From: Chloracidobacterium sp.
GTDB taxonomy: Bacteria > Acidobacteriota > Blastocatellia > Pyrinomonadales > Pyrinomonadaceae
Direction: 5' to 3'
Length of the DNA stretch: 64,000 nucleotides
Assembly: GCA_015075585.1 (NCBI GenBank)
Contig: JABTUB010000002.1
Span: 434,001 to 498,000 of the forward strand
The notes under the pieces are model-generated. The model was not told where the DNA came from and did not search any database. It saw only the letters and a program-made list of their open reading frames with translations. The position numbers and the translations under genes were made by a program. Below are positions 1-64,000 of the stretch, in pieces (the stretch's first letter is position 1; each line of letters opens with the position of its first letter).

Positions 1-805
1 TCGGTGCGAGTGCTCCTTTCTCGACAAGCCTGCGGTTGCTTTCAAGCTGTTCTCTCGCCTGCTTGAGCGTATCGATCTGGATCTGAAGATTCTTTAGTGC
101 GAACGTAAGCTGCCAATATGCCTGTTCGACCGATGTAACGACATCGATGGCCTTCAGCTTGAGGGCCGCATCGGACAGTTCGACATTCTTTTTTGCAATG
201 GCTATCTGGCGTCGATTATTGTCGATCCTGCGATTCCTGAATAAGGGCTGAGTATATGTTACGACAAGTGACGTCGGGTATTGCGGATTGAGAGTTGCGT
301 TGCGGTTCGTCGTATTGGCACGTGAACTTGTCAGAACCGCACTGTACGATCCGCCGAATTTGGGTGAAAAGCCCGAAACTCCTAGGTCAGAAAGGAATTG
401 TCGCTGTCCTACCGCACCGTTGACAGCACCGCCGATGGTCGATGCGGTCGGTGTGGTCCGACTCTCGTAATAATTCTGCGAACTGACAAGAGGATCGTAT
501 ATGCCGCGGGAACCTCGAAGATTGAACTCGGAGATCGCAACGTCGTTACGCGAAGAATCGATATCATTATTGTTCTGCAACGCCATCTCGATGGCTTGCT
601 GAAGTGTAAGCGGCAGTTCATCAGATGCCTCAACACCCGCGCGCGAAACATCCGGCATCGGCCGTTGAAGAGCCGGCTTGACCTGCTGAATGACGACATC
701 GTCGTCAGGTGTTGCCGTCGGCGCAGGCGTTTGTGCTGCTGCACTTGCCGCGAGGAGCGAACCGAGGAGCAGGATCTTCGAAAAACAGCGAACCTTGTGC
801 GTCAA
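1..805 (-). CDS. TolC/OprM-family outer-membrane efflux channel (C-terminus beyond window)
   Basis: Probable exit duct of the tripartite RND pump encoded just upstream. The frame stays open to the window edge, so about 268 N-terminal residues are visible and the rest is missing. It starts with TTG at 805, sharing bases with the pump's stop (TTGA), which suggests translational coupling. I found no ATG or GTG nearby that keeps the signal sequence intact. Basic residues followed by KILLLGSLLAASAAAQ form a signal peptide, and a Thr/Pro/Asp-rich spacer follows. LPLTLQQAIEMALQNN is the typical first helix of TolC-type proteins, and VVTYTQPLFRNR resembles the membrane-strand region. A helical stretch (SVEQAYWQLTFALKNL) then matches the periplasmic coiled coil. 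The family call is secure; the start codon is less so. Confidence 0.85.
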   Translation of the reverse strand, partial: MTHKVRCFSKILLLGSLLAASAAAQTPAPTATPDDDVVIQQVKPALQRPMPDVSRAGVEASDELPLTLQQAIEMALQNNNDIDSSRNDVAISEFNLRGSRGIYDPLVSSQNYYESRTTPTASTIGGAVNGAVGQRQFLSDLGVSGFSPKFGGSYSAVLTSSRANTTNRNATLNPQYPTSLVVTYTQPLFRNRRIDNNRRQIAIAKKNVELSDAALKLKAIDVVTSVEQAYWQLTFALKNLQIQIDTLKQAREQLESNRRLVEKGALAP

Positions 806-3800
806 GCGGCTTCCTCCCGATCATCAACGGACTCTGGGGCTTTTGGCCGCCTGAGCTTTGAAAACACGCTGCCTGCGCCGCCTGCCGCCTTTCGCCAGAG
901 AGCGGTCTCCTGCAGGTCGTCAAATAGTGAATAGAAGACCGGCACCGCCAGCAGCGTAAGCAACAGGCAGAGCGATTGTCCGCCGACGACCAAAATGCCG
1001 ATCGAACGATTTGTCGCCGCACCCGCTCCGCTTGCGACCACCAGCGGGATCATTCCCGCGACGAGAGCGATCGTCGTCATCAAGATCGGGCGTAGGCGGT
1101 CACGGTTAGCCTGAATGATGGCATCGTATCGTGAAAGCCCGTGGGCGCGCAGTGTATTAGTATGGTCTATCTGCAAAATGGCATTCTTCTTCACCACGCC
1201 AAAGAGCAGCAGGATGCCGAGGGCCGAGAATATATTAAGCGTTTGGCCGGCTATCGCGGTTGAGATCAATGCGAACGGAACTGCGAGCGGCAGCGTCAGC
1301 AGGATCGTGATCGGATGAATGAACGACTCGAACTGCGCCGCAAGCACAAGATACATAAAGACGAATGACAACAGGAATGCGAGCATGAACGAGCTGTACG
1401 CACGCTGAAGCTCCTTTGATTGCCCTTGCACGCCGCTCGAATACTCGGCCGGCATATTGAGATCCTTAACGAACCCCGCGAGCTTCGTTACAGCATCGGC
1501 CTCTGACGTGTTCGGCGGCAGGCCCGACGAAATTGTTACGACACGCTGTCTATTAAGGCGGGCGATAGATGCCGGACTTCGCGACTCGACCATTGTAACG
1601 AGACGGTCGAGGCTTACAGGTGTTCCCTTGCTTGACGCAACGGTGAAATATTGGAGGTTCTGACGCGAACGGCGGAACTTCTCATCGGCCTGTACAATCA
1701 CATCGAACTGTTGAGTACCTTCGCCGAACGTCGAAACACGTTGGCCCGCCGCCGCGATATTGAGCGCCCTCGCGATATCCGTGGCGCTCACACCAAGATC
1801 TGCAGCCCGCGTGCGGTCTATATTGAATTGAACCTCGGGTGTTCCGGGATCGACGGAGTTATCGGGGTCGCGGAATGTGTCATCCTGCTTCATTCGCTCG
1901 ACAAGCTGATCGGCGTATGTATTCAGCATGTTCATATCGGGCCCCGATATGTAGTAGCCGATGCCGGAGCCGCCGCGGCCGAGGCCGATGCCCTGCGCTA
2001 TGGATGACGTTGCCGATACGTTGATGCGCCAATCCTTGCTCTGATACGGCTTGACCATATTGCGAACCATCGCAATAAGTTGTGTCTGGCTTTGGCTTCG
2101 CTCGCCGACAGGTACAAGGCTGACGCTAACGCTTCCGCTGTTGCCGCTGCTGCCGCCACCGCCGAAGCCGCCTGCGTTCACGGTTGTATTCTTAAGTCCG
2201 GGCAGCTTTTCCCTGACATCGCGTGCGATGCGATCCAACAGCGACTGGGTAGCTGCGAGAGAAGTACCTTGCGGGCCGCGGACATTGACCTGAAAGATCG
2301 ATTCATCCTCATCGGGCAGGAAGGACATTCCGACGAACTTATAGAGCGGAACGATCGAGGCAACCGTCGCGACGCACACAAGCACAACAGCCCATCGGAA
2401 CCGCATTGCGAGACGCAGCAGCCATGTATAGGTCGTGTCAACCTTGCTGTAAAACCATCCGCCCTTGCTGTTGTGGTGCGTTTGTGTCTCGGAAGGATCA
2501 CCATCGTGATCGGCGGGCGCCGCAGTGTCCGGTTCCTTTTTCTTGATCCAGCGGGCCGCAAGCATCGGCGTAAGCGTGAACGAAACGATCAGCGACACAG
2601 CGATCGCGGCCGCAGACGTCAGGCCGAACGATGACATAAAACGTCCGACGATACCGGTCATAAAGCCGACCGGAATGAATACCGCGAGCAGGCTCAGCGT
2701 TGTCGCAAGCACAGCAAGGCCGATCTCACGTGTGCCTTCAACCGCCGCGCGGAATGGGTCCATTCCCTTCTCTTCGACAAAGCGGTAGATGTTCTCAAGC
2801 ACGACTATGGCATCGTCAATAACAATGCCGACCATCAGCGTCAGTGCGAGCATCGTCATTTGATTCAGCGAGTAGCCCATCGCGGCGATCAAAGCAAAAG
2901 CAGCGATGATCGACGTCGGAATGGCGAGCGCGGAAATGATCGTCGAACGAAAATTCCAGAGGAACAGGAATACCACGATCGCAGCGAACAAAGCGCCGAG
3001 CACCAGGTGTTCCTCGATCGCGTGGAGCGACGTCTCGATAAAATCGGACTGATCCCGAACGATCGCCACTTTGAAATCCTTTGGCAGTGTCGGGATTATA
3101 TCCGCCATGCGCGACTTTACGTTACGGATCAATGCGACCGTATTCGCGCCCGACTGTTTACGGATCGCAAGGGCAACCGACGGCATTCCGTCAAGCGAAA
3201 GTGTATTGGTCGGATCGGCACCGACCTCCTGCACACGCCCGATATCTTTGAACTTGACCGGAAAGCCGTTCTTGTTTGCAATTACGATGTCATTGAATTC
3301 ATCGACCTGCGTCAGTTTGCTGAGTGTTCGCAGGCCGACCGTTTTTGCTCCCTCAACAAGCGTTCCGCCCGGCAGTTCCTGATTCTGTGCAGAGACGGCC
3401 GCCGTAACCTGCGTTACGGAAAGGTTGTACGCTCTAAGACGGTCAGGGTCGATATAAAGCTTGATCTGCGTCGGCCTTGCACCGAAAATGACCGCCTCGC
3501 CAACGCCGTCGGCAGACTGAACCTTCTCCTGTATCAAGACCTGAACAAGATCGCTGAGCTCCTGCACACTGCGCGAAGAGCTGATGGAATACATCAAAAC
3601 CGGAGCCGAATCCGGATCGCTCTTTCTCGCAACCGGCGGATCGGCATCTTCGGGAAGCCGGTAAACGACGGTGCTGAGCTTCTGCTGCACCTCTTGGAAG
3701 GCTTGGTCGGGATTCTTTTCCAGGTTGAACGTGAGCGTAATGTTGGACGATCCGCGAGAGGACGTCGAACGCATCTCATCGATGCCCGGAACGGTGTTCA

Positions 3801-4014
3801 GCACACCTTCGATCGGATCGGTCACCTCGCTCTCCATCTCAGCGGGAGCGGCACCTGAATTACTCGTGGAAACCGAAATGGTCGGCAGGTCGATCTTAGG
3901 AAAGCGGTCGACGCCGAGCGTGAAGAAACTGAATCCGCCGACAACGGTCAGAAACAACACGATCACGGTCGCAAAGACCGGACGATGAACACAGATCTCG
4001 GCTAACCATTGCAT
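802..4014 (-). CDS. RND efflux pump, AcrB/HAE1-type inner-membrane permease
   Basis: Proton-driven inner-membrane transporter that would export hydrophobic compounds through the adaptor and channel encoded beside it. It has 1,070 residues, close to AcrB (about 1,050). The first transmembrane helix is at residues 12-34 (FATVIVLFLTVVGG), followed by the large periplasmic porter domain. A helix bundle follows, with GIVIDDAIVVLENIYR, in which D400 and D401 match the paired proton-relay aspartates of AcrB helix 4. The second half repeats the plan, and a Gly/Ser-rich loop (GGFGGGGSSGNSG) lies in the second periplasmic domain. The start ATG lies 3 nt after the adaptor stop. The substrate cannot be read from sequence; the proton-relay pair argues for HAE1 type rather than a metal-specific CusA type. 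Confidence 0.95.
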   Translation of the reverse strand: MQWLAEICVHRPVFATVIVLFLTVVGGFSFFTLGVDRFPKIDLPTISVSTSNSGAAPAEMESEVTDPIEGVLNTVPGIDEMRSTSSRGSSNITLTFNLEKNPDQAFQEVQQKLSTVVYRLPEDADPPVARKSDPDSAPVLMYSISSSRSVQELSDLVQVLIQEKVQSADGVGEAVIFGARPTQIKLYIDPDRLRAYNLSVTQVTAAVSAQNQELPGGTLVEGAKTVGLRTLSKLTQVDEFNDIVIANKNGFPVKFKDIGRVQEVGADPTNTLSLDGMPSVALAIRKQSGANTVALIRNVKSRMADIIPTLPKDFKVAIVRDQSDFIETSLHAIEEHLVLGALFAAIVVFLFLWNFRSTIISALAIPTSIIAAFALIAAMGYSLNQMTMLALTLMVGIVIDDAIVVLENIYRFVEEKGMDPFRAAVEGTREIGLAVLATTLSLLAVFIPVGFMTGIVGRFMSSFGLTSAAAIAVSLIVSFTLTPMLAARWIKKKEPDTAAPADHDGDPSETQTHHNSKGGWFYSKVDTTYTWLLRLAMRFRWAVVLVCVATVASIVPLYKFVGMSFLPDEDESIFQVNVRGPQGTSLAATQSLLDRIARDVREKLPGLKNTTVNAGGFGGGGSSGNSGSVSVSLVPVGERSQSQTQLIAMVRNMVKPYQSKDWRINVSATSSIAQGIGLGRGGSGIGYYISGPDMNMLNTYADQLVERMKQDDTFRDPDNSVDPGTPEVQFNIDRTRAADLGVSATDIARALNIAAAGQRVSTFGEGTQQFDVIVQADEKFRRSRQNLQYFTVASSKGTPVSLDRLVTMVESRSPASIARLNRQRVVTISSGLPPNTSEADAVTKLAGFVKDLNMPAEYSSGVQGQSKELQRAYSSFMLAFLLSFVFMYLVLAAQFESFIHPITILLTLPLAVPFALISTAIAGQTLNIFSALGILLLFGVVKKNAILQIDHTNTLRAHGLSRYDAIIQANRDRLRPILMTTIALVAGMIPLVVASGAGAATNRSIGILVVGGQSLCLLLTLLAVPVFYSLFDDLQETALWRKAAGGAGSVFSKLRRPKAPESVDDREEAA

Positions 4015-4017
4015 AGA

Positions 4018-5316
4018 TCAGTAGCTTACCCTTGCCCCTTCATAAAGCTGGTCGAGGTTGCTGGTAGCAACGGTCTCATCAGCATTCACGCCGGAGAGTA
4101 TCTGGAACACATCGCCTTCTTCGATACCAAGCTGCACGACACGCAGCTTTGCCGAGCCATCCTCAATTACGAACACCCGATACGACGCCGTCGTCGGGTC
4201 ACGCATAACAGCAGCCTTCGGTACAAATACGCCCGCAGCGCCGCCTTGGCGCGATATCTGAGCCGTTACGAACATTCCGGGCCGCAAAGCATTGTCGCCA
4301 TTCGGAACGGTCGCTTCGACGATCACCGCCCGCGAATTCACATCGAGGCTCGGCTCGATCGCAGACACGGATCCGGCGAATTTTCTATCTTTGTAAGCAT
4401 CGATCTGCAGCGAGACACCACGGCCGACCGCAAGATACGGCACATCGGCCTCCGGCACTTGGATCTGAACCTTGATCGGGTCGGTACGCAGTATGCTCGC
4501 GACGACAGACGCCGTGGAAACGAACTCACCGACCGCCGTCGGCCGGCTTCCGATATAGCCCGCGAACGGTGCGTGGATCACAGTGTCAGCGACAGCCTTT
4601 TCTGCGATATCAGCGTTTGCCTTTGCAGTTTGAACGCTTGCACGGGCACTTGCTATCGCTTGGTCACTCTGCCGCGCCGTATTGATCGCCGAGTTCATCT
4701 GTTCCTTTGCGGCGTTCGCCCGTGCGCGAGCGGTATCACGTGTCGTGCGGTAGCCTTCATACACGACCATCGACACGTCGCCGCTCTTTGCGAGGTCGCG
4801 GTAGCGGCTCTCGTTTGCTTCGGCTTGTTTCAGTTCGGCTAGCGCTTGTTGATATGCCGCGTTTGCCGCGCTTACCTCCGGCACGGTCGAGGCATTGAAT
4901 TGTCCGCCATTGTGCAGCCCGAGCCTGGCTTCTGCTTGACGCACGTTCGCCTCAGCCTGTCTGACCGAAGCCCTCGCAGATGCTAGGCTCAAACGCGGGC
5001 CGCTGTCATCGAGTTTCGCGAGAACCGTGCCGCTGCGAACGTATTGCCCTACCTCGACCGATATGTTGATAACCTTGCCAGAGACCTTCGGGGCGACATC
5101 AGAAGTGTCAAAGGCGACGAGGCTGCCTGTGGCCTGGATGGTCGATGCGACCTCGCGGCCCTCACTTTTGGCGACCGTTATGGTGACGCCCGGTTTGTTG
5201 TCATCAGAATTAGCTTTTGGCTGAGATTTGCCGCCGCTTAACCAGCCGCATCCCGTCAACAGCGTAATAAAGGTCAAAAGAGTCAAGAAACCGGTGCCCT
5301 GTCTCAACATAGTCAT
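4018..5316 (-). CDS. RND efflux periplasmic adaptor (membrane fusion protein), lipoprotein
   Basis: Periplasmic adaptor that bridges the RND pump and the outer-membrane channel; first gene of the three-gene operon. The N-terminus is a lipoprotein signal with lipobox LLTGC, so the mature protein should be lipid-anchored. The usual MFP order is visible. A first lipoyl half (KVSGKVINISVEVGQYVRSG) is followed by a long Ala/Gln/Arg-rich alpha-hairpin (about residues 110-235). The second lipoyl half is IHAPFAGYIGSRPTAVGEFV, then come the beta-barrel (VSLQIDAYKDRKFAGSVSAI) and the membrane-proximal domain. The length of 432 residues is slightly above AcrA because of the hairpin. The upstream 130 nt contain a perfect TTGACA on this strand, but I could not pair it with a convincing -10 box. 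Confidence 0.93.
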   Translation of the reverse strand: MTMLRQGTGFLTLLTFITLLTGCGWLSGGKSQPKANSDDNKPGVTITVAKSEGREVASTIQATGSLVAFDTSDVAPKVSGKVINISVEVGQYVRSGTVLAKLDDSGPRLSLASARASVRQAEANVRQAEARLGLHNGGQFNASTVPEVSAANAAYQQALAELKQAEANESRYRDLAKSGDVSMVVYEGYRTTRDTARARANAAKEQMNSAINTARQSDQAIASARASVQTAKANADIAEKAVADTVIHAPFAGYIGSRPTAVGEFVSTASVVASILRTDPIKVQIQVPEADVPYLAVGRGVSLQIDAYKDRKFAGSVSAIEPSLDVNSRAVIVEATVPNGDNALRPGMFVTAQISRQGGAAGVFVPKAAVMRDPTTASYRVFVIEDGSAKLRVVQLGIEEGDVFQILSGVNADETVATSNLDQLYEGARVSY

Positions 5317-5446
5317 CGTCTTTAAACACTCAGTCTATTACAGTTTGGGACACTCGTGGACTGTGTTATTGTAAATTTTTGTCAAGCAGGGCTTGCGGAA
5401 GTGCCCTCTCGAAAATGTTAAACTCTACTATTGTTGAAATAATAAG

Positions 5447-5767
5447 ATGCATGAAATAACCGCTATTGAACTGAAATCAATGATCGAAGATCGCAGCGAT
5501 CTGCAGCTGATCGATGTTCGCCAACCTGATGAATATGCCTACGCAAGGATCGAAGGCTCAAAGCTGATACCGCTCGGTGAGATCGTCGCCAGGATGAATG
5601 AGCTGGATCCCGGCCGTGAAGCGGTCATTCACTGTAAAATGGGCGGGCGAAGTGCTCAAGCGATCGAGATCCTGAAACGATGCGGCTATACGGGAACGCT
5701 CAAGAATTTGGCAGGCGGCATCATTGCATGGTCTTCTGACGTTGACCCGAGCGTGCCTAAATACTGA
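5447..5767 (+). CDS. Single-domain rhodanese-like protein
   Basis: Small cytoplasmic sulfurtransferase-type protein of 106 residues. The rhodanese fold is recognisable from LQLIDVRQPDEYAYARIEGS, a CH2A-type motif, and from the active-site loop HCKMGGRSA with the persulfide-carrying Cys at residue 63. Family members move sulfur from thiosulfate or a persulfide donor to acceptors; the acceptor here is unknown. There is no signal peptide. The ATG is preceded by AATAATAAG with no Shine-Dalgarno sequence. A TACTAT box at 5426-5431 could be a -10 element, giving a very short leader. It runs convergent to the ferredoxin-like gene with a 12-nt gap, and a glutaredoxin lies just beyond, so this is a small redox/sulfur neighbourhood. 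Confidence 0.9.
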   Translation: MHEITAIELKSMIEDRSDLQLIDVRQPDEYAYARIEGSKLIPLGEIVARMNELDPGREAVIHCKMGGRSAQAIEILKRCGYTGTLKNLAGGIIAWSSDVDPSVPKY

Positions 5768-5779
5768 CCTTTTGCTCAA

Positions 5780-6118
5780 CTAGCTTTGGGCTGCGGGGCC
5801 TTGATCTTCGATGAGTTCGGGGCCTTGCCGGCCTTTGAATTCAAGCTCAATGTGCTGCGAGAGCCTGACGATCTCCATGCCTTCGCTTGCAATTGTACGA
5901 CAGGCGATCACCGCTTTTTCCTTGTCGTCAGTTCGCAGCCAGACCTGGCAGTTGAGACACTCTCCGTTCCAGCAGAAATTTCCGTATGAAATGCTTTCTA
6001 CCGAAAGATATTGTAGGCAGCGAAGCAGAGAATTATTCTCCGGAACAAGATGTTTCCTGCCAAGGATGTCGATCTCGATGAGTTTTTCGTAAGGCGCAAT
6101 GAATTCGAACTCGGCCAT
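5780..6118 (-). CDS. 2Fe-2S ferredoxin-like protein
   Basis: Small electron-transfer-type protein of 112 residues. Cysteines 49, 54, 57 and 73 (in FCWNGECLNCQV and IACRT) give the C-x4-C-x2-C-x15-C spacing of plant-type [2Fe-2S] ferredoxin domains. The x15 stretch is shorter than in classical ferredoxins, so this is a divergent member. I chose the ATG at 6118 (MAEFEFIAPYEK). The frame extends upstream to 6235, but that would run into the divergent glutaredoxin gene and adds an unstructured segment. It is transcribed divergently from the glutaredoxin and convergently with the rhodanese gene. The partner reductase is not in the window. The cluster assignment rests on Cys spacing only. Confidence 0.75.
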   Translation of the reverse strand: MAEFEFIAPYEKLIEIDILGRKHLVPENNSLLRCLQYLSVESISYGNFCWNGECLNCQVWLRTDDKEKAVIACRTIASEGMEIVRLSQHIELEFKGRQGPELIEDQGPAAQS

Positions 6119-6198
6119 ATCGAAAAGATATTCTAAAACCACAGGTGTTTCCAATGCGGGGCTAGATAATCTTTTAGAAAAAGTGTAAGTTCTAATCA

Positions 6199-6456
6199 AT
6201 GTCGATAGTATTGTACACGAAGCCCGACTGCCCATATTGTCGGAAAGCGATAGATCATTACATCGCGAACGGCATTGACTTCACCGAATACGATGCACAG
6301 AATGACCAGGCACGGCTCGAAGAAATGCTGAAGTTTGCGAACGGCGATCCGACCGTGCCGTGCATCATAGAGGATGGAAAATACGCAGCGTCCGGTTGGG
6401 GCGATCCTCCCAGAGGCTGCACGATCTACATTCCGTCAGCCATGCAGGGCGAATGA
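6199..6456 (+). CDS. Glutaredoxin-like protein (CPYC)
   Basis: Thioredoxin-fold protein of 85 residues. VLYTKPDCPYCRKAIDHY carries the dithiol CPYC active site (C11, C14) after the first strand, and DPTVPCIIEDG supplies the conserved cis-proline after the third helix. It would reduce disulfides or glutathionylated thiols, or bind a cluster, in the cytoplasm. The C-terminal end departs from classical glutaredoxins: YAASGWGDPPRGCTIY contains an extra Cys and a Gly-Trp-Gly motif seen in some small bacterial glutaredoxin-like proteins. The gene is divergent from the ferredoxin-like gene across about 80 nt of AT-rich DNA. No clear Shine-Dalgarno sequence is present. Confidence 0.88.
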   Translation: MSIVLYTKPDCPYCRKAIDHYIANGIDFTEYDAQNDQARLEEMLKFANGDPTVPCIIEDGKYAASGWGDPPRGCTIYIPSAMQGE

Positions 6457-6537
6457 GAAGATCGGCCGTGGTCATGTCCGCGTGGTATGGTGAAGGTGGT
6501 TCGGGCAGACTGACCTTCTTCCGAAAGAAAATACTGT

Positions 6538-9006
6538 TTGGCTGATATGCAACGCTCTGATGAAAATATGATCGGTTCGAAGATCGACCAGTACAAGATC
6601 GTCGAAAAGATCGGTTCCGGCGGCCAGGGCACTGTGTACAAGGCCCTCGACACAAAACTCAACCGCACTGCCGTCGTCAAGGTACTCCCGCCGGAGTTGA
6701 CACAAAAGACCGCCAACTTCAAGCGCTTCGAACGTGAGGCACAGCTCTGCTCACAGCTCGACCATCCGAACATCTGCACGATCTATGACTTCAACGAAGC
6801 CAACGGCATGTTCTACATCGCAATGCAGTATGTGGACGGCAAGAACGTAAGGCAATTGGTCTCGGGCCGTCCGCTTGAACTCAAAAGCGCATTGTCGATA
6901 GCGATACAGGTGGCCGATGCTCTCGCGTATGCCCACTCAAAGAGCATCATCCATCGCGACATCAAGGCCGGCAACGTGATGGTAACAACGGCAGGCCAGG
7001 CAAAGATCCTTGACTTCGGGCTTGCAAAACTTGTCGAGGACGAGCAGGCATCCCTTACCGAAGGCCACGAAAAGACCGAAATAACCGAGCTTGGAATACC
7101 TTACGGTACGGCAACTTACGCAGCCCCCGAGCAGGCACGCGGTGAGCGCGCCGATCAGCGGAGCGATATTTTCTCGACCGGCGTGTTACTGTATGAGATG
7201 GTAACCGGCATCTGGGCATTCCAAGGCAAGACGGTCATAGACGTGCGGCATCAGGTGCTTTACGGAACGCCGAAGCCGCTCTCCGACCAGCGTCGCGAAC
7301 CGGTTCCTCCCGAACTTCAGAGAATTGTCGATAAGGCTCTTGCGAAGGATCCAAAGGACCGCTATCAGAAGATCACATCAATGCGTGATGACCTTCGCAA
7401 CCTCCTTCGGTCGATCGCAGGCCCGCAGCTTATGCCGGGCGAGACGTTCAAGCCCGTCCACGCTGACGGCAGCAAGGTAAAAAGAATGCTTAATTGGTTT
7501 ACCGGCAGGTCGTCGCCCGAACCGCCGTCAGCATCGGTCTCAGCACCAAGCGTAACGAATCCGCCGTCACTCGGGCCGGATATTTCGGTCACTTCGACGG
7601 GCGAAAAAAAGAGTGTTGCCATATTGCCTTTTAAGAATTTGGGGCAAGATGCGGCATCTGCGTTCTATGAATTCGCACTTGCTGACGCCGTGATCACCGA
7701 GCTTGCAAGGATACGCTCGATAGTGGTGCGTCCGAGTTCCGTCATTGCAAGGTATCAGGGCAAAGACTATGACCCTCGTGAAGCCGGTAAGGAGATGCGC
7801 GTACACGCCGTGCTTTCGGCCGGGTTCATTCGTTCAGGTGAAAAACTGCGTGTAACCGCACAGCTTCTCGATGTCGTATCGGGCAATATACTATGGAGCG
7901 ACCGAATAGATGCCCAAGGCAGCGACATCCTCGCACTGCAGGATGAGATCGCACAGCACATCCTCGAAGGGCTGCGGCTCGAGCTTACCGACCTTGAGGC
8001 GGAAAAGCTAAACCGCCGTGCAACCGACAATGCCGAGGCGTGGGAGGAATATCTGCGTGGCCGCGACAATTTCGGCCGATTCATTTTCCGCACCATAGAT
8101 GCAGATGATTGCGACGCAGCGATAGCCAACTTCAAACGGGCGATCGAGCTTGACCCGCATTTTGCGTTGGCATACAGCGGCCTCGGGGCATGTTACGCGA
8201 ATCGCTTCTTCAAAGGGCTTGGCGTACCGGAAGACTATTCTTACGCCGAAGCCGCGTTCAGCAAGGCGTTCTTTTACGATCAGAACGTCGTCGAGGCCCG
8301 CGTTCTAATGGTGCTTATTTACATGGCACGCGGTGAAAAGAAAAAGGCCCGCAGCGAGATCGAACTCCTTCAGAAACAGTTTCCGAACGATGCGGCACTT
8401 TATTTCGTCAAAGGCGTTATGCACCGACTGGACGGCGAGTACGACGACTCACTTAAGGCATTTGAAAAGCTCGCCCGTCTCGATCCCGCGGCGAAGGCCG
8501 TAGCTGCCTACAATCGTGCAAGAATTTTCATATATCGCGGTGAACTCGATCAGGCAGATCACGAGCTTGCAAAAGGCTTTAAGGTCGAGCCCAATCACCC
8601 GATGCTGAAGATCTTCAGTGCCGGTGTGCTTTATTATCGCGGCGATAAAGGGCGGGCGATCGATATGGTTGCCGATGTTCTGAAGGAAAATCCACGAATG
8701 GATGGCGTAAAACCGCTCTTGGCAGAATTCCTCGCCGGGGCAGGCCGCGAAGACGAAGCTAGAGCGCAGCTTACCGAAGACGCCTTGGCCGTTTCACGCT
8801 CAGATCATGATATGGCGTATTGGGTCGCGTCGGCATACGCGCTGCTCGGCGAAAAGGATCTCGCCTTTAAGTGGCTCAATAAAGCAGTAAAGCTCGGAAA
8901 CCAGAACCGCCCGTATTTTCAGAACGATATGAATCTGCGATCGCTTCGTGACGATGAGCGCTGGCCGGAATTGATGGCGAAGATGGAGATCGGCGACCGG
9001 ACCTGA
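6538..9006 (+). CDS. Ser/Thr protein kinase with TolB-like middle domain and TPR tail
   Basis: Hanks-type kinase of 822 residues. The kinase domain (about 18-290) has the Gly-rich loop IGSGGQGTVYKA, catalytic Lys48 (AVVKVL), HRDIKAGNVMV with D141, DFGLAK with D159, and the APEQARGERADQRSDIF segment. A Pro/Ser linker follows. Then KSVAILPFKNLGQDA begins a TolB N-terminal-like (FlgO/CadC-associated) domain of about 130 residues, ending near ILALQDEIAQHIL. The last 300 residues are tetratricopeptide-like helices. No transmembrane helix is visible, so the protein is probably cytoplasmic. TTG at 6538 is the longest start; ATG at 6547 or 6568 would also leave the kinase intact. It ends 3 nt before the convergent methyltransferase. 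The architecture is common in Acidobacteriota; target and signal are unknown. Confidence 0.93.
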   Translation: MADMQRSDENMIGSKIDQYKIVEKIGSGGQGTVYKALDTKLNRTAVVKVLPPELTQKTANFKRFEREAQLCSQLDHPNICTIYDFNEANGMFYIAMQYVDGKNVRQLVSGRPLELKSALSIAIQVADALAYAHSKSIIHRDIKAGNVMVTTAGQAKILDFGLAKLVEDEQASLTEGHEKTEITELGIPYGTATYAAPEQARGERADQRSDIFSTGVLLYEMVTGIWAFQGKTVIDVRHQVLYGTPKPLSDQRREPVPPELQRIVDKALAKDPKDRYQKITSMRDDLRNLLRSIAGPQLMPGETFKPVHADGSKVKRMLNWFTGRSSPEPPSASVSAPSVTNPPSLGPDISVTSTGEKKSVAILPFKNLGQDAASAFYEFALADAVITELARIRSIVVRPSSVIARYQGKDYDPREAGKEMRVHAVLSAGFIRSGEKLRVTAQLLDVVSGNILWSDRIDAQGSDILALQDEIAQHILEGLRLELTDLEAEKLNRRATDNAEAWEEYLRGRDNFGRFIFRTIDADDCDAAIANFKRAIELDPHFALAYSGLGACYANRFFKGLGVPEDYSYAEAAFSKAFFYDQNVVEARVLMVLIYMARGEKKKARSEIELLQKQFPNDAALYFVKGVMHRLDGEYDDSLKAFEKLARLDPAAKAVAAYNRARIFIYRGELDQADHELAKGFKVEPNHPMLKIFSAGVLYYRGDKGRAIDMVADVLKENPRMDGVKPLLAEFLAGAGREDEARAQLTEDALAVSRSDHDMAYWVASAYALLGEKDLAFKWLNKAVKLGNQNRPYFQNDMNLRSLRDDERWPELMAKMEIGDRT

Positions 9007-9009
9007 CCG

Positions 9010-9879
9010 TCAACGCGATCTTTCGAAAACGAACTCGTTGCACCCAAGCCCTACGCCTTTCGTTACAACTTTTGTAAGAGAAAAACCGCGCGCTCGATAA
9101 AAGTCGAATATCTCCTCGACCGTCGCAACCTCATACGGAAAGCCGCCGACCCAATCGATTATGTCGTGCCAGCGATTCATGCCGCGGCCGTTCTTATAAC
9201 GTGTCCACGAATGAATATACTCGGCAGGCTTCAAACGGAGAGCCGCGCTGAGCATTCTTTTTACTTCATCCGGCAGCGAAACCGCGACGGCGAACGGCGT
9301 CTTTAGCGGACGCGGCAGGCCGCAGTATGTCTTCTTGATCCAATGCCAGCGGCTTGCCTGACTGCCGGTGTCATTGTAGATCGCGATAAACAATTTGCCG
9401 CCCGGCTTTGTCGGTATCACAGCGTTTTCGAGTGCGTCCCACATTCGGCCTGTGTGGTGAAGCACGCCCCACGAATACACGATGTCAAAGGTGCCGAGAG
9501 ATGCAACGTATTCACGATCGAGCGCCGATCCTTGTTCGACACGCCAAATTGCGTCGTCCGGAAAATAACGCCGCCGGAGTTCCTGCGTGCAGGCAAATGA
9601 ATTGCTGTCGAAATCGAATGAGTGAACGCGCGCGCCGAGCCTTCGGGCCGCAAGAGAGAAAAGGCCGCTGCCCGAGCCTATATCGAGAAACGTCTTGCCC
9701 TCAAGCGTTTCGACCTCGAGCATATTCCGAAGCGAACGTTCAGCCTCGGCTATACGTTCATCGTCCAGCACATTGAGGAATGCAGCCCAGTTCTTACCGA
9801 ACTCAAATCGCTCACCGGCAGCAACCTCGGCGCTGTGCTGCCCCGCAATATTTTCGTCTCCAATAATTGTGGCACTCAT
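9010..9879 (-). CDS. Class I SAM-dependent methyltransferase
   Basis: Rossmann-fold methyltransferase, last gene of the amidotransferase/FemAB operon. Motif I (FLDIGSGSGLFSLAARRLG) binds S-adenosylmethionine, the acidic end of strand 2 is FDFDSNSF, and YSWGVLHHTG is the post-motif that often lines the active site. The C-terminal third (about residues 170-289) is Trp/Tyr/Arg-rich and probably forms the substrate lid. I placed the start at ATG 9879 (MSATIIGDEN). The frame extends to 9999, but that would overlap the YdcF-like gene by 79 nt. Context suggests methylation of a sugar or of an attached group in the polysaccharide made by this locus; that is inference. Confidence 0.82.
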   Translation of the reverse strand: MSATIIGDENIAGQHSAEVAAGERFEFGKNWAAFLNVLDDERIAEAERSLRNMLEVETLEGKTFLDIGSGSGLFSLAARRLGARVHSFDFDSNSFACTQELRRRYFPDDAIWRVEQGSALDREYVASLGTFDIVYSWGVLHHTGRMWDALENAVIPTKPGGKLFIAIYNDTGSQASRWHWIKKTYCGLPRPLKTPFAVAVSLPDEVKRMLSAALRLKPAEYIHSWTRYKNGRGMNRWHDIIDWVGGFPYEVATVEEIFDFYRARGFSLTKVVTKGVGLGCNEFVFERSR

Positions 9880-9920
9880 CTTGAGATCTCGCAGCGGCTT
9901 CGAGGCAAGCGAAACCACTT

Positions 9921-10544
9921 TCAATAAAATATCCAATACACGGCAAATTTCACATATTCGCCTGCTACCATTTGCCAGCCGCGCGGCCTCAGGTACCAAT
10001 ATGCAGGCCGGGGCGTATTGATGCCCGCCGCAGGATGCTCAATGCCGATCATGACGTCCTTGCCTGCAAACTCACGTTCGAACGTCCACAACGCACGCCT
10101 TGAATGATAGGCCGAGGTAACTATCATGAGCGAATGGATGCCGTACGCTTCGGCCGCATCAACGGCGGCTTTTGCTTCTTCATCTGTACCGGCAACAAGT
10201 TGCGGTAAAATGAAGATCGCATCAGGAGCCACACCGTCGGCAATGAGTTCACGCTGTTCGAGTTCGAGGAACGGAACGTTGCGCTGTTCACCGCTCATCC
10301 AGCCGCTTTTTGTGCCGTCATTCGTAATGAATATCATCGGAGCGAGGCCATTGCGGAACAGTTCAGCGGCTTTTCGGGTACGTTCCTTATAAACGGCCGA
10401 CCCGCTCAGGACAATGATCGCATCAGCGTGATCCAGCGGCTTTTCGACGATCAGGAATTTCGCCAAGAAAGGCGCGGCAATTATCCAAACGCCTATAACC
10501 GCGGCCAAAATTATCACCGCCATTGCCTTACTCCGAATTGCCAT
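9921..10544 (-). CDS. YdcF-like (DUF218) membrane-anchored protein
   Basis: DUF218/YdcF family protein of 207 residues. One N-terminal helix (MAVIILAAVIGVWIIAAPFLA) anchors it, and the domain faces the periplasm. Family signs are DAIIVLSGSAVYKERTRKAA at the start of the domain, the Glu-rich central part, and LMIVTSAYHSRRALWTFER near the end. Family members occur in cell-envelope and polysaccharide loci, such as the E. coli ElyC and SanA groups, but the biochemical activity is mostly unknown. ATG 10544 was chosen for its GAGAAAAG ribosome site. It overlaps the upstream glycosyltransferase by 17 nt. Confidence 0.85.
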   Translation of the reverse strand: MAIRSKAMAVIILAAVIGVWIIAAPFLAKFLIVEKPLDHADAIIVLSGSAVYKERTRKAAELFRNGLAPMIFITNDGTKSGWMSGEQRNVPFLELEQRELIADGVAPDAIFILPQLVAGTDEEAKAAVDAAEAYGIHSLMIVTSAYHSRRALWTFEREFAGKDVMIGIEHPAAGINTPRPAYWYLRPRGWQMVAGEYVKFAVYWIFY

Positions 10545-11730
10545 CTTTTCTCGCTGCAAGCAAGGCACGGAGTTCCTCGATCTTCGATTCCCAACTCTCA
10601 TGCCGAATGCGTTCGCTCACTTCGCTGCGAGGCTTCGGCGCCGCGAGCGCCTGTTCGATCTTGGCGATAAAATCGTCATGGCCGGTACCAATGAGGCAAT
10701 CTTCGAGTTGGTGCACCTCGGGAATGTCTGTCGAGACGACAGGCAATCCGGCGGCGAGGTATTCACGAACTTTAAGCGGATTTGCCGCCAGAGTTAACTC
10801 ATTGATCGCAAAAGGATTTAGAGCTACATCAAACGCCGCGCAATACGCAGGCAATTCACTGTACGGTTTACGCCCGAGGCGATGGATGTTAGGAACGCCG
10901 TCAAGGACCTTTATCTTCTGCTCGGCATCAACGCTGACCTTGCCGATGAGAACGACCGAACCCGAGCTGAAATGCTCCGCGACCTTCATTATCAGTCCGT
11001 AATCTACCCAATCCGCAAGCAGCCCGTGAAAACCGATAACGGGATGCGGCAGGCCGGCAACATCTTCCGGAATCTCAAGGCCACCGTCAACGGCAGTGTG
11101 AAAGTGCTGCCAATCCGTCCCGTGTCTGATCAAATATGTTTCTCGGTTGAACTGCTTTTTCGACTCGTAGAGCTTTTCTGCCGAAACGACAACGATATCG
11201 CTCTTGCGGAAAAGATCTTCTTCAATATCCATAAGTGCCGCGTTGCCGGTAAATGCGGTGTATTCATCAACGCAATAGTAAATGAGCTCTTTCTCGCCGA
11301 GGCGGCCCGCGATCATACCTGCCGCAGGATTGAAGACCATATTTACGACATCGCGGAAACCGAGCTTTCGCATCGCCCCCTTGACCTGACGTATCAAGAA
11401 ACGGCGGTTCGCGGCGACAACTGCTTTGCTGCCGTAAGCGGGAACGGCGAACGGGTTCAGAACGAAGATATTCGGCTCGATCTCACGGACCGGCTCGAAG
11501 AAGCTCTTTATTTTCTTATAGATACGCGACGCGTCCTTGCCTGAGGCCGTCGGCATGCGGTTGGCTATCGAGTTGACCCAAAGTATTCGATTCTCTCGAG
11601 CCAGCACACGCATAAGATGCGTTTTTGATAACGGGTCGCCGGTCCAATCGTGGCTGAAGCACAATATGTCGCGGCCGCGAAGTTCACCTGCGGCGGTCAT
11701 GTGTTGTACATCAGTGGCATTGGCGGTCAT
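10528..11730 (-). CDS. Glycosyltransferase (GT4/GT-B-like)
   Basis: Retaining GT-B type glycosyltransferase of 400 residues, predicted cytoplasmic. The N-terminal half starts with DILCFSHDWTGDPLSKTHLM, an opening typical of polysaccharide GTs related to TuaH and exosortase-associated transferases. The C-terminal nucleotide-binding half has HRLGRKPYSELPAYCAAFDV and PLKVREYLAAGLPVVSTDIP, where the family's conserved Glu sits in KVREYLA. Donor and acceptor sugars cannot be read. Its ATG overlaps the stop of the FemAB-like gene by one base, and it overlaps the YdcF-like gene downstream by 17 nt, so the block is translated as one unit. Confidence 0.85.
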   Translation of the reverse strand: MTANATDVQHMTAAGELRGRDILCFSHDWTGDPLSKTHLMRVLARENRILWVNSIANRMPTASGKDASRIYKKIKSFFEPVREIEPNIFVLNPFAVPAYGSKAVVAANRRFLIRQVKGAMRKLGFRDVVNMVFNPAAGMIAGRLGEKELIYYCVDEYTAFTGNAALMDIEEDLFRKSDIVVVSAEKLYESKKQFNRETYLIRHGTDWQHFHTAVDGGLEIPEDVAGLPHPVIGFHGLLADWVDYGLIMKVAEHFSSGSVVLIGKVSVDAEQKIKVLDGVPNIHRLGRKPYSELPAYCAAFDVALNPFAINELTLAANPLKVREYLAAGLPVVSTDIPEVHQLEDCLIGTGHDDFIAKIEQALAAPKPRSEVSERIRHESWESKIEELRALLAARKDGNSE

Positions 11731-12734
11731 TATCTCGAAAGTATCTTGTTTACGCGGTCGCGAACATTCTGCGGCAGCCGCCTGTAAGCACTCGCACCGA
11801 TCGCGCGCACATTCTCGCGTAGCTCGTGCCGCTTGAAAAGGCTCTTGTCCACGCGATAGCGATACGTCCGTACGATCTCGCCGCCGAACCTCCGCAGGAA
11901 CAGATGTGAGCCGCCCATGCTGAAATGTGTAAATCCGCCCTCACAGGCCCATCTTATCGCATGCCAGCCGATCACATCATTGGGCCTCAGACGTTGGAAT
12001 TCGGGAAGTGAAAAGTTCGCGGCATATTCGACAACACCGCCTTTGACGAAGCGATAGAAGCTGCCCGCAACGACGCGGCCGTCCGCTTTAGCGATAAAAA
12101 CACGCCGATTATCACGCTGACCGAGCGCCGTTCGCATTTGTTCAAGCGTATCAGGCTCGTGGCCTTTCAACCTGTTCCAGCGGCAATGGATGTCGTACAT
12201 CTCCGCAAGTTCGTCCTCGCTTTCAAGCTCCTTTATTCGGATCAGGCCTTGCCGCTCGGCCTTGCGAAGCTCATTCCGCCTTGTTTGTGAAAAGCCTGCG
12301 AAGAGAGTGTCCGCGCCTCTTGTCAGATCAAGCATAACGACCGATGTCGCATCAGTACTGGCCGATCCGGTCGCATTCAACCCGCTTAGCTGCCGCCACG
12401 CGTAAAGGTCAATGAGTTCCGCATCCATGCTTTCAAGGCCTTCGAGAATTACGGCGGCCGCAGTCTCGGCGTCGGCCCCTTTGCGGAAAGTAAGCTGAGG
12501 CCGCGAGAACATCCCGGACGAGATGCGGCCGGCCTCGATCACGCCCGTTGCGACCGCATGAAAAATGCCGTTATCGTCAACTGCCGCAACGGCAAACCTC
12601 TCATTTCTTATGTATGGGTCGGTGAAATAACCCGGCGACGTATAGTGCGTCGCAAGCTCAGCCTCGGCAAGGAACGCTTGCCACCTTTCGGCGACCTCGC
12701 CCTCCGGAAAACGTGTGATAATGAGATACTTCAT
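11730..12734 (-). CDS. FemAB-like / GNAT-fold acyltransferase
   Basis: 334-residue protein of the FemAB/BioF2-like acetyltransferase group (double GNAT fold). Supporting segments are FAGFSQTRRNELRKAERQGL, the start of the second GNAT domain. Also present are DNRRVFIAKADGRVVAGSFY, its central strands, and FTHFSMGGSHLFLRRFGGEI, which resembles the C-terminal strand and loop of FemAB proteins. Classical FemAB enzymes add amino acids to lipid II. Relatives in exosortase-associated polysaccharide clusters probably acylate sugars, and that fits the neighbours here. It overlaps asnB by 4 nt (ATGA) and the next glycosyltransferase by 1 nt. The exact acyl donor is unknown. Confidence 0.8.
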   Translation of the reverse strand: MKYLIITRFPEGEVAERWQAFLAEAELATHYTSPGYFTDPYIRNERFAVAAVDDNGIFHAVATGVIEAGRISSGMFSRPQLTFRKGADAETAAAVILEGLESMDAELIDLYAWRQLSGLNATGSASTDATSVVMLDLTRGADTLFAGFSQTRRNELRKAERQGLIRIKELESEDELAEMYDIHCRWNRLKGHEPDTLEQMRTALGQRDNRRVFIAKADGRVVAGSFYRFVKGGVVEYAANFSLPEFQRLRPNDVIGWHAIRWACEGGFTHFSMGGSHLFLRRFGGEIVRTYRYRVDKSLFKRHELRENVRAIGASAYRRLPQNVRDRVNKILSR

Positions 12735-14626
12735 TTTACGTTCTCACCATCAATAAAGCGGCGCATCCATATCTCGAAATTAACGAGGAGCCAAAGGCGC
12801 TCATCGTGTTTGCGTCCCGCGTTATGTTCGGCGACAAGCTTGCGCAACGCATCGTCGTTAAATATGCCCCTGCTCATCGCCCGTTCGCCAAGCACATATT
12901 CATCAACGATATGCTTGTACTCGCCGCGGAACCAGCGTCCGATCGGAACCGGAAAGCCCATCTTCGGCCGATCGAGTATCTCCTGCGGCAGGATACCCTT
13001 CATCGCCTCCCGAAGTATCCACTTGGTCGTGCCGCCGCGAAGTTTCATCTCGCGCGGCAATTTTGCCGAATATTCCGCCAACTTGTGGTCGAGAAACGGA
13101 ACGCGGCTTTCGATCGATGCCGCCATCGACATTTGGTCCTGTTTCATCAGCAATTCGTGCAGATATGTCTTTGTGTCGGCATAGAGCAGCTTATCGAGCA
13201 TATCTCGAGCATCGCTTGTTTCAAGCCACTTGTTTTGGCGTGAATAGGGATTCAGGTCGTTGATCTTTGCCTTCGTGCCGGCTGAGAATAGGTCAGCTTG
13301 GGCCGTTCGTGAAAATATACTGAAATTATCAAAGAACAAACTCTCGACGTCCGCGGTGCGCGTCAGGAACGTGCGCGACAGCTTCTGTCCGAACCGTGAC
13401 GGCAGCGTCGCGACACCGCCTTTTACGGCACTTCGTACAAATGACGGTGTCAGACTCTCGTACCGCTCGCCGAGATCGAGCAGCTTTAGTGCCTTTGCAT
13501 AGCGTCCGTAGCCGGCTAGCATCTCATCGCTGCCCTCGCCCGTCAGCACGACCTTAACATGTCGTTGGGCAAGCTTTGATACAAAGTAGAGCGGCACGCT
13601 CGCCACAAAACCGATCGGCTCGTCCTCGTGCCATACAAGATCAGGCAAGGCCGCAAAGAATTGATCGGGTGTTACGGTAACTTCATAGTGTTCTGTTCCG
13701 AAAGCCTCAGCGACCGTGCGGGCGTATGCAAGCTCGTTCGCCTCTCGTTCATTGAATGCGACGGAAAACGTCTTTATAGGCTCATCGACCATCGTTGACA
13801 TCATCGCCGCGATGGCGCTCGAATCGATGCCGCCCGAGAGGAACATTCCCAGCGGCACATCGGACATAAGCCTCAACTCGACCGAACGGCGGAACATATC
13901 ACGCCACTCCTCGACATATTCGGCATCGCTTTGCGGATGGTGTTTAGGCTCGAACTCGAGATCCCAATACGAGCGCACATCGACGCTGCCGTCGCGCCAG
14001 AGCAGCGTATGCCCGGGCAAGAGGCGTTTTACGCCCGCTAACAGTGTCTCGTCGCCGCTTGTGCCGTGATTGGCAAATTGATCCGGAAGAGCGTTGAAAT
14101 TCACCTCGGGCCTCACGCCGCCCGCTTCAAGGATCGTCTTGATCTCCGACCCGAAGAACAGCGAACCGTCGGCATCAAATACATAGTAAAGCGGCTTAAC
14201 GCCGAGGCGGTCGCGCGCTATAAAAAGCTCACGTTTTGTTTTGTCCCAGATCGCGAACGCGAACATTCCGCGAAGATGCTCGACGCAGTCGCGTCCGTAC
14301 TCGCGATAGAGGTGAAGTATCGTTTCGGTATCGCTGCGGTTCTCGAACTCGTGTCCGCGAGTTTCGAGATCGGCACGGCTCTCGGCGTGGTTATAGACCT
14401 CGCCGTTATAAACGATCACAAGGTCGCCGAGAGTCATCGGCTGCATACCGTGAGTCGGATCGACGATAGAAAGCCGCCGATGCCCAAGCCCTATATTGCG
14501 GTCGATAAAGATACCGCCGTCATCCGGGCCGCGATGAAACTGCACGTCACGCATACGGGTCAAAAGACCCGACGAGACCTCGCGTTTTGAACGCGTCGTA
14601 TATGCTATGCCGTTGATACCGCACAT
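12731..14626 (-). CDS. asnB: Asparagine-synthetase-like glutamine amidotransferase
   Basis: Glutamine-dependent amidotransferase of 631 residues. Cys2 of MCGINGIAYT is the class-II nucleophile, and FHRGPDDGG, LGHRRLSIVD and VYNGEVYNH are glutaminase-domain signatures. The synthetase domain carries the pyrophosphate-binding loop FLSGGIDSSA at residues 263-271 and VVLTGEGSDEMLAGYGRY. It could make asparagine from aspartate. Being first in an operon with FemAB, glycosyltransferase, YdcF and methyltransferase genes, it may instead amidate a uronic or amino-acid group on the polysaccharide, like the exosortase-associated amidotransferases. It overlaps the FemAB-like gene by 4 nt and is divergent from the beta-helix gene. 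The gene symbol reflects the family, not proven function. Confidence 0.9.
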   Translation of the reverse strand: MCGINGIAYTTRSKREVSSGLLTRMRDVQFHRGPDDGGIFIDRNIGLGHRRLSIVDPTHGMQPMTLGDLVIVYNGEVYNHAESRADLETRGHEFENRSDTETILHLYREYGRDCVEHLRGMFAFAIWDKTKRELFIARDRLGVKPLYYVFDADGSLFFGSEIKTILEAGGVRPEVNFNALPDQFANHGTSGDETLLAGVKRLLPGHTLLWRDGSVDVRSYWDLEFEPKHHPQSDAEYVEEWRDMFRRSVELRLMSDVPLGMFLSGGIDSSAIAAMMSTMVDEPIKTFSVAFNEREANELAYARTVAEAFGTEHYEVTVTPDQFFAALPDLVWHEDEPIGFVASVPLYFVSKLAQRHVKVVLTGEGSDEMLAGYGRYAKALKLLDLGERYESLTPSFVRSAVKGGVATLPSRFGQKLSRTFLTRTADVESLFFDNFSIFSRTAQADLFSAGTKAKINDLNPYSRQNKWLETSDARDMLDKLLYADTKTYLHELLMKQDQMSMAASIESRVPFLDHKLAEYSAKLPREMKLRGGTTKWILREAMKGILPQEILDRPKMGFPVPIGRWFRGEYKHIVDEYVLGERAMSRGIFNDDALRKLVAEHNAGRKHDERLWLLVNFEIWMRRFIDGENVK

Positions 14627-14784
14627 ATCTTGTAGTAAAAAGACAGAATGAGGGCAATTTTGCAGTGAACTTGCCGGCCGCGGGAGGCACTTTCAATGTT
14701 ACCCTAGATTTGAGGCAAAATACCAGCGATTTCCTGTCGAAATACACGGATTTGCCGTGCTTTTCGTTCTATTATAAAGCAGAA

Positions 14785-16383
14785 ATGAACGTCGCAGCAG
14801 ATCAAATGGCCGCAGGTGCTGTCCAAATAAAACCGAAACAACTGACGCGCGATCGCAAACCGCTCATACGCGCCGCGGCTATTGTGATGCTCATTATCGT
14901 AACGGCCGCTGCCGGACTGCTGATATTCGACAGATATTCGGGAGCATTCGGGATTGTCGGCCCGCACTTTGAGATCGAGCAAACTTCGAAGGGCCGGATC
15001 ATTCACGTCCCGCCCGGCGGCAGTGTGCAGGCCGCGCTTGCTCAGGCCGAAAGCGGCGACATCATCGAGCTGAAAGCGGGCGCAGCGTATTACGGCCCGA
15101 TCACGCTTCCCAACAAGCCGCTTACCGAGACCGTTACGATCCGATCATCTGCGGCAGATCAGCTGCCCGTCGATCAACGAGTATCGCCGAAAGATGCGCC
15201 GCTCATGGCAAAGCTCGTTTCGCGAAGCGAAAAGCCGGTGGTTACGGCCGTCAACGGAGCTCATGATTATCGGTTCATCGGGATCGAATTCACGGCACAG
15301 ACAAAGTCGTATATTTATAATCTCGTACTCTTCGGCAACGGTGAATCAGCCGCTAACATTCCATATCATCTTGAGATAGACCGCTCGTATCTTCATCCTT
15401 CCGCCGACGGCATCACTCGTCGCGGAATCGCGTTGAACAGCGGCGGATCGGTCATTAAGAACAGCTATATCGAAGGATTTGCCGGGCCGAGCGAAGAGAC
15501 GCAGGGCATTTGCGGATGGACGGGCACACGCGACGTTAAGATCCTCAATAACTACATTGAAGGCGGCGCCGAGAACATAATGTTCGGCGGTTCCGATCCG
15601 GACAGTGCCGACCTTACGCCGAACGGCATCGAGATACGCGGCAATCATCTGAACAAGCCCGAGGCTTGGAAGTCCGGCGTTACGGTAAAGACGCTCTTCG
15701 AACTAAAGAACGCTAAGCGCGTACAATTCATCGGCAACCTTATCGAGAATAACTACAAAGGCTCAGCATTTCGCATCACGGTACGCAATCAGGACGGCCA
15801 CGCACCGTTCTCGACCATCGAAGATGTCGTCATTCGCGACAACATCATCAGAAACTCGGGCGACGGCATCAACATCCTCGGCCACGACGATCAGCAGAAG
15901 AGCGGCACACTGCGAAACCTTGTGATCGAGAATAATCTGTTCCTGAATTTAGCGGGCGGCAACGGATTTGACGGCTCGGGCTATCTGATACAGGCTGCGG
16001 CGGGCGACGGTATCACCATCGCGAATAATACCGCGTTCAACATGGGAAATATCGTTACATTTTACGGCGAAATACCCTCGAACTTTGTCTTTCGGGATAA
16101 TATCGTCGGACACGGCGAATACGGCATTCACGGCCCGATTGATCTGAATTCCGCCTCGGCCAAGGCAATGTTCCGCAACAATCTTTTTATGAACCTCAAC
16201 CGCGTCAGCCCCGGCGATCATGCATTTCCCGCGGGCAATATGATCGTTCAGAGCATTTCAGATGTCGGTTTTGTGAACGCCACGGCGGGCGATTACAGGC
16301 TTTCCCCGACAAGCAAGTATCGTGGAAAAGCGACGGGCGGCAAAGATCTCGGCTGCGCTCTGCCGCCTACATCGCCACACTAA
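14785..16383 (+). CDS. Membrane-anchored right-handed beta-helix protein
   Basis: 532-residue protein with one N-terminal transmembrane helix (residues 27-48, LIRAAAIVMLIIVTAAAGLL) and an exported parallel beta-helix. The domain opens with IHVPPGGSVQAALAQAESGD, a pectate-lyase-like or polysaccharide-lyase entry. Repeated coils follow, such as VKILNNYIEGGAENIMFGG, VVIRDNIIRNSGDGINILG and LVIENNLFLNLAGGNGFDG, with regularly stacked Asn ladders. It would bind or cleave a polyanionic polysaccharide at the cell surface; no catalytic residues could be assigned. ATG 14785 was preferred over GTG 14665 because the extra residues do not look like protein. A TATTAT box at 14770 lies very close to it. 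Its end overlaps the convergent glycosyltransferase by 17 nt. Confidence 0.8.
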   Translation: MNVAADQMAAGAVQIKPKQLTRDRKPLIRAAAIVMLIIVTAAAGLLIFDRYSGAFGIVGPHFEIEQTSKGRIIHVPPGGSVQAALAQAESGDIIELKAGAAYYGPITLPNKPLTETVTIRSSAADQLPVDQRVSPKDAPLMAKLVSRSEKPVVTAVNGAHDYRFIGIEFTAQTKSYIYNLVLFGNGESAANIPYHLEIDRSYLHPSADGITRRGIALNSGGSVIKNSYIEGFAGPSEETQGICGWTGTRDVKILNNYIEGGAENIMFGGSDPDSADLTPNGIEIRGNHLNKPEAWKSGVTVKTLFELKNAKRVQFIGNLIENNYKGSAFRITVRNQDGHAPFSTIEDVVIRDNIIRNSGDGINILGHDDQQKSGTLRNLVIENNLFLNLAGGNGFDGSGYLIQAAAGDGITIANNTAFNMGNIVTFYGEIPSNFVFRDNIVGHGEYGIHGPIDLNSASAKAMFRNNLFMNLNRVSPGDHAFPAGNMIVQSISDVGFVNATAGDYRLSPTSKYRGKATGGKDLGCALPPTSPH

Positions 16384-17416
16384 GCGAGACGTATAACTCG
16401 ACGACCTTGCGTATATTCTCGCCGTCGTCTTTTTCAGACGACTCGCATTTGCCTGCCGCGATCGATCGCTCAACTGCGTCGAACAACCCTTCAGCATCGC
16501 CATTCCTTATGAGAAACACCCCTTTGGGGCGCATACCGTTGTCGGTCGCAACGACCGGCGTTCCGAGATGCAGGGCCTCACGAACAGAGATCGCATCGCC
16601 GTCAAAAAGCGTGGTGCGGAGCAATACGTCGGCTTTGTCGATCAGATGCAGCGTTTCATTATGCGGGACATTGCCTGCCGGCACAACGGCCGCCGAGAGT
16701 CCAAGATCGGCGATCCGAGCCTCGACCTGCGTACGCAGGCTGCCGTCGCCAACGAGTATTAGCACGGCTTTCGGGAAACGCTCCAACAGCTTCGGCAGCG
16801 CCTCGACAAGAAACATCGGTTGATAATCGGCCTCAAGCCCGCCGACTGAGACCAACAACGGTTCGGCTCCGGCGACAGCCTCTTTAAGCCGCGTCGAAAG
16901 CTCTATATTCGGATCGGGCCGCGAAAGCACGAACGGCGAGATCACCTCGACCTTTTCCTTAGCCACGCCAAACTTATGAAAAGCGTCAGCGATAGCGTCG
17001 TTGACCGCGATGAGTTTTGAGAATCTTCGAAATACGATTCCGGCGATCGAGAACGGCCTTGCCTTTTGCACAAGCCCGGAGAGAGGAAAAGCACCTGAAT
17101 GGATCGTCAATACCTTCCGTTTACCGCCGAACACTGCACACGCCAGCGCCAGCGCAATCACACGCGGCGTGATATCGCCACCCAGATGCAGATGCAGCAC
17201 ATCGAATTCCATTGAACGCAAGGTGCGGATCAACGCGATAGGCGAGCGTGGCCTGAACACATTCGGCTCACTGCTCGGCGGCCCCTTTGTGGTCGCAATG
17301 AATGTGCATCGGTGGCCGCTTCGTTCGAGTTCGTCGCCGATGGCGCGCATATTGCGGCTGACACCGCCCTCGGGCGGCGGCACGGGGCCAAGTTGTACTA
17401 TGTGCAACGGTCTCAT
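16367..17416 (-). CDS. Glycosyltransferase family 4
   Basis: GT-B glycosyltransferase of 349 residues, last gene of the main polysaccharide operon. The opening HIVQLGPVPPPEGGVSRNMR is the acceptor-side Gly-rich loop of GT4 enzymes. AVLILVGDGSLRTQVEARI and NVPHNETLHLIDKADVLLRT mark the nucleotide-sugar half. GDAISVREALHLGTPVVATD carries the usual Glu (E of REALHLG) that contacts the donor ribose. It overlaps the preceding GT4 gene by 4 nt (ATGA) and the convergent beta-helix gene by 17 nt. The sugar specificity is unknown. Confidence 0.88.
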   Translation of the reverse strand: MRPLHIVQLGPVPPPEGGVSRNMRAIGDELERSGHRCTFIATTKGPPSSEPNVFRPRSPIALIRTLRSMEFDVLHLHLGGDITPRVIALALACAVFGGKRKVLTIHSGAFPLSGLVQKARPFSIAGIVFRRFSKLIAVNDAIADAFHKFGVAKEKVEVISPFVLSRPDPNIELSTRLKEAVAGAEPLLVSVGGLEADYQPMFLVEALPKLLERFPKAVLILVGDGSLRTQVEARIADLGLSAAVVPAGNVPHNETLHLIDKADVLLRTTLFDGDAISVREALHLGTPVVATDNGMRPKGVFLIRNGDAEGLFDAVERSIAAGKCESSEKDDGENIRKVVELYVSLSVAM

Positions 17417-18531
17417 TTTACAAGACTCTCATAAAGGGCCGCCGTGTCGGATAGTTGGCGTTCGGTTGAGAATTTTTCTTCTATTATGCGACGGCCCGCG
17501 GCACCGAACCGCGAGGCCTTCGCCTCATCGCAAATAAGATCGAGCAGCTTATCGGCCAATGCTGGGTCGTCATCTGAGGCGACAAGATACCCTGTTTCAT
17601 CATTGATGACGGCCTCGGCCGCTCCGCCGACATCGGTCGCAATAACAGGCTTTCCGGCGGCCATATATTCAAGGATCGAGTTCGAGAAACCCTCTGCCGT
17701 CGATGTAAGCGCGCACGCGTAAGCGGCGTCGAGCAATGCCGGAACGTCTGTACACCGTCCTATGAAATGCACGCGATCTCCGATACCCAGCGAAGCCGCC
17801 ATCGCCGCAAGCTCATCTTTCAAACCGCCTTCTCCCGCAACTACAAAATGCACGTCAGGCAACGTGCCTTTGATCCGTGCGGCCGCCCGGAGCAGCATCG
17901 GAATGTTCTTAACGCTGTGCCGAAGGTTCGCGACCGCAACGACGAGCTTTTTATCGGGCAGGCCGAGACCCGCCAAGGTTTGCTGCCTATCATTGGCTTG
18001 AGCAAAGCGGCCAAGGTCGAGGCCATTGTAGATCACACTTATCTTTTCGCTTTTCACGCCCCGCTTGATGAGATGCTCTCGCACAGCGGCGGAATTCGCA
18101 ACGATCGCATTTGCCCGGCCAAATGCGACACCCTCGACGAATTCCTGAGCCCGCGTCCGCATACCGCCGGTCTCGCGTTTTGAAGCAATACGCCCTTTCA
18201 GCCGTGCAAGTTTTCCGGCAGCCATACCGAGAATGTTCGAGTAAAAATCGTGCGAATGGATGACGTTGATCCCATTCGCGCGAAGGTAGCGTGAAAGCGC
18301 ACGAACCTGCCGGATGAAGTTGAGGTTGTAGAACGATGTCAGCCTAAACTCCGGCACATCACCTAGATCGAGGCTCTCGATGTCTTTTAGCAGGATGCCT
18401 TCTTTATTTAGTGCAGCTATCCGCACCTCGATGCGTCCGTCCTCAGCCAGAGCACGCGTCAACGCCACGGCTTGCCGCTCGCTGCCGCCTTGATGGAAGC
18501 TGCCGATCAACTGTAGTACGCGTATCTTCAC
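17413..18531 (-). CDS. Glycosyltransferase family 4
   Basis: GT-B glycosyltransferase, about 372 residues. VLQLIGSFHQGGSERQAVAL is the N-terminal Gly-rich loop, HSHDFYSNILGMAAGKLA follows the first domain core, and EGFSNSILEYMAAGKPVIAT is the classic GT4 donor-binding motif. I placed the start at GTG 18531, which overlaps the heparinase-like stop as GTGA and begins directly before the first beta strand. GTG 18546 is an in-frame alternative that adds five residues. It is translationally coupled to the next GT4 (ATGA overlap). It acts in assembling the repeat unit; the position in the chain is unknown. Confidence 0.88.
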   Translation of the reverse strand: MKIRVLQLIGSFHQGGSERQAVALTRALAEDGRIEVRIAALNKEGILLKDIESLDLGDVPEFRLTSFYNLNFIRQVRALSRYLRANGINVIHSHDFYSNILGMAAGKLARLKGRIASKRETGGMRTRAQEFVEGVAFGRANAIVANSAAVREHLIKRGVKSEKISVIYNGLDLGRFAQANDRQQTLAGLGLPDKKLVVAVANLRHSVKNIPMLLRAAARIKGTLPDVHFVVAGEGGLKDELAAMAASLGIGDRVHFIGRCTDVPALLDAAYACALTSTAEGFSNSILEYMAAGKPVIATDVGGAAEAVINDETGYLVASDDDPALADKLLDLICDEAKASRFGAAGRRIIEEKFSTERQLSDTAALYESLVK

Positions 18532-20924
18532 ACCGCTTCGGGGCACTTTTCGCCGATGGATACCGTGCTGTGGGTACCATCGGCATTTATGTAGAGGTCG
18601 CTGCCGAAACGTCGGATCGAGACGGACGCGTGACGGCCTTCGCCGTCAAATATATCGCGTTCGTTCAACCTCAGGCGGTCGCCGCCGATCAGCACGAACT
18701 CCTCAGGTATCGTTTCGTCTGCCGTCAAACGCGCCCATGAAAGATGGAAGTTCGTGTCAAAGAGTTCCGTCCGCAGCATTTCGCCGTCGCCAACGACAAA
18801 GACATCCGTATATGCGCCGAAATTTATGATAAACGCCCGGCCGCCAACAATGGACAGCTCGGCCGCTATCGGGTTCCTACGGCCGGTACCTACGGGCATT
18901 ATGAACGTAAAGAACTCCTGCATTCCGCGCCCCGTTGACAGATAACGAAGGAACGGTGCGTTCGTTTTGTTGCCGTATTCCCTGGACACCCAACTCTCTT
19001 TCCGCAGCCAGTGCCCTTCATCGCCGAAACAAAATATCCTGTGTCGTTTACTTCCCGCGTAGGCACCGTCGATCCCCGTCGAGACCTTTGTGCCTGCGGC
19101 ATAATGAAAATTCAACTGACATTCATGCGAACCCTTAACAGCAATGAGGTCGCGGATAATTATGTAGTCATTTTTCAGGAAAAGTATTTCGCGCTCGTGG
19201 GCCGCTCCGCCCTCGATGGTGTCAAAGCCGCGTGTCTGTCCCGCAAAATGGTCGAAACGCGCATCGGTTAGCGCGGCTGCAAGCTGCGTCTCGGCCCTTT
19301 CTCCCCAACGGAAAACGCCCGAAGGACGGCTCGAAGACCGGTCATCGATCGTCGCCGTGTTATGTGCCGCACTCATTCGAAAGAGGTCTCGCATCTCACG
19401 CGATTCGTGATAGGAATACGTCCCCGGATCGACGAGCAGAGTTCGGCCATTGAGCGAAAGGTCGATAGAAAGCGCATCCGCGTGGCCGTGCCCGCCCGAG
19501 AGCGAACCGACCTCACCGTGATCGACGATCAGTACAGTGTCTGTATCCGCCCAACCGTCACGCATCACCATATAGCCGCCTGCCGCAAATTCGCGCGATG
19601 CCGCCTTCGGCCTTCGGCTGTTGAGCTTTGCATACCGCGCGACGCCTTCGCTGCCTGTAAGCCAAAAAACCTCATCCAAAGCCTTCCGCGCAACATATTT
19701 CATTTCGCCTCGGCCAAGTATCGATGCACCGAGGGCGAGTGAGCCGCGAAAGTCATCGGCAGCGGCCATCGTAATTGGCAGCATTCGTCCGCCGTCATCA
19801 TCGCCGATCAATGGCGTAGTGCCGTCCGGCCGCGTTATGTACATCATGAACTCGAGTGCGGCAAGATAGCGTTGATCGGCAGCAAGATTTCGCTTATCGT
19901 ACTGCGGATCGCCGGCCAGGGAACGGAGCACGAAAAAGTGTGAGTAAAAATCGACGGTATAGCGCTGATACCATGTGCTTTGCTCAAAATAGACACCGTC
20001 GGGCAGTATCTGTTTCGTGATCTCATCAAGCAGGATGTCGCTGCCGAGCTTCGTCCAATGCTTTGCTTTTTGCAGGAACGGCAGCTGCGTACCGAGATAA
20101 TAGAGGGCGAGTGCCTCGCCGGTCAGATGCGTATTGGGGCTGTAATATTTCGAAAGGTATTTCTCGATGTGGCGGCCGTGAAGATAAAGGGCCTTTACCG
20201 CTTCCTTGAGTATTTCCGGCGTAAGTGCGGCAGAATGCCGGAATAAGTTAAGTGCCCATACCCAAGAAACAGAACGGAACGCTGCCTCAAGGCTGCTGGT
20301 CCAATTGATACCGACACCGCAAGGGTTCTGCTCGATCCACGACAGCAGATGCTCGACAACCATAAACGCATATCTTTCGTCGCGCGTCAGCGTGTAGGCC
20401 ACGCCGAGAATAAAGAAATGCTGGTGGCGGTTCAGTTCCCAAACGATCTTTTTATCACCGGTTTCCGAGGTATCGAGTTCGTCAAATTCTTTCCAATGTT
20501 TTACAGGGGCACGCAGGCCTGATATCGGTTCGAGATGCCAATCGACCTCGGTTCCGACGTACAGATTCTTGTAACCAAGCAGGTCAAAGCGTCCTTCAAG
20601 GAGCAGATCGGCCCTGCTGACGAACGCATCACACACTTCATTGCCGACGGCATCGCGAAATCCTTGCCCGATATCGCCTACGAATGAGCGAAAGAAGTGC
20701 TCATCCGCATTTTGAAAGAACACTTTCGCAACGCGCTCTGCAACTGCATCGGGATCGCGGAACCGACGCCGGTCGAGAAGCTTGAAGAATTCGCCATCCG
20801 ACAGATCACGCTCGCCCAGACCCATTTGATCACGATACGCGGACACGGCTTGGCCGCCGCGTGACAGCAGTTCGCTGACGCTGCGGCCGCGCATCTTTTT
20901 GATCGTGTCCAATGGTTTCGCCAT
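18528..20924 (-). CDS. Heparinase II/III-family polysaccharide lyase-like protein
   Basis: 798-residue protein with the two-domain heparinase II/III plan. The N-terminal alpha/alpha toroid (about 90-400) includes YYSPNTHLTGEALALYYLG, where Asn-His match the charge-neutralising pair, and STWYQRYTVDFYSHFFVL, which supplies the candidate catalytic Tyr. The C-terminal beta-sandwich (about 430-650) contains GSLSGGHGHADALSIDL with the family's His. Such enzymes beta-eliminate uronic-acid polysaccharides such as alginate or heparin. No signal peptide is visible, so export is unclear. ATG 20924 has an AAGG ribosome site; GTG 20927 is the codon just before. It sits inside the biosynthetic operon, suggesting a role in trimming, release or turnover of the polymer made here. 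Confidence 0.85.
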   Translation of the reverse strand: MAKPLDTIKKMRGRSVSELLSRGGQAVSAYRDQMGLGERDLSDGEFFKLLDRRRFRDPDAVAERVAKVFFQNADEHFFRSFVGDIGQGFRDAVGNEVCDAFVSRADLLLEGRFDLLGYKNLYVGTEVDWHLEPISGLRAPVKHWKEFDELDTSETGDKKIVWELNRHQHFFILGVAYTLTRDERYAFMVVEHLLSWIEQNPCGVGINWTSSLEAAFRSVSWVWALNLFRHSAALTPEILKEAVKALYLHGRHIEKYLSKYYSPNTHLTGEALALYYLGTQLPFLQKAKHWTKLGSDILLDEITKQILPDGVYFEQSTWYQRYTVDFYSHFFVLRSLAGDPQYDKRNLAADQRYLAALEFMMYITRPDGTTPLIGDDDGGRMLPITMAAADDFRGSLALGASILGRGEMKYVARKALDEVFWLTGSEGVARYAKLNSRRPKAASREFAAGGYMVMRDGWADTDTVLIVDHGEVGSLSGGHGHADALSIDLSLNGRTLLVDPGTYSYHESREMRDLFRMSAAHNTATIDDRSSSRPSGVFRWGERAETQLAAALTDARFDHFAGQTRGFDTIEGGAAHEREILFLKNDYIIIRDLIAVKGSHECQLNFHYAAGTKVSTGIDGAYAGSKRHRIFCFGDEGHWLRKESWVSREYGNKTNAPFLRYLSTGRGMQEFFTFIMPVGTGRRNPIAAELSIVGGRAFIINFGAYTDVFVVGDGEMLRTELFDTNFHLSWARLTADETIPEEFVLIGGDRLRLNERDIFDGEGRHASVSIRRFGSDLYINADGTHSTVSIGEKCPEAV

Positions 20925-20930
20925 CACGCC

Positions 20931-22070
20931 TTATGCACCTTTCCCCTCGCTCATGATCGTCTGTAAATGATGATCGCGATACAGGTGCGGATCACCGGTA
21001 AACCCTTCGCTGATCGCGACGGCCATATTGAACGCCTCTCGTGCACTTGCAAAGTGAATGGTCTGCTTTCCCGTCCGCGCCGCTCCTTCGACCATCTCAC
21101 CGAACAGCCGCTTTGCATCCTCACCGATACAGGCCTGCTGGTCATGATCAAAGAAACCGTGGCAATACAGCTTGATAAAGATCACATCGGACCGGCCCTC
21201 GACCGTGATATTCGCCGATGCCCAGCGCTTGAGCCTGCCGACCCCGCTTCCCAATGCGGCGGTAAGTGAACCATCGTCGATCCGCGGCCTAACGCGGCTC
21301 AGGTCAAAGATAAGCGGCCCGGTAAATATCAGTGGTAATTGCGGTTCCGTACCGTTCACCGAAAATCTCCTGCCGACCGCGTGCGGAACGGCCTGCTTCG
21401 GATCGCCGCCGTACTCGTAGATCATATTGATCATTGCAACCTGCGTTCGATCGGGCGCCGAGGGCAGCGTAAAGTCGGCGTAACAGCCCGTATCGCGAAG
21501 TATGGCCATCTCGTCATCAACGCCGCAATATTTGCCGCCGCACGAATTCGCCAAGGCGAGATTGCCGTGAACAAAGGCGTACATCGGTGCTCCCCCGCCG
21601 TGCCAACGCGAAAGGCATCGATGCCGCTCTGCAATGGTGTCCCGAAACTCTACAAGCTGACGTTCAAGGTTCTCGGCCGTGTCCGGCCGATCGACGCCGT
21701 GATGCAAATGCACCTCGACCTCGCCCAGGCCTTCCTCCTGCATCTCAGCCAAAACGTCGAGTATCTCAGGATGATATTGTTCGGCCGGATAGAAGTTCGT
21801 ATGCCGAAACTTCGTCCCGTCCGCATCGCTTACCGAATTACCGATCTCTCGTGCCATTTTGCGATAAGCGTCGAGCCGCTTCATTTGCGTCCGATGGTCG
21901 AGCACACCGCCTGAACTCCAGCCCGGCTCAAAGTGATCTGCCACAGTGATCACAATATGCTTATGCTCAAAGGCAGTCGCCTCAAGCAAAGCACGGGCGC
22001 GGACGAACGGATAGCGTACAAGCCACGGCAGGTTCCATCTTAGCTTTGTAATGAAGGTATCCTCTCCCAT
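20931..22070 (-). CDS. Polysaccharide-deacetylase-like protein (divergent)
   Basis: 379-residue protein that I could not place firmly. HIVITVADHFEPGWSSGG resembles the first strand and metal Asp/His of NodB-like deacetylases. EVEVHLHHGVDRPDTAE adds the His-rich second motif, and SDVIFIKLYCHGFFDHDQQ a later one. Together they suggest a metal-binding beta/alpha barrel. The canonical NodB TFDDG motif is absent. No signal peptide is seen. It lies between the flippase (1-nt overlap, TGATG) and the heparinase-like gene (6-nt gap), so it is surely part of polysaccharide synthesis or processing. Deacetylation of an amino sugar is the best guess; a non-enzymatic role is possible. Confidence 0.6.
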   Translation of the reverse strand: MGEDTFITKLRWNLPWLVRYPFVRARALLEATAFEHKHIVITVADHFEPGWSSGGVLDHRTQMKRLDAYRKMAREIGNSVSDADGTKFRHTNFYPAEQYHPEILDVLAEMQEEGLGEVEVHLHHGVDRPDTAENLERQLVEFRDTIAERHRCLSRWHGGGAPMYAFVHGNLALANSCGGKYCGVDDEMAILRDTGCYADFTLPSAPDRTQVAMINMIYEYGGDPKQAVPHAVGRRFSVNGTEPQLPLIFTGPLIFDLSRVRPRIDDGSLTAALGSGVGRLKRWASANITVEGRSDVIFIKLYCHGFFDHDQQACIGEDAKRLFGEMVEGAARTGKQTIHFASAREAFNMAVAISEGFTGDPHLYRDHHLQTIMSEGKGA

Positions 22071-23665
22071 CAGCTTGCCGCCTCAGCCGTGTTCGACCTT
22101 CGATGCAGGATCATCTTGTCGATGAACTGCCGCACCGTTCTCTTTTCTTCGGGTTCGATCACACCAAAAAGATTCGCAAAGAATAGATATACGGGCGCGA
22201 ACACCGCCCCCGAGACTGCAAGCACAAGCCCGCCGCCGATAAGATTGCGGATTCCCATCTTCTCCGACATCAGCACACCGCGCACGAAGTGTTCGCCGAT
22301 CGCCATCACGTGATCGTGCGTTCCCGCATACACGAGATATGTCGCGGCCCCGGCTATGATGCTGGCGACACCGGTCTTACCGATACTCTTTAAAAGCGGC
22401 AAGTGCCGCCGGCCGACGCCGAGTTTGACAAAGATCATGGTCTCGGCAAAGCACTTTTCGATCACTATCGCAGCAACAGCGACCGCGATAAAACCTGTCA
22501 ATCCAAGATACGGCAGGCCGAAATACAGGCCTGCTATCAGCATCATGAGGATCAATATTCGCGTCAGCAGGAACAGCCTGCCAAGCTCCTTGTAAGAGCG
22601 AAGCACCGGATCAGTTATCACGATGCTGAATGGCAGTATCGTGAGGTTGACCATGAAGATAGGCGCGCTCGCCGCATACTTTTCGGTAAATAGTGTTATG
22701 ACAAAGGTGTTCGCAGTAATAAGCAGAAAGATGTAGATCGGGAAATAGAAGAACGAAAGTTTTTGCGACGCCCGTGCCGTGAGCCTGATCATCTCATCTC
22801 GGTCGCCTACGAGCTGCAGTTCATTCATTCGCGGGATCAGAACGGAGGTTACGGATTCGGAGAGCATCGCGATCAGCGGCACTTCAAAACAGCCATACGC
22901 ATAGATCGCAAAGTCTGCGGACGAGAATTTATATCCGACAAAATAATTATGTATATCATTTTGTGCCATCCACAGAATGCCGGCCAAGCCGAACGGCATA
23001 GCGTAACGCATCTGCTCCCAAAAGAATGAGAGGTCGAAGGATCGCCAAAAGCCGGGAAACCGCGATGTCAGGTACACAAGCAGAATTGCCGTTTGGATAA
23101 CGCCCTGCACCATCGCCGCGTACATGAACGACTCGACCGTAGCGAACTCAAAGACAGCGGCACCCATGAATATGGTCTTGCTTAACTGAGCGATGATGAT
23201 GAAGACGGTCGCGATCCGGGCTTCTTGATTTGCGATCGCGACCGTTTCAAGAAAGGTTGAGAATATCCAGATCCAAATGACAACGCCGATCTTCGGAGCA
23301 AGTTCCGTAAGTGCCTCACTCTGAAAGACATCGCCGATTATCCGCGGGTAGAGATTGAGCGCAAGGCATGCAAGGCCGCCGACAAAGAAATTGAAGACCA
23401 GGATATTTAGAATCGAAGCCGCTCTTCGCTCCTGACTTTCCCTTGCGAGAAAATAGTATGCGCTCATCGAGAAGCCTAACGGCAGCAGCACCACCGCGTT
23501 GGCAATTACTTGAAACGCCGCACGATAGTGCCCGACCTCTTGCTGCGGCAGATAACGCACGATAAGCAGCGGCAGCACAAAGCTGAAGCCAAAGCCGATG
23601 ATCTTGGCGGCCAACAGCCATGCGCTCTGCTCTTTTAATGAGCGTTTTTCAGCCGATCCTGTCAT
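22070..23665 (-). CDS. Polysaccharide flippase (Wzx/MATE-like)
   Basis: Inner-membrane protein of 531 residues with 12-14 hydrophobic helices. The start (SAWLLAAKIIGFGFSFVLPL, then IVRYLPQQEVGHYRAAFQVI) is the usual first-helix and loop pattern of polysaccharide biosynthesis flippases, with the Gln/Gly turn before helix 2. It would flip undecaprenyl-linked repeat units to the periplasm, where the ligase/polymerase-like protein (26858-28432) would act. It overlaps the FkbM-type gene upstream by 17 nt and the deacetylase-like gene downstream by 1 nt. The cytoplasmic C-terminal tail is charged and contains KMILHRRSNTAEAAS. Confidence 0.88.
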   Translation of the reverse strand: MTGSAEKRSLKEQSAWLLAAKIIGFGFSFVLPLLIVRYLPQQEVGHYRAAFQVIANAVVLLPLGFSMSAYYFLARESQERRAASILNILVFNFFVGGLACLALNLYPRIIGDVFQSEALTELAPKIGVVIWIWIFSTFLETVAIANQEARIATVFIIIAQLSKTIFMGAAVFEFATVESFMYAAMVQGVIQTAILLVYLTSRFPGFWRSFDLSFFWEQMRYAMPFGLAGILWMAQNDIHNYFVGYKFSSADFAIYAYGCFEVPLIAMLSESVTSVLIPRMNELQLVGDRDEMIRLTARASQKLSFFYFPIYIFLLITANTFVITLFTEKYAASAPIFMVNLTILPFSIVITDPVLRSYKELGRLFLLTRILILMMLIAGLYFGLPYLGLTGFIAVAVAAIVIEKCFAETMIFVKLGVGRRHLPLLKSIGKTGVASIIAGAATYLVYAGTHDHVMAIGEHFVRGVLMSEKMGIRNLIGGGLVLAVSGAVFAPVYLFFANLFGVIEPEEKRTVRQFIDKMILHRRSNTAEAAS

Positions 23666-24518
23666 TTTTGGTCACTGAACTGTGTCTTGCGTGGGTGTCA
23701 TACCAGCCCGGCACCGAACGCTTAAGCACCCGCTCGACGGTATGGATGAAGTTTCTGCCTTTCTCGGTCTGCACCAGATACGAATAATCTCCGAACAGCC
23801 AGTATTTCACAAAGATCCGGCGATATTCCCTGATCACCGCATCACGCGATCGCCATTTGCCTTCGGTATCTTCGCCGATCGGCCCGGACGCCCCTTCTTC
23901 AAACTCGTACAATCGGCCGCCGTTACCGTCGGGAACCGAGGCAAAAGAACGCTCAAAATCCTGTTTGATCGCCTTGAACTCGTGATAGCCAAGCTTCTCC
24001 AGAAGGTCGAACTCATATATGAGGTTTCTGAAGATGACCTTCTCAGAGCGGATAGACAGATAGTCGGGCTTATTCTCAAAATCGAGCATCGCGCGCAGGC
24101 AAACCACTTCGGATCCGACAATGTCCGCCTTCATAAATTGCGGCACACCGTGCTTTTCCATCTCAGCACCGAAGTCAACCGCATTGACCTCGATCTGCTC
24201 CATTGCGGTATCGTAGATCTCGTTGCGAAAAACCCAATCGAGCGAGTTACTGCCCCAAAGATTATGATCGCGGTTCCGATAGAATCTTGTGGTCGGATCT
24301 TTTGACGCCTCGGTGATGGCTCCTTCGACTATCGTCAAACGGCCATTCTCGATCGCATCAGCAAAGCGTTTGCGGCAGAACTCGGCATTCTGAGGGTCGG
24401 CCTCAAAGGCGACGACCTTGTAGCCTTTTGCTAAATAGAAGTCCGTGTCCTGGCCTCGATGCAGACCTACATCAAAGACAAGATCGCGGACTTTTGGGGT
24501 CGTTCTCAGTGATGACAT
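23649..24518 (-). CDS. FkbM-family methyltransferase
   Basis: SAM-dependent methyltransferase-like protein, 289 residues. DLVFDVGLHRGQDTDFYLAK is motif I and VVAFEADPQNAEFCRKRF is the strand-2 region ending in an acidic residue, both typical of FkbM proteins. QFMKADIVGSEVVCLRAM matches the family's D-x-E/G segment, though FkbM proteins usually read DIEGxE here, so one position has changed (DIVGSE). ATG 24518 has a GAGAG ribosome site and was preferred over GTG 24545. It begins after a 95-122 nt gap from the GT2 gene, the largest within this operon, and overlaps the flippase by 17 nt. O-methylation of a sugar is likely but unproven. Confidence 0.82.
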   Translation of the reverse strand: MSSLRTTPKVRDLVFDVGLHRGQDTDFYLAKGYKVVAFEADPQNAEFCRKRFADAIENGRLTIVEGAITEASKDPTTRFYRNRDHNLWGSNSLDWVFRNEIYDTAMEQIEVNAVDFGAEMEKHGVPQFMKADIVGSEVVCLRAMLDFENKPDYLSIRSEKVIFRNLIYEFDLLEKLGYHEFKAIKQDFERSFASVPDGNGGRLYEFEEGASGPIGEDTEGKWRSRDAVIREYRRIFVKYWLFGDYSYLVQTEKGRNFIHTVERVLKRSVPGWYDTHARHSSVTKNDRIG

Positions 24519-24582
24519 GGCACTCTCAACACGCGGATGATGCACTCTGGCCGGGCATGGCGCATAGCATCTTCGCTTAAGA

Positions 24583-24606
24583 AAAATATCAATGGCCTGA
24601 TATTTT
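24583..24606. repeat. Perfect AT-rich 9-bp inverted repeat in operon gap
   Basis: AAAATATCA and TGATATTTT are exact complements separated by 6 nt (ATGGCC). On the minus strand the stem is followed by TTCTT, so it may act as a weak terminator or processing site between the GT2 and FkbM-type genes. It may instead be a protein-binding dyad upstream of the latter. The stem has only two GC pairs. Confidence 0.5.
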
Positions 24607-24624
24607 CAGGAAAGCCGGAAACCG

Positions 24625-24642
24625 ACTTAAATTACTTAAATT
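24625..24642. repeat. Two tandem 9-bp copies (ACTTAAATT)
   Basis: The nonamer ACTTAAATT occurs twice back to back; the second copy overlaps the stop codon of the GT2 gene. It is AT-rich compared with the surrounding coding sequence. No function is evident beyond a possible regulator site or slippage. Confidence 0.6.
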
Positions 24643-25693
24643 ATTGACCGCGTCCCGCAAAGGGCCTGCCCACAGCACCGCCCGGCACCATCGCTATTTC
24701 ATCGGCCCGATTGCTGCGGTAGCGGTCGAGCACAAGCCTTGGCGCAACTCGCAGGCCGATGGTGATCAGAAGCAATTTCAACGATCTGCGGTGCCGGTTC
24801 GCCTCGGCGAATGCCCGGCGCGCGCCCGCGAAGTCCTCGCTTATCAAAAGAGCCTTGCCGCGCTCGACCTCAAGATCCGCCTGCAGGCCCTTAACACGCC
24901 GCTCAAGAAGTTCCATGTCCTTCGCATCAAGATCGACCATTCTCTTGATCCGGTTAAAGACATCGATCTCACGCTCGACACGGCTTACCGAATCACCCGA
25001 AAGGCTGTTCAGGTGCACTCGATATTTCAAAAGCACGGTTCGCTGATAGCCGATCCGGGCACCATTCCTCGCCATTCGGACCCAAAGGTGGAAATCATGT
25101 GCGCGCGCGCGTTCCTGCTCGAACATCCCCGCATCGATGATCGCCGATCTCAAAGCCACGGTCCCCGAAGTGATGACATTGCACCTAAAATCCAACAGCG
25201 ATGCTACCGTAACTTCGCCCTCTGAAGGAGCAGATTCCATGAACGTGCGCCGCAATGCAGACCGCATTCCGAACTGCTGTGCGTCACAATAGACCATATC
25301 GTGTCCGCGGCCCAGGAACGTAACTTGCGAAGTAAGGAAATCGGGCAGCCAAATATCATCGCCGTCGAGGAACGCAATGATCTCGCCCCGAGCATGACGG
25401 ATCGCCGTATTTCGGGCGGCTCCGGCCCCTTGGCTCGGCTGCTTGATGTAAATGATATTCTCGCGATGCGGCTGGATCGCCCGCTCAAATGCGGCGGTGT
25501 CAGGCGAGCCGTCATTGACGACTATCACCTCGTGATCGCGAAAACGCTGAGCGGCGACCGATTCCAGTGTCTCACCGATAAATTCGGCAACATTGTATGC
25601 CGGTATCACCACGCTCACCCTTGGTGCCCATGAAAAGATATTTCGGCCTACATTGACCTCGATCCCGAGCTTTTTGTCCTCTGATGACAACAT
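24641..25693 (-). CDS. Glycosyltransferase family 2
   Basis: GT-A glycosyltransferase of 350 residues. VSVVIPAYNVAEFIGETLES opens the nucleotide-binding fold, EVIVVNDGSPD holds the first Asp pair, and GEIIAFLDGDDIWLPDFL gives the DxD metal site. The remainder is a charged helical region (LERRVKGLQADLEVERGK) that may mediate partner contacts. ATG 25693 overlaps the previous gene's TAA (TAATG), indicating coupling; the frame continues upstream but would invade that gene. Probably inverting; substrates unknown. Confidence 0.9.
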   Translation of the reverse strand: MLSSEDKKLGIEVNVGRNIFSWAPRVSVVIPAYNVAEFIGETLESVAAQRFRDHEVIVVNDGSPDTAAFERAIQPHRENIIYIKQPSQGAGAARNTAIRHARGEIIAFLDGDDIWLPDFLTSQVTFLGRGHDMVYCDAQQFGMRSALRRTFMESAPSEGEVTVASLLDFRCNVITSGTVALRSAIIDAGMFEQERARAHDFHLWVRMARNGARIGYQRTVLLKYRVHLNSLSGDSVSRVEREIDVFNRIKRMVDLDAKDMELLERRVKGLQADLEVERGKALLISEDFAGARRAFAEANRHRRSLKLLLITIGLRVAPRLVLDRYRSNRADEIAMVPGGAVGRPFAGRGQ

Positions 25694-26874
25694 TACGATC
25701 GCACCTCGCGGATCGGCTCCCAAGTTGCGTACCTCTCGCCTCGTATGAATCTGTAGAAGGCGATGACCGATGCAAGATTAGCAAGAACAAAATAAAGCGG
25801 CACAACAAGGAGCGTAATTCGAATATCAAGACGCTCAAGGATCGAGCCGACAAGGGCACTCAGATAAAATGCCGCCTGTAACACTGACGCCACAAAAAAG
25901 AATGGTGATGAGGCGGCCAACACAACGCTTGAAATGAACATTCCTGCAAGCATGAGAGGTACGGCGTAACGCAGAGCCTTATGCGAGATCAGCTCGATCG
26001 CGTAGAAGCCGCTCTTGAACGGATTCAACATATCGGCATTTCTCACAAGATCGGCCAGCGTCTGCGAGATCACGCGTATCCGCATCCGCATCTCATCATC
26101 AGTGTTCTGATTCGTTTCCTCAAAACACACCGCGGACGGCTCGAACACACTCCGCAGATCATTGCGGTAAAGCACTGTGCAGATCAGAAAATCAGAGCAT
26201 GCCTCCGGATACATCTCGCGATATGCCGAACGCCTGACCGCGTACATACAGCCCGAAGCTCCAATAAGCGAACACGCCCTGCTCTCGGCCGACCTCAAGA
26301 ATGTCTCATAGTTCCAATAACCTTGCGTTCCCTTGCCTACGTTCGAATCGTCATTATTAACATATTCGAGGCGGCCGGCCACACATCCGACAGAGTCATC
26401 GGCAAATGCAGGCAGTATCCGCTCAAGCACATCCTGCGTGTACTCGGTCGTTGCGTCGCTGAATAGAACGATCTCGCCGGCCGCTTCCGCAATCGCACGA
26501 TTCTGCGTCTCGGTCTTGCCGACACGGCCATCTTGTCGGAAAAGTTTTACGCCTCGGCCCGCGTATTCCTTCACGATCTCATCCGTCCGGTCGGTCGAGC
26601 CGTCTGAGGCGACCAATATCTCGAGCTTCTCCGCCGGATAGTCGATATCAAGTGTATTATCAAGCTTTCGACGGATTGCTTTTTCTTCGTTGAATGCCGT
26701 TATCAGCACCGTAACGCTCGGCTCGATGTTGCTGCGATGAACCTTCTTGGGAAACAGCCGCGAAACAGCATACACAAGAAGCGGATAGCCGAAATATACA
26801 TAACCCAAAAGGGCAACGCATATCCAAAACACTATCGCTGATGTTGTGTAGAACATATCAAACCGCAGCGGCAT
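25693..26874 (-). CDS. Membrane-bound glycosyltransferase family 2
   Basis: GT2 enzyme with membrane segments at both ends (393 residues). A first helix (IVFWICVALLGYVYFGYPLL) precedes the catalytic domain. VTVLITAFNEEKAIRRKLD opens the domain, VASDGSTDRTDEI carries the first Asp, EIVLFSDATTEYTQDVL the acceptor-side Asp, and NTDDEMRMRIRVISQTLAD sits where processive relatives have ED and QxxRW. A QxxRW motif is not visible, so a non-processive, transfer-type role is more likely. At least three C-terminal helices follow. ATG 26874 has a CAGGCGG ribosome site and overlaps the ligase gene by 17 nt; ATG 26856 is the alternative. Confidence 0.87.
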   Translation of the reverse strand: MPLRFDMFYTTSAIVFWICVALLGYVYFGYPLLVYAVSRLFPKKVHRSNIEPSVTVLITAFNEEKAIRRKLDNTLDIDYPAEKLEILVASDGSTDRTDEIVKEYAGRGVKLFRQDGRVGKTETQNRAIAEAAGEIVLFSDATTEYTQDVLERILPAFADDSVGCVAGRLEYVNNDDSNVGKGTQGYWNYETFLRSAESRACSLIGASGCMYAVRRSAYREMYPEACSDFLICTVLYRNDLRSVFEPSAVCFEETNQNTDDEMRMRIRVISQTLADLVRNADMLNPFKSGFYAIELISHKALRYAVPLMLAGMFISSVVLAASSPFFFVASVLQAAFYLSALVGSILERLDIRITLLVVPLYFVLANLASVIAFYRFIRGERYATWEPIREVRS

Positions 26875-28432
26875 CCGCCTGCCAGGCCGCCGTAGCGGCC
26901 TCTTCTACCTCGTTCTCGATACTGAAGATCCGGCGAAACGCCACCGCATACGCGATCAAGTAATAGATGAACCAATTATAAGCTACGGATGCGAAGAAAC
27001 TTGAGACCATGTAGCCGATGATGCTCGCTTGAAAGCCGATCGACAGATAATAGAACCAGTTCGCACTGCCCTCATCGAACAGCTTACGCTCGATCGCCGA
27101 AAGCTTCCTGAATGGACTGATCATAAAGATCAGGTACGCAACAAGGCCCATTATACCAAGCTCGGAACTCACCTGTGTGAATGCGTTATGCGACTGCAAA
27201 TTTCGTATGCCGACGATCGGGAAATTGCCGATGCCGATGCCCCACGGATTGCGTGCGGTAACGAGAAGCGAGCGTTCGAGCAACTCCTTCCGCTGGTCGG
27301 ACGACCCTACCGGATCAAGGCCCGGAATAAAGATGGACAGCATACGAAGTCCGTAATTGCCCGGTGCGGCAACTATGACGATCAGACCTATCACTGCCGA
27401 AGCTATCGATACATTCAGGCGCTGACGGCGGCCAAGCTTCCACGCCAAGACCAGCCCCACAGCCAGCAAGCCAAGAAAGCCTCCGCGCGAAAACGTGACC
27501 ATATTCGCTCCGACGAGAAGAGCCGCAATGACCCAATAAATGATACGCCACAGCTTTGATCGGGATGCGATGCCTAAAGTGATCACAAGCGGCGTCATCA
27601 TCACAAAATGCATCGCCATCTCATTCGGGTTGCCGAACATACCGCCGACATCGACCGCAACACGGTATTCCTCCACCGTGAACTGCCCTTTCATATACAT
27701 ATCAAGGGCCGCAAATGAGAGATAAACGGCAATACCGAAGGACAACCACAGCAGCCCCATCAGACGCTTTCGCGTTCGGACGACATTTATCAGCACAATG
27801 AAGATCACAACCGCTTTAAGATACGGATCGTTGAACTTCTCCCACGCGAGGCCCGGATCTTTGGCGATCGGCATCGTTAGAAGAGCGATGACCGTCATTG
27901 CGAGTATCGCCTTGACCTCGGTCGAGAATATCGTCAGATTGCCTTCGATCGCGAGCTGTGACGGGATGTAGATGATCAGTGTCGCAAGTGCAAAATAGAA
28001 TGCGGTCGCCGAAAGGAACGCGAGCGACGAGATCAGCTCATAGGGCCGAAATAATACGAGGATCGAAAACAGGTAAAGGCCGATATACGTAAAAAAATGA
28101 CCGTTGCGGACAAGCCATCGATCTGCGGTGAGAAGCTGCTTGTCCTTGATGGCACGCTTCTCATCCTTGGTCGGCCGAAATACGACAAAACGCTCTTCTG
28201 CCGGTGCCTCGGCGGCTGATGTTGCGACTGAGGCCTCTATCTCCCGCGCACGTTCCTTTGCGTGTTCGACAGCGGCCGCCGTATTTTGAAGGCCGTTAAT
28301 GTGCGTGTCTGTCTTTGCGGCTGCGCCCGCCGGTTTCAATGAATCAAAAGGACCTGAAGCCACTCGGCTGCGGCTCTTGGCAGTATTCACGAGTGGCTTG
28401 TGGTCGCGTGTATCTGATCCTGTATTCTTCAT
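26858..28432 (-). CDS. O-antigen ligase/polymerase-like (Wzy/WaaL type) membrane protein
   Basis: Polytopic membrane protein, 524 residues. After about 105 hydrophilic N-terminal residues (Ala/Glu/Lys-rich, no signal peptide) come roughly 11 helices. GGMFGNPNEMAMHFVMMTPL and MVTFSRGGFLGLLAV are the conserved stretches of the O-antigen ligase family. The large periplasmic loop contains DQRKELLERSLLVTARNPWG and LQSHNAFTQVSSELGIMGL, where NPWGIGIGNF and the His (QSHNAF) match the family's catalytic loop. It would polymerise or transfer the repeat units flipped by the Wzx-like protein. The long cytoplasmic extension is unusual. It starts 26 nt after the regulator gene's stop. Confidence 0.88.
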   Translation of the reverse strand: MKNTGSDTRDHKPLVNTAKSRSRVASGPFDSLKPAGAAAKTDTHINGLQNTAAAVEHAKERAREIEASVATSAAEAPAEERFVVFRPTKDEKRAIKDKQLLTADRWLVRNGHFFTYIGLYLFSILVLFRPYELISSLAFLSATAFYFALATLIIYIPSQLAIEGNLTIFSTEVKAILAMTVIALLTMPIAKDPGLAWEKFNDPYLKAVVIFIVLINVVRTRKRLMGLLWLSFGIAVYLSFAALDMYMKGQFTVEEYRVAVDVGGMFGNPNEMAMHFVMMTPLVITLGIASRSKLWRIIYWVIAALLVGANMVTFSRGGFLGLLAVGLVLAWKLGRRQRLNVSIASAVIGLIVIVAAPGNYGLRMLSIFIPGLDPVGSSDQRKELLERSLLVTARNPWGIGIGNFPIVGIRNLQSHNAFTQVSSELGIMGLVAYLIFMISPFRKLSAIERKLFDEGSANWFYYLSIGFQASIIGYMVSSFFASVAYNWFIYYLIAYAVAFRRIFSIENEVEEAATAAWQADAAAV

Positions 28433-28458
28433 TTACGGCCAGGCAGTTCGAGTATCCA

Positions 28459-29676
28459 TCAGGCCGGCACCTCTTGCCGTTCGAGCGTGATCATAGAACG
28501 GATCCGCGTCCTCAAGGCCTTTTCGAACTGCCGCGCCTCGTTTACACCGTTAAAGGTCAGCTCCTGAAGATTGGCCTCGATCCTCTTGCGATAGTCTGAC
28601 ACGAGTGAGTCCGAGACGCCAAGCATTTCCGCCACCTCAAGTTGATTGCCGCTGTCGGAAACCAGATAGCAATGCCACAGGATGTTAAGCATGCGGTCGT
28701 ACTGCTTTTCTTTGCCGCGAACCGCCTTGTTAAGCATCTCGAGAAATCCGTCCACGTAGCCCGCCGCTTCACGCTCAGCCTCACCGCGAAGCAGATCCTC
28801 TTCGGGCGTCTCACGAATATCCTTGAACTCGAACGGCATGCGATCGTCGTCGTCACTCTCTGACGATCCGCCGACCGGCACGAGATGAATATCCATTATC
28901 GGAAGCCGCGACATCACGAATGAACGAAGGCTGCGAATATCGACCGGCGAATCGATCGCCTTAAAAACACGAATAATGAGTTTCTCAAGTTCCGCATTGC
29001 TTATTACGATCTGCGCATCGCCCGTGCAGCCGACCATGCGTGTATCGCGGGCCTTGAAGGCAACGACCTTGACCCTTTCGTCCATCTCCTGGACATCGCG
29101 GTGTACCTTTTGATCTTTCCAATCAGCGAGGCCGTAAAGCCTGTCAACCAACCTCCGATGAACTTCCGGAGTGCTTACATTATCAAATCGTTTGAAAAGC
29201 TTGCTTGTTTGGACGAGCGTTGAGATGCGGCGTGCCAAGCGGTAGCTCTCAGGATAGCGTTTACGCAGCTCGGCGGTGAGCATATTTGTCAGCTCGATCT
29301 GGCTGATCTCGGCCTCGATCTCGACGTCGGACATCGAGGTGTCGAGATAATGTTGGAATCTCTCCTTGCTTAAAAGTGCTACGAAAAGCTCCTGTGTAAG
29401 GTCGGTGTAAGCGTTCTGCCGGCCCTCTTCCACCAAGAAGCCCGCACGCTTTGAGGCTCTCACAAGCGGATGTGATGATACGATCCGGTGGAGCTCCGTC
29501 CAGATCTGATTCACATCCGATGCCTGCAGGCTCTCATTCCATTTGCCTACACGGATCTGTCTTCCTGATGTTGACCGAATTTTGCGTTCCTGAGATTTCA
29601 CTTCATTCATATTCAGCCTGTCCCGATCGCGGTCTCCGTGCTCGATCGAGGACGGATATTCCCGTTGTGCTTCCAT
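28459..29676 (-). CDS. Sigma-factor-like DNA-binding protein (unusual, 405 aa)
   Basis: Not recognised with certainty. Residues 91-150 (TDLTQELFVALLSKERFQ, then AELRKRYPESYRLARR) resemble sigma-70 region 2, where DLxQExFxxLL is the usual core. A C-terminal helix-turn-helix at about 345-366 (QLEVAEMLGVSDSLVSDYRK) resembles region 4. Between them lie about 190 residues with an acidic stretch (SSESDDDDRMPFEF), far longer than in ECF sigma factors. It precedes the ligase gene by 26 nt, so it is probably the first gene of the polysaccharide operon and may control it. A zf-HC2 protein is encoded divergently. ATG 29676 has GAGAAAA upstream; ATG 29610 is possible. A non-sigma regulator remains possible. 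Confidence 0.55.
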   Translation of the reverse strand: MEAQREYPSSIEHGDRDRDRLNMNEVKSQERKIRSTSGRQIRVGKWNESLQASDVNQIWTELHRIVSSHPLVRASKRAGFLVEEGRQNAYTDLTQELFVALLSKERFQHYLDTSMSDVEIEAEISQIELTNMLTAELRKRYPESYRLARRISTLVQTSKLFKRFDNVSTPEVHRRLVDRLYGLADWKDQKVHRDVQEMDERVKVVAFKARDTRMVGCTGDAQIVISNAELEKLIIRVFKAIDSPVDIRSLRSFVMSRLPIMDIHLVPVGGSSESDDDDRMPFEFKDIRETPEEDLLRGEAEREAAGYVDGFLEMLNKAVRGKEKQYDRMLNILWHCYLVSDSGNQLEVAEMLGVSDSLVSDYRKRIEANLQELTFNGVNEARQFEKALRTRIRSMITLERQEVPA

Positions 29677-30140
29677 CGGTTCGCGTTTTCTCGCAGGCCG
29701 GTCAAATGACCCGGCTTTTGATGCGCGTTACTGTATCCGAGATGCGGCGAATTTCCGCACTATCGAAATAATTCCGATCCTGGTAGATGTGATCTGGCTT
29801 GATCTGTGGTCGAGCTATTCTGTTGATCGAGTTGCGGTGGGTGAGAAGATTGCCGTCTCACTACCTACACTTAAGATAGTAGCAATTAAGGCAGAAATGA
29901 GCAACAATTTTTTGCATACACAAAGTTCTTTGTGCCATTACTCTAATCTCTTTAATATCAACTGCTTACAAGACGGTGCAACTTGAGATTACGGTGCTGA
30001 TGACAAAATGTGTGATTTTGTTCTCATAAGTTTTGGAACGTTTCAGCCATTACAGATTTATGTTTTATGTAACCTTTGAAGCGGCTGAGCACTGTTTTCA
30101 GGTCAGCCCATGGTGACGGTCCGCTTACGGGTCGCTTGAT
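29677..30140. other. 464-nt AT-rich divergent intergenic region
   Basis: Gap between the sigma-like gene and the zf-HC2 gene. No credible gene was found in it. It is visibly richer in A and T than its neighbours between about 29870 and 30080, so it probably holds the promoters of both divergent genes. Seen in it: a stem GCCGG/CCGGC around a 9-nt loop near 29697, and a hairpin with GTGAGA (29841-29846) and TCTCAC (29856-29861). No match to a standard -35/-10 pair stood out, which would fit an alternative-sigma promoter. Confidence 0.6.
29841..29861. promoter_or_regulatory. Hairpin in divergent regulatory region
   Basis: GTGAGA and TCTCAC are perfect complements with a 9-nt loop; one further wobble pair may extend the stem. 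It would lie in the leader of the sigma-like gene if transcription starts upstream. No T-run follows, so a terminator is unlikely; an operator or mRNA structure is possible. Confidence 0.35.
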
Positions 30141-30455
30141 ATGTTCACTGCGAAGAAGATCAATTTCTCAAAGAACGAAGATTGTCCGCCGTCGGATGAA
30201 CTGCTCGATTTCCAGAATGGAGAAATGAGCGTCGCCCGCGGTTTGGCGGTATGTGCGCACCTTGCGATCTGTGATTTCTGCTCGGCTGAAGTGGAGTTCT
30301 ATTCCCGCTATCCGCAGGCAAAGGGTGAGGCCGTATCTGACGAAGAGCCGGCTGCAATCCCCGGCCCGCTCTATGAGTTGGCGGAGGCCATTCTTAATGA
30401 CAGCCGCAGTCCCGACATCCTGAACAGCCTTTTACAAAAAAAGGCCGGTAAGTAG
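30141..30455 (+). CDS. zf-HC2 zinc-finger protein (anti-sigma type, soluble)
   Basis: 104-residue protein. CPPSDELLDFQNGEM followed by AVCAHLAICDFCSAEVEFY is the zf-HC2 (ZAS) domain, with candidate zinc ligands C15, H40, C44 and C47 (H-x3-C-x2-C). In ECF systems this domain sits at the N-terminus of anti-sigma factors and binds the sigma factor. Here there is no transmembrane segment, so it is presumably a cytoplasmic anti-sigma or redox-sensing protein like RsrA. Its C-terminal 50 residues (LYELAEAILNDSRSPDIL) are short and helical. It is divergent from the sigma-like gene across 464 nt, so a partnership is inferred. No strong ribosome site precedes the ATG. Confidence 0.75.
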   Translation: MFTAKKINFSKNEDCPPSDELLDFQNGEMSVARGLAVCAHLAICDFCSAEVEFYSRYPQAKGEAVSDEEPAAIPGPLYELAEAILNDSRSPDILNSLLQKKAGK

Positions 30456-30504
30456 ATAACCTTACGCGGCCGAGTCCGATCTTCTGCGATCGACCGAACC
30501 TTCG

Positions 30505-32331
30505 CTACATTCCGCAGATCTCATCGATCGCTTCGCAGTACTTCTCATCAATTACGCTTCGCTTTATCTTAAGTGTCGGCGTCATTTCGCCCTTGTCTAT
30601 TGAGAATTCACGTGCCAGCAGGTAAACGCGCTTAACCCTTTCGTAATCCGAAAGCTCGCGCGTGAGGTCAACGGCGTCTTGCTGTACACGTTTAATGAAC
30701 AACGGATCCTCACATAATTCTTCGCGGGGCCTGGAAACATCGTGGCCGGCAGCTTTCATTTCCTCTTTGAGTGCCTCCCAATCGGGGACGATGAGCACGC
30801 CCACCTGCTTGCGTCCTGATCCGACGACAACAGGCTGAGAAATGAGAGGGCTTTGCTTGAGCAGGCTTTCTATCTGAAGCGGTGCAATGTACTTGCCGTT
30901 CGATAGTTTGAAAAGATCCTTCAATCGATCGGTGATGTAGAAATGTCCGTCCTGATCGACATAACCGACATCACCGGTATGGTAATATCCTTCGGCATCA
31001 AGAACGGCCGCCGTCGATGCCGGGTCGTTGTAATAGCCCTTCATCACATTTCTGCCGCGCACCAGCACTTCGCCCTGATCCCCGATCTTTATCTCGATCC
31101 CCTCGAAAGGCGTCCCGATCGAGCCTACCTTATTGTCATTCGGCCTATTGGCACTGACGATGCCTCCTTCCGTCATGCCGTAGCCTTGAAGTATCGGGAT
31201 TCGTGCTGCCCAAAATGCGTAGCTTAGCTTCTTTGAGAGCGGCGCTCCGCCCGAAACAAAGAACTGCAATGAACCGCCGACGCCTTCGCGCCATTTTGAG
31301 AACACCAGTCGATCCGCAACTGCATATTTAGCTGCGATCGCCGGCGTGACCTTATTGTGCGTATCTTTTGCCGCCCAATATTCTTGACCGACGGTAAGCG
31401 ACCATTCGAAAAGCTTGGTTCGCCATCCGCCGGCGCTCTTCCCCTTTTTGACGATCTTGTGATAGACCTGTTCAAAAAGACGCGGTACGGCCGTCATTAT
31501 CGTCGGTTTGACCTCCTGCAAATGACCGGCGAGCTGGTCAAAGGCCGAGCAATAATGAATTGAGACGCCGTTCGCGCAAAGCACGTAAAAAACCGCCCGC
31601 TCGAAAATATGCGACAAAGGCAGCACCGCCAAACTGCGGTCGGATGACCGGATCGGCAAGCCGTGTGAGATCGCAATGATATTCGATACAAAATTATCGT
31701 GCGTAAGCATCACGCCCTTCGGCTCGCCTGTGGTTCCGGACGTGTAGATTATCGTCGCAAGGTCTTCCGGCTCGATCTGTGACAATGATCTGTCAACAAA
31801 TTCCGCATCGATCTTTTGATATTCAGCTCCCGCGGCCTCAAGTTCGGCCAGCGTGATACTCCGGCTGTCGCCGTCCTGAACAACGCCGTCATCAAAGAAT
31901 ATGAGCTTTTCGAGCTGCTCAACCGTCTGCACCGCCTGCTCGGCATGCTTCAAGATCTTCTTTCCCGAGATGAACAGCATCCGCGCGCCGGACCTTTCCA
32001 AGATATATCGCACCTGCTCGACAGCCTGCGTGGTATAGATCGGGACCACGACGGCTCGGAGACTCAACACCGCAAGATCGACGAGCGACCATTCAGGCCT
32101 ATTTTCGCTTATGATCGCGATCCGATCGCCTGCCTTAACTCCGTAAGAGGCCAGCCCAAAGGCGATGCGCTTTATACGCTCGATCGCATCGCTGCCGCGG
32201 ATATATTTCCACTCTCCGCCAAGCTTGTAGCCTAACGCATCGGACTTATCATACCGGGCGAACGCCTCAAGACAATAGTGAGGGATCGTTTGAGGGATCC
32301 GGTCAAAACCTGACAGATTGTCTGTGGCCAT
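30505..32331 (-). CDS. Long-chain acyl-CoA synthetase (AMP-forming)
   Basis: ANL-superfamily ligase of 608 residues that would activate fatty acids with ATP and CoA. IIYTSGTTGEPKGVMLTH is the phosphate-binding signature, ILQGYGMTEGGIVSANRP the A5 region, and GYYHTGDVGYVDQDGHFY the A7/A8 hinge. DRLKDLFKLSNGKYIAPL leads to the C-terminal domain, whose catalytic Lys region is DKGEMTPTLKIKRSVI. This is the FadD15/long-chain type with lid insertions. ATG 32331 begins MATDNLSGFDRIP as in relatives; ATG 32367 would add 12 residues but read through a hairpin. Last gene of the accD operon. It may feed lipid synthesis or beta-oxidation with the acyl-CoA dehydrogenase at 44825. Confidence 0.92.
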   Translation of the reverse strand: MATDNLSGFDRIPQTIPHYCLEAFARYDKSDALGYKLGGEWKYIRGSDAIERIKRIAFGLASYGVKAGDRIAIISENRPEWSLVDLAVLSLRAVVVPIYTTQAVEQVRYILERSGARMLFISGKKILKHAEQAVQTVEQLEKLIFFDDGVVQDGDSRSITLAELEAAGAEYQKIDAEFVDRSLSQIEPEDLATIIYTSGTTGEPKGVMLTHDNFVSNIIAISHGLPIRSSDRSLAVLPLSHIFERAVFYVLCANGVSIHYCSAFDQLAGHLQEVKPTIMTAVPRLFEQVYHKIVKKGKSAGGWRTKLFEWSLTVGQEYWAAKDTHNKVTPAIAAKYAVADRLVFSKWREGVGGSLQFFVSGGAPLSKKLSYAFWAARIPILQGYGMTEGGIVSANRPNDNKVGSIGTPFEGIEIKIGDQGEVLVRGRNVMKGYYNDPASTAAVLDAEGYYHTGDVGYVDQDGHFYITDRLKDLFKLSNGKYIAPLQIESLLKQSPLISQPVVVGSGRKQVGVLIVPDWEALKEEMKAAGHDVSRPREELCEDPLFIKRVQQDAVDLTRELSDYERVKRVYLLAREFSIDKGEMTPTLKIKRSVIDEKYCEAIDEICGM

Positions 32332-32335
32332 CTTG

Positions 32336-32359
32336 AAAAAAACGCCCCGAAACGAGGGC
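32336..32359 (-). terminator. Terminator-like hairpin directly before the acyl-CoA synthetase start
   Basis: On the minus strand GCCCT and GGGGC form a 5-bp stem (one G-U pair) around a 6-nt loop, followed by G and seven T residues. The last T lies 5 nt before the ATG at 32331. It may end transcription from the DUF4197 gene or act as an attenuator. If translation starts at 32367 it is simply coding. Confidence 0.35.
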
Positions 32360-32447
32360 ATTTCCATTCTGACAAATGGAATATATTAAGTCCAACGTCT
32401 CAAATGAACGGCAACGATGTATCGCTGCCGCCGATACCCGAAAAAGC

Positions 32448-33167
32448 CTATCGCAAGATGCCGAATACCTTCTTGAGCAGGCTCGTTGACCTTTTAAGAG
32501 GATCTTTCCGTATCTTTGCCTCTTCATCGGCGATGTAGAGGAAGAGGCCGTCCAGGGCCTTTTGCGTTACATAGCCGTCAATATCGGTCATATCGGCACC
32601 GAGCAGTTTTGCCGCAAAACCATACTTGCCGACCATCGTCTTATATTTCTTCGTAACGCCGACACTCGCCGTCATTTCCTCAACGATCGGGCGAAACCTC
32701 TCACGCAGCTTCTCTTCGCTTGTGCGTCGAAAGAACCGCGTCGCCGAATCCGGCTGCCCGCTGAACAAGATCTGGCGTGCATCGTCAAAGCTCATCTGCT
32801 TTATCGCAGCCACGAAGACATCAACCGCGACCGGAACCGCCTTTTCGGCGGCTCGATTCATAGAAACGACGAATTCATCTACCACTTTGCCTTGGCCGGC
32901 GGTACGAAGCCCCTTTTCGAGCTTCTGCAAATTATTCGGCAGCGGGATCCTGACCCTTGCATTCTTCAGAAAGCCGTCGGTCTTGCCAAGCGTCTTGATC
33001 GCCGAATTAACGCCGTTGCCGAGAGACTGCTTTAGGCCCGCGGCGATGTCGGCATCTGAGACGCTCGGGCTTCGCTGGCCGTATGCTAACGACACGGCAA
33101 CAACCACGGCAATCAAAACAGCAACGGCCTGTGTAAATATTCTCCGCATCGCAAATGGCCCGATCAT
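32448..33167 (-). CDS. DUF4197-family secreted protein
   Basis: 239-residue protein of the DUF4197 family, function unknown. A signal peptide ([20 protein letters not shown], cleavage near AYGQ) sends it to the periplasm or beyond. Family marks are [20 protein letters not shown] at the start of the domain, [20 protein letters not shown], the [17 protein letters not shown] helix, and [20 protein letters not shown] near the end. The ATG at 33167 overlaps the gpmA stop (ATGA) and has AGGG upstream. Ninth-helix-like repeats suggest an all-helical fold. No link to its metabolic neighbours is evident. Confidence 0.82.
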
Positions 33168-33904
33168 TTCGCTTTGCCCTGGTCCGCAACCGCCGATTGT
33201 GCGGCCTTGATCGCCTCAGCATCGCCCAAATAATTGCTCGCAATAACGTTCAGGTCAGCATCAAGCTCGTACACGAGCGGGATGCCGGTCGGTATGTTCA
33301 GATCGACTATCTCGTTATCTGAAATACGGTCTAAATGCTTCACAAGGGCCCGCAGGCTGTTGCCGTGAGCGGCGACGATCAACCGGCGGCCGGCTCTGAC
33401 CTTCGGAGCGATCTCATTTTCCCAATACGGAACGACCCGAGCGACGGTATCCTTCAGACATTCGGTCGCGGGAAAAGGCCGAACACTCAAATAGCGCGGA
33501 TCATTGCCCAGATAACGCTCATCCGACTCGTCAAGCGGCGGCGGCGGGACATCATAGCTGCGGCGCCATACCTTTACTTGATCTTCGCCATATTTTGCCG
33601 CCGTTTCGCTCTTATCGAGGCCCTGCAGGCCGCCATAATGCCGCTCATTCAGAAGCCACGATGTCGTTTGCGGTATCCACATAAGATCCATCTCATCGAG
33701 GACGCTCCAGAGCGTGCGGATCGCCCGCTTCAACACCGAGGTATATGCTTCATCGAATGTAAAACCTTCTGCCCTCAAGAGACGGCCCGCGGCCTTTGCT
33801 TCCTCGCGTCCCTTATCTGAGAGGTCAACGTCCTTCCAGCCCGTAAAGCGATTTTCCTTATTCCATTGGCTCTCGCCATGGCGAATGAGAACGAGTTTGT
33901 GCAT
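33164..33904 (-). CDS. gpmA: 2,3-bisphosphoglycerate-dependent phosphoglycerate mutase
   Basis: Histidine-phosphatase-superfamily enzyme of 246 residues interconverting 3- and 2-phosphoglycerate in glycolysis and gluconeogenesis. [20 protein letters not shown] carries the phosphohistidine H9 and the substrate loop. [20 protein letters not shown] holds the family's catalytic Glu/Arg region, and [17 protein letters not shown] the second His. The length matches cofactor-dependent PGMs (about 230-250). It begins 22 nt after folC and overlaps the DUF4197 gene by 4 nt. A cofactor-dependent mutase needs 2,3-BPG for priming. Confidence 0.95.
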
Positions 33905-33926
33905 ATCACTATCTTAAATTCAAACG

Positions 33927-35243
33927 TCAAAAATTTGAATTCGGCAACGCCTCATTCAACAGCTTTTTTATTTCTCCTACCAAGTAGAGTGAACCTGTAA
34001 CCACCATTATGCCGTCGGCCGGCGTAACCTCGGCGGCGATCGTCAGGGCCTTTTCGGCATTGTCGGTCGCAAATACGCGTTCCTTGGAGAGCGTCGGCGG
34101 CAAATATTCGAGCAGGTCCGCGTAAGCGGCCGAACGGGAGTTCATCGCTTCGGTCAAGACGACAGAGCTTGCCGCCGGTGCGAGCAAGGTCAATATCTCT
34201 TCGATGCTCTTGTCACTCATCGCTCCGAATATCAGCGTTATGGGCCGCCTCTCATTCTCATCAAGAAATGTGCGCAAGGCTTCTGCTCCGCCTGCGTTAT
34301 GAGCACCGTCAAAGAGAAAACGGCCTTGATATTCGAGGCGGCCCGGATGGCGTGCTCTCTCCAATCCACGCACGACCGCATCGTCATCGATCGGCAGTCC
34401 GAGATCGTATCGGAGCCGCTCAGCGGCCATTACGGCTATGCAAGCGTTCTCGGCTTGATGTTTCCCCGCCAAGCCGAGTTCGTTTATTTTATAAACGGCA
34501 TTAGCCGTCGTGAACTCAGCGGACCGGCTCTTAAGTTTAGGCTCAGATGCCCCAACAGATGCCCGACAGTCCGTTTGCGGAATAACACCGACTCGGCGGC
34601 ATTGCTCGTCCAACACCGCTTTGACGGAGGCATGTTGAGCGCCGATCACGGCCAAAGAATCAGGACGGATGATCGCACCTTTTTCGGCGGCGATCTTTTC
34701 AAGCGTGTCTCCTAGATAGCCTTGATGATCGAGGTCGATCCGTGTGATCGCGGCAAGTTCTGCTCGCGCCGCGGTCGTCGCATCGAAACGCCCGCCAAGG
34801 CCCGTTTCGAGGATCGCTGCCTCGACGCCGGCTTCGGCAAACGCGACAAGGCCGATCGCGGTCATTTGTTCAAAGAAGGTCGGAATATGGCTTACATCGC
34901 CCGTTTGCAGCATCTCTTCCGCAGTTTTGCGGACACGGCCGGCAATGCGTGCGAATTCGGCCTCGCCGATCTCCGCACCATTGATCTTGATGCGTTCGGT
35001 CATCGAGATAAGATGCGGTGACGTATAAAGGCCCGTTCTTATACCTGCTTCACGGCAGATCGAATCGAGGAACGCACAAACGGAACCTTTGCCGTTCGTG
35101 CCTGCGACCTGTACTTTGAGATAGCTATTTTGCGGCCCGCCAAGCGCCTTGAGGAGTTTCGTGATGTTATCGAGGCCGAGTTTCATTGCCGCGACCTCGT
35201 TACCCAGCGAAAGCAGGTACTGCTGCGACTCGGCGAAATTCAT
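33927..35243 (-). CDS. folC: Bifunctional folylpolyglutamate / dihydrofolate synthase
   Basis: Mur-ligase-family enzyme that adds glutamate to folates (and to dihydropteroate in bifunctional forms). VQVAGTNGKGSVCAFLDSI is the ATP P-loop. YTSPHLISMTERIKINGAEI is the folate-loop signature, and FEQMTAIGLVAFAEAGVEAA with LETGLGGRFDATTA are further family blocks. The C-terminal glutamate-binding part begins near RHPGRLEYQGRFLFDGAHN. ATG 35243 overlaps the DinB-like stop (ATGA) and gives 438 residues, the usual size. The accD-folC order known from E. coli is kept here with one gene inserted. Confidence 0.94.
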   Translation of the reverse strand: MNFAESQQYLLSLGNEVAAMKLGLDNITKLLKALGGPQNSYLKVQVAGTNGKGSVCAFLDSICREAGIRTGLYTSPHLISMTERIKINGAEIGEAEFARIAGRVRKTAEEMLQTGDVSHIPTFFEQMTAIGLVAFAEAGVEAAILETGLGGRFDATTAARAELAAITRIDLDHQGYLGDTLEKIAAEKGAIIRPDSLAVIGAQHASVKAVLDEQCRRVGVIPQTDCRASVGASEPKLKSRSAEFTTANAVYKINELGLAGKHQAENACIAVMAAERLRYDLGLPIDDDAVVRGLERARHPGRLEYQGRFLFDGAHNAGGAEALRTFLDENERRPITLIFGAMSDKSIEEILTLLAPAASSVVLTEAMNSRSAAYADLLEYLPPTLSKERVFATDNAEKALTIAAEVTPADGIMVVTGSLYLVGEIKKLLNEALPNSNF

Positions 35244-35680
35244 TTGAGCCGCCGCAGATAATATATCTGCCCGAGGTGCCAACTTAGGTGTGTCGCGAGA
35301 TGGGTAGCGAACCAGCCTGTCGACATCGGCGTACCAAAGACCTCGATCGGGTAATCCGCTGCCAGATCCTCGTCGGTCAACTTGGAAAGTGCGGCGGTAA
35401 CTGATCTGCGCGCGGCGTCGATCTCATCAAGCAACTCTCGGCGCGGGACATCGGATCGTGAAAATTCACTTTCACGGTCGCGCACATATCCCGAATGATC
35501 CAGCACGGCACCGAAAAAATGCTGCAAATTGCCGCATAAGTGCAAACACAGATTTCCCGCTGAGTTCGGCACGTTCCCGGGGCGCTCCCACAGACTTTGA
35601 TCATCGGGGAACGACTCGATCTCAGCCTTGAGTTTGCCGAGGTCGCGTTCGTATATCTCAGTCAGTATTTGTTGAAGCAT
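35240..35680 (-). CDS. DinB/DUF1572-like four-helix protein
   Basis: 146-residue protein of the DinB superfamily of metal-binding four-helix bundles. Candidate ligands are His residues in LCLHLCGNLQHFFGAVL and THLATHLSWHLGQIYYLRRL; the second segment is the usual C-terminal H-x3-H motif. Family members include thiol-dependent transferases, but most are uncharacterised. Lying between accD and folC (6-nt gap; ATGA overlap), it is cotranscribed with them. No function in fatty-acid or folate metabolism can be assigned. Confidence 0.82.
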   Translation of the reverse strand: MLQQILTEIYERDLGKLKAEIESFPDDQSLWERPGNVPNSAGNLCLHLCGNLQHFFGAVLDHSGYVRDRESEFSRSDVPRRELLDEIDAARRSVTAALSKLTDEDLAADYPIEVFGTPMSTGWFATHLATHLSWHLGQIYYLRRLK

Positions 35681-35686
35681 CGCGGC

Positions 35687-36559
35687 TTAATTTGCTCCTT
35701 TGACCGCAGGATTCATCATAAAATCGAGCACTCGAACGATCGTTGCCTTCATCTCGCGCCGATCCACGACCATATCGACCATGCCGTGTTCGAGCAAAAA
35801 TTCGCTCCGTTGAAATCCCTTCGGCAATTTTTGCCGGATCGTCTGTTCGATAACTCGCGGGCCGGCAAATCCTATCAGTGCCTTTGGTTCGGCGAGGATG
35901 ACGTCGCCGAGCATTGCAAAACTAGCCGTAACGCCGCCCGTAGTCGGATCGGTCAGCACTGAGATGAACGGCAAACGCTCCTGATGCAGCCGTGCGAGAG
36001 CTGCTGATATCTTGCCCATCTGCATAAGGCTCAGTGTGCCTTCCTGCATGCGGGCGCCGCCCGATGCGGAAAAGATCACGACCGCACCGCGCGTTTCGAT
36101 GGCATATTCGATCAGCCTTGTTATCTTCTCGCCGACCGCTGATCCCATCGATCCGCCAATGAACGACATATCCATCGCTCCGGCGTAAACAAGATGGCCG
36201 CCCACCAACCCTTTGCCGCAGATGATCGCCTCGGGCAGGCCCGAGGATGCACGCGCCGAATCGATACGCTCGTAATAAGGCTTCGAATCAACGAATCCAA
36301 GAGGGTCGCCCGATGTTATGTCCTCATCGAGCTTCTCAAACCTCGCGTCGTCAAAGAGATCCTTCAAACGCGACTCTGCAGGATAACGAAAATGATAGCC
36401 GCAATTCGTGCACACTTCAGATGATCCTGACAGGTCACGCTTATAAAGTGCCGTGTCGCACTCGAGGCATTTCACAAAAATGCCTTCGGTTTTGACAGTT
36501 TGTTCTCCGTCATCCGTCGAGCTTTCGATCTTCGGCTTATCCCTTCGAAACCACGCCAT
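35687..36559 (-). CDS. accD: Acetyl-CoA carboxylase carboxyltransferase subunit beta
   Basis: Beta subunit of the carboxyltransferase that makes malonyl-CoA for fatty-acid synthesis, 290 residues. The N-terminal zinc ribbon has C31, C34, C50 and C53 (VKCLECDTALYK and SEVCTNCGYHFRYP). The crotonase-like core includes IFSASGGARMQEGTLSLMQM, an oxyanion-forming region, and VLTDPTTGGVTASFAMLGDV. It would pair with an AccA encoded elsewhere. First gene of a six-gene minus-strand operon. No good Shine-Dalgarno sequence precedes the ATG. Confidence 0.96.
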   Translation of the reverse strand: MAWFRRDKPKIESSTDDGEQTVKTEGIFVKCLECDTALYKRDLSGSSEVCTNCGYHFRYPAESRLKDLFDDARFEKLDEDITSGDPLGFVDSKPYYERIDSARASSGLPEAIICGKGLVGGHLVYAGAMDMSFIGGSMGSAVGEKITRLIEYAIETRGAVVIFSASGGARMQEGTLSLMQMGKISAALARLHQERLPFISVLTDPTTGGVTASFAMLGDVILAEPKALIGFAGPRVIEQTIRQKLPKGFQRSEFLLEHGMVDMVVDRREMKATIVRVLDFMMNPAVKGAN

Positions 36560-36658
36560 AAAATAAGAGATAGGTTAGCACACCGCATCAGGCTGCAAAA
36601 GCAGAAAGGTGTTCAATACTTATTGCGATGAACCGACCGAACTCGGGTAATTTCATGC

Positions 36659-36664
36659 TATATT
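36659..36664 (+). promoter_or_regulatory. Possible -10 box for the FG-GAP gene
   Basis: TATATT matches the -10 consensus at 5 of 6 positions and lies 21 nt before the ATG. It would give a leader of about 15 nt holding the GAGG ribosome site (36675). No -35 hexamer at the right distance was found. Confidence 0.3.
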
Positions 36665-36685
36665 CCTTATCGTCGAGGTTGAGAT

Positions 36686-38560
36686 ATGCGGATACTTTCA
36701 TTGGCGATCATTCTTTTCTTTAGCTGTAGTGCGTTCGGCGCCGTAAAAACATGGACAGGGGCAGGCGCAGATGCGAATTGGGCGACCGCGGCGAACTGGA
36801 GCCCTTCCGGAGCTCCGGCGGCGAGCGACGACCTTGTTTTCCCGGCAAATGCACCTCAACAGGCGAATAATAACAACACAATGCTCTTGACGCTTTACCG
36901 CTCAATAACGGTCGAAGGCGGAGCATATACATTCAGCGGCAATCTTATACGGCTCTCGAACGGCATAACCGTCAACGGCGGTACGCAGGCATTCAATATC
37001 GCTATCACGCTCAGCGCGCCGCAGACATTCCTTGCCGATGGCGGAGGCACGGCAACGATCGCTGTTCTTTCCGCAGGCAGCAATGCGCTGACGATCGACG
37101 GTGCCGGTCTTGTAGGGATCGGCCTGCTTTCGGGTTCGGGCGCCATAACAAAGAACGGTGCCGGAGCCGGAGCGATCATCGCATCGGCGGGATTTAGCGG
37201 GCCTATAACCGTCAATGACGGCGTTTTTGTAGTGGACGCGAACATACCGAACAGCACCGTGAACGTGAACAGCCAAACAGTACCGAGCAGCGTTGCATTG
37301 AGCGGCTTTGGCGGCACCGGAACTGTCGGTGCGACAACGGTTACTCAGGGAGCCATAAGTGCAGGCACATTGACCTCGCCGACCGGCGTTCTGAACATCT
37401 CGGGCGGTCTTACTTTCACCGCGAACGGCGGTTACGCCTGTAAGATCGGCGGCACGTCGCCCGGTGCGAACGGCCACGACCAGTTGAACGTAACGGGGTC
37501 GGTCGCATTGAACAACGCTGTCCTAGTACCCATACCTTGGGCTAACTTCCGGCCGGCGATCGGTGATACTTTGGTTATTTTGAAAAATGACGGAACCGAC
37601 CCGATCAGCGGCACATTCCTCAACATGCCGGAAGGAGCGGTGTTCGCAGGCCCTCTCAATACGGCTTTTCGCATCACTTATCATGGGGGCGACGGCAACG
37701 ATGCTGCGATCACACGCGTTGCTCACGCACCGTTCGACTTTGACGGCGACGGCAAGACCGACATCTCAACATTCGACACGGCTTCGGCCAATTGGGACAT
37801 CCTTTTCAGCGGCAGTTCGCAGGGCGGCCAACCATTCGGGTTGACAACGGATAAGATCGCACCTGCCGACTATGACGGCGATAATAAGACCGACATTGCC
37901 GTCTTTCGCGACGGCACTTGGTGGATATTGAGCAGCTTTTCATCGACGGTTTCGGCTACTCAATTCGGGAGCACAGGGGACGTTCCCATACCGAACGATT
38001 TCGACGGCGACGGGCGTGCCGATCTTGCGGTCTTTCGGCCTTCGAGCGGAATATGGTACGAACTGCGCAGTCTAGGGTCTCAGTTCTACGCCCAACAGTT
38101 CGGTATGAACGGCGATATTCCGCAAATTGCGGATATTGACGGCGACGGCTTCGGCGACCTTGCTGTTTACCGCCCCAGCGACGGTACGTGGCATTTCTGG
38201 CAGAGTTCAACGAGTTCATACCTCGCGTTTCCTTTCGGGATCGCCACCGACAAGCCCGTAATCGCTGACTACGACGGTGACGGACGCTCAGATGTGGCGG
38301 TCTTTCGCGGAACTGCCGATCCCGCTCAGCCTGATTTTTACATACTTCTGACGAACGGGTGGGTTTACTACGGATCGTCATGGGGAGTTCCGGGTGACGT
38401 ACCCGTGGTTGGCGATTACGACGGCGACGGACGCTCGGACATCGCGGTTTTCCGTCCTTCGACGAAGATGTGGTACATCCTCGGCTCGACCGCAGGATTC
38501 AGCTCGACCGCCTTCGGCCCCGGCGATCCGGCCGCCATACCTGCGGCGTTCATTCCGTAG
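36686..38560 (+). CDS. Secreted FG-GAP/VCBS repeat protein with beta-strand N-terminal region
   Basis: 624-residue exported protein. The signal peptide is RILSLAIILFFSCSAFG. The N-terminal 330 residues open with TWTGAGADANWATAANWSPS and continue as Gly/Thr/Asn-rich beta repeats like autotransporter-associated strands. The C-terminal part has six DxDGDGxxD calcium-binding-type motifs (DFDGDGKTDIS, DYDGDNKTDIA, DFDGDGRADLA, DIDGDGFGDLA, DYDGDGRSDVA, DYDGDGRSDIA), about 50 residues apart. Each is followed by an AVFRPSxGxWY-type phrase; this is an FG-GAP beta-propeller. The role may be surface adhesion or sugar binding. GAGG precedes the ATG. It ends 1 nt before the convergent phosphatase gene. 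Confidence 0.85.
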   Translation: MRILSLAIILFFSCSAFGAVKTWTGAGADANWATAANWSPSGAPAASDDLVFPANAPQQANNNNTMLLTLYRSITVEGGAYTFSGNLIRLSNGITVNGGTQAFNIAITLSAPQTFLADGGGTATIAVLSAGSNALTIDGAGLVGIGLLSGSGAITKNGAGAGAIIASAGFSGPITVNDGVFVVDANIPNSTVNVNSQTVPSSVALSGFGGTGTVGATTVTQGAISAGTLTSPTGVLNISGGLTFTANGGYACKIGGTSPGANGHDQLNVTGSVALNNAVLVPIPWANFRPAIGDTLVILKNDGTDPISGTFLNMPEGAVFAGPLNTAFRITYHGGDGNDAAITRVAHAPFDFDGDGKTDISTFDTASANWDILFSGSSQGGQPFGLTTDKIAPADYDGDNKTDIAVFRDGTWWILSSFSSTVSATQFGSTGDVPIPNDFDGDGRADLAVFRPSSGIWYELRSLGSQFYAQQFGMNGDIPQIADIDGDGFGDLAVYRPSDGTWHFWQSSTSSYLAFPFGIATDKPVIADYDGDGRSDVAVFRGTADPAQPDFYILLTNGWVYYGSSWGVPGDVPVVGDYDGDGRSDIAVFRPSTKMWYILGSTAGFSSTAFGPGDPAAIPAAFIP

Positions 38561-38561
38561 G

Positions 38562-39326
38562 CTATTGAAGCAGTTCAAGCATCTGCGAGTGAAGCAGGCC
38601 GTTCGATGCGGCTATCGGCGGCTTGTAAATGCTGAAGCGCGAACCGTTGTAATAGCTGATCTGCCCGCCGGCCTCTTCAATAAGCAGGACGCCGGCGGCG
38701 ACATCCCACGGATTCAAGCCCTCTTCCCAGAAACCGTCAAAGCGTCCGCAAGCAACATAGGCCATATCGATCGCGGCACTCCCGTCGCGCCGAACTCCGC
38801 GCGACGCGAGCAGCATCTCGGTCAGGTGCCGTGCAAAGTCGGTACGGTGCTTTATATCATAGGGAAAGCCGGTAACGATCAATGCATCCTTCAGGCGTTC
38901 CGTGTCAGAGACCCTGATCGGCTTTCCGTTGAGCGTTGCGCCTTTACCTCGCTCCGCCGCAAAAAGCTCATCGCGTGTAGGGTCGAACGTAACACCGATG
39001 ACAACCTCGCCATTATGTTCAAGCGCGATCGTAACGCAGAAACACGGATATCCGTGTGCAAAGTTCGTCGTGCCGTCGAGCGGGTCGATTATCCATTTCC
39101 ATATTTCGTCGCCGCCTGAAACGGCGGCTTCGCCGCTCTCTTCGGCGAGGATCGAATGTTTCGGATAGTACGACCGTATCCTCTCAACGATCAAAGCCTC
39201 GCTGGCAAGATCAGCCTCGGTAACGAGGTTTATATCGCCCTTCTTTGAAATTTGGATCTTTCGGCCGAATTTTTCCAGCAGCAGGCGGCCGGCATCACGA
39301 GCAGTTTCAATTGCAAAATTCAACAT
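38562..39326 (-). CDS. Inositol-monophosphatase-family phosphatase
   Basis: Mg-dependent phosphatase of 254 residues (IMPase/SuhB/CysQ superfamily). INLVTEADLASEALIVERI is the first Asp region, SILAEESGEA carries metal Glu62/63, and WIIDPLDGTTNFAHGYP has D81 and D84 of the DPxDxT metal motif. LNPWDVAAGVLLIEEAGGQI is the C-terminal signature WDxAAG. It could hydrolyse inositol-phosphate, NADP or PAP-type substrates; the N-terminal length favours the SuhB-like group. The symbol is left empty since the substrate is not decided. Confidence 0.92.
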   Translation of the reverse strand: MLNFAIETARDAGRLLLEKFGRKIQISKKGDINLVTEADLASEALIVERIRSYYPKHSILAEESGEAAVSGGDEIWKWIIDPLDGTTNFAHGYPCFCVTIALEHNGEVVIGVTFDPTRDELFAAERGKGATLNGKPIRVSDTERLKDALIVTGFPYDIKHRTDFARHLTEMLLASRGVRRDGSAAIDMAYVACGRFDGFWEEGLNPWDVAAGVLLIEEAGGQISYYNGSRFSIYKPPIAASNGLLHSQMLELLQ

Positions 39327-39405
39327 CTCTTATCCAAGTTTATAGCCAAGCAGCGTTCAACTTGAAATACGGATGCTGTTTTAACTAGATCGTGTACCGA
39401 AATGC

Positions 39406-40284
39406 TCAGTTCTTGATGCTGCGCTCAGCGACCATCAGGAACTCGCGTACTTGATCATCCCAAAACTCCCAATCATGGCCGCCCGGCCGCTCGCGGTATT
39501 CGTACCGGGCCTTCTTGTCGAACATCGCCTTCATAAAGTCGCGATTGCTTTGAAGCAGGAAGTCCTGTGTACCGCACGCCACATAAAGGAACGGAAGATC
39601 TTTCACCTTTTCGGGCGACATCTCATTTATTGACCGGAAAATATCATTCTCGCGCCGCGCGGCGCTGTCTGCGGGGCCAAAAACCTCATCGACCGTCTTC
39701 CCGATCGTGCCGGCATTCTTGGTAGTGAATGACGGTGCACCGAGTGCACCGCTGAAACTGCCGGCGAGCACGAATTTGTCGGGATATTTGAGCGCGAACT
39801 TCAAAGCGCCGTAGCCGCCCATCGAAAGCCCGCCGATCACGCGATGTTCGCGGTCGGCAACCGTACGGAATTTCTTATCGATCTCAGGAATGAGTTCCCT
39901 GATGATATAACTCTCGTACCTGTCGTCAGGCATGGTAACCGAGTCACTGTACCAGCCGCTACCGCCCTCGGGAGTAATGATGATGAAGTTGTGTTTTGCG
40001 GCGTACGCGCTGATCCGGGTTTTGTCGGTCCAATTCGAATATTGCCCCATCAGGCCGTGGAGCAAATAGACGACCGCATAACGCATTTTCTTATTCTTCT
40101 CGTAACCGACAGGAAGAACGGCACGATAAGGCATTTCACGCGCCATCAATTTGCTCGTGAGCTTTTCCTCGCGGACTGCCGCAGTACGCGAATCGCCGTC
40201 GCCTTTCGAGCCTCCTTGCGCGGCCGCTGAACCAATGCACACGAAGCAGAGAACGGCGGCAATTATCAGTCGTTTTGCTCTCAT
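39406..40284 (-). CDS. Secreted esterase-D-like alpha/beta hydrolase
   Basis: Putative esterase of 292 residues with a signal peptide (RLIIAAVLCFVCIGSAAAQ). PVGYEKNKKMRYAVVYLLHG leads to the oxyanion part, GGLSMGGYGALKF contains nucleophile Ser154 in a GxSxG elbow, and GHDWEFWDDQ supplies the probable catalytic His. This is the esterase D/mycolyltransferase-like group, which includes acetyl- and feruloyl-esterases. Being exported it may act on cell-surface or external acyl esters. ATG 40284 has a well-spaced AGGTGAT ribosome site and lies 5 nt after the zinc-ribbon gene's stop. Confidence 0.88.
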   Translation of the reverse strand: MRAKRLIIAAVLCFVCIGSAAAQGGSKGDGDSRTAAVREEKLTSKLMAREMPYRAVLPVGYEKNKKMRYAVVYLLHGLMGQYSNWTDKTRISAYAAKHNFIIITPEGGSGWYSDSVTMPDDRYESYIIRELIPEIDKKFRTVADREHRVIGGLSMGGYGALKFALKYPDKFVLAGSFSGALGAPSFTTKNAGTIGKTVDEVFGPADSAARRENDIFRSINEMSPEKVKDLPFLYVACGTQDFLLQSNRDFMKAMFDKKARYEYRERPGGHDWEFWDDQVREFLMVAERSIKN

Positions 40285-40289
40285 CTCTA

Positions 40290-40556
40290 TCACCTGAAGA
40301 GTCTGCCGAACCAATCCGGATCGACCTCGTCACTCGTTACATGAATGAACTCGCCGGCGTCGAACCACACGCCCGAACATCCGTCGCAGACATCGATCTT
40401 GACATTTTGAAAGTCAGTTTCGACCAGCGAGCCGCCGCACTTCGGACATTTGAATGTTGCTGTAGCGGTACCGGATGCCGTAGCCGCCGCGGGTGAATGT
40501 GCGTCGCCGCACTGCATTTGCGCAGCATCGCCGCGAATTGTTAGGTCAACCGACAT
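40290..40556 (-). CDS. TFIIB-type zinc-ribbon protein
   Basis: 88-residue protein with two CxxC pairs, FKCPKCGGSLVET and IDVCDGCSGVWFDAGE, matching the zf-TFIIB family (Cys4 zinc ribbon followed by GxWxDxGE). The N-terminal 35 residues are Ala/Thr-rich and likely disordered; a third Cys is in AQMQCGD. The C-terminus DPDWFGRLFR is aromatic. Family function is unknown. It is probably cotranscribed with the esterase downstream (5 nt). Confidence 0.8.
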   Translation of the reverse strand: MSVDLTIRGDAAQMQCGDAHSPAAATASGTATATFKCPKCGGSLVETDFQNVKIDVCDGCSGVWFDAGEFIHVTSDEVDPDWFGRLFR

Positions 40557-40583
40557 ATAGATATTGCCTCATGCCTCTTAGCC

Positions 40584-40751
40584 TTACGACTTTCTAAGCT
40601 TCAAAAGCTGAACTGCGATCATGCTCAACCCGACTCCGCAAATAATTCCGTTGACGAAGTAGTGGCCTTTGCTGTTTATATCCAAACTGAAATTGTAAAT
40701 GGCGAAAACGGCTAACACAACGCCTAAGCCGATCAATATTTTATTTTTCAT
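40584..40751 (-). CDS. Small membrane protein (55 aa), unknown
   Basis: Two hydrophobic helices (ILIGLGVVLAVFAIYNFSL and YFVNGIICGVGLSMIAVQLL) joined by a short polar loop, ending in a basic tail (KLRKS). ATG 40751 gives a compact two-helix protein; the frame can be extended to 40796, but that adds a hydrophilic segment without a better start. It precedes the zinc-ribbon gene by 27 nt on the same strand. No family recognised. Confidence 0.6.
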   Translation of the reverse strand: MKNKILIGLGVVLAVFAIYNFSLDINSKGHYFVNGIICGVGLSMIAVQLLKLRKS

Positions 40752-40855
40752 TTCAACGGTCTTTAGCGCTTCTGCCAAATTACATCGGGCAGGCAATAGC
40801 TGCCGGTGCCTCCTAGCTGTTCAGTGGCCCGCGGTCTTATCGGCGTCAAACGGCC

Positions 40856-41791
40856 TTAATCATCCGTTCGATGTACGGAGCGAACACGCTGCCGTGTCTT
40901 TTTTGAACGGCGGATCGTATTCCTTCTTTTCAGATTGCTCTCTGCCCAATCTGACACCTGTTTGAGCGGATGCCAATCGAAGCTTTCAAGCGGGAGCATC
41001 TCGCTCGACGCATCGCGAAGTTTAGACGTGCTGAAAGCGACGAATATGACAAGGGCGTTGAAGAGAACACCGACCGTCACGACCAGCCAGCCGGGAGCCG
41101 GCCCGACGGCCGCGCGGCGAAACACTATATCCCAGAAGAGCTTTCGGTCAGCATCGGTCGTTGTAGGTATAGGCGACGGGTGGATATAGACCTTGAGCAT
41201 CCACGCCAGGCCCAGAAGGATGAATATCCACAGATAATTCGAGCGCAGCCGTCGTCCGAGAGCCTCCCAAAGGCTGATCGTAAAGTGAGGTGAGATCAGG
41301 TCGGCGGAGATATGTTCGGCCCATTCCTTGTCGGGCGCCGCTGTCTGCTGCGAAAGCATCGGGGCAAAATATCCGGTCTCAAGCACGCGCACACGATTTG
41401 CCCATACCTCGTAATAGCGATAACGTCTGGCCTCCATAAAAAGGAAGATCGAGACGAGCAGAGTATTTATCGGTATGGCAAAGTGCGGATTGTCGGGCGA
41501 ACTAAAGACGAACGAAAGGGTCGCACCGGCTGTGATCACTGCCCAATTGGTCGTCGCATCAAGACGGTTGCGCCAAACATTTGAGCGTTGGACCTCTCCG
41601 CGATAAAAATGGACGATCGCCGTATTGAACTCAGCCGGTGCAAGCCTCTGAGCGATGGCCTGCGGCGTAACCTTCTGCTTTTGGGCTCGCTTATTGACCT
41701 CATCGGCGAGGGTGCGAAAACCTGCCGGCACATTCGTTATGTGAACGTCCTCTTCGACAAGTTGTGGCCTTATGCGAACTTCGTCGTTCAT
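40856..41791 (-). CDS. DUF2270-family membrane protein
   Basis: 311-residue inner-membrane protein. RGEVQRSNVWRNRLDATTNW followed by AVITAGATLSFVFSSPDNP, and LFMEARRYRYYEVWANRVRV, are hallmarks of DUF2270. About four transmembrane helices are visible; the N-terminal 60 residues and the C-terminal 50 (Arg/Lys-rich) face the cytoplasm. Function unknown. ATG 41791 was preferred over GTG 41812. It is divergent from tadA across about 120 nt. Confidence 0.78.
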   Translation of the reverse strand: MNDEVRIRPQLVEEDVHITNVPAGFRTLADEVNKRAQKQKVTPQAIAQRLAPAEFNTAIVHFYRGEVQRSNVWRNRLDATTNWAVITAGATLSFVFSSPDNPHFAIPINTLLVSIFLFMEARRYRYYEVWANRVRVLETGYFAPMLSQQTAAPDKEWAEHISADLISPHFTISLWEALGRRLRSNYLWIFILLGLAWMLKVYIHPSPIPTTTDADRKLFWDIVFRRAAVGPAPGWLVVTVGVLFNALVIFVAFSTSKLRDASSEMLPLESFDWHPLKQVSDWAESNLKRRNTIRRSKKTRQRVRSVHRTDD

Positions 41792-41887
41792 ATTGCGGCG
41801 TGCCGGCGGCACGTTCGGGGGGCAAAAGCCTTTACCAGCATTGGTTTAACACTTTGAGGCGTCAGATGCAAGAAATTTCGGCTCGCA

Positions 41888-41896
41888 TGCTAAGAT
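41888..41896 (+). promoter_or_regulatory. Extended -10 promoter candidate for tadA
   Basis: TGCTAAGAT fits the extended -10 pattern TGnTATAAT with two mismatches in the hexamer. Transcription would begin near 41903, giving a leader of about 10 nt without Shine-Dalgarno. The same type of box (TGCTAAAAT) precedes moeA at 46062. Confidence 0.35.
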
Positions 41897-41912
41897 AGCC
41901 CGTGCTGCAGCT

Positions 41913-42392
41913 ATGGTGATCGAGACAGATGAGAAGTGGATGCGGCTTGCGATCCGTCTTGCCCGCGAGGCTGAAGCGCAAGGCGAGGTGCCGGTCGGCG
42001 CCGTTATTGTGGATGGCGACGGCAATATGCTTTCCGCTGCATCGAATCGTACCATAATGCAAACCGACCCTACCGCACATGCTGAGATACTTGCGCTGCG
42101 GGCTGCAGCCCTTTGTGTCAATAATTATAGACTGCTCGGGACGACCGTATATTCGACCATTGAGCCGTGTGCAATGTGTGCCGGAGCGCTTGTGAACGCA
42201 CGAGTGGCGCGTTTGGTTTTTGGTGCCGCAGACGAACGCTTTGGCGCGGCGCGCACTCATTTCGGCATCTGTGACGGTGATAAACTCAACCATCGTATGG
42301 AGATAACCGAAGGTGTTCTTGCTGATGAATGCCGTGCGCTGATGCAGGATTTCTTTCGCAAGCGACGAAGAATACCATCGGCAGGCGAATAA
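41913..42392 (+). CDS. tadA: tRNA-specific adenosine deaminase
   Basis: Zinc deaminase that converts A34 of tRNA-Arg(ACG) to inosine, 159 residues. AHAEI carries H56 and catalytic E58, and EPCAMCAGA carries zinc ligands C86 and C89; VPVGAVIVDGDG is the first-strand loop common to TadA. The length matches TadA rather than the shorter cytidine deaminases or guanine deaminases. No ribosome site is evident before the ATG. It is followed 45 nt later by the first tRNA-Ser gene. Confidence 0.93.
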   Translation: MVIETDEKWMRLAIRLAREAEAQGEVPVGAVIVDGDGNMLSAASNRTIMQTDPTAHAEILALRAAALCVNNYRLLGTTVYSTIEPCAMCAGALVNARVARLVFGAADERFGAARTHFGICDGDKLNHRMEITEGVLADECRALMQDFFRKRRRIPSAGE

Positions 42393-42397
42393 TGCGC

Positions 42398-42426
42398 TTG
42401 CCTCTGTGGGGCCAAATCGGTAGAAT
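42398..42426 (+). promoter_or_regulatory. Promoter of tRNA-Ser(CGA)
   Basis: TTGCCT (42398-42403) and TAGAAT (42421-42426) are separated by exactly 17 nt and match the housekeeping -35 and -10 consensus at 4 and 5 of 6 positions. The predicted start near 42433 lies 5 nt before the mature tRNA. Confidence 0.65.
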
Positions 42427-42437
42427 TGTCCATTCGC

Positions 42438-42527
<90 letters not shown>

Positions 42528-42581
42528 CGCTTTCATAGCACGTTCGGCTAACCAAACACTTTCAAGATCGGAGGAATGACC

Positions 42582-43355
42582 ATGGCACTCAGCAAACGAC
42601 TTTCGGCCGAATTTCTAGGAACGCTGTGGCTTGTTCTTGGAGGCTGCGGCAGTGCGGTACTTGCAGCGTCGATACCAAATGTCGGCATCGGTTATGCCGG
42701 TGTTGCACTTGCGTTCGGATTGACGGTACTCACCGGAGTTTACGCCCTCGGACATATATCGGGAGGACACTTTAATCCGGCCGTAACAGCGGGCCTGTGG
42801 GCCGCTAAACGCATCCCCGGCCGCGACGTTCTGCCGTATTGGATAGCACAGCTTTTGGGCGCCATCGCAGCGGCGGGCATTCTGTTCCTGATTGCAAGCA
42901 ATAAGCCGGGGTTTGCCATCGGCGGCTTTGCGGCGAACGGCTTTGGCGAACATTCACCGCAGAAGTACGAGATAATCGCCGCTTTTGCCGGTGAAGTTGT
43001 GATGACGTTCTTTTTCCTCGTCGTGATACTGGGGACCACGCATAGGAACTCGCCGTCGGGCTTTGCGGGACTAGCGATAGGCCTTTCGCTTACGCTAATC
43101 CATTTGGTGATGATACCGGTAACGAACACGTCGGTTAACCCGGCGCGAAGTACAGGCCCCGCCCTGATCCTTGCGATCTATTCCGACCCGTGGGCCCTCA
43201 AACAGCTGTGGCTGTTCTGGCTGGCGCCGTTGCTTGGCGGGCTGCTTGCGGGATATTTCTTTCCGTGGCTCGGCAGTGAACCTTCCGGCGATGTCGTGAT
43301 CGAGGAACGCGTCGTGGTCCAAGAGATCGTCGAAACCGGCGGCAAGAAGAAATAG
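42582..43355 (+). CDS. aqpZ: Aquaporin Z-type water channel
   Basis: Six-helix MIP channel of 257 residues. The two pore motifs are [10 protein letters not shown] (N65-P-A) and [14 protein letters not shown] (N186-P-A); the Arg after the second NPA (R189) belongs to the selectivity filter. The second motif's ARS, together with the His in [13 protein letters not shown], favours a water-specific AqpZ rather than a glycerol facilitator. Unlike E. coli AqpZ (231 residues) it has a charged C-terminal tail of about 25 residues ending in GGKKK. ATG 42582 was chosen over ATG 42576 because GGAGG is then 8 nt upstream. Confidence 0.94.
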
Positions 43356-43368
43356 ATACTTGAAACTC

Positions 43369-43390
43369 CGGCGTGCCGCATGGCGCGCCG
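43369..43390. other. GC-rich 9-bp hairpin between aqpZ and tRNA-Ser(GGA)
   Basis: Arms 43369-43377 and 43382-43390 pair over nine positions (one G-U) around loop GCAT. It begins 14 nt after the aqpZ stop and ends 8 nt before the tRNA. No T-run follows, so it may stabilise the mRNA end or mark a processing point rather than terminate. Confidence 0.5.
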
Positions 43391-43398
43391 ACCTTTGC

Positions 43399-43488
43399 GG
43401 AAAGGTGCAAGAGTGGTTGAATTGGCAGCATTGGAAATGCTGTGAGCCTTAACGGGTTCCGTGGGTTCGAATCCCACCCTTTCCGCCA
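43399..43488 (+). tRNA. tRNA-Ser, anticodon GGA
   Basis: 90 nt with encoded CCA. Acceptor arms GGAAAGG and CCTTTCC pair perfectly. The D stem CAA/TTG shows a compensatory change against the other tRNA-Ser (CGA/TCG). Anticodon stem CAGCA/TGCTG encloses loop TTGGAAA with anticodon GGA at 43433-43435. The long variable arm is GAGCC/GGTTC. It reads UCC and UCU. No clear promoter lies directly upstream, so cotranscription with aqpZ is possible. Confidence 0.96.
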
Positions 43489-43728
43489 GCATATGGCCTC
43501 AGGCCCCGCACAACATTTGATCGTGAAACCCGCTAGGCGAGGAATCGAGCAACGGTAGCGATATCAAACGTGTGTTGCGGCTAAGTCTGAGGCCGCCATT
43601 TTTTGCCGATTGTTGTATCAAGAGCGGTATAGGGTTGAGGTTTCCTGATTTTTGATAAGCGTACAGGCATTCGATCACGCTCGGACCGATAACACATCGT
43701 AAGAACAATAGTTCGTACTAATGGACCG

Positions 43729-44190
43729 ATGAACGGAATACAGATCATAGAGACTTGGGAGATCCACAACCGAATTGATCTTTTCCTCTTGGCCAACATC
43801 CAAGAAGCATTTCTTTCAGATATCGCTGCCTCGAAGGGGCGAAGTGTGGGCGAACATTTCGCACATATTCATAATGTAAGAATGATGTGGCTAAAGGCCG
43901 CCGCACCTGAACTCCTAAATGGATCAAATAAGATCGAGAAAGCAGATATTACGAAAGAACGGCTTGAGGCTGAATTGAAAGCAAGCGGCAAGGCGATAAC
44001 CATGCTTTTGCAGGTCGGCTTTGAAAAAGGAAAGATCAAAGGATTTAAGCCTCATCCGGCTGCTTTTCTCGGATACTTGATCTCTCACGAGAGCCATCAC
44101 CGAGGTCAGATATTACTGTGTCTAAAGCAATCAGGGCATCCCGTCGAGAAAGAGGTACAGTACGGGATCTGGGATTGGGCTTCGCGATGA
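43729..44190 (+). CDS. DinB-family protein
   Basis: 153-residue DinB-like four-helix bundle. Candidate metal His residues are in VGEHFAHIHNVRMMWL and LISHESHHRGQILLCLKQSG; HESHHRGQI is the typical C-terminal H-x3-H region of this superfamily. The N-terminal phrase ETWEIHNRIDLFLLANI is like the DUF664/DinB_2 groups. The substrate is unknown; relatives include bacillithiol transferases. The 240 nt upstream (43489-43728) hold only a short minus-strand ORF that I do not believe. No ribosome site stands out. Confidence 0.85.
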   Translation: MNGIQIIETWEIHNRIDLFLLANIQEAFLSDIAASKGRSVGEHFAHIHNVRMMWLKAAAPELLNGSNKIEKADITKERLEAELKASGKAITMLLQVGFEKGKIKGFKPHPAAFLGYLISHESHHRGQILLCLKQSGHPVEKEVQYGIWDWASR

Positions 44191-44277
44191 TTATGAACAG
44201 CCTTTCCGCTCTTTAATGTACAATAGCGATCAATAGGCGGCACCGGCTGGCACGGTCCTGCCGCTTACGACAAGCCA

Positions 44278-44724
44278 ATGCCCGAACAACATGATCTAAG
44301 CAGATTTCTGACTGCCCAAGCGGGCACTTTTGAGCAAGCTTTTGCTGAAATTAGATCGGGCCGCAAGCGTTCTCATTGGATGTGGTTCATCTTTCCCCAA
44401 TTCAGAGGGCTCGGCTACAGCGAGATGTCGAGACGGTTCGCGATAAACAGCATAGATGAGGCACGATCGTACTTAGAACACCCGATCCTTGGAGTAAGGC
44501 TAAGGTCGATATGCAGTGAACTCTTAAAGTCGGACAATTCGGATCCGAACGCCATCTTCGGGAGTCCGGATGATCTCAAGCTCAGGTCAAGTATGACCTT
44601 GTTCGATCATGTTGATGAGGCTGACGAACGGATATTCAGAAAGGTCCTCAAAAAGTTCTTTGCCGGGCGGGAGGATGAACGTACTGTCGAGTTGTTGGAA
44701 CAGCAGCACACGGACTCGGCGTAG
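44278..44724 (+). CDS. DUF1810-family protein
   Basis: 148-residue protein of the DUF1810 group (sometimes labelled calpastatin-like). DLSRFLTAQAGTFEQAFAEI, then SGRKRSHWMWFIFPQFRGLG, is the family signature. LEHPILGVRLRSICSELLKS and FGSPDDLKLRSSMTLFDHV are further conserved blocks. The fold is helical and soluble; the role is unknown. An 87-nt gap separates it from the DinB-like gene, and a strong bidirectional terminator follows 36 nt after its stop. Confidence 0.85.
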   Translation: MPEQHDLSRFLTAQAGTFEQAFAEIRSGRKRSHWMWFIFPQFRGLGYSEMSRRFAINSIDEARSYLEHPILGVRLRSICSELLKSDNSDPNAIFGSPDDLKLRSSMTLFDHVDEADERIFRKVLKKFFAGREDERTVELLEQQHTDSA

Positions 44725-44759
44725 GAGCGAACCAATAGGCAAAATTTAACGCGCAAATA

Positions 44760-44809
44760 AAGGGCATTGCCGGAAAGTACCGAAACTTAACCGCCGGCAA
44801 CGCCCTTTT
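44760..44809. terminator. Strong bidirectional Rho-independent terminator
   Basis: Arms 44760-44773 and 44794-44807 form a stem of 14 positions with one A-C mismatch (GGGC-A-TTGCCGG against CCGGCAA-C-GCCC). Terminal A and T runs on both sides give T-tails on either strand. It serves the convergent DUF1810 and acyl-CoA dehydrogenase genes. Confidence 0.88.
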
Positions 44810-44824
44810 CTGCTGCACTTTGAA

Positions 44825-46030
44825 CTACGAGGCTTTGTACGGCGGCAGCGTAACGCGAGCCTGCTTCTCTTTCTTGAGGCCGAGGGCCCAATCTGCCTGC
44901 ATCAGCGTGTGTATGTCGCGGGTTCCTTCATAGATCACCGCGGCCTTGCAGTTCCGCAGATAACGCTCGACGGGATAATCGTTCGTGTATCCATTCGCGC
45001 CGTGGACTTCGATCGCCATCGAAGCTGCCTTTTCGCTCCGCGTGGTCGCCTGCCATTTCGCCATCGAGGCGGCCTTTCCTGAGGGCTTGCCGGCATTCTT
45101 CAGATAGCCGCATTTTAGCCAAAGGAGGTGCGACATTTCGTAATCGGCTTCCATATTGGCGATCTTTTGCTTGACGAGTTGAAAATGAGCGATCGTTTGG
45201 CCCTGAACCTCGCGAGTGTTCGCATAGGCGATCGACGCATCGCGGCATGCGCGAATAACGCCCGTTGCGCCGCTTGCAACGGTATATCGCCCGTTCTCAA
45301 GGGCGAACATCGCGATCTTGAAGCCCTCGCCTTCCTTGCCGAGCATATTCGCCTGCGGCACGCGGACGTCCTGCAGCGAGAAGAAGCCCGTGTTACCGGC
45401 ACGAATGCCGAGTTTGCCGTGGATCGTGCCGCTCGAAAAGCCCGGCATCGTGCGTTCGACGATGAAGCACGAAAGTCCGCTGTGGTCGCGCACCTTTTGC
45501 TTTTCGGGATCCGTCCAGCAGAAGAAAAGGAAGTTATCCGCGAGATCTGCGAGTGAGATCCACATTTTTTCGCCGTTCAGGATCCAATCGTCGCCGTCGC
45601 GGCGAGCGGTCGAACGCATCCCGATGACGTCGCTGCCCGCGTTGGGTTCCGTCAGGCCGAAGGTGGCAAGTTTCTCGCCTTTTGCCTGCGGAACGAGATA
45701 TTTCTGTTTCTGCTCCTCGGTGCCCCAGGAATAAAGGGTCAGGCTGTTAAGCCCGACGTGTACGCTCATCGCGACGCGAAGGAATGTGTCGCAAGCTTCA
45801 AGCTCTTCGCATACAAGGCCGAGTGAGACATAATCAAAGCCTGCACCGCCGTATTGCTCAGGAATGCAGACGCCCATAAGGCCGAGTTCTTTCATCGTCT
45901 GAAAGACTTTCGGCTCGTAATGGGCCTTTTCGTCCCATTCTTTGATATACGGTTCGACCTCGCCCGCACAAAATTCGCGGACCGTTTGTTGAAGTGCAAG
46001 TTGTTCTTCCGAAAGTTCTAGTTCGATCAC
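44825..46030 (-). CDS. Acyl-CoA dehydrogenase
   Basis: FAD enzyme that oxidises acyl-CoA to enoyl-CoA, 401 residues. The N-terminal helical domain includes LGLMGVCIPEQYGGAGFDYV. The middle beta domain has LATFGLTEPNAGSDVIGM, the family's flavin-contact signature, and the C-terminal helices contain EVHGANGYTNDYPVERYLRN and AAVIYEGTRDIHTLMQA. The latter holds the probable catalytic Glu (E of IYEGT), the position used by short- and medium-chain enzymes. GTG 46030 was chosen: GGAGAGG lies 11 nt upstream and would fall inside the protein if TTG 46051 were used. Electron acceptor ETF is not in the window. Confidence 0.92.
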   Translation of the reverse strand: MIELELSEEQLALQQTVREFCAGEVEPYIKEWDEKAHYEPKVFQTMKELGLMGVCIPEQYGGAGFDYVSLGLVCEELEACDTFLRVAMSVHVGLNSLTLYSWGTEEQKQKYLVPQAKGEKLATFGLTEPNAGSDVIGMRSTARRDGDDWILNGEKMWISLADLADNFLFFCWTDPEKQKVRDHSGLSCFIVERTMPGFSSGTIHGKLGIRAGNTGFFSLQDVRVPQANMLGKEGEGFKIAMFALENGRYTVASGATGVIRACRDASIAYANTREVQGQTIAHFQLVKQKIANMEADYEMSHLLWLKCGYLKNAGKPSGKAASMAKWQATTRSEKAASMAIEVHGANGYTNDYPVERYLRNCKAAVIYEGTRDIHTLMQADWALGLKKEKQARVTLPPYKAS

Positions 46031-46061
46031 GGATGCTGTTTCCCTCTCCAAAATTTGAATA

Positions 46062-46070
46062 TGCTAAAAT
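46062..46070 (+). promoter_or_regulatory. Extended -10 promoter candidate for moeA
   Basis: TGCTAAAAT matches the extended -10 pattern with 5 of 6 hexamer positions. Start would be near 46077, giving a leader of about 62 nt. No -35 box at 17 nt, as is usual for extended -10 promoters. No molybdenum-cofactor riboswitch-like structure was seen in the leader. Confidence 0.4.
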
Positions 46071-46138
46071 CTTAAAAGTAAGTACAAACAGGCATTTTAC
46101 CACTTGTTCGGAGCGATGTCCTGCTTTCAGTTCACCTT

Positions 46139-47332
46139 ATGATCAGCATTTCCTCCGCCGAACGCATCATCAGGCGGCAAACAGGCGCCGGCCCGGCAGA
46201 ACGCATCGCGATATTTGACGCGGTCGGGCGTATCCTTGCTGAGGATGTTATCGCGGACACCGACCTGCCGCCATTCAACCGTTCGCAGATGGACGGCTAT
46301 GCCGTCATAGCAAGCGATACGGCAAATGCACCGGCTGAATTGAGGATCATTGGCGAATCTTCCGCAGGCCACGGCTGGGATGGGCGCGTCCGTCGCGGCG
46401 AATCCGTTCGCATTATGACCGGAGCACGCGTTCCGAAGGGCGCTGATGCTGTGCAGCGTGTTGAGCGTACAAGCGAATCCGGCGGTACAGTTACGATCAA
46501 GGAGGCTGTGGCGAAGCGAACGTCAATAGTCCCGAAAGGCTCAGAGGTACGCAAGGGACGCCGTGTGCTGCGTATCGGCGACCGGATCACGCCGAACAAC
46601 ATCTCGGCGGCCGCTGCCTTTGGCTATGCAAAGGTACTCGTAGGCCGCAGGCCGCGCGTGGCGATACTTTCGACAGGCGACGAGATCGTCGAGATCGCAA
46701 CAAAGCCGAAGCCCGATCAGATACGCAACTCAAATTCCGTAATGCTCAAGGCACTTGCCGAGGCCGCAGGTGCCGAGTGCGAACTGCTGGCAAAGGCCGG
46801 CGACGACCTCGCATCGATAAAGCAGCAGATAAAGGCCGCATCGCGCAAAAAGGACGTACTGCTGACGACGGGCGGCGTCTCGGTCGGAAAATACGACCTT
46901 ACAAAGGTGGCTCTGCATGAGCTTGGCGCCGAAGTTTTTTTTGAAAAACTTAGGCTCAAGCCCGGCAAGCCGATGATATTTGCACGGCTTGGCAAGATGC
47001 TGATCTTCGCATTGCCCGGCAATCCGGTATCGGCGACCGTTACATATCAGCTTTTTGTCCGGCCGGCGTTGCTGCGTATGCAGGGTGTCCGCTCAAGCGG
47101 TTTGGAATGGGCAACGGCGGTCGCCGCAAAGCGTGTAAAGGCGGCCGTCGGACGCGACACCTTTGTTAACGCGCGGCTTTCAACTGATGAGAAGGGCACA
47201 CTGATCGCGACGCCGCTGCGCACTTCGGGTTCATCTGATCTTGTCGGATATTCTGCTGCCGAGGCGTTGATATTCGCACCTGCCGATTCAGTTATCGAGG
47301 CGGGCGAGGCAGCAAGGATCGTTTTTGTTTAG
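46139..47332 (+). CDS. moeA: Molybdopterin molybdenumtransferase
   Basis: Inserts molybdate into adenylated molybdopterin; 397 residues. LPPFNRSQMDGYAV is the domain-III signature, RIMTGARVPKGADAVQRVE a second block, and VAILSTGDEIVE with LLTTGGVSVGKYD the MogA-like fold active-site region. FALPGNPVSATVTYQLF and the C-terminal beta-barrel domain IV complete it. Together with moaC 50 nt downstream it points to molybdoenzymes in the organism. The upstream region carries an extended -10 box; no Shine-Dalgarno is obvious. Confidence 0.95.
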   Translation: MISISSAERIIRRQTGAGPAERIAIFDAVGRILAEDVIADTDLPPFNRSQMDGYAVIASDTANAPAELRIIGESSAGHGWDGRVRRGESVRIMTGARVPKGADAVQRVERTSESGGTVTIKEAVAKRTSIVPKGSEVRKGRRVLRIGDRITPNNISAAAAFGYAKVLVGRRPRVAILSTGDEIVEIATKPKPDQIRNSNSVMLKALAEAAGAECELLAKAGDDLASIKQQIKAASRKKDVLLTTGGVSVGKYDLTKVALHELGAEVFFEKLRLKPGKPMIFARLGKMLIFALPGNPVSATVTYQLFVRPALLRMQGVRSSGLEWATAVAAKRVKAAVGRDTFVNARLSTDEKGTLIATPLRTSGSSDLVGYSAAEALIFAPADSVIEAGEAARIVFV

Positions 47333-47382
47333 GGTAGCGATCTATCGGAGCATTTGAGGCAGAAGGCCTCAGGAGTCAAACA

Positions 47383-47847
47383 ATGAGTGAGCTTTCACAT
47401 TACGCCGATGACGGACGGGTCGAGATGGTCGATGTTTCGGCAAAGGCGGTAACGCAGCGCAGAGCCGTCGCCTCAGGCAAGGTCATCCTTTCTGCTTCTA
47501 CTATCGAGGCGATCAATGCTAATAAAACGCCGAAGGGCGACCCGCTCGAGATCGCCCGGATCGCGGGCATTATGGCCGCAAAACGCACGTCAGAATTGAT
47601 CCCGCTATGCCATCAGATCAATTTGTCGAAGGTCAACCTGACGGCGGAGATGGTTTCGGACGGCGTCGAACTCACTGCAGAAGCAATAACCGACGCAAAG
47701 ACCGGTGTCGAAATGGAAGCTCTGACAGCCGTTTCCGTTGCCGCACTTACGATCTACGACATGTGTAAAGCTGTTCAGAAAGATATTGTAATTGCTGACA
47801 TAAAGCTTGTTTTGAAGACGGGCGGCAAGCGGGACCACGGTGTTTGA
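47383..47847 (+). CDS. moaC: Cyclic pyranopterin monophosphate synthase
   Basis: Second step of molybdenum-cofactor synthesis, converting the MoaA product (3',8-cyclo-7,8-dihydro-GTP) to cyclic pyranopterin monophosphate. 154 residues, normal length. VDVSAKAVTQRRAVASGKV, KRTSELIPLCHQINLSKV (active-site His region) and DAKTGVEMEALTAVSVAALT are family signatures. KDIVIADIKLVLKTGGKR carries the C-terminal catalytic Lys. The ATG has AGGAG 7 nt upstream. The start codon follows moeA by 50 nt, so an operon is likely. Confidence 0.96.
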   Translation: MSELSHYADDGRVEMVDVSAKAVTQRRAVASGKVILSASTIEAINANKTPKGDPLEIARIAGIMAAKRTSELIPLCHQINLSKVNLTAEMVSDGVELTAEAITDAKTGVEMEALTAVSVAALTIYDMCKAVQKDIVIADIKLVLKTGGKRDHGV

Positions 47848-47913
47848 GGCCGAGCTTTTGAACAACCGCCGCTAAGTGAGCGTACTTGGTACAGTGAGCA
47901 GGAGGCACGATAT

Positions 47914-48702
47914 ATGAGTTACACGATCGCTGAGGACGCGAAGCCGCAGGTGATGCTCTTGGCCGCGGCAACACTTATAAGCGTTGGGCTTTGGGTCGTT
48001 GCATGGTTCATACCGACGGCGGCATACATTTACTATCCGCTGCAGCTATTTGCGACGTTCATACACGAGGCGAGCCACGCGCTTGTCGCTCTCTTGACGG
48101 GAAATTCCGTTTCGAGCCTGACCGTGTCGCCGGATACGAGCGGCGCCGTATGGTCAAGCGGCAGCGGCCTTTCGGGGCTTCTGATCTCAAGTGCAGGCTA
48201 TGTAGGAGCGACGGCTTACGGTACGGCATTGCTCGTATGGATACGGTTCGGCCGTTCGCCGCGAACGCCGCTCTATTTCTCAGGAGCACTTATCGGGCTT
48301 ATGACCATTTCATTCGGACTGCTCCTGCCTTTCTGGAACTTTTTCGACAACGTTACACTCGGAAGTGTTGCATTTACTGTGTTTGCGGGCCTTGCCATTA
48401 CTGCCGCTCTGTTTGCGATCGCTCGTTGGGCTCCGATCCGCTGGGCACATTTCGCCTTGGCATTCCTGTCGGTGCAGTGTTTGCTCAACGCATTTTTCAG
48501 CCTTCGCGATCTGTTCGTCATCTCGACAACGACCGACCGCGGCACCGACGCCGCCAATATGGCCGCAGCGACCGGCATCCCGGCAGTTATATGGGTAGTT
48601 TTATGGGTCGCGATCTCATTGGTTATAATTGCCCTCGGCATACGGCTTTACGCCGCCACGGGTAAAAAAGGAACAGACACTGTTTTTGAAGACAAATTAT
48701 GA
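47914..48702 (+). CDS. M50B-like membrane metalloprotease
   Basis: 262-residue integral membrane protein with about seven helices. LFATFIHEASHALVALLTGN holds the HExxH motif (HEASH) inside a helix, as in the Peptidase_M50B-like group. A second candidate ligand region (NxxPxxP/D in S2P proteases) is not evident, which is usual in this subgroup. It may cleave a membrane substrate or be a protease-like chaperone. A clear AGGAGG lies 8 nt before ATG. Its stop overlaps the next gene's start by 4 nt (ATGA). Confidence 0.82.
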   Translation: MSYTIAEDAKPQVMLLAAATLISVGLWVVAWFIPTAAYIYYPLQLFATFIHEASHALVALLTGNSVSSLTVSPDTSGAVWSSGSGLSGLLISSAGYVGATAYGTALLVWIRFGRSPRTPLYFSGALIGLMTISFGLLLPFWNFFDNVTLGSVAFTVFAGLAITAALFAIARWAPIRWAHFALAFLSVQCLLNAFFSLRDLFVISTTTDRGTDAANMAAATGIPAVIWVVLWVAISLVIIALGIRLYAATGKKGTDTVFEDKL

Positions 48703-49457
48703 GGCCGATCAATATCCTTCTCTTATTGCTTTTATCCGCCGCTGTATTCTACGGCCAAACCAAAACGGTTGAACCTTTGGCGTCATATCCTCCGTTCGCC
48801 GACTCGCTGCAACTGGTTGTCGTTACCGCAAGGGACTGGAATTCCAGCATCGGAACTGCTCGGCTGTTCAACCGTGAGGACACGAGGTCGAAATGGAAGC
48901 CCGCAAGTGACAAATTCGCTGTTGTCTTAGGAAAGAACGGACTTGCTCTCGCAAAAGGCGTTACGGCGAAAGACTTTACAACGGTCAAGGCAGAGGGCGA
49001 CGGCCGCTCGCCCGCCGGGCTTTTTCCTCTAACCGAGGCATTCGGCACCGGCGTCAAACCAGTCGCCGTTGAAATGCCGTATTCAAAGCTCGGCGAATAT
49101 ACCGAGTGTGTTGATGATCCGCGTTCGCAATTCTATAACAGGATCGTCGATAGGATGAAGGTCGGCGTCTTCGACTGGAAAAGCTCCGAGAAGATGCTCG
49201 CCGTCGGTGAGCCTTATGCGTTAGGGGTCTTTGTCGGTTTTAATTCGTTTCCGGTCGAAAAAGGCAGCGGCTCATGCATATTCCTGCACGTTTGGAAGGA
49301 TCAGAACACTGCGACGGAAGGCTGCACCGCAATGGAACGCCGCAACGTCGAACGCATTCTCGGCTGGATCGTGCGTTCAAAGAACCCGTACCTCGTACAG
49401 CTCACCGAAGCCGACTACAAAACGAAACAAAAGGCGTGGGAACTGCCGAAACTTTAG
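48699..49457 (+). CDS. Secreted L,D-transpeptidase-like (YkuD) protein
   Basis: 252-residue exported protein with signal peptide RPINILLLLLLSAAVFYGQ. GDGRSPAGLFPLTEAFGTG is typical of YkuD-like enzymes (D/P/xG loop), and SCIFLHVWKDQNTATEGCTA has H197 and nucleophile C209 in the HxxxxxxxxSxGC-type motif, here TEGC. Such proteins crosslink or link lipoproteins to peptidoglycan, or have other cysteine-acyl chemistry. It overlaps the M50-like gene by 4 nt, so both probably act in the envelope. Confidence 0.85.
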   Translation: MRPINILLLLLLSAAVFYGQTKTVEPLASYPPFADSLQLVVVTARDWNSSIGTARLFNREDTRSKWKPASDKFAVVLGKNGLALAKGVTAKDFTTVKAEGDGRSPAGLFPLTEAFGTGVKPVAVEMPYSKLGEYTECVDDPRSQFYNRIVDRMKVGVFDWKSSEKMLAVGEPYALGVFVGFNSFPVEKGSGSCIFLHVWKDQNTATEGCTAMERRNVERILGWIVRSKNPYLVQLTEADYKTKQKAWELPKL

Positions 49458-49465
49458 ATTCGCTT

Positions 49466-49699
49466 GTGATCGGATCGCGTCTTTTGGTTCGTTCGCGGAC
49501 TGACTGGCGTTTCGCGTCCGTGGCGCGCCGCACCGAGGAGGACGTCATCATCAGCGTTTGTTCGCCGACCGGATACACCTATCGGCTTCGGCGCAGCGCA
49601 TCGACACCTATCGAGCGCGAGGGCCCGCTCTGCATACTTCCCTTTGAGTGTGATGATACTTGGCACGACAATCTCACGGCATACGACACGCGCTGGTAG
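49466..49699 (+). CDS. Small hypothetical protein (77 aa, GTG start)
   Basis: A frame starting at GTG 49466, 8 nt after the transpeptidase stop, has no internal stop and reads like a real protein: RFASVARRTEEDVIISVCSP, then TGYTYRLRRSASTPI and FECDDTWHDNLTAYDTRW. The composition (beta-strand-like with conserved-looking Trp and Asp) is unlike random frames. No family was recognised and no Shine-Dalgarno is present, though it may be translationally coupled. It could also be a chance open frame. Confidence 0.45.
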   Translation: MIGSRLLVRSRTDWRFASVARRTEEDVIISVCSPTGYTYRLRRSASTPIEREGPLCILPFECDDTWHDNLTAYDTRW

Positions 49700-49751
49700 C
49701 GGCAACTCGCTTTCCCTTCGCATCTGATCGGACGCTCTGATAAACTGTATC

Positions 49752-49769
49752 TTTGCCCTTATGGGCAAA
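49752..49769. promoter_or_regulatory. Perfect 7-bp hairpin with the uvrA start in its loop
   Basis: TTTGCCC and GGGCAAA pair perfectly around TTAT; the first candidate ATG (49761) spans loop and stem, and ATG 49770 follows the stem directly. A TGATAAACT extended -10-like box ends at 49746. It may regulate uvrA translation or be an operator; it does not match an E. coli LexA box. Confidence 0.5.
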
Positions 49770-52643
49770 ATGCTGTCTATGCAGGCGCGGAAGAAGAAAG
49801 AGCAGGCAATAGAGGTCAAAGGAGCCCGTACTCATAACCTGAAGAATATCAGCGCGTCGCTCCCGATAAACAGGCTGACGGTCGTTACAGGCGTTTCAGG
49901 CTCAGGAAAATCATCGTTCGTCTTTGACACGCTTTATGCGGAAGGGCAGCGCCGCTATGTCGAATCGCTGTCGGCATACGCGCGGCAGTTCCTCGAACGG
50001 ATGGATAAGCCCGATGTGGATGAGGTAACGAACATCGCACCGGCCATCGCGATCAGGCAAAAGAATTCGACAAAAAATCCGCGTTCGACCGTTGCCACGC
50101 AGACCGAGATCTATGATTATCTTCGCCTGCTGTTTGCCCGTGCGGGACAAACCTTCTGCAGCAACTGCGGCCGAGAGGTAAAGAAAGATTCACCCGAATC
50201 GGCGGCCGAGGAAACGCTTGCAACACTCGTACCGGGAACGCGTTTCTATGTGCTTTTTCCGATCCGAAGCGGTTCGCCAGATGAGCCGGAACATGGACAA
50301 AATGCGGCCGGCACGCGCCGCGCGGGAAGGGTTTCGGCAAATGCGAAGCCGCTCGGCACGACAGCATTTCTGATCTCGCTTCTTCAGCAAGGGTTTTCGA
50401 GGCTTTACCGCAGCGGAGAAGTAATAGAACTCACAAGGCCTGAGGATTTTCCTTACGAAAGCCTTGACGGCGTTCATGTGTTGATCGACCGGCTAAAGGC
50501 CGGCAACGATATTCGCGAGCGGCTGGTCGATTCGCTCGAAACCTGCTTTCGCGAGGCTCATTCCGCCGTGATACGCGAATATGTTTCGTCCGATGATGCC
50601 GAGCCGGTCGTACTCCGCTTTTCGGACAGTTTTGTCTGCAAATACGACGGTACAAGGTATCACGAACCCGAGCCGCATCTCTTTAGTTTCAACTCACCCT
50701 TCGGTGCGTGCCGTACATGCCAAGGTTTTGGCAATACGATAGGCATTGACTACGGCCTTGTGATACCGAATCCGCTGCTTTCGCTTAAGCAGGGTGCGGT
50801 CGAGCCTTTTACGCGGCCGATGCATGCGTGGGCACAAAAGGAGCTTGCGGGATATGCCGCATCTGCGGGCATCGATATGAACAAGCCCTTCGCCGACCTG
50901 CCGGACCATCAGCAGAACTGCGTCGTTTACGGCGATGAAGGCTGGCGTGGGCTAAAGGGTTTCTTTGAGTGGCTTGAAACAAAGAAATACAAGCTTCATA
51001 TTCGGGTCTTTCTCGCAAAATATCGCGGCTACACCGTTTGCCCCGACTGCGGCGGACAAAGGCTGCGGCAGGAGGCACGCGATGTAAAGATCGGGATGCT
51101 TTCGCTGCCTGAGATCGTTGCGATGTCAATTCGCGACGCTCACGAATTCTTCGAGGCGCTCGAACTCGACCGCGAGCGTGCCGTAATTGCCGACAAAGTG
51201 CTTACTGAGGTCAGAAGGCGCCTGAAATTCCTCGTAGATGTCGGCCTTGATTATCTCGATCTCGGCCGGCTGGCGGCTACACTCTCGGGAGGCGAGGCTC
51301 AGCGGATACAGCTTGCGACAAATCTCGGTTCACTGCTCGTCGGTACGCTGTATGTGCTTGATGAACCGAGCATAGGGCTTCATCCGCGTGACAATGCTCG
51401 GCTTATAGAGATCCTGCAGGGACTTCGTGACATCGGAAATACGGTCGTCGTCGTCGAACACGATCAGGAGATGATGCGTGTCGCCGATAACATCATAGAT
51501 ATAGGCGTAAATGCGGGCGAGGCAGGCGGCGAGCTTGTTTTTGAGGGCAGTTTTCCGAGCCTTCTGGAGGACCGAACATCGCTGACCGCAAAGTATCTTC
51601 GCGGGGATGCTGTCATCCGCGTGCCTACGCAGCGGCGCAAGCCTACAAAGGATCGGATCGAGATCATAGACGCTCGCGAACACAATCTAAAGAACATTTC
51701 GGTCAAGATACCGCTCGGTATGCTTGTATGCATCACCGGAGTTTCCGGCAGCGGCAAATCGACGCTTGTTCACGATGTGCTTTATGCCGGGCTGAAGAAA
51801 AAACGCGGTGAATGGAACGCGCCCGTCGGTTTCTTCAAAGAGATCAAGGGCAGCGACAAGATCGACGACGTCATACTCGTCGATCAATCGCCGATAGGCC
51901 GCACTCCGCGTTCGAACCCTGTAACGTATATCAAGGCTTACGATACGATCCGCGAACTCTTTGCCGCGACCGCATCCGCAAAGGCAAAAGGCTTGAACGC
52001 ATCACACTTTTCGTTCAACGTGCCGGGCGGCCGCTGCGAAACGTGCCAGGGCTCCGGCACCGTTACTATCGAAATGCAGTTCCTCGCCGATGTCGAGCTG
52101 ACCTGCGAAGATTGCCGCGGCAAGCGGTTCAAGAGCGAGATATTGGATGTACGCTACAAGGGAAAGAACATTGACGAGGTGCTGCAATTGACCATCCGCG
52201 AGGCGTTGCTTCACTTCAAAGATGTGCCGAAGCTCGTATCCCGCTTAAAAGTGCTCGATGCGGTCGGTCTCGGCTATCTGCGTCTCGGCCAATCGGCAAC
52301 GACCCTTTCCGGCGGTGAGGCTCAGCGCGTCAAGCTCGCCTCGCATCTTGCACAACGATCGTCGTCAAAAACACTATTCATCTTTGACGAACCGACAACG
52401 GGCCTGCATTTCGACGATATCAGCAAACTGCTGCTCGCATTCCGTGCCCTTATTGACGCCGGCGGCAGCCTCGTCGTGATCGAGCACAACCTCGATGTCA
52501 TCAAAACTGCCGATCACGTCATCGACCTCGGCCCCGAAGGCGGCGTTGGCGGCGGCGAGGTCGTCGCCGTGGGCACGCCTGAGCAGATAGCCGCGAACGA
52601 GCGATCTATCACGGGACGGTTCCTTAAAGAAGTTCTGGGCTAA
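49761..52643 (+). CDS. uvrA: Excinuclease ABC subunit A
   Basis: DNA-damage recognition ATPase of nucleotide excision repair; 960 residues, full length. Walker A motifs are [17 protein letters not shown] (residues 44-60) and [16 protein letters not shown]; the ABC signatures [10 protein letters not shown] and [10 protein letters not shown] and the Walker B regions [15 protein letters not shown] and [12 protein letters not shown] are intact. The second zinc module ([10 protein letters not shown] to LTCEDCRGK) has all four Cys. In the first, the pattern is C293, D296, C317, C320: the usual second Cys is Asp. The start may be 49761, 49770 or 49779; no Shine-Dalgarno was seen. It overlaps the convergent DUF2695 gene by 4 nt. 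Confidence 0.96.
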
Positions 52644-52945
52644 TCATCGCCGAACTTGGAACGCCACGGCGGTGCGATCTGCTCCATCACCTTACAATCA
52701 CAATAGCCGCCGTTGCCGTTCAGCCACGTCGTAAGCCGCGGAAAATCGAGGCGGTTATCCATCATGAACCGCATCGCATACTGCAGGCTGTGATTACACT
52801 CGCTGTCAAAAAGCTCATCTTCGATAAAATCCAGCATCTTGCTGATCGTCATCTGCGATTCGGGCAGCCTTTCGAGGAACTCGCGGAGTTCATCGACTGT
52901 CATTTGTTCGAGGTTCTCTATCTCGTGTTTCCTGATAATGGGCAT
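52640..52945 (-). CDS. DUF2695-family protein
   Basis: 101-residue protein. SECNHSLQYAMRFMMDNRLD and TTWLNGNGGYCDCKVMEQI match the DUF2695 pattern (CxHxLxxTxxF and WLxxxGGYCDCEV), with three Cys and one His as possible metal ligands. The N-terminal half has acidic helices (EQMTVDELREFLERLPES). Function unknown. The ATG is exactly 6 nt after a perfect TATAAT, so the transcript is probably leaderless. It ends within the uvrA stop region (4-nt overlap), convergent. Confidence 0.78.
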   Translation of the reverse strand: MPIIRKHEIENLEQMTVDELREFLERLPESQMTISKMLDFIEDELFDSECNHSLQYAMRFMMDNRLDFPRLTTWLNGNGGYCDCKVMEQIAPPWRSKFGDD

Positions 52946-52951
52946 AGGGCG

Positions 52952-52957
52952 ATTATA
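52952..52957 (-). promoter_or_regulatory. TATAAT -10 box for leaderless DUF2695 transcript
   Basis: On the minus strand TATAAT is followed by CGCCCT and then ATG, so +1 would coincide with the A of the start codon. No -35 consensus was found. It lies in the gap between the MFS stop (52964) and the DUF2695 start. Confidence 0.55.
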
Positions 52958-52963
52958 TCGTAA

Positions 52964-54238
52964 CTAGAACTCTGATTCGCTGAGGCGTGATGCTTCGGAG
53001 CGTCGGGCTTCTTCGATCTCGCGTTGGCGAATGCCGTCACGGCCATCGTATGAGAAGAATTTCGGCAGGAATAGTGCCGTTGCCGCAACCGCGACGACGC
53101 ACGCTATGCCGCCGCTCACCAATGCGAACCGTACGCTCGTGTATTCGGCTACGACGCCCATCTTCGCACTGCCGAGCATCGGCCCTGTCAGGTAGCTTAT
53201 CATCTCGATACTCGCCATACGCCCGCGCATAAAATTCGGGATCGTCTGATTCCAGATCGCACCGCGAAAGATGCCCGATATCATATCCGAAAATCCTGCG
53301 GCCGCCAGAAATAACAATGCCGTGTAGATGCTGTCTGCCGCACCGAAGGCAAGAATGCCCACGCCCCAAAAGATCGCCGCGATTATCACCCAAACGCCGT
53401 GGCGTGTGATCTTGCGCGTCCAGCCTGAGGTCAGGCTTGCGATGAGGGCACCGGCCGCAAGAGCTCCGGGAAAGAGGCCTACGGTCTCATTGCCGTAGTT
53501 GCTCGCCAACGCCGGATACAATGCCTGCGGGAACGAAAAGAACATCGCGGCGATGTCAATGAAATATGTCCCGAGAAGTTCCTGACGACTCACAGCATAT
53601 TTTAGTGACGTGATAACGCTGCGGACGCTCGGCTTGTCGGCATTCGGGTTGCGCGGCAGATACTTCAGTAGCATCACCGCAATAAGGGACGCGGCGAACG
53701 TTGCGAGATCGATCATATAAGCGTCCACGGCAGCGAACTTCGCCGCAATGATGCCGCCGATCGCCGGCCCGAGTATCATCCCGATGTTGAACCTGATCGA
53801 GTTGAGGGCCTGTACGGCAACCATCATCTCGGCCGGAACGACCGCCTGAATATAAGACTCGTAAGCGGGCCGCTGGAGAGCCGCAAGGCCCGCGTGGAAG
53901 GCTACGACAATAAAGAGCAGCCAGATATGCGGTTCATCAAGGAAGGCATTGACAACCAAAAGAGCCGTAAGCAGCGTCTGCCCGGCCTCAGTGAGACGCA
54001 GCATCAGCCGCCGATCGAAATAATCCGCCATCGCCCCGCCGACAAAGCTCAGCACCACCATCGGCACGAACTCAGCCAATGCGATATAGCCGACCATCGC
54101 ATTCGATCCGGTAAGCTGGTACATCTGCCACGGAATGATGATGAATGTCATCATCGACCCGAAGAATGAGACGAGTTGACCGAAAAAGAGAACGCGGTAG
54201 TCGCGCGACACCCTTAATGGAGAAATATCAAGCAGCAT
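52964..54238 (-). CDS. MFS transporter, EntS-like exporter
   Basis: Major-facilitator protein, 424 residues, 12 helices. DYRVLFFGQLVSFFGSMMTF is helix 1, and GGAMADYFDRRLMLRLTEAG is the loop 2-3 motif A (GxxxDxxxRR). RGAIWNQTIPNFMRGRMASI and ALNSIRFNIGMILGPAIGGI resemble the EntS/enterobactin-exporter and MFS_3 group. It may export a siderophore or other small molecule; no biosynthetic genes for one are present. The protein ends in a charged tail. It begins 15 nt after the membrane protein gene upstream, so a three-gene operon (AlbA_2, membrane protein, MFS) is likely. Confidence 0.87.
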   Translation of the reverse strand: MLLDISPLRVSRDYRVLFFGQLVSFFGSMMTFIIIPWQMYQLTGSNAMVGYIALAEFVPMVVLSFVGGAMADYFDRRLMLRLTEAGQTLLTALLVVNAFLDEPHIWLLFIVVAFHAGLAALQRPAYESYIQAVVPAEMMVAVQALNSIRFNIGMILGPAIGGIIAAKFAAVDAYMIDLATFAASLIAVMLLKYLPRNPNADKPSVRSVITSLKYAVSRQELLGTYFIDIAAMFFSFPQALYPALASNYGNETVGLFPGALAAGALIASLTSGWTRKITRHGVWVIIAAIFWGVGILAFGAADSIYTALLFLAAAGFSDMISGIFRGAIWNQTIPNFMRGRMASIEMISYLTGPMLGSAKMGVVAEYTSVRFALVSGGIACVVAVAATALFLPKFFSYDGRDGIRQREIEEARRSEASRLSESEF

Positions 54239-54253
54239 TATGACGGGTCACGG

Positions 54254-55531
54254 TCATTTCATATACTCCGTCCAATTAAAGAGCCACAAAGCATAAGCGT
54301 TCGCAACAAAGGAGACGGTATAGAGTACCGCCTCGGTTATAGTTATCTTTTTCGGCGCCGAATCAAGCATCAGAAGAAATGCCCACGGCAAAAGCACAGT
54401 TGCGTAGCGATAGCCGAACTGCCAGCCTCCGGAGTTTCCGTGTATCCATAAAAGAAATGTGAGTATCAATACTGCTGCCCACGAAGCAATTTTGAGAGCA
54501 ATATCCTCCGAGCGTATTCGTAGCAGCAAAAAAAAGAACGGGCTGCTGAGTAAGATCGATGAACTGAATCTGTCAGGAAGCAGATACGGCCATTGATCGC
54601 GCAGGTGCCACATCTTAAGGAGCATTTCCCAAGCCTGCCGCGGAATATATGCTGTCGAAAAGATCCCGTGATCGTACCACGGTTCATTCAGCACACCGGG
54701 AATGCGCGCATAGCCGAAGTCTGTAATTGAATGAAACCGCAAATAGTTATAGCCGAGTGTAAGCACGCCCAGAATAAAAGGGACGATGCAGAAATACGCA
54801 AGCCGCGATAACCGCTGTTTCGCTCCCGCCATGCCGGGAATCGTTGCGATCTCAGCCACTTCGTTACTCACCGGTCCGTCACGATACATCAAATAAAGAA
54901 ATACCGGAGCGGTCAGCAGGTTCTCCGTGCGGTTTCCGAAAGCTATCGCAAAGAACACGCCGGCAAGCGCCGGCCGCCTGTCGAATACCGTAAAGTAGAT
55001 CGCACCGAGTTCGCCGACCATTGCAAAGGCAAGGGCAAGCTGCCATGCTCCCGCGAACGACAAATTCACCCACAGAAATGTGCCGAACAGGATGCCGAAC
55101 GTCATCAGGAGCTGTTTCGCGGCCGATATGTCATACCTTTCAGCGATCTTGAGAAGGAAAAAACAGCCGGCCCCGGCAAGCAGCGCCGCGATCCATCGTG
55201 CCGGCATTTCATCAATGACGCCGATACTTTTGAGCAGTGCTGCGGGCAGCATTGACAAGACCGAACCGAGCGGAAAGACCGAGTAATAACTGCCCTCGAA
55301 CGGAACGAATTCATTGAGCCATGACGGCGGCTTTCCGGCAAAGCCGATGCTTCCGCTCAGAAAGTTCGCGGCAACCCGAAATGTGTAATCGTAGTAGGAC
55401 TGCGGCTTAGGGTTCGAAAAGAAGTACACGGCGCCCGCAAGCAGCGACAGCCAAACGGTCTGCGACCTCGTAAAACGTCGTGGCGGCCGCTCTTTCGAAT
55501 GCTCGCTTGCGGCAGCAGCTATATCGCTCAT
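54254..55531 (-). CDS. Polytopic membrane protein, possible GT-C-type glycosyltransferase
   Basis: 425-residue membrane protein with about ten helices. I do not assign a family. The early periplasmic loop (SNPKPQSYYDYTFRVAANFL) and paired helices resemble GT-C glycosyltransferases, and LSFAGAWQLALAFAMVGELG and IAFGNRTENLLTAPVFLYLM are characteristic of undescribed mannosyltransferase-like proteins. A clear catalytic DD/ED was not found. It begins with ATGA overlapping the AlbA_2-type gene stop and lies just upstream of the MFS gene. A lipid-linked sugar transfer role is a guess. Confidence 0.6.
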   Translation of the reverse strand: MSDIAAAASEHSKERPPRRFTRSQTVWLSLLAGAVYFFSNPKPQSYYDYTFRVAANFLSGSIGFAGKPPSWLNEFVPFEGSYYSVFPLGSVLSMLPAALLKSIGVIDEMPARWIAALLAGAGCFFLLKIAERYDISAAKQLLMTFGILFGTFLWVNLSFAGAWQLALAFAMVGELGAIYFTVFDRRPALAGVFFAIAFGNRTENLLTAPVFLYLMYRDGPVSNEVAEIATIPGMAGAKQRLSRLAYFCIVPFILGVLTLGYNYLRFHSITDFGYARIPGVLNEPWYDHGIFSTAYIPRQAWEMLLKMWHLRDQWPYLLPDRFSSSILLSSPFFFLLLRIRSEDIALKIASWAAVLILTFLLWIHGNSGGWQFGYRYATVLLPWAFLLMLDSAPKKITITEAVLYTVSFVANAYALWLFNWTEYMK

Positions 55532-56823
55532 GCGGCCCATATCTTCAACTTGAACTCGTCATTCGCGATATAGATCTCGGGCTTGCGGCCGGAGAAAAGA
55601 TGCGACTGACGCAGTATCATCGGCAGGCCGCCGTGCGGGGCATTTATGCCGTATTCGCGGCGTGTAAAGATCGCTGCGATCTGCGGATTGAGCCTTTGTG
55701 TAATGCCGTAGCGTATCGCGCGGTTCGCGGGCGGCGAAAATCCCGCCGTACGCCTCGGGTTGATAAATTCGACAGCGTTGTCGTAAATATTGATCCTCGT
55801 TCGAATGTCGCGCAGCCCTAGGTCGCGGTGGATAAGTGCATTGATCACTGCCTCGACTACCGCGTAGTGATGATAGCGGCCGCGCGGCTTTGCGATATCA
55901 TCGCCGACCAGCATTAGTTTCCGCTTAGGCTGCTGTTTGTTGAGATCGATGTACCGGCCGAGGAACGCCGTCACCGCTTCGAACTGCGAAAGCATATTCC
56001 CCTTTATCTCAGCTGCTTCGATCAGCTGCGCGGCGGAGCCTTCGCCCGAAAATCGAGCGACCGTCAAATTCGATCGCGGCAGCAGTTCCGCGACACGCTC
56101 ATTCTTTCCGAAAAGCAGTACCGCGGCAACGGTCGGGAAGAACTCATCTGCATTTCCGACCGCAAGCAGAAGGTCTTTCCGCAAGAGATCCGCGGTATTG
56201 TAGAGGTTCAGATGCGAAGCTCCGTCATCGAACGCATTGGCGAACGACCACAGCAAAGCGTCATCAAAGTCGTCTTCCGTAACGGTTTGCAGCGGAATAT
56301 TCTCAAAGCCGAGCGGTCTCACCTCATCAAGCCAGCCGCTTAGCTCATCGCGGCTTATCTCGCGTTTTTCGGCTCCGATCCTAAGGTAAAAGCGTCCGTC
56401 GCGCGTACGATACGGCCGCCTTCTGCCGTCAACATCCAATGCCACGATGCGCTTGCCGCTGTCGAAAGCGACCGTGTCGATCATCGGCACAAGCGGCGGC
56501 ACGATCTCGTCGCGACAGATGCGTGCCAGCTCCTGCTGCACCCATTCAGGATTGCTGACGCCCTCGATCCGAAGCTGATCGTTCACGCCGAAAACGATCG
56601 TTCCGCCGTCAGTATTCGCAAGCGCCACAATGCCCTGAGCTATACGCTCACTGTTCGAAAGTTTTACTTTGAGCTCAAGGTAGGTGTCTTCGCCGCCGCG
56701 AATCAGCCGCAGAAGCTCGGTCCGCGTGGTCTGCTGCGCAGGTTGATTGACCAGATATTCCTGAAATGATATATCCTCCGGGGAAGCTGCCCGCGGAGTG
56801 TGGCGAAATCTTCGACGTGCCAT
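55528..56823 (-). CDS. Schlafen/AlbA_2-domain protein with GHKL-like region
   Basis: 431-residue protein. TYLELKVKLSNSERIAQGIV and ALANTDGGTIVFGVND form the AlbA_2 (Schlafen) nucleic-acid-binding domain at about 45-150. A middle region is followed by HHYAVVEAVINALIHRDLGL, which resembles the N-box of the GHKL/HATPase_c_4 domain, then IYDNAVEFINPRRTAGFSPP. This is the so-called RecG-like or ATP-binding AlbA_2 architecture, sometimes found in regulatory and defence contexts. DNA or RNA target unknown. It overlaps the next gene by 4 nt (ATGA), and uvrC lies 78 nt upstream on the same strand. Confidence 0.82.
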   Translation of the reverse strand: MARRRFRHTPRAASPEDISFQEYLVNQPAQQTTRTELLRLIRGGEDTYLELKVKLSNSERIAQGIVALANTDGGTIVFGVNDQLRIEGVSNPEWVQQELARICRDEIVPPLVPMIDTVAFDSGKRIVALDVDGRRRPYRTRDGRFYLRIGAEKREISRDELSGWLDEVRPLGFENIPLQTVTEDDFDDALLWSFANAFDDGASHLNLYNTADLLRKDLLLAVGNADEFFPTVAAVLLFGKNERVAELLPRSNLTVARFSGEGSAAQLIEAAEIKGNMLSQFEAVTAFLGRYIDLNKQQPKRKLMLVGDDIAKPRGRYHHYAVVEAVINALIHRDLGLRDIRTRINIYDNAVEFINPRRTAGFSPPANRAIRYGITQRLNPQIAAIFTRREYGINAPHGGLPMILRQSHLFSGRKPEIYIANDEFKLKIWAA

Positions 56824-56901
56824 AGCATCGGGTGATTTTCGGAAAAGTTCGACCAGTTAGATTGAAACATTCAAGGCCGCAAATGTAAACCGCAAGCTCG
56901 G

Positions 56902-58770
56902 CTACGTCATATCCGAAGCGGCCTTTCCAGCGACAGAACGCTGAGCGGCAAAGTGCCCGGCAACCTCGGCGGCAGCCTTTGGCCCGATATGCGGCGAAAG
57001 CTCCTCGACAGCGGCCTTTGCGATGCGTTCGATCGAACCGAATTCGCGCAGCAGCACCCTCTTTCGCTTTTCACCGATGCCCGGTATCTCCGAAAGTTCG
57101 GATGTAAAATCTCGCTGCTCACGCCGCTTGCGATGAAACTCGACGGCGGTCTTGTGCGTCTCCTCACGGATCTGAAGTATCAGCCTGAACGCTTGTGAAT
57201 TGCGGTCGAACTGTATCGGACCGTTTTCGCGGCCGTAGATCAGCAGGTGCGAGATCTCGCTGTGCCGTTTCGGAGGTTTTACAAGCCCGACGAGCATTAT
57301 CTGTTCGAGATCGAGCGAGTTCATCGCCGCGGCCGCCGCCGAAAGCTGACCTTTGCCGCCGTCGATAAAGATAAGCTGCGGAAGCGGTTTCTGCTCTTCG
57401 ATCTGTCTGCGATAGCGTCGAAAAACTGCTTCGTTCATTGACGCAAAGTCATTGGAGCCCTCGACGGTCTTGATTATGAACCTGCGATACTGTGCACGTG
57501 CCGGCTTACCGTTCTCGAATACGACAATGCCGGCGACGTTTTCAGAACCTGAGATGTTCGAAATGTCGAAGGACTCGATGCGTTCCGGGAAATGCGAGAG
57601 TTCGAGCAGTTCCTGCAGCTCTTCGAGCACCTTTTCGCTGTCGGGTTTGAGTACGCGAAATCGCTGTTCGAACGCGATCTTTGCGTTCGTCTCAACAAGC
57701 TTTACGAGGTGCTTATTCTTACCGCGTTTGGGATCGAGTATCTTCACGCGGCGGCCGCGTCGGTCTGTCAAAGCTTGTTCAAGTACGGCGCGGTCGCTGA
57801 AATCCTGCGATACATGTATCTCAAGCGGCACATAATCCGTCGAGTAATATTGCGTCAAGACCTGGCCCAAGAATTCAGCCGCGTCAAACCTGTCATCCTC
57901 CGGCAGGTCTTCCCAAAAGAATTCCCGCCGCCCTACAATGCGGCCTTCTCGCATTGTGAAAAGCTGAAGTGCAAGCCGCTGCCGTTCGCGGTAAAAACCG
58001 ATGATGTCGATATCTCGGTCGGCCGTGGTTGCCATCTTCTGTGTTTCGCTAAGAGCAAGCACTGTCCGCATCAGGTCGCGGTAACGCGCCGCCAACTCGT
58101 ACTTTCCTTCTTCTGAGAACTGCCACATCCTGGCTTCCAGCGACTTCGCAAGCTCTTTATTCCGCCCTTCAAGCAGTTCGCGCACGTCGGCTGTCGCCTG
58201 CCGGTATTCCTCCTTTGTGCAAAGCCCTCGCACGCAAGGTGCAAGGCATCGCTTTAGGTGATATTCAAGGCATGGCCTGGGCAGGTTTCCGTCTATCTCA
58301 ATATCGCAGGTTCGAAGCTGAAATGCGCGATTGATAAGGTCAAGCGTGTTGCGTGCAAGCACCGCCGGCAGGAATGGCCCGTAATAGTGCGAACCATCGC
58401 GCACGATCTTTCGCGTTATGACGACCTTCGGGTAAGGTTCGTTCGTCAGCTTCAGGTGCGGGTAGGACTTGTCGTCCTTAAGAAAGACGTTGAAACGCGG
58501 CTTGTGCTTCTTGATCAAATTAGATTCGAGCACCAACGCCTCGACCTCATTATCAACGACAATGAACTCGAAATCCGCAATATTCTTTACAAGCTGTCGG
58601 GTTTTGGGATCATGATTGCGGCTCGATTGAAAGTACGAACGCACACGATTGCGCAGGTTCTTCGCTTTGCCGACATAGATGATCTTGCTGGCGGCGTTCT
58701 TGTGGATGTAGATGCCTGCTCTCGTCGGCAGCGTCTTAAGCTTCTCTTTTAGCGTCTCGGCGGTTGCCAC
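56902..58770 (-). CDS. uvrC: Excinuclease ABC subunit C
   Basis: Dual-incision nuclease of nucleotide excision repair, 622 residues. AGIYIHKNAASKIIYVGKAK is the GIY-YIG domain and KNLRNRVRSYF continues it. RPCLEYHLKRCLAPCVRGLC includes the family's Cys cluster, and ARMWQFSEEGKYELAARYRD is the UvrB-binding UVR helix pair. ESFDISNISGSENVAGIVVF opens the RNase-H-like endonuclease domain, and LIFIDGGKGQLSA carries a further catalytic Asp. The helix-hairpin-helix region ends the protein (LSEIPGIGEKRKRVLLREFG). The GTG start at 58770 lies exactly 6 nt after TAGAAT and has no Shine-Dalgarno: a leaderless transcript is likely. Confidence 0.96.
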   Translation of the reverse strand: MATAETLKEKLKTLPTRAGIYIHKNAASKIIYVGKAKNLRNRVRSYFQSSRNHDPKTRQLVKNIADFEFIVVDNEVEALVLESNLIKKHKPRFNVFLKDDKSYPHLKLTNEPYPKVVITRKIVRDGSHYYGPFLPAVLARNTLDLINRAFQLRTCDIEIDGNLPRPCLEYHLKRCLAPCVRGLCTKEEYRQATADVRELLEGRNKELAKSLEARMWQFSEEGKYELAARYRDLMRTVLALSETQKMATTADRDIDIIGFYRERQRLALQLFTMREGRIVGRREFFWEDLPEDDRFDAAEFLGQVLTQYYSTDYVPLEIHVSQDFSDRAVLEQALTDRRGRRVKILDPKRGKNKHLVKLVETNAKIAFEQRFRVLKPDSEKVLEELQELLELSHFPERIESFDISNISGSENVAGIVVFENGKPARAQYRRFIIKTVEGSNDFASMNEAVFRRYRRQIEEQKPLPQLIFIDGGKGQLSAAAAAMNSLDLEQIMLVGLVKPPKRHSEISHLLIYGRENGPIQFDRNSQAFRLILQIREETHKTAVEFHRKRREQRDFTSELSEIPGIGEKRKRVLLREFGSIERIAKAAVEELSPHIGPKAAAEVAGHFAAQRSVAGKAASDMT

Positions 58771-58790
58771 AGCTATATTCTATCGCTGTG
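58768..58790. promoter_or_regulatory. Palindrome and -10 box over the uvrC start
   Basis: CACAGC and GCTGTG are inverted repeats 11 nt apart, and inner ATA/TAT also pair, giving nine of eleven positions symmetric. The dyad overlaps the GTG start. The minus-strand -10 box TAGAAT (58777-58782) is inside it, so a repressor bound here would block transcription. It is oriented opposite to E. coli LexA boxes. Confidence 0.5.
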
Positions 58791-58845
58791 CCAAGCGTAA
58801 GTCATACTTTGCGTTCGGCTCGGCTTTGCGTAACACTGTCTTGCG

Positions 58846-59787
58846 GTGAAAACAGAACTTACGACCGATGCTGCATACGCCGGCGCGATCATTCGGCGCG
58901 GCGGGCTTGTCGCATTCGCTACCGAGACCGTTTACGGGCTTGGCGCGGATGCCTTTAACGAAGTCGCTGTCGCAAACATCTTCACGGCAAAGAAAAGGCC
59001 GGCGGACAATCCGCTGATCGCTCATATTTCGCGCATCGAACAAATAGATTCGCTCGCCTCTGCGATCACAAACGCTGCCGCAAAGCTCATCGACGCTTTC
59101 TTTCCCGGGCCGCTCACGGTGATCCTTCCGAAAAAGGACACAGTGCCGGCGGTCGCTACCGCCGGTCTCAACAGTATCGGAATACGGATGCCGAGACTCG
59201 GCCTCACGGAACTATTCTTGACCGCGGCGGCAACACCGGTTGTTGCGCCGTCGGCAAACCTTTCAGGGCGCCCAAGCCCGACAACATGGCAAGCGGTCCT
59301 CGAAGACCTTGACGGCCGAATTGACTGCATTCTGCAAGGCCCGCCATGTATCATCGGACTTGAATCAACGGTAGTTGACTGCACCGGTGAAGTGCCGGTT
59401 CTATTGCGAAAAGGCTGCATCACTGCGGGCGAACTGCGGAAGATCGTTCCCGACATCGTTGCGGACAGCGGCAGTTCGCCTCTCACGCCGAAAAGCCCCG
59501 GACTCAAGCATAAACATTATTCGCCGCGAGCAAAGGTCGTCGTTGTCAAAGGTTCTGCCGACGATCCGGAGCCGAACTCGGCATTCATCGGTTTAACTGA
59601 GACAAAAGGCGCGTTTGAGCATAAGCTGATATGCAGAAACGTCGAGGAATACGCACATTCATTATTTGAATTCTTTCGCGAATGCGACCGCCTCGGCATC
59701 GATACGATCTATTGTGAAAGCATCGACGACACTGCCGATATTGGTGCGGCGTTGATGGATCGTATCGAGCGGGCAGCAAAGCGTTAG
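58846..59787 (+). CDS. Threonylcarbamoyl-AMP synthase (Sua5 type)
   Basis: Makes L-threonylcarbamoyladenylate for the t6A modification of tRNAs. The YrdC-like domain (1-190) has GGLVAFATETVYGLGADAFN, KRPADNPLIAHI and FPGPLTVILPKKDTVP, plus APSANLSGRPSPTTWQAVL. A C-terminal Sua5 domain follows a linker with SPGLKHKHYSPRAKVVVV, so this is the two-domain Sua5 rather than the short TsaC. 313 residues. The GTG start has no obvious ribosome site. It ends overlapping the convergent ArnT/PMT gene by 4 nt. Confidence 0.93.
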   Translation: MKTELTTDAAYAGAIIRRGGLVAFATETVYGLGADAFNEVAVANIFTAKKRPADNPLIAHISRIEQIDSLASAITNAAAKLIDAFFPGPLTVILPKKDTVPAVATAGLNSIGIRMPRLGLTELFLTAAATPVVAPSANLSGRPSPTTWQAVLEDLDGRIDCILQGPPCIIGLESTVVDCTGEVPVLLRKGCITAGELRKIVPDIVADSGSSPLTPKSPGLKHKHYSPRAKVVVVKGSADDPEPNSAFIGLTETKGAFEHKLICRNVEEYAHSLFEFFRECDRLGIDTIYCESIDDTADIGAALMDRIERAAKR

Positions 59788-61274
59788 GGCTTCGTAACCT
59801 GTACGATCGCAAGCTCGGTATTGTCGGCGATCACTTCGCTGTGAACAAGCGGCGACGCTGTCAACTGCTGCAGATGTTTGAGCGGAATTATGACAAGCAC
59901 CGCCGAAACTCGCTCATCGCCCATGGCCGCTGCGATCTCCGCCGCACTGTAAATGCGCCTTTGCTTTCCATCCGTGTCGCGGACGAGCCTTCCGGCCGCA
60001 TAGAACTCCGCACTGTGTGAAACCGTGTACATTCCAACGACCTTTTCACCGTCGAAGCCGCGTTCGTTCGCTGCCGTCAAAAGGCCTTTTACGGAGTCAG
60101 TATTCGCGAATGACGGCATGAACAATACCAAGAGGCACGCTGCTGCCGCAAGCGTTGCTAAGGCAGTGACGTAAACTGCACGGAAACCGGCCTTGCCTAT
60201 CTTGCCCTGCCTCGCAAGGAATAGTGAAGAAAGGATCACCGCCGCGGGTACCGACGGCAGTATGTAGCCGGGAAGTTTGGAGCCTGAGAATGAAAAGAAT
60301 ATCAGCGGTATCAGCAGCCAAATGCCTGCAAACGTGAACAGATCGGAGTTCTCAAAGGCCTCGCGTGTACGCCACGCCTTGATGCGTGAAATGATCGACG
60401 CAGCAAGCAGCGGCAGCCACGGCAGAGTCAGGAGCGGCAATATCCACCAGAAGAATATGAATGGCTGCGGATGCTGATATTTGTTCGACGAAAAGCGTTG
60501 AAAATGATGTTGTATTATGAACTCGTTGAAGAATTCATAGCCGTGGCGATAGAACATCGGACCGTACCAAACCGCGGCGGCACACAGGGCCAGCAGAGTG
60601 CCCCATATCGTGCTGAACCAAGCATTGCGCGAAGGCATTCGGCGTATCGCAATGTGATACGCAGCCACGATAGCACCGGGGAATACTGCTCCTATCAGCC
60701 CTTTTGCAAGCAAGCCGACGCCGACAAAGAAGTAGAACGCGGCAAGAAATCCGACACGTTCAACACCGTCCTTCCTGCTTGAGGTCTCGTAAATATAATA
60801 GGCCGCGAGCGCGGCAGTGATCGGAAATGTAACTATTATGTCGAAGCTCGCACCGTGCGAGAACGCTACGATCCCGATCGTCGATGCTCCCAGCAATGCA
60901 AACCATTTCGCCGCCCCGCTGCCCGCCGTTTTTCCGACGAAATACAGGCACGCAACGGTCGCAACACCAAAGATCGCGGGCCCGAGCCGCGCTGCCCATT
61001 CGCTGACGCCGAAGAATGTGTATGAGAGAAATTCGAGCCAGTAGAGAAGTATCGGCTTCTCAAACCAATTGAAGCCTCCGAGCGTTGGTGTGATCACGTC
61101 GCCGCGCTCGAACATTTCTCGCGCTACCTGTGCATAACGCGGCTCGTCAGGCCCAAGGAACGGAAGCCCGAGGCCCAGGAAGTACGCGGCAACGCCGGCC
61201 AATGAAACCGCTATCCACGCAAGCCGAGGCACGGCGTTATCTGAGGCAGCGGCGGGCTTTGTAATTTCGGCCAT
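59784..61274 (-). CDS. ArnT/PMT-family (GT39/GT83-type) glycosyltransferase
   Basis: Polytopic membrane protein, 496 residues, about 11-12 helices. LGLGLPFLGPDEPRYAQVAR contains the catalytic-loop Asp/Glu (DEPRYA) of the ArnT/PMT_2 family, and FEKPILLYWLEFLSYTFFG is the next conserved loop (EKPILxYW). ArnT adds aminoarabinose to lipid A; many relatives transfer other sugars or serve envelope glycans. ATG 61274 was chosen. It is divergent from the oxidoreductase gene (49 nt) and convergent with sua5 (4-nt overlap). Confidence 0.88.
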   Translation of the reverse strand: MAEITKPAAASDNAVPRLAWIAVSLAGVAAYFLGLGLPFLGPDEPRYAQVAREMFERGDVITPTLGGFNWFEKPILLYWLEFLSYTFFGVSEWAARLGPAIFGVATVACLYFVGKTAGSGAAKWFALLGASTIGIVAFSHGASFDIIVTFPITAALAAYYIYETSSRKDGVERVGFLAAFYFFVGVGLLAKGLIGAVFPGAIVAAYHIAIRRMPSRNAWFSTIWGTLLALCAAAVWYGPMFYRHGYEFFNEFIIQHHFQRFSSNKYQHPQPFIFFWWILPLLTLPWLPLLAASIISRIKAWRTREAFENSDLFTFAGIWLLIPLIFFSFSGSKLPGYILPSVPAAVILSSLFLARQGKIGKAGFRAVYVTALATLAAAACLLVLFMPSFANTDSVKGLLTAANERGFDGEKVVGMYTVSHSAEFYAAGRLVRDTDGKQRRIYSAAEIAAAMGDERVSAVLVIIPLKHLQQLTASPLVHSEVIADNTELAIVQVTKP

Positions 61275-61323
61275 CTTCAAACAGAATGTAAAGTATTGCT
61301 GAAAAGCACTTCCCAATCAAACT

Positions 61324-62301
61324 ATGCCCGAAAATGACAAACTTCGACTCGCCGCGATCGGCACCGGCAGCCTCGGACGCCATCATGCGCGAAATTACGC
61401 CGAGCTTGCCGCTGAGAACGAGATCGAATTTATCGGCATCTGCGATACTGCCCCCGCAACTGCGCGTGTGATAAGCGAAAAGTACGGCTGCGTGTCTTTT
61501 GCTGACCCGAGGCAACTCTTTGACAAAGTTGATGCCGTTTCGATCGCCACACCGACCGAGACACATTGCGATATAGCCTGCTCATTTCTCGAACGCGGTA
61601 TTCATGTACTTGTCGAAAAGCCGATGGCGATAACGACAGATGAAGCCGATAAAATGACGGCAGCGGCCGCGACAGGTTCGGCAAAGCTGATGATCGGGCA
61701 TCTTGAGCGGTACAACCCGGCAATGGTCGCCCTTAAGCCTCACATAACGACACCGCTTTACTTCGAGATCCATCGTGTTTCGCCGTTCCCGGATCGGTCG
61801 CTTGATGTCGATGTGGTGCTGGACGTCATGATCCACGACCTTGACGCCGTTCAGTGGATGGTCGGCGAGGATGTCGGCGTCAGCGCCATAAGCGCGGTCG
61901 GGATTCCCGTGATCTCGGATAAGGTGGACGCCGCCAACGCACGGATCGAGTTTGCTAACGGAGCGGTTGCGAACATCACATCATCGCGGGTAGGGCATGA
62001 GAAGGTTCGTAAGACGCGGTTCTTTCAAAAGGGTTCGTATGTAGTGCTCGATTACGCCGCGAAATACGCGGCGATAACCACACTTGATTCGGACGATCCG
62101 CATTCATTTGCAGGCATCTCTATACAGAAACTCGATATCGCCGATACTGAGCCGCTCCGCGCCGAGATCAATGATTTCCTCGCTTGTATCCGCAATGACA
62201 CAGCACCGCCGATCTCGGGAGCCGACGGCCGCCGCGCGCTCGCATTGGCGACGGGCATTCTTGATCGCATCGAGGCTCATCGGCAGTTCCTCGATGTCTA
62301 G
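61324..62301 (+). CDS. Gfo/Idh/MocA-family oxidoreductase
   Basis: NAD(P)-dependent sugar oxidoreductase, 325 residues. LAAIGTGSLGRHHARNYAEL is the Rossmann GxGxxGxxH motif, ICDTAPATARVISEKYG follows, and FLERGIHVLVEKPMAITTDE has the signature EKP (Lys of the active site). MIHDLDAVQWMVGED holds the HDL-like active-site motif (HD at the helix). Members oxidise myo-inositol, UDP-sugars and others. The neighbouring hydrolase is 39 nt away, so they may be cotranscribed. The substrate is unknown. Confidence 0.9.
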   Translation: MPENDKLRLAAIGTGSLGRHHARNYAELAAENEIEFIGICDTAPATARVISEKYGCVSFADPRQLFDKVDAVSIATPTETHCDIACSFLERGIHVLVEKPMAITTDEADKMTAAAATGSAKLMIGHLERYNPAMVALKPHITTPLYFEIHRVSPFPDRSLDVDVVLDVMIHDLDAVQWMVGEDVGVSAISAVGIPVISDKVDAANARIEFANGAVANITSSRVGHEKVRKTRFFQKGSYVVLDYAAKYAAITTLDSDDPHSFAGISIQKLDIADTEPLRAEINDFLACIRNDTAPPISGADGRRALALATGILDRIEAHRQFLDV

Positions 62302-62340
62302 GGAGATACAAGTTCGCATTTCACCGCAGCGATCGCTCAG

Positions 62341-63483
62341 ATGAACGCACCGACCGAGATAACAGAATTTCTCACAACACGCATTGATGCCGGCGACTTT
62401 CCTTCGGCGGTGTTCCTAGTTGGCGAGCACGGCTCGATCCGTTTTCACGACGCGATAGGTAATGCAGTCGTCGAGCCTGAGATCATCTCGGCAACGCCCG
62501 AGACGATCTATGATCTTGCAAGCCTGACAAAGGTTCTGGTAACGGGATTCCTGACGGCGACCGCGATCGAGAAGCGTTTGCTTTCGCTTGATGATCGAAT
62601 CGCGAATTTTGTGGATGCCTTTGCGTCTGCCGAAAAGAATGCGCTCACGATCCGCAACCTCGCCGCCCACACATCAGGCATGCCGGCATGGCGTCCTCTG
62701 TATCTGCTGTGCAGCAGTAATGAGCCGGCCGCTGTCATCGACCTCATCGGCAAACTTCCATTGGAAAGCACGCCCGGTTCGGCCGTTGTTTACAGCGATC
62801 TAAATTTCATAACGCTTGCTGCCGTGCTTGAGAAGGTCTTCTCGCAAAGCCTTGCCGAGATCGCAGCGGAGCACATCTTTCGCCCGCTTGGGCTTACGCG
62901 AACGGCATTTCGGCCGGCGGACAAGTTCGAGCGCCGTCTGATCGCCGCGAGTGAGACTGGAAATGCATTTGAACGTCAAACCTGTATCGAGCAGGGCTAC
63001 ATCACGGAAACTGCGATGTCGCCGCATCTGCGGACCGGACAGATATGGGGTGAAGTGCATGACGGTAATGCCTGCTTCCTCGGCGGAATAGCCGGGCATG
63101 CGGGCCTTTTCTCAACTGCCGCCGATGTGTTCAAGATCGCTTTGCAGTTCCTTGCCGCATCAGCAACGCTGCTTTCTGAAGAAACATGCCGCCTTTTCAC
63201 CGCAAATTTAACGCCGCATCTGGACGAGCACCGCTCGCTTGCGTTTCAGTTGGCATCAACGCCGGACTCGACCGCGGGTACGAAGCTGTCGCTGCAAAGC
63301 TTTGGCCATCTTGGTTTTACGGGAACAAGCCTTTGGCTCGACCCTTCGAAGCAGCGAATTTTTATTCTGCTGACCAATCGTACGCATCATCACGGCCTCC
63401 CTCTGGTCAATATAAACTCCGTACGCCGCCGGTTTCACACTCTTGCTTCGGAATTCGCCGACAAGGGCGCGGCAAATCTTTAG
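62341..63483 (+). CDS. Class-C beta-lactamase-like serine hydrolase
   Basis: Penicillin-binding-protein-fold hydrolase, 380 residues. YDLASLTKVLVTG contains S61-x-x-K64, and GSAVVYSDLNFITLAAVLEK contains Y151-S-D, the second motif. LGFTGTSLWLDPSKQR corresponds to the third motif region, where HxG/KTG reads GFTG. Relatives are carboxypeptidases, esterases or beta-lactamases. No signal peptide is visible although most family members are exported. The start is ATG 62341 after a 39-nt gap to the oxidoreductase. A promoter for the next gene lies 20 nt after its stop. Confidence 0.88.
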   Translation: MNAPTEITEFLTTRIDAGDFPSAVFLVGEHGSIRFHDAIGNAVVEPEIISATPETIYDLASLTKVLVTGFLTATAIEKRLLSLDDRIANFVDAFASAEKNALTIRNLAAHTSGMPAWRPLYLLCSSNEPAAVIDLIGKLPLESTPGSAVVYSDLNFITLAAVLEKVFSQSLAEIAAEHIFRPLGLTRTAFRPADKFERRLIAASETGNAFERQTCIEQGYITETAMSPHLRTGQIWGEVHDGNACFLGGIAGHAGLFSTAADVFKIALQFLAASATLLSEETCRLFTANLTPHLDEHRSLAFQLASTPDSTAGTKLSLQSFGHLGFTGTSLWLDPSKQRIFILLTNRTHHHGLPLVNINSVRRRFHTLASEFADKGAANL

Positions 63484-63501
63484 CAACTATTCACGAGCGC
63501 A

Positions 63502-63507
63502 TATAAT
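63502..63507 (+). promoter_or_regulatory. TATAAT -10 box for the VWA gene
   Basis: A perfect TATAAT lies between the hydrolase stop and the VWA-protein start. Start of transcription near 63514 would give a leader of about 35 nt that contains the 63522-63542 hairpin. The -35 region at 17-nt spacing (TTTAGC) is weak. Confidence 0.45.
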
Positions 63508-63521
63508 CATAACGAAGCTGT

Positions 63522-63542
63522 CCTCAAGAGGCTCTTTTGAGG
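63522..63542 (+). promoter_or_regulatory. Leader hairpin covering the VWA ribosome site
   Basis: CCTCAAGAG and CTTTTGAGG form a 9-bp stem (one G-U) with a 3-nt loop. The right arm ends in GAGG, the only Shine-Dalgarno-like sequence, 6 nt before ATG 63549. Pairing would hide it. Confidence 0.5.
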
Positions 63543-63548
63543 ATGCTT

Positions 63549-64000
63549 ATGGTTATGAGAAAGTATGCGGTTATCTTGGCCTTGGCGGCGGCTCTGAATA
63601 TAACGGCCGCAGCACAGACGAACACATCGACACGCCCGCGTGTAGCGGCGACGCCGACACCTCCTGTCCTGCAAAGCGACAGCAATGTACCGACTCGCAA
63701 GGACGGCCCGCCCGTACTTCAAGGCAGTACACCGCGAGCAGGTACGACGCCGACGCCGGACGGAAAGGTTGATGACGAGAATGAGATAATCAAGGTTGAT
63801 ACCGAACTGGTAACAATGCCCGTATCGGTTCTCGATCGCGACGGGCGGTTCATCTCCGGCCTTCAGCAGAAGGACTTTCAGATCTTCGAAAATGGTGTTC
63901 AACAGCAGATAGAATATTTTCAATCCGTAGAGCAGCCGTTCACTGTGATCCTTCTGATTGACGTAAGCCCTTCAACACAGTATCGCATCGATGAGATCCA
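63549..64000 (+). CDS. Secreted VWA-domain protein (3' end beyond window)
   Basis: First 150 residues of an exported protein. MRKYAVILALAAALNITAAA is a signal peptide; a Thr/Pro-rich stretch (TPTPPVLQSD, then TPRAGTTPTPDGK) follows. IIKVDTELVTMPVSVLDRDG and KDFQIFENGVQQQIEYF form the conserved lead-in of Acidobacteriota VWA proteins, and FTVILLIDVSPSTQYRIDEI is the start of the von Willebrand A domain (MIDAS DxSxS: DVSPS). The end lies outside the window. ATG 63549 was chosen for the GAGG; 63543 and 63555 are alternatives. Likely cell-surface binding or assembly role. Confidence 0.85.
   Translation, partial: MVMRKYAVILALAAALNITAAAQTNTSTRPRVAATPTPPVLQSDSNVPTRKDGPPVLQGSTPRAGTTPTPDGKVDDENEIIKVDTELVTMPVSVLDRDGRFISGLQQKDFQIFENGVQQQIEYFQSVEQPFTVILLIDVSPSTQYRIDEI

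Follow-up and report, generated by a model that had tools for sequence, protein, structure and literature searches.

Two divergently oriented genes in the window (the whole 64,000-nucleotide stretch of Chloracidobacterium sp. DNA that was analysed) appear to encode a sigma-70-family factor and its soluble zinc anti-sigma factor, a reading to which we give a probability of about 0.78. The factor would be built of a sigma2 domain, an inserted domain of ~120 residues and a sigma4 domain, and its partner would be a soluble RsrA-like zinc anti-sigma protein.

Layout of the locus

The features of the locus are as follows.

25693-26874, minus strand: GT2 glycosyltransferase, next in the cluster after the ligase
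26858-28432, minus strand: Wzy_C / PEP_O_lig_1-like polysaccharide ligase ORF, the first gene after the sigma-like gene
28459-29676, minus strand: gene for a divergent sigma-70-family protein, 405 aa as called and 383 aa by the conserved start at 29610
28555-28824, minus strand: sigma4-like domain, residues 263-352, with the helix-turn-helix QLEVAEMLGVSDSLVSDYRKR (TIGR02937; VIA match to SigD region 4)
28825-29184, minus strand: inserted middle domain, residues 143-262, YGLADW ... RDTRMVGCTGDAQIVIS ... IIRVFKAIDSPVDIRSLRSFV (family conservation; common to the sister sigma family)
29185-29544, minus strand: sigma2-like domain, residues 23-142, with the motif DLTQELF (TIGR02937; VIA match to SigW; segment identities)
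29864-29913, minus strand: promoter-like block for the sigma-like gene, TTGTTGCTCA ... TG-n-TAcTAT (conserved in 51 aligned intergenic regions)
30031-30061, plus strand: promoter-like block for the zinc gene, TTTTGGAA-N9-CATTACAGATTTAT (mismatch count versus shuffles)
30141-30455, plus strand: gene for a soluble CHCC zinc anti-sigma protein (class I anti-sigma domain), 104 aa

The ORFs, strands and spacing given in the first-pass annotation were all as described: a 405-aa ORF whose stop codon is followed, after 26 nt, by the ligase ATG, and a divergent ORF of 104 aa. The length of 405 aa stands for the ORF and not for its start. Nearly all relatives of the sigma-like protein start at the second ATG (29610), which is also a conserved column in the upstream alignment. 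Because the orthologues mostly start there, the protein is probably 383 aa long rather than 405, and its residues are numbered here in the 383-aa form.

Sigma-70 features of the large protein

Curated sigma HMMs matched the window sigma-like protein weakly and below every cut-off, and none of the Pfam models matched it above cut-off. The NCBIfam model TIGR02937 gave an E-value of 0.0017 in a single alignment (67-350) that joined region 2 and region 4. The same model matched 37 of the 38 orthologues (best E 3.2e-5), which places the region-2-like and region-4-like segments reported earlier beyond chance; against a 48% identical orthologue, E was 1.2e-6. The sigma2 part was the best conserved segment, with the highest identity to distant members in most pairs, and DLTQE of the region 2.2 motif DLTQELF was nearly invariant in the family.

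A template-free AF2 model built from 38 sequences was poor (mean pLDDT 61, pTM 0.38). Its 13 best Foldseek rows were all sigma factors or their RNA polymerase complexes, none of which passed E 0.001. VIA-align matched model residues 284-354 to SigD region 4 (Z 6.8, rmsd 2.6 over 62 residues) and residues 21-114 to SigW region 2 (Z 5.9, rmsd 2.6 over 77 residues). For a protein made of helices, Z values of 6-7 are modest, and by themselves they would be weak evidence for a sigma factor. Segment-wise profile comparison of the family with ordinary ECF factors was weak as well. Against the PDB, single-sequence phmmer found no sigma match (FliS alone, E 0.56), and the family profile A3 found generic HTH and nothing else.

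The stronger link to sigma factors, as judged from sequence profiles, runs through a sister family of 350-380-aa proteins (L176-L182, L198). It was reached through weak matches of the window-family profile and is scattered among Acidobacteriota, with a further occurrence on an Abditibacteriota plasmid; no plasmid relatives of the window sigma-like protein itself were found. Two sister proteins, in which region 2 lies far from region 4 with the same gap, exceeded the TIGR02937 cut-off of 42.9 (50.6 and 47.3 bits), and Pfam cut-offs were passed by L177 for PF04542 and by L178 for PF04545. A bridging member, L026, was part of the original window-family profile, and the link was therefore tested in both directions. 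With L026 left out and E-values calculated for 5000 sequences, the window-family HMM reached L026 at 2e-5 and L177 at 0.009. Conversely, the sister-only profile A5, which includes L026 and excludes all orthologues of the window protein, found the window gene with an E-value of 1.3e-10, the match covering model positions 29-232 (sigma2 and middle domain). The alignment of the two families spans the same two domains, with RLKNRLRYLL..F.W ... GFAVW ... SPxELDxLV in the sister family and RLARRISTLV..F.. ... YGLADW ... SPVDIRSLRSFV in the window family.

TIGR02937, the sister family and the structure matches (Foldseek, VIA) thus agree. We conclude that the large protein is a divergent sigma-70-family protein, an assignment that is well supported, and we predict that it binds RNA polymerase.

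A conserved domain between sigma2 and sigma4

Region 2 and region 4 are indeed set far apart, as the first-pass annotation had stated, and the ~120 residues between them form a conserved domain (143-262) and no loose linker. This domain, with the signature RDTRMVGCTGDAQIVIS, is kept across the family. The window protein shares with ECF (group IV) factors the sigma2 and sigma4 segments and the match to the TIGR02937 superfamily. However, ECF factors are defined by sigma2 and sigma4 with a short linker, whereas the window protein has a conserved domain of about 120 residues in that place; it falls outside the group and is set apart by architecture only. The non-canonical factors ECF41, ECF42 and ECF238 carry N- or C-terminal extensions and have no anti-sigma (PMC8999054). 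Like them, the window protein has an extra domain within the sigma polypeptide, but it carries that domain internally and has an anti-sigma.

When the whole family was compared by hhalign with the ECF factors of its own genome, the middle and C-terminal part aligned to regions 2-4. A second sigma2 within the middle domain was considered and rejected, as segment by segment it was the N-terminal part rather than the middle that matched region 2.2. In this segment-wise comparison the C-segment scores were not cleanly over the reversed decoy. Homologues from family f2 (L023 928-2175, L024 1480-2715) have a long extra insert between sigma2 and the middle domain, which holds an AT-hook-like stretch (RRGRPSKKAKP or KRGRPPKAAK); no zinc partner was seen for these two.

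The middle domain could instead be a highly diverged sigma3, in which case there would be no insertion and the large protein would be a group 3 sigma2-sigma3-sigma4 factor. Whole-length Foldseek and VIA rows of the model include group-1 and sigma28-type factors, and in most family members the C-terminal part gives matches to the SigE/SigK models of sporulation sigma factors (the SigE models align at residues 313-349 of the window protein). However, the middle domain matched none of the ordinary sigma-factor profiles, group-1 included, Sigma70_r3 was not among the matches listed for the 38 family members, and the best full-length sequence model was that of the superfamily, TIGR02937. We consider a group 3 factor unlikely.

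It is also improbable that the large protein, though derived from a sigma factor, has lost RNA polymerase binding and serves as a DNA-binding regulator, with the zinc protein modulating its binding to DNA. Its extreme divergence from the curated sigma models would fit such a regulator, and the long insertion could upset the distance between sigma2 and sigma4. Yet sigma2, the main core-polymerase-binding part, is the very segment that is best conserved, its DLTQE is nearly invariant, and sister proteins exceed the sigma cut-off.

The zinc protein and class-I anti-sigma domains

The 104-aa protein had been described as a soluble CHCC zinc protein, and the survey of its relatives bears this out. 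The four ligands (C15, H40, C44, C47) were invariant in 49/49 aligned relatives, the pattern C-x(22-26)-HxxxCxxC was present in all 70 zinc-protein relatives, and no membrane segment was found in the protein (maximal 19-residue hydropathy median 0.64). The NCBIfam models ChrR (E 3.5e-5) and RseA (E 8.6e-5) matched it, both below their cut-offs, and the zf-HC2 model matched 11 of 49 relatives. The first hit of a PDB profile search was the anti-sigma factor DdvA (E 0.062).

In the AF2 model (pLDDT 78, core about 90) the helices span residues 18-26, 31-43 and 45-56 and are followed by a linker and a conserved helix at 75-86 (PLYELAEAIL). The 11 best Foldseek rows were all anti-sigma factors or their sigma complexes, among them DdvA, ChrR, RslA and the SigK-bound anti-sigma domain, none of them significant by E-value. 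The best VIA match was ChrR (Z 7.2); RslA reached Z 6.2. The ChrR/RseA family matches, DdvA in the PDB and the anti-sigma fold rows together point to a zinc anti-sigma domain, as had been proposed. Class-I anti-sigma domains contact sigma4 through helices 1-3 and sigma2 through helix 4 (PMC7406223), and the zinc protein fits this layout with a three-helix bundle and a separate fourth helix. Its Hx3Cx2C motif lies over helices 2 and 3 and is joined by an upstream ligand, the arrangement that characterizes ZAS proteins. We conclude that the 104-aa protein is a soluble class-I zinc anti-sigma domain; this is well supported, and binding of zinc and of a sigma factor is predicted.

An N-terminal Cys ligand has been proposed to separate disulfide-sensing RsrA from HHCC proteins, although a conflicting report is noted in the same paper (PMC4960319). 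In the window protein and its relatives this ligand is Cys (Cys15 in 49/49), and the invariant CHCC set is that of the redox-sensing type in PMC4960319, in line with the ligand part of the earlier suggestion of a response to redox or zinc. By analogy with RsrA, redox may well be the signal of the pair, with odds slightly better than even.

SigR of Streptomyces coelicolor, a compact ECF factor that lacks a middle domain, is part of the thiol-stress response; ChrR has a second, cupin domain. The window pair resembles SigR-RsrA in its soluble anti-sigma, its Cys-His-Cys-Cys ligands and an N-terminal Cys suited to a trigger disulfide (PMC4960319), but differs in the ~120-aa insert of the sigma factor and in the divergent orientation of the genes. 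With SigE-ChrR of Rhodobacter sphaeroides it shares the zinc anti-sigma domain fold, ChrR being the best VIA row; however, the window zinc protein has CHCC ligands where ChrR has HHCC (PMC4960319), and it has no second domain.

In the mechanism that we consider most likely, the zinc-bound anti-sigma would clamp sigma4 and sigma2 with its three-helix bundle and fourth helix (PLYELAEAIL) and would thereby keep the factor away from RNA polymerase. Thiol oxidation or zinc loss would link Cys15 to Cys44 or Cys47, upon which the anti-sigma would collapse and the sigma factor would be free to transcribe its regulon.

Conservation of the gene pair

Conserved synteny of the two genes, named in the first-pass annotation as a check, was found in a survey of 162 Blastocatellia genomes. 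The sigma-like profile matched 121 of these genomes, and the zinc-protein profile gave 115 good matches, 100 of them within 3 kb of the sigma-like gene. In all 100 of these cases the genes were divergent (median distance between the aligned parts, 522 bp). Both genes were present in 103 genomes. Several of the 15 non-adjacent zinc matches lay at contig ends of fragmented assemblies or were second copies. The sigma-like gene is kept in single copy across the whole family, and the pair, present in almost all relatives, is ancestral. A sigma-like gene without a recognised zinc gene occurred in 16 genomes, mostly of two other families (f2 and most of f6); since the gene persists there, the zinc anti-sigma is not obligatory. 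G417, from one of these two families, has a diverged pair 58 bp apart.

Downstream of the sister sigma genes, on the same strand, lie genes for proteins of 430-460 aa, most of which have zf-HC2 domains, and zinc anti-sigma pairing is therefore a property of the larger group. The sister family shares with the window family the order sigma2 - middle domain - sigma4 and a zf-HC2 partner; it differs in the size of the partner (430-460 aa) and its position downstream on the same strand, and its sigma parts are nearer the curated models. On the Abditibacteriota plasmid, the sister gene is followed by a gene whose 448-aa product contains both HxxxCxxC and a hydrophobic segment. Both genes of the plasmid pair are annotated as hypothetical.

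The zinc protein might act on another sigma factor and owe its place to conserved synteny only. Some 460-530 bp separate the two divergent genes, while most sigma/anti-sigma pairs are co-transcribed, and in f2 and most of f6 the sigma-like gene has survived with no zinc gene. We hold this reading very improbable, given that the pair is kept in 100/100 adjacent cases while the outer genes on both sides change, that another family has a diverged pair 58 bp apart and that zf-HC2 partners adjoin the sister sigmas. We infer that the adjacent sigma factor is the partner that the zinc protein physically binds.

Promoter-like blocks between the genes

Each gene has a promoter-like block of its own, and both blocks stood out in the alignment of 51 intergenic regions. 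The block of the sigma-like gene, placed about 265 nt ahead of the conserved start, is similar to a housekeeping promoter of the extended -10 kind and may serve as the promoter. If so used, it would give an mRNA leader of about 250 nt (29611-29863), within which another stretch is partly conserved; Rfam gave no match in 28000-30800.

The block of the zinc gene had a median of 3 mismatches in 70 loci versus 9 in shuffles, and as these loci are related, the low count shows conservation and not independent recurrence. At up to 3 mismatches the block had one genomic site, and a looser 14-base form had 4 genomic sites versus 1 in the control. A search of the genome for a regulon through this block showed none, and because the block is unique in the genome, no regulon can be proposed from it. 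That the sigma factor feeds back on its anti-sigma gene is a guess.

Polysaccharide genes near the pair

The first-pass annotation had proposed that the pair may control exopolysaccharide output. We examined 53 Pyrinomonadaceae loci, counting a ligase if it lay within 2.5 kb downstream. Polysaccharide genes followed the sigma gene in 29 loci (a ligase in 28, only a glycosyltransferase in 1), a convergent Ser/Thr kinase gene came next in 18, and the remaining 6 had other genes or a contig end. The convergent kinase is orthologous to the window kinase (6538-9006, plus strand), which in the window lies, with its neighbours, across the block 9010-28432 from the sigma-like gene. Because the kinase and sigma-like genes are direct convergent neighbours in 18/53 loci, the polysaccharide cluster at 9010-28432 seems to be a variable block that occupies a fixed chromosomal site, flanked by two conserved landmarks. 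Among seven genomes without a ligase at the site, five had a more distant ligase elsewhere and two had none at the threshold used. The window ligase itself scored 88.4 bits with PEP_O_lig_1, below the cut-off of 188.1 bits. A 799-aa protein encoded within the cluster (18528-20927) resembles the heparin-sulfate lyase HepC (E 5.5e-36, below cut-off).

Exopolysaccharide control is thus not established: the pair is kept where the kinase takes the place of the ligase, and because this is so in 18/53 loci, the pair is independent of the operon that it heads in the window. Beyond the sigma/anti-sigma reading, the pair could be a dedicated regulator of the exopolysaccharide operon that it precedes, which we regard as a tentative proposal, somewhat below even odds. 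The gap of 26 nt to the ligase and the ligase within 2.5 kb in 28 of the 53 loci speak for it. So does G283, from another family, in which a homologue lies upstream of an exosortase/XrtA-type cluster with an XrtA polysaccharide deacetylase, a FemAB protein and a glycosyltransferase above curated cut-offs (TIGR03006, TIGR03019, TIGR03087); polysaccharide genes lie near the homologue in G426 and G259 too. Against it stand the 18 loci that keep the pair without such an operon there and the two of seven ligase-less sites whose genomes had no ligase match. Some regulation of neighbouring polysaccharide genes by the sigma/anti-sigma pair is plausible, at a little under an even chance, because other families of the class also have the gene amid polysaccharide genes.

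Significance

Our literature search found no paper on Pyrinomonadaceae sigma factors or on exosortase with an anti-sigma. The pair might represent a separate sigma-70 class, with a conserved regulatory domain embedded between sigma2 and sigma4 and mostly with a zinc anti-sigma, that exerts redox control of surface polysaccharide in Blastocatellia; we regard this as doubtful. Such redox control by a sigma/anti-sigma pair would be unlike the RpoN-dependent control reported for some PEP-CTERM/floc loci (PMC9850573).

The order sigma2 - internal domain - sigma4 is barely detected by curated models and has no description among the papers found, and sigma factors of this kind are readily overlooked or remain annotated as 'hypothetical protein'. 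The architecture is kept throughout a family of soil Acidobacteriota, and its fixed divergent zinc anti-sigma makes partner and signal testable together. The repeated closeness of the pair to polysaccharide genes offers a first handle on the control of surface polysaccharide in these hard-to-culture soil bacteria.
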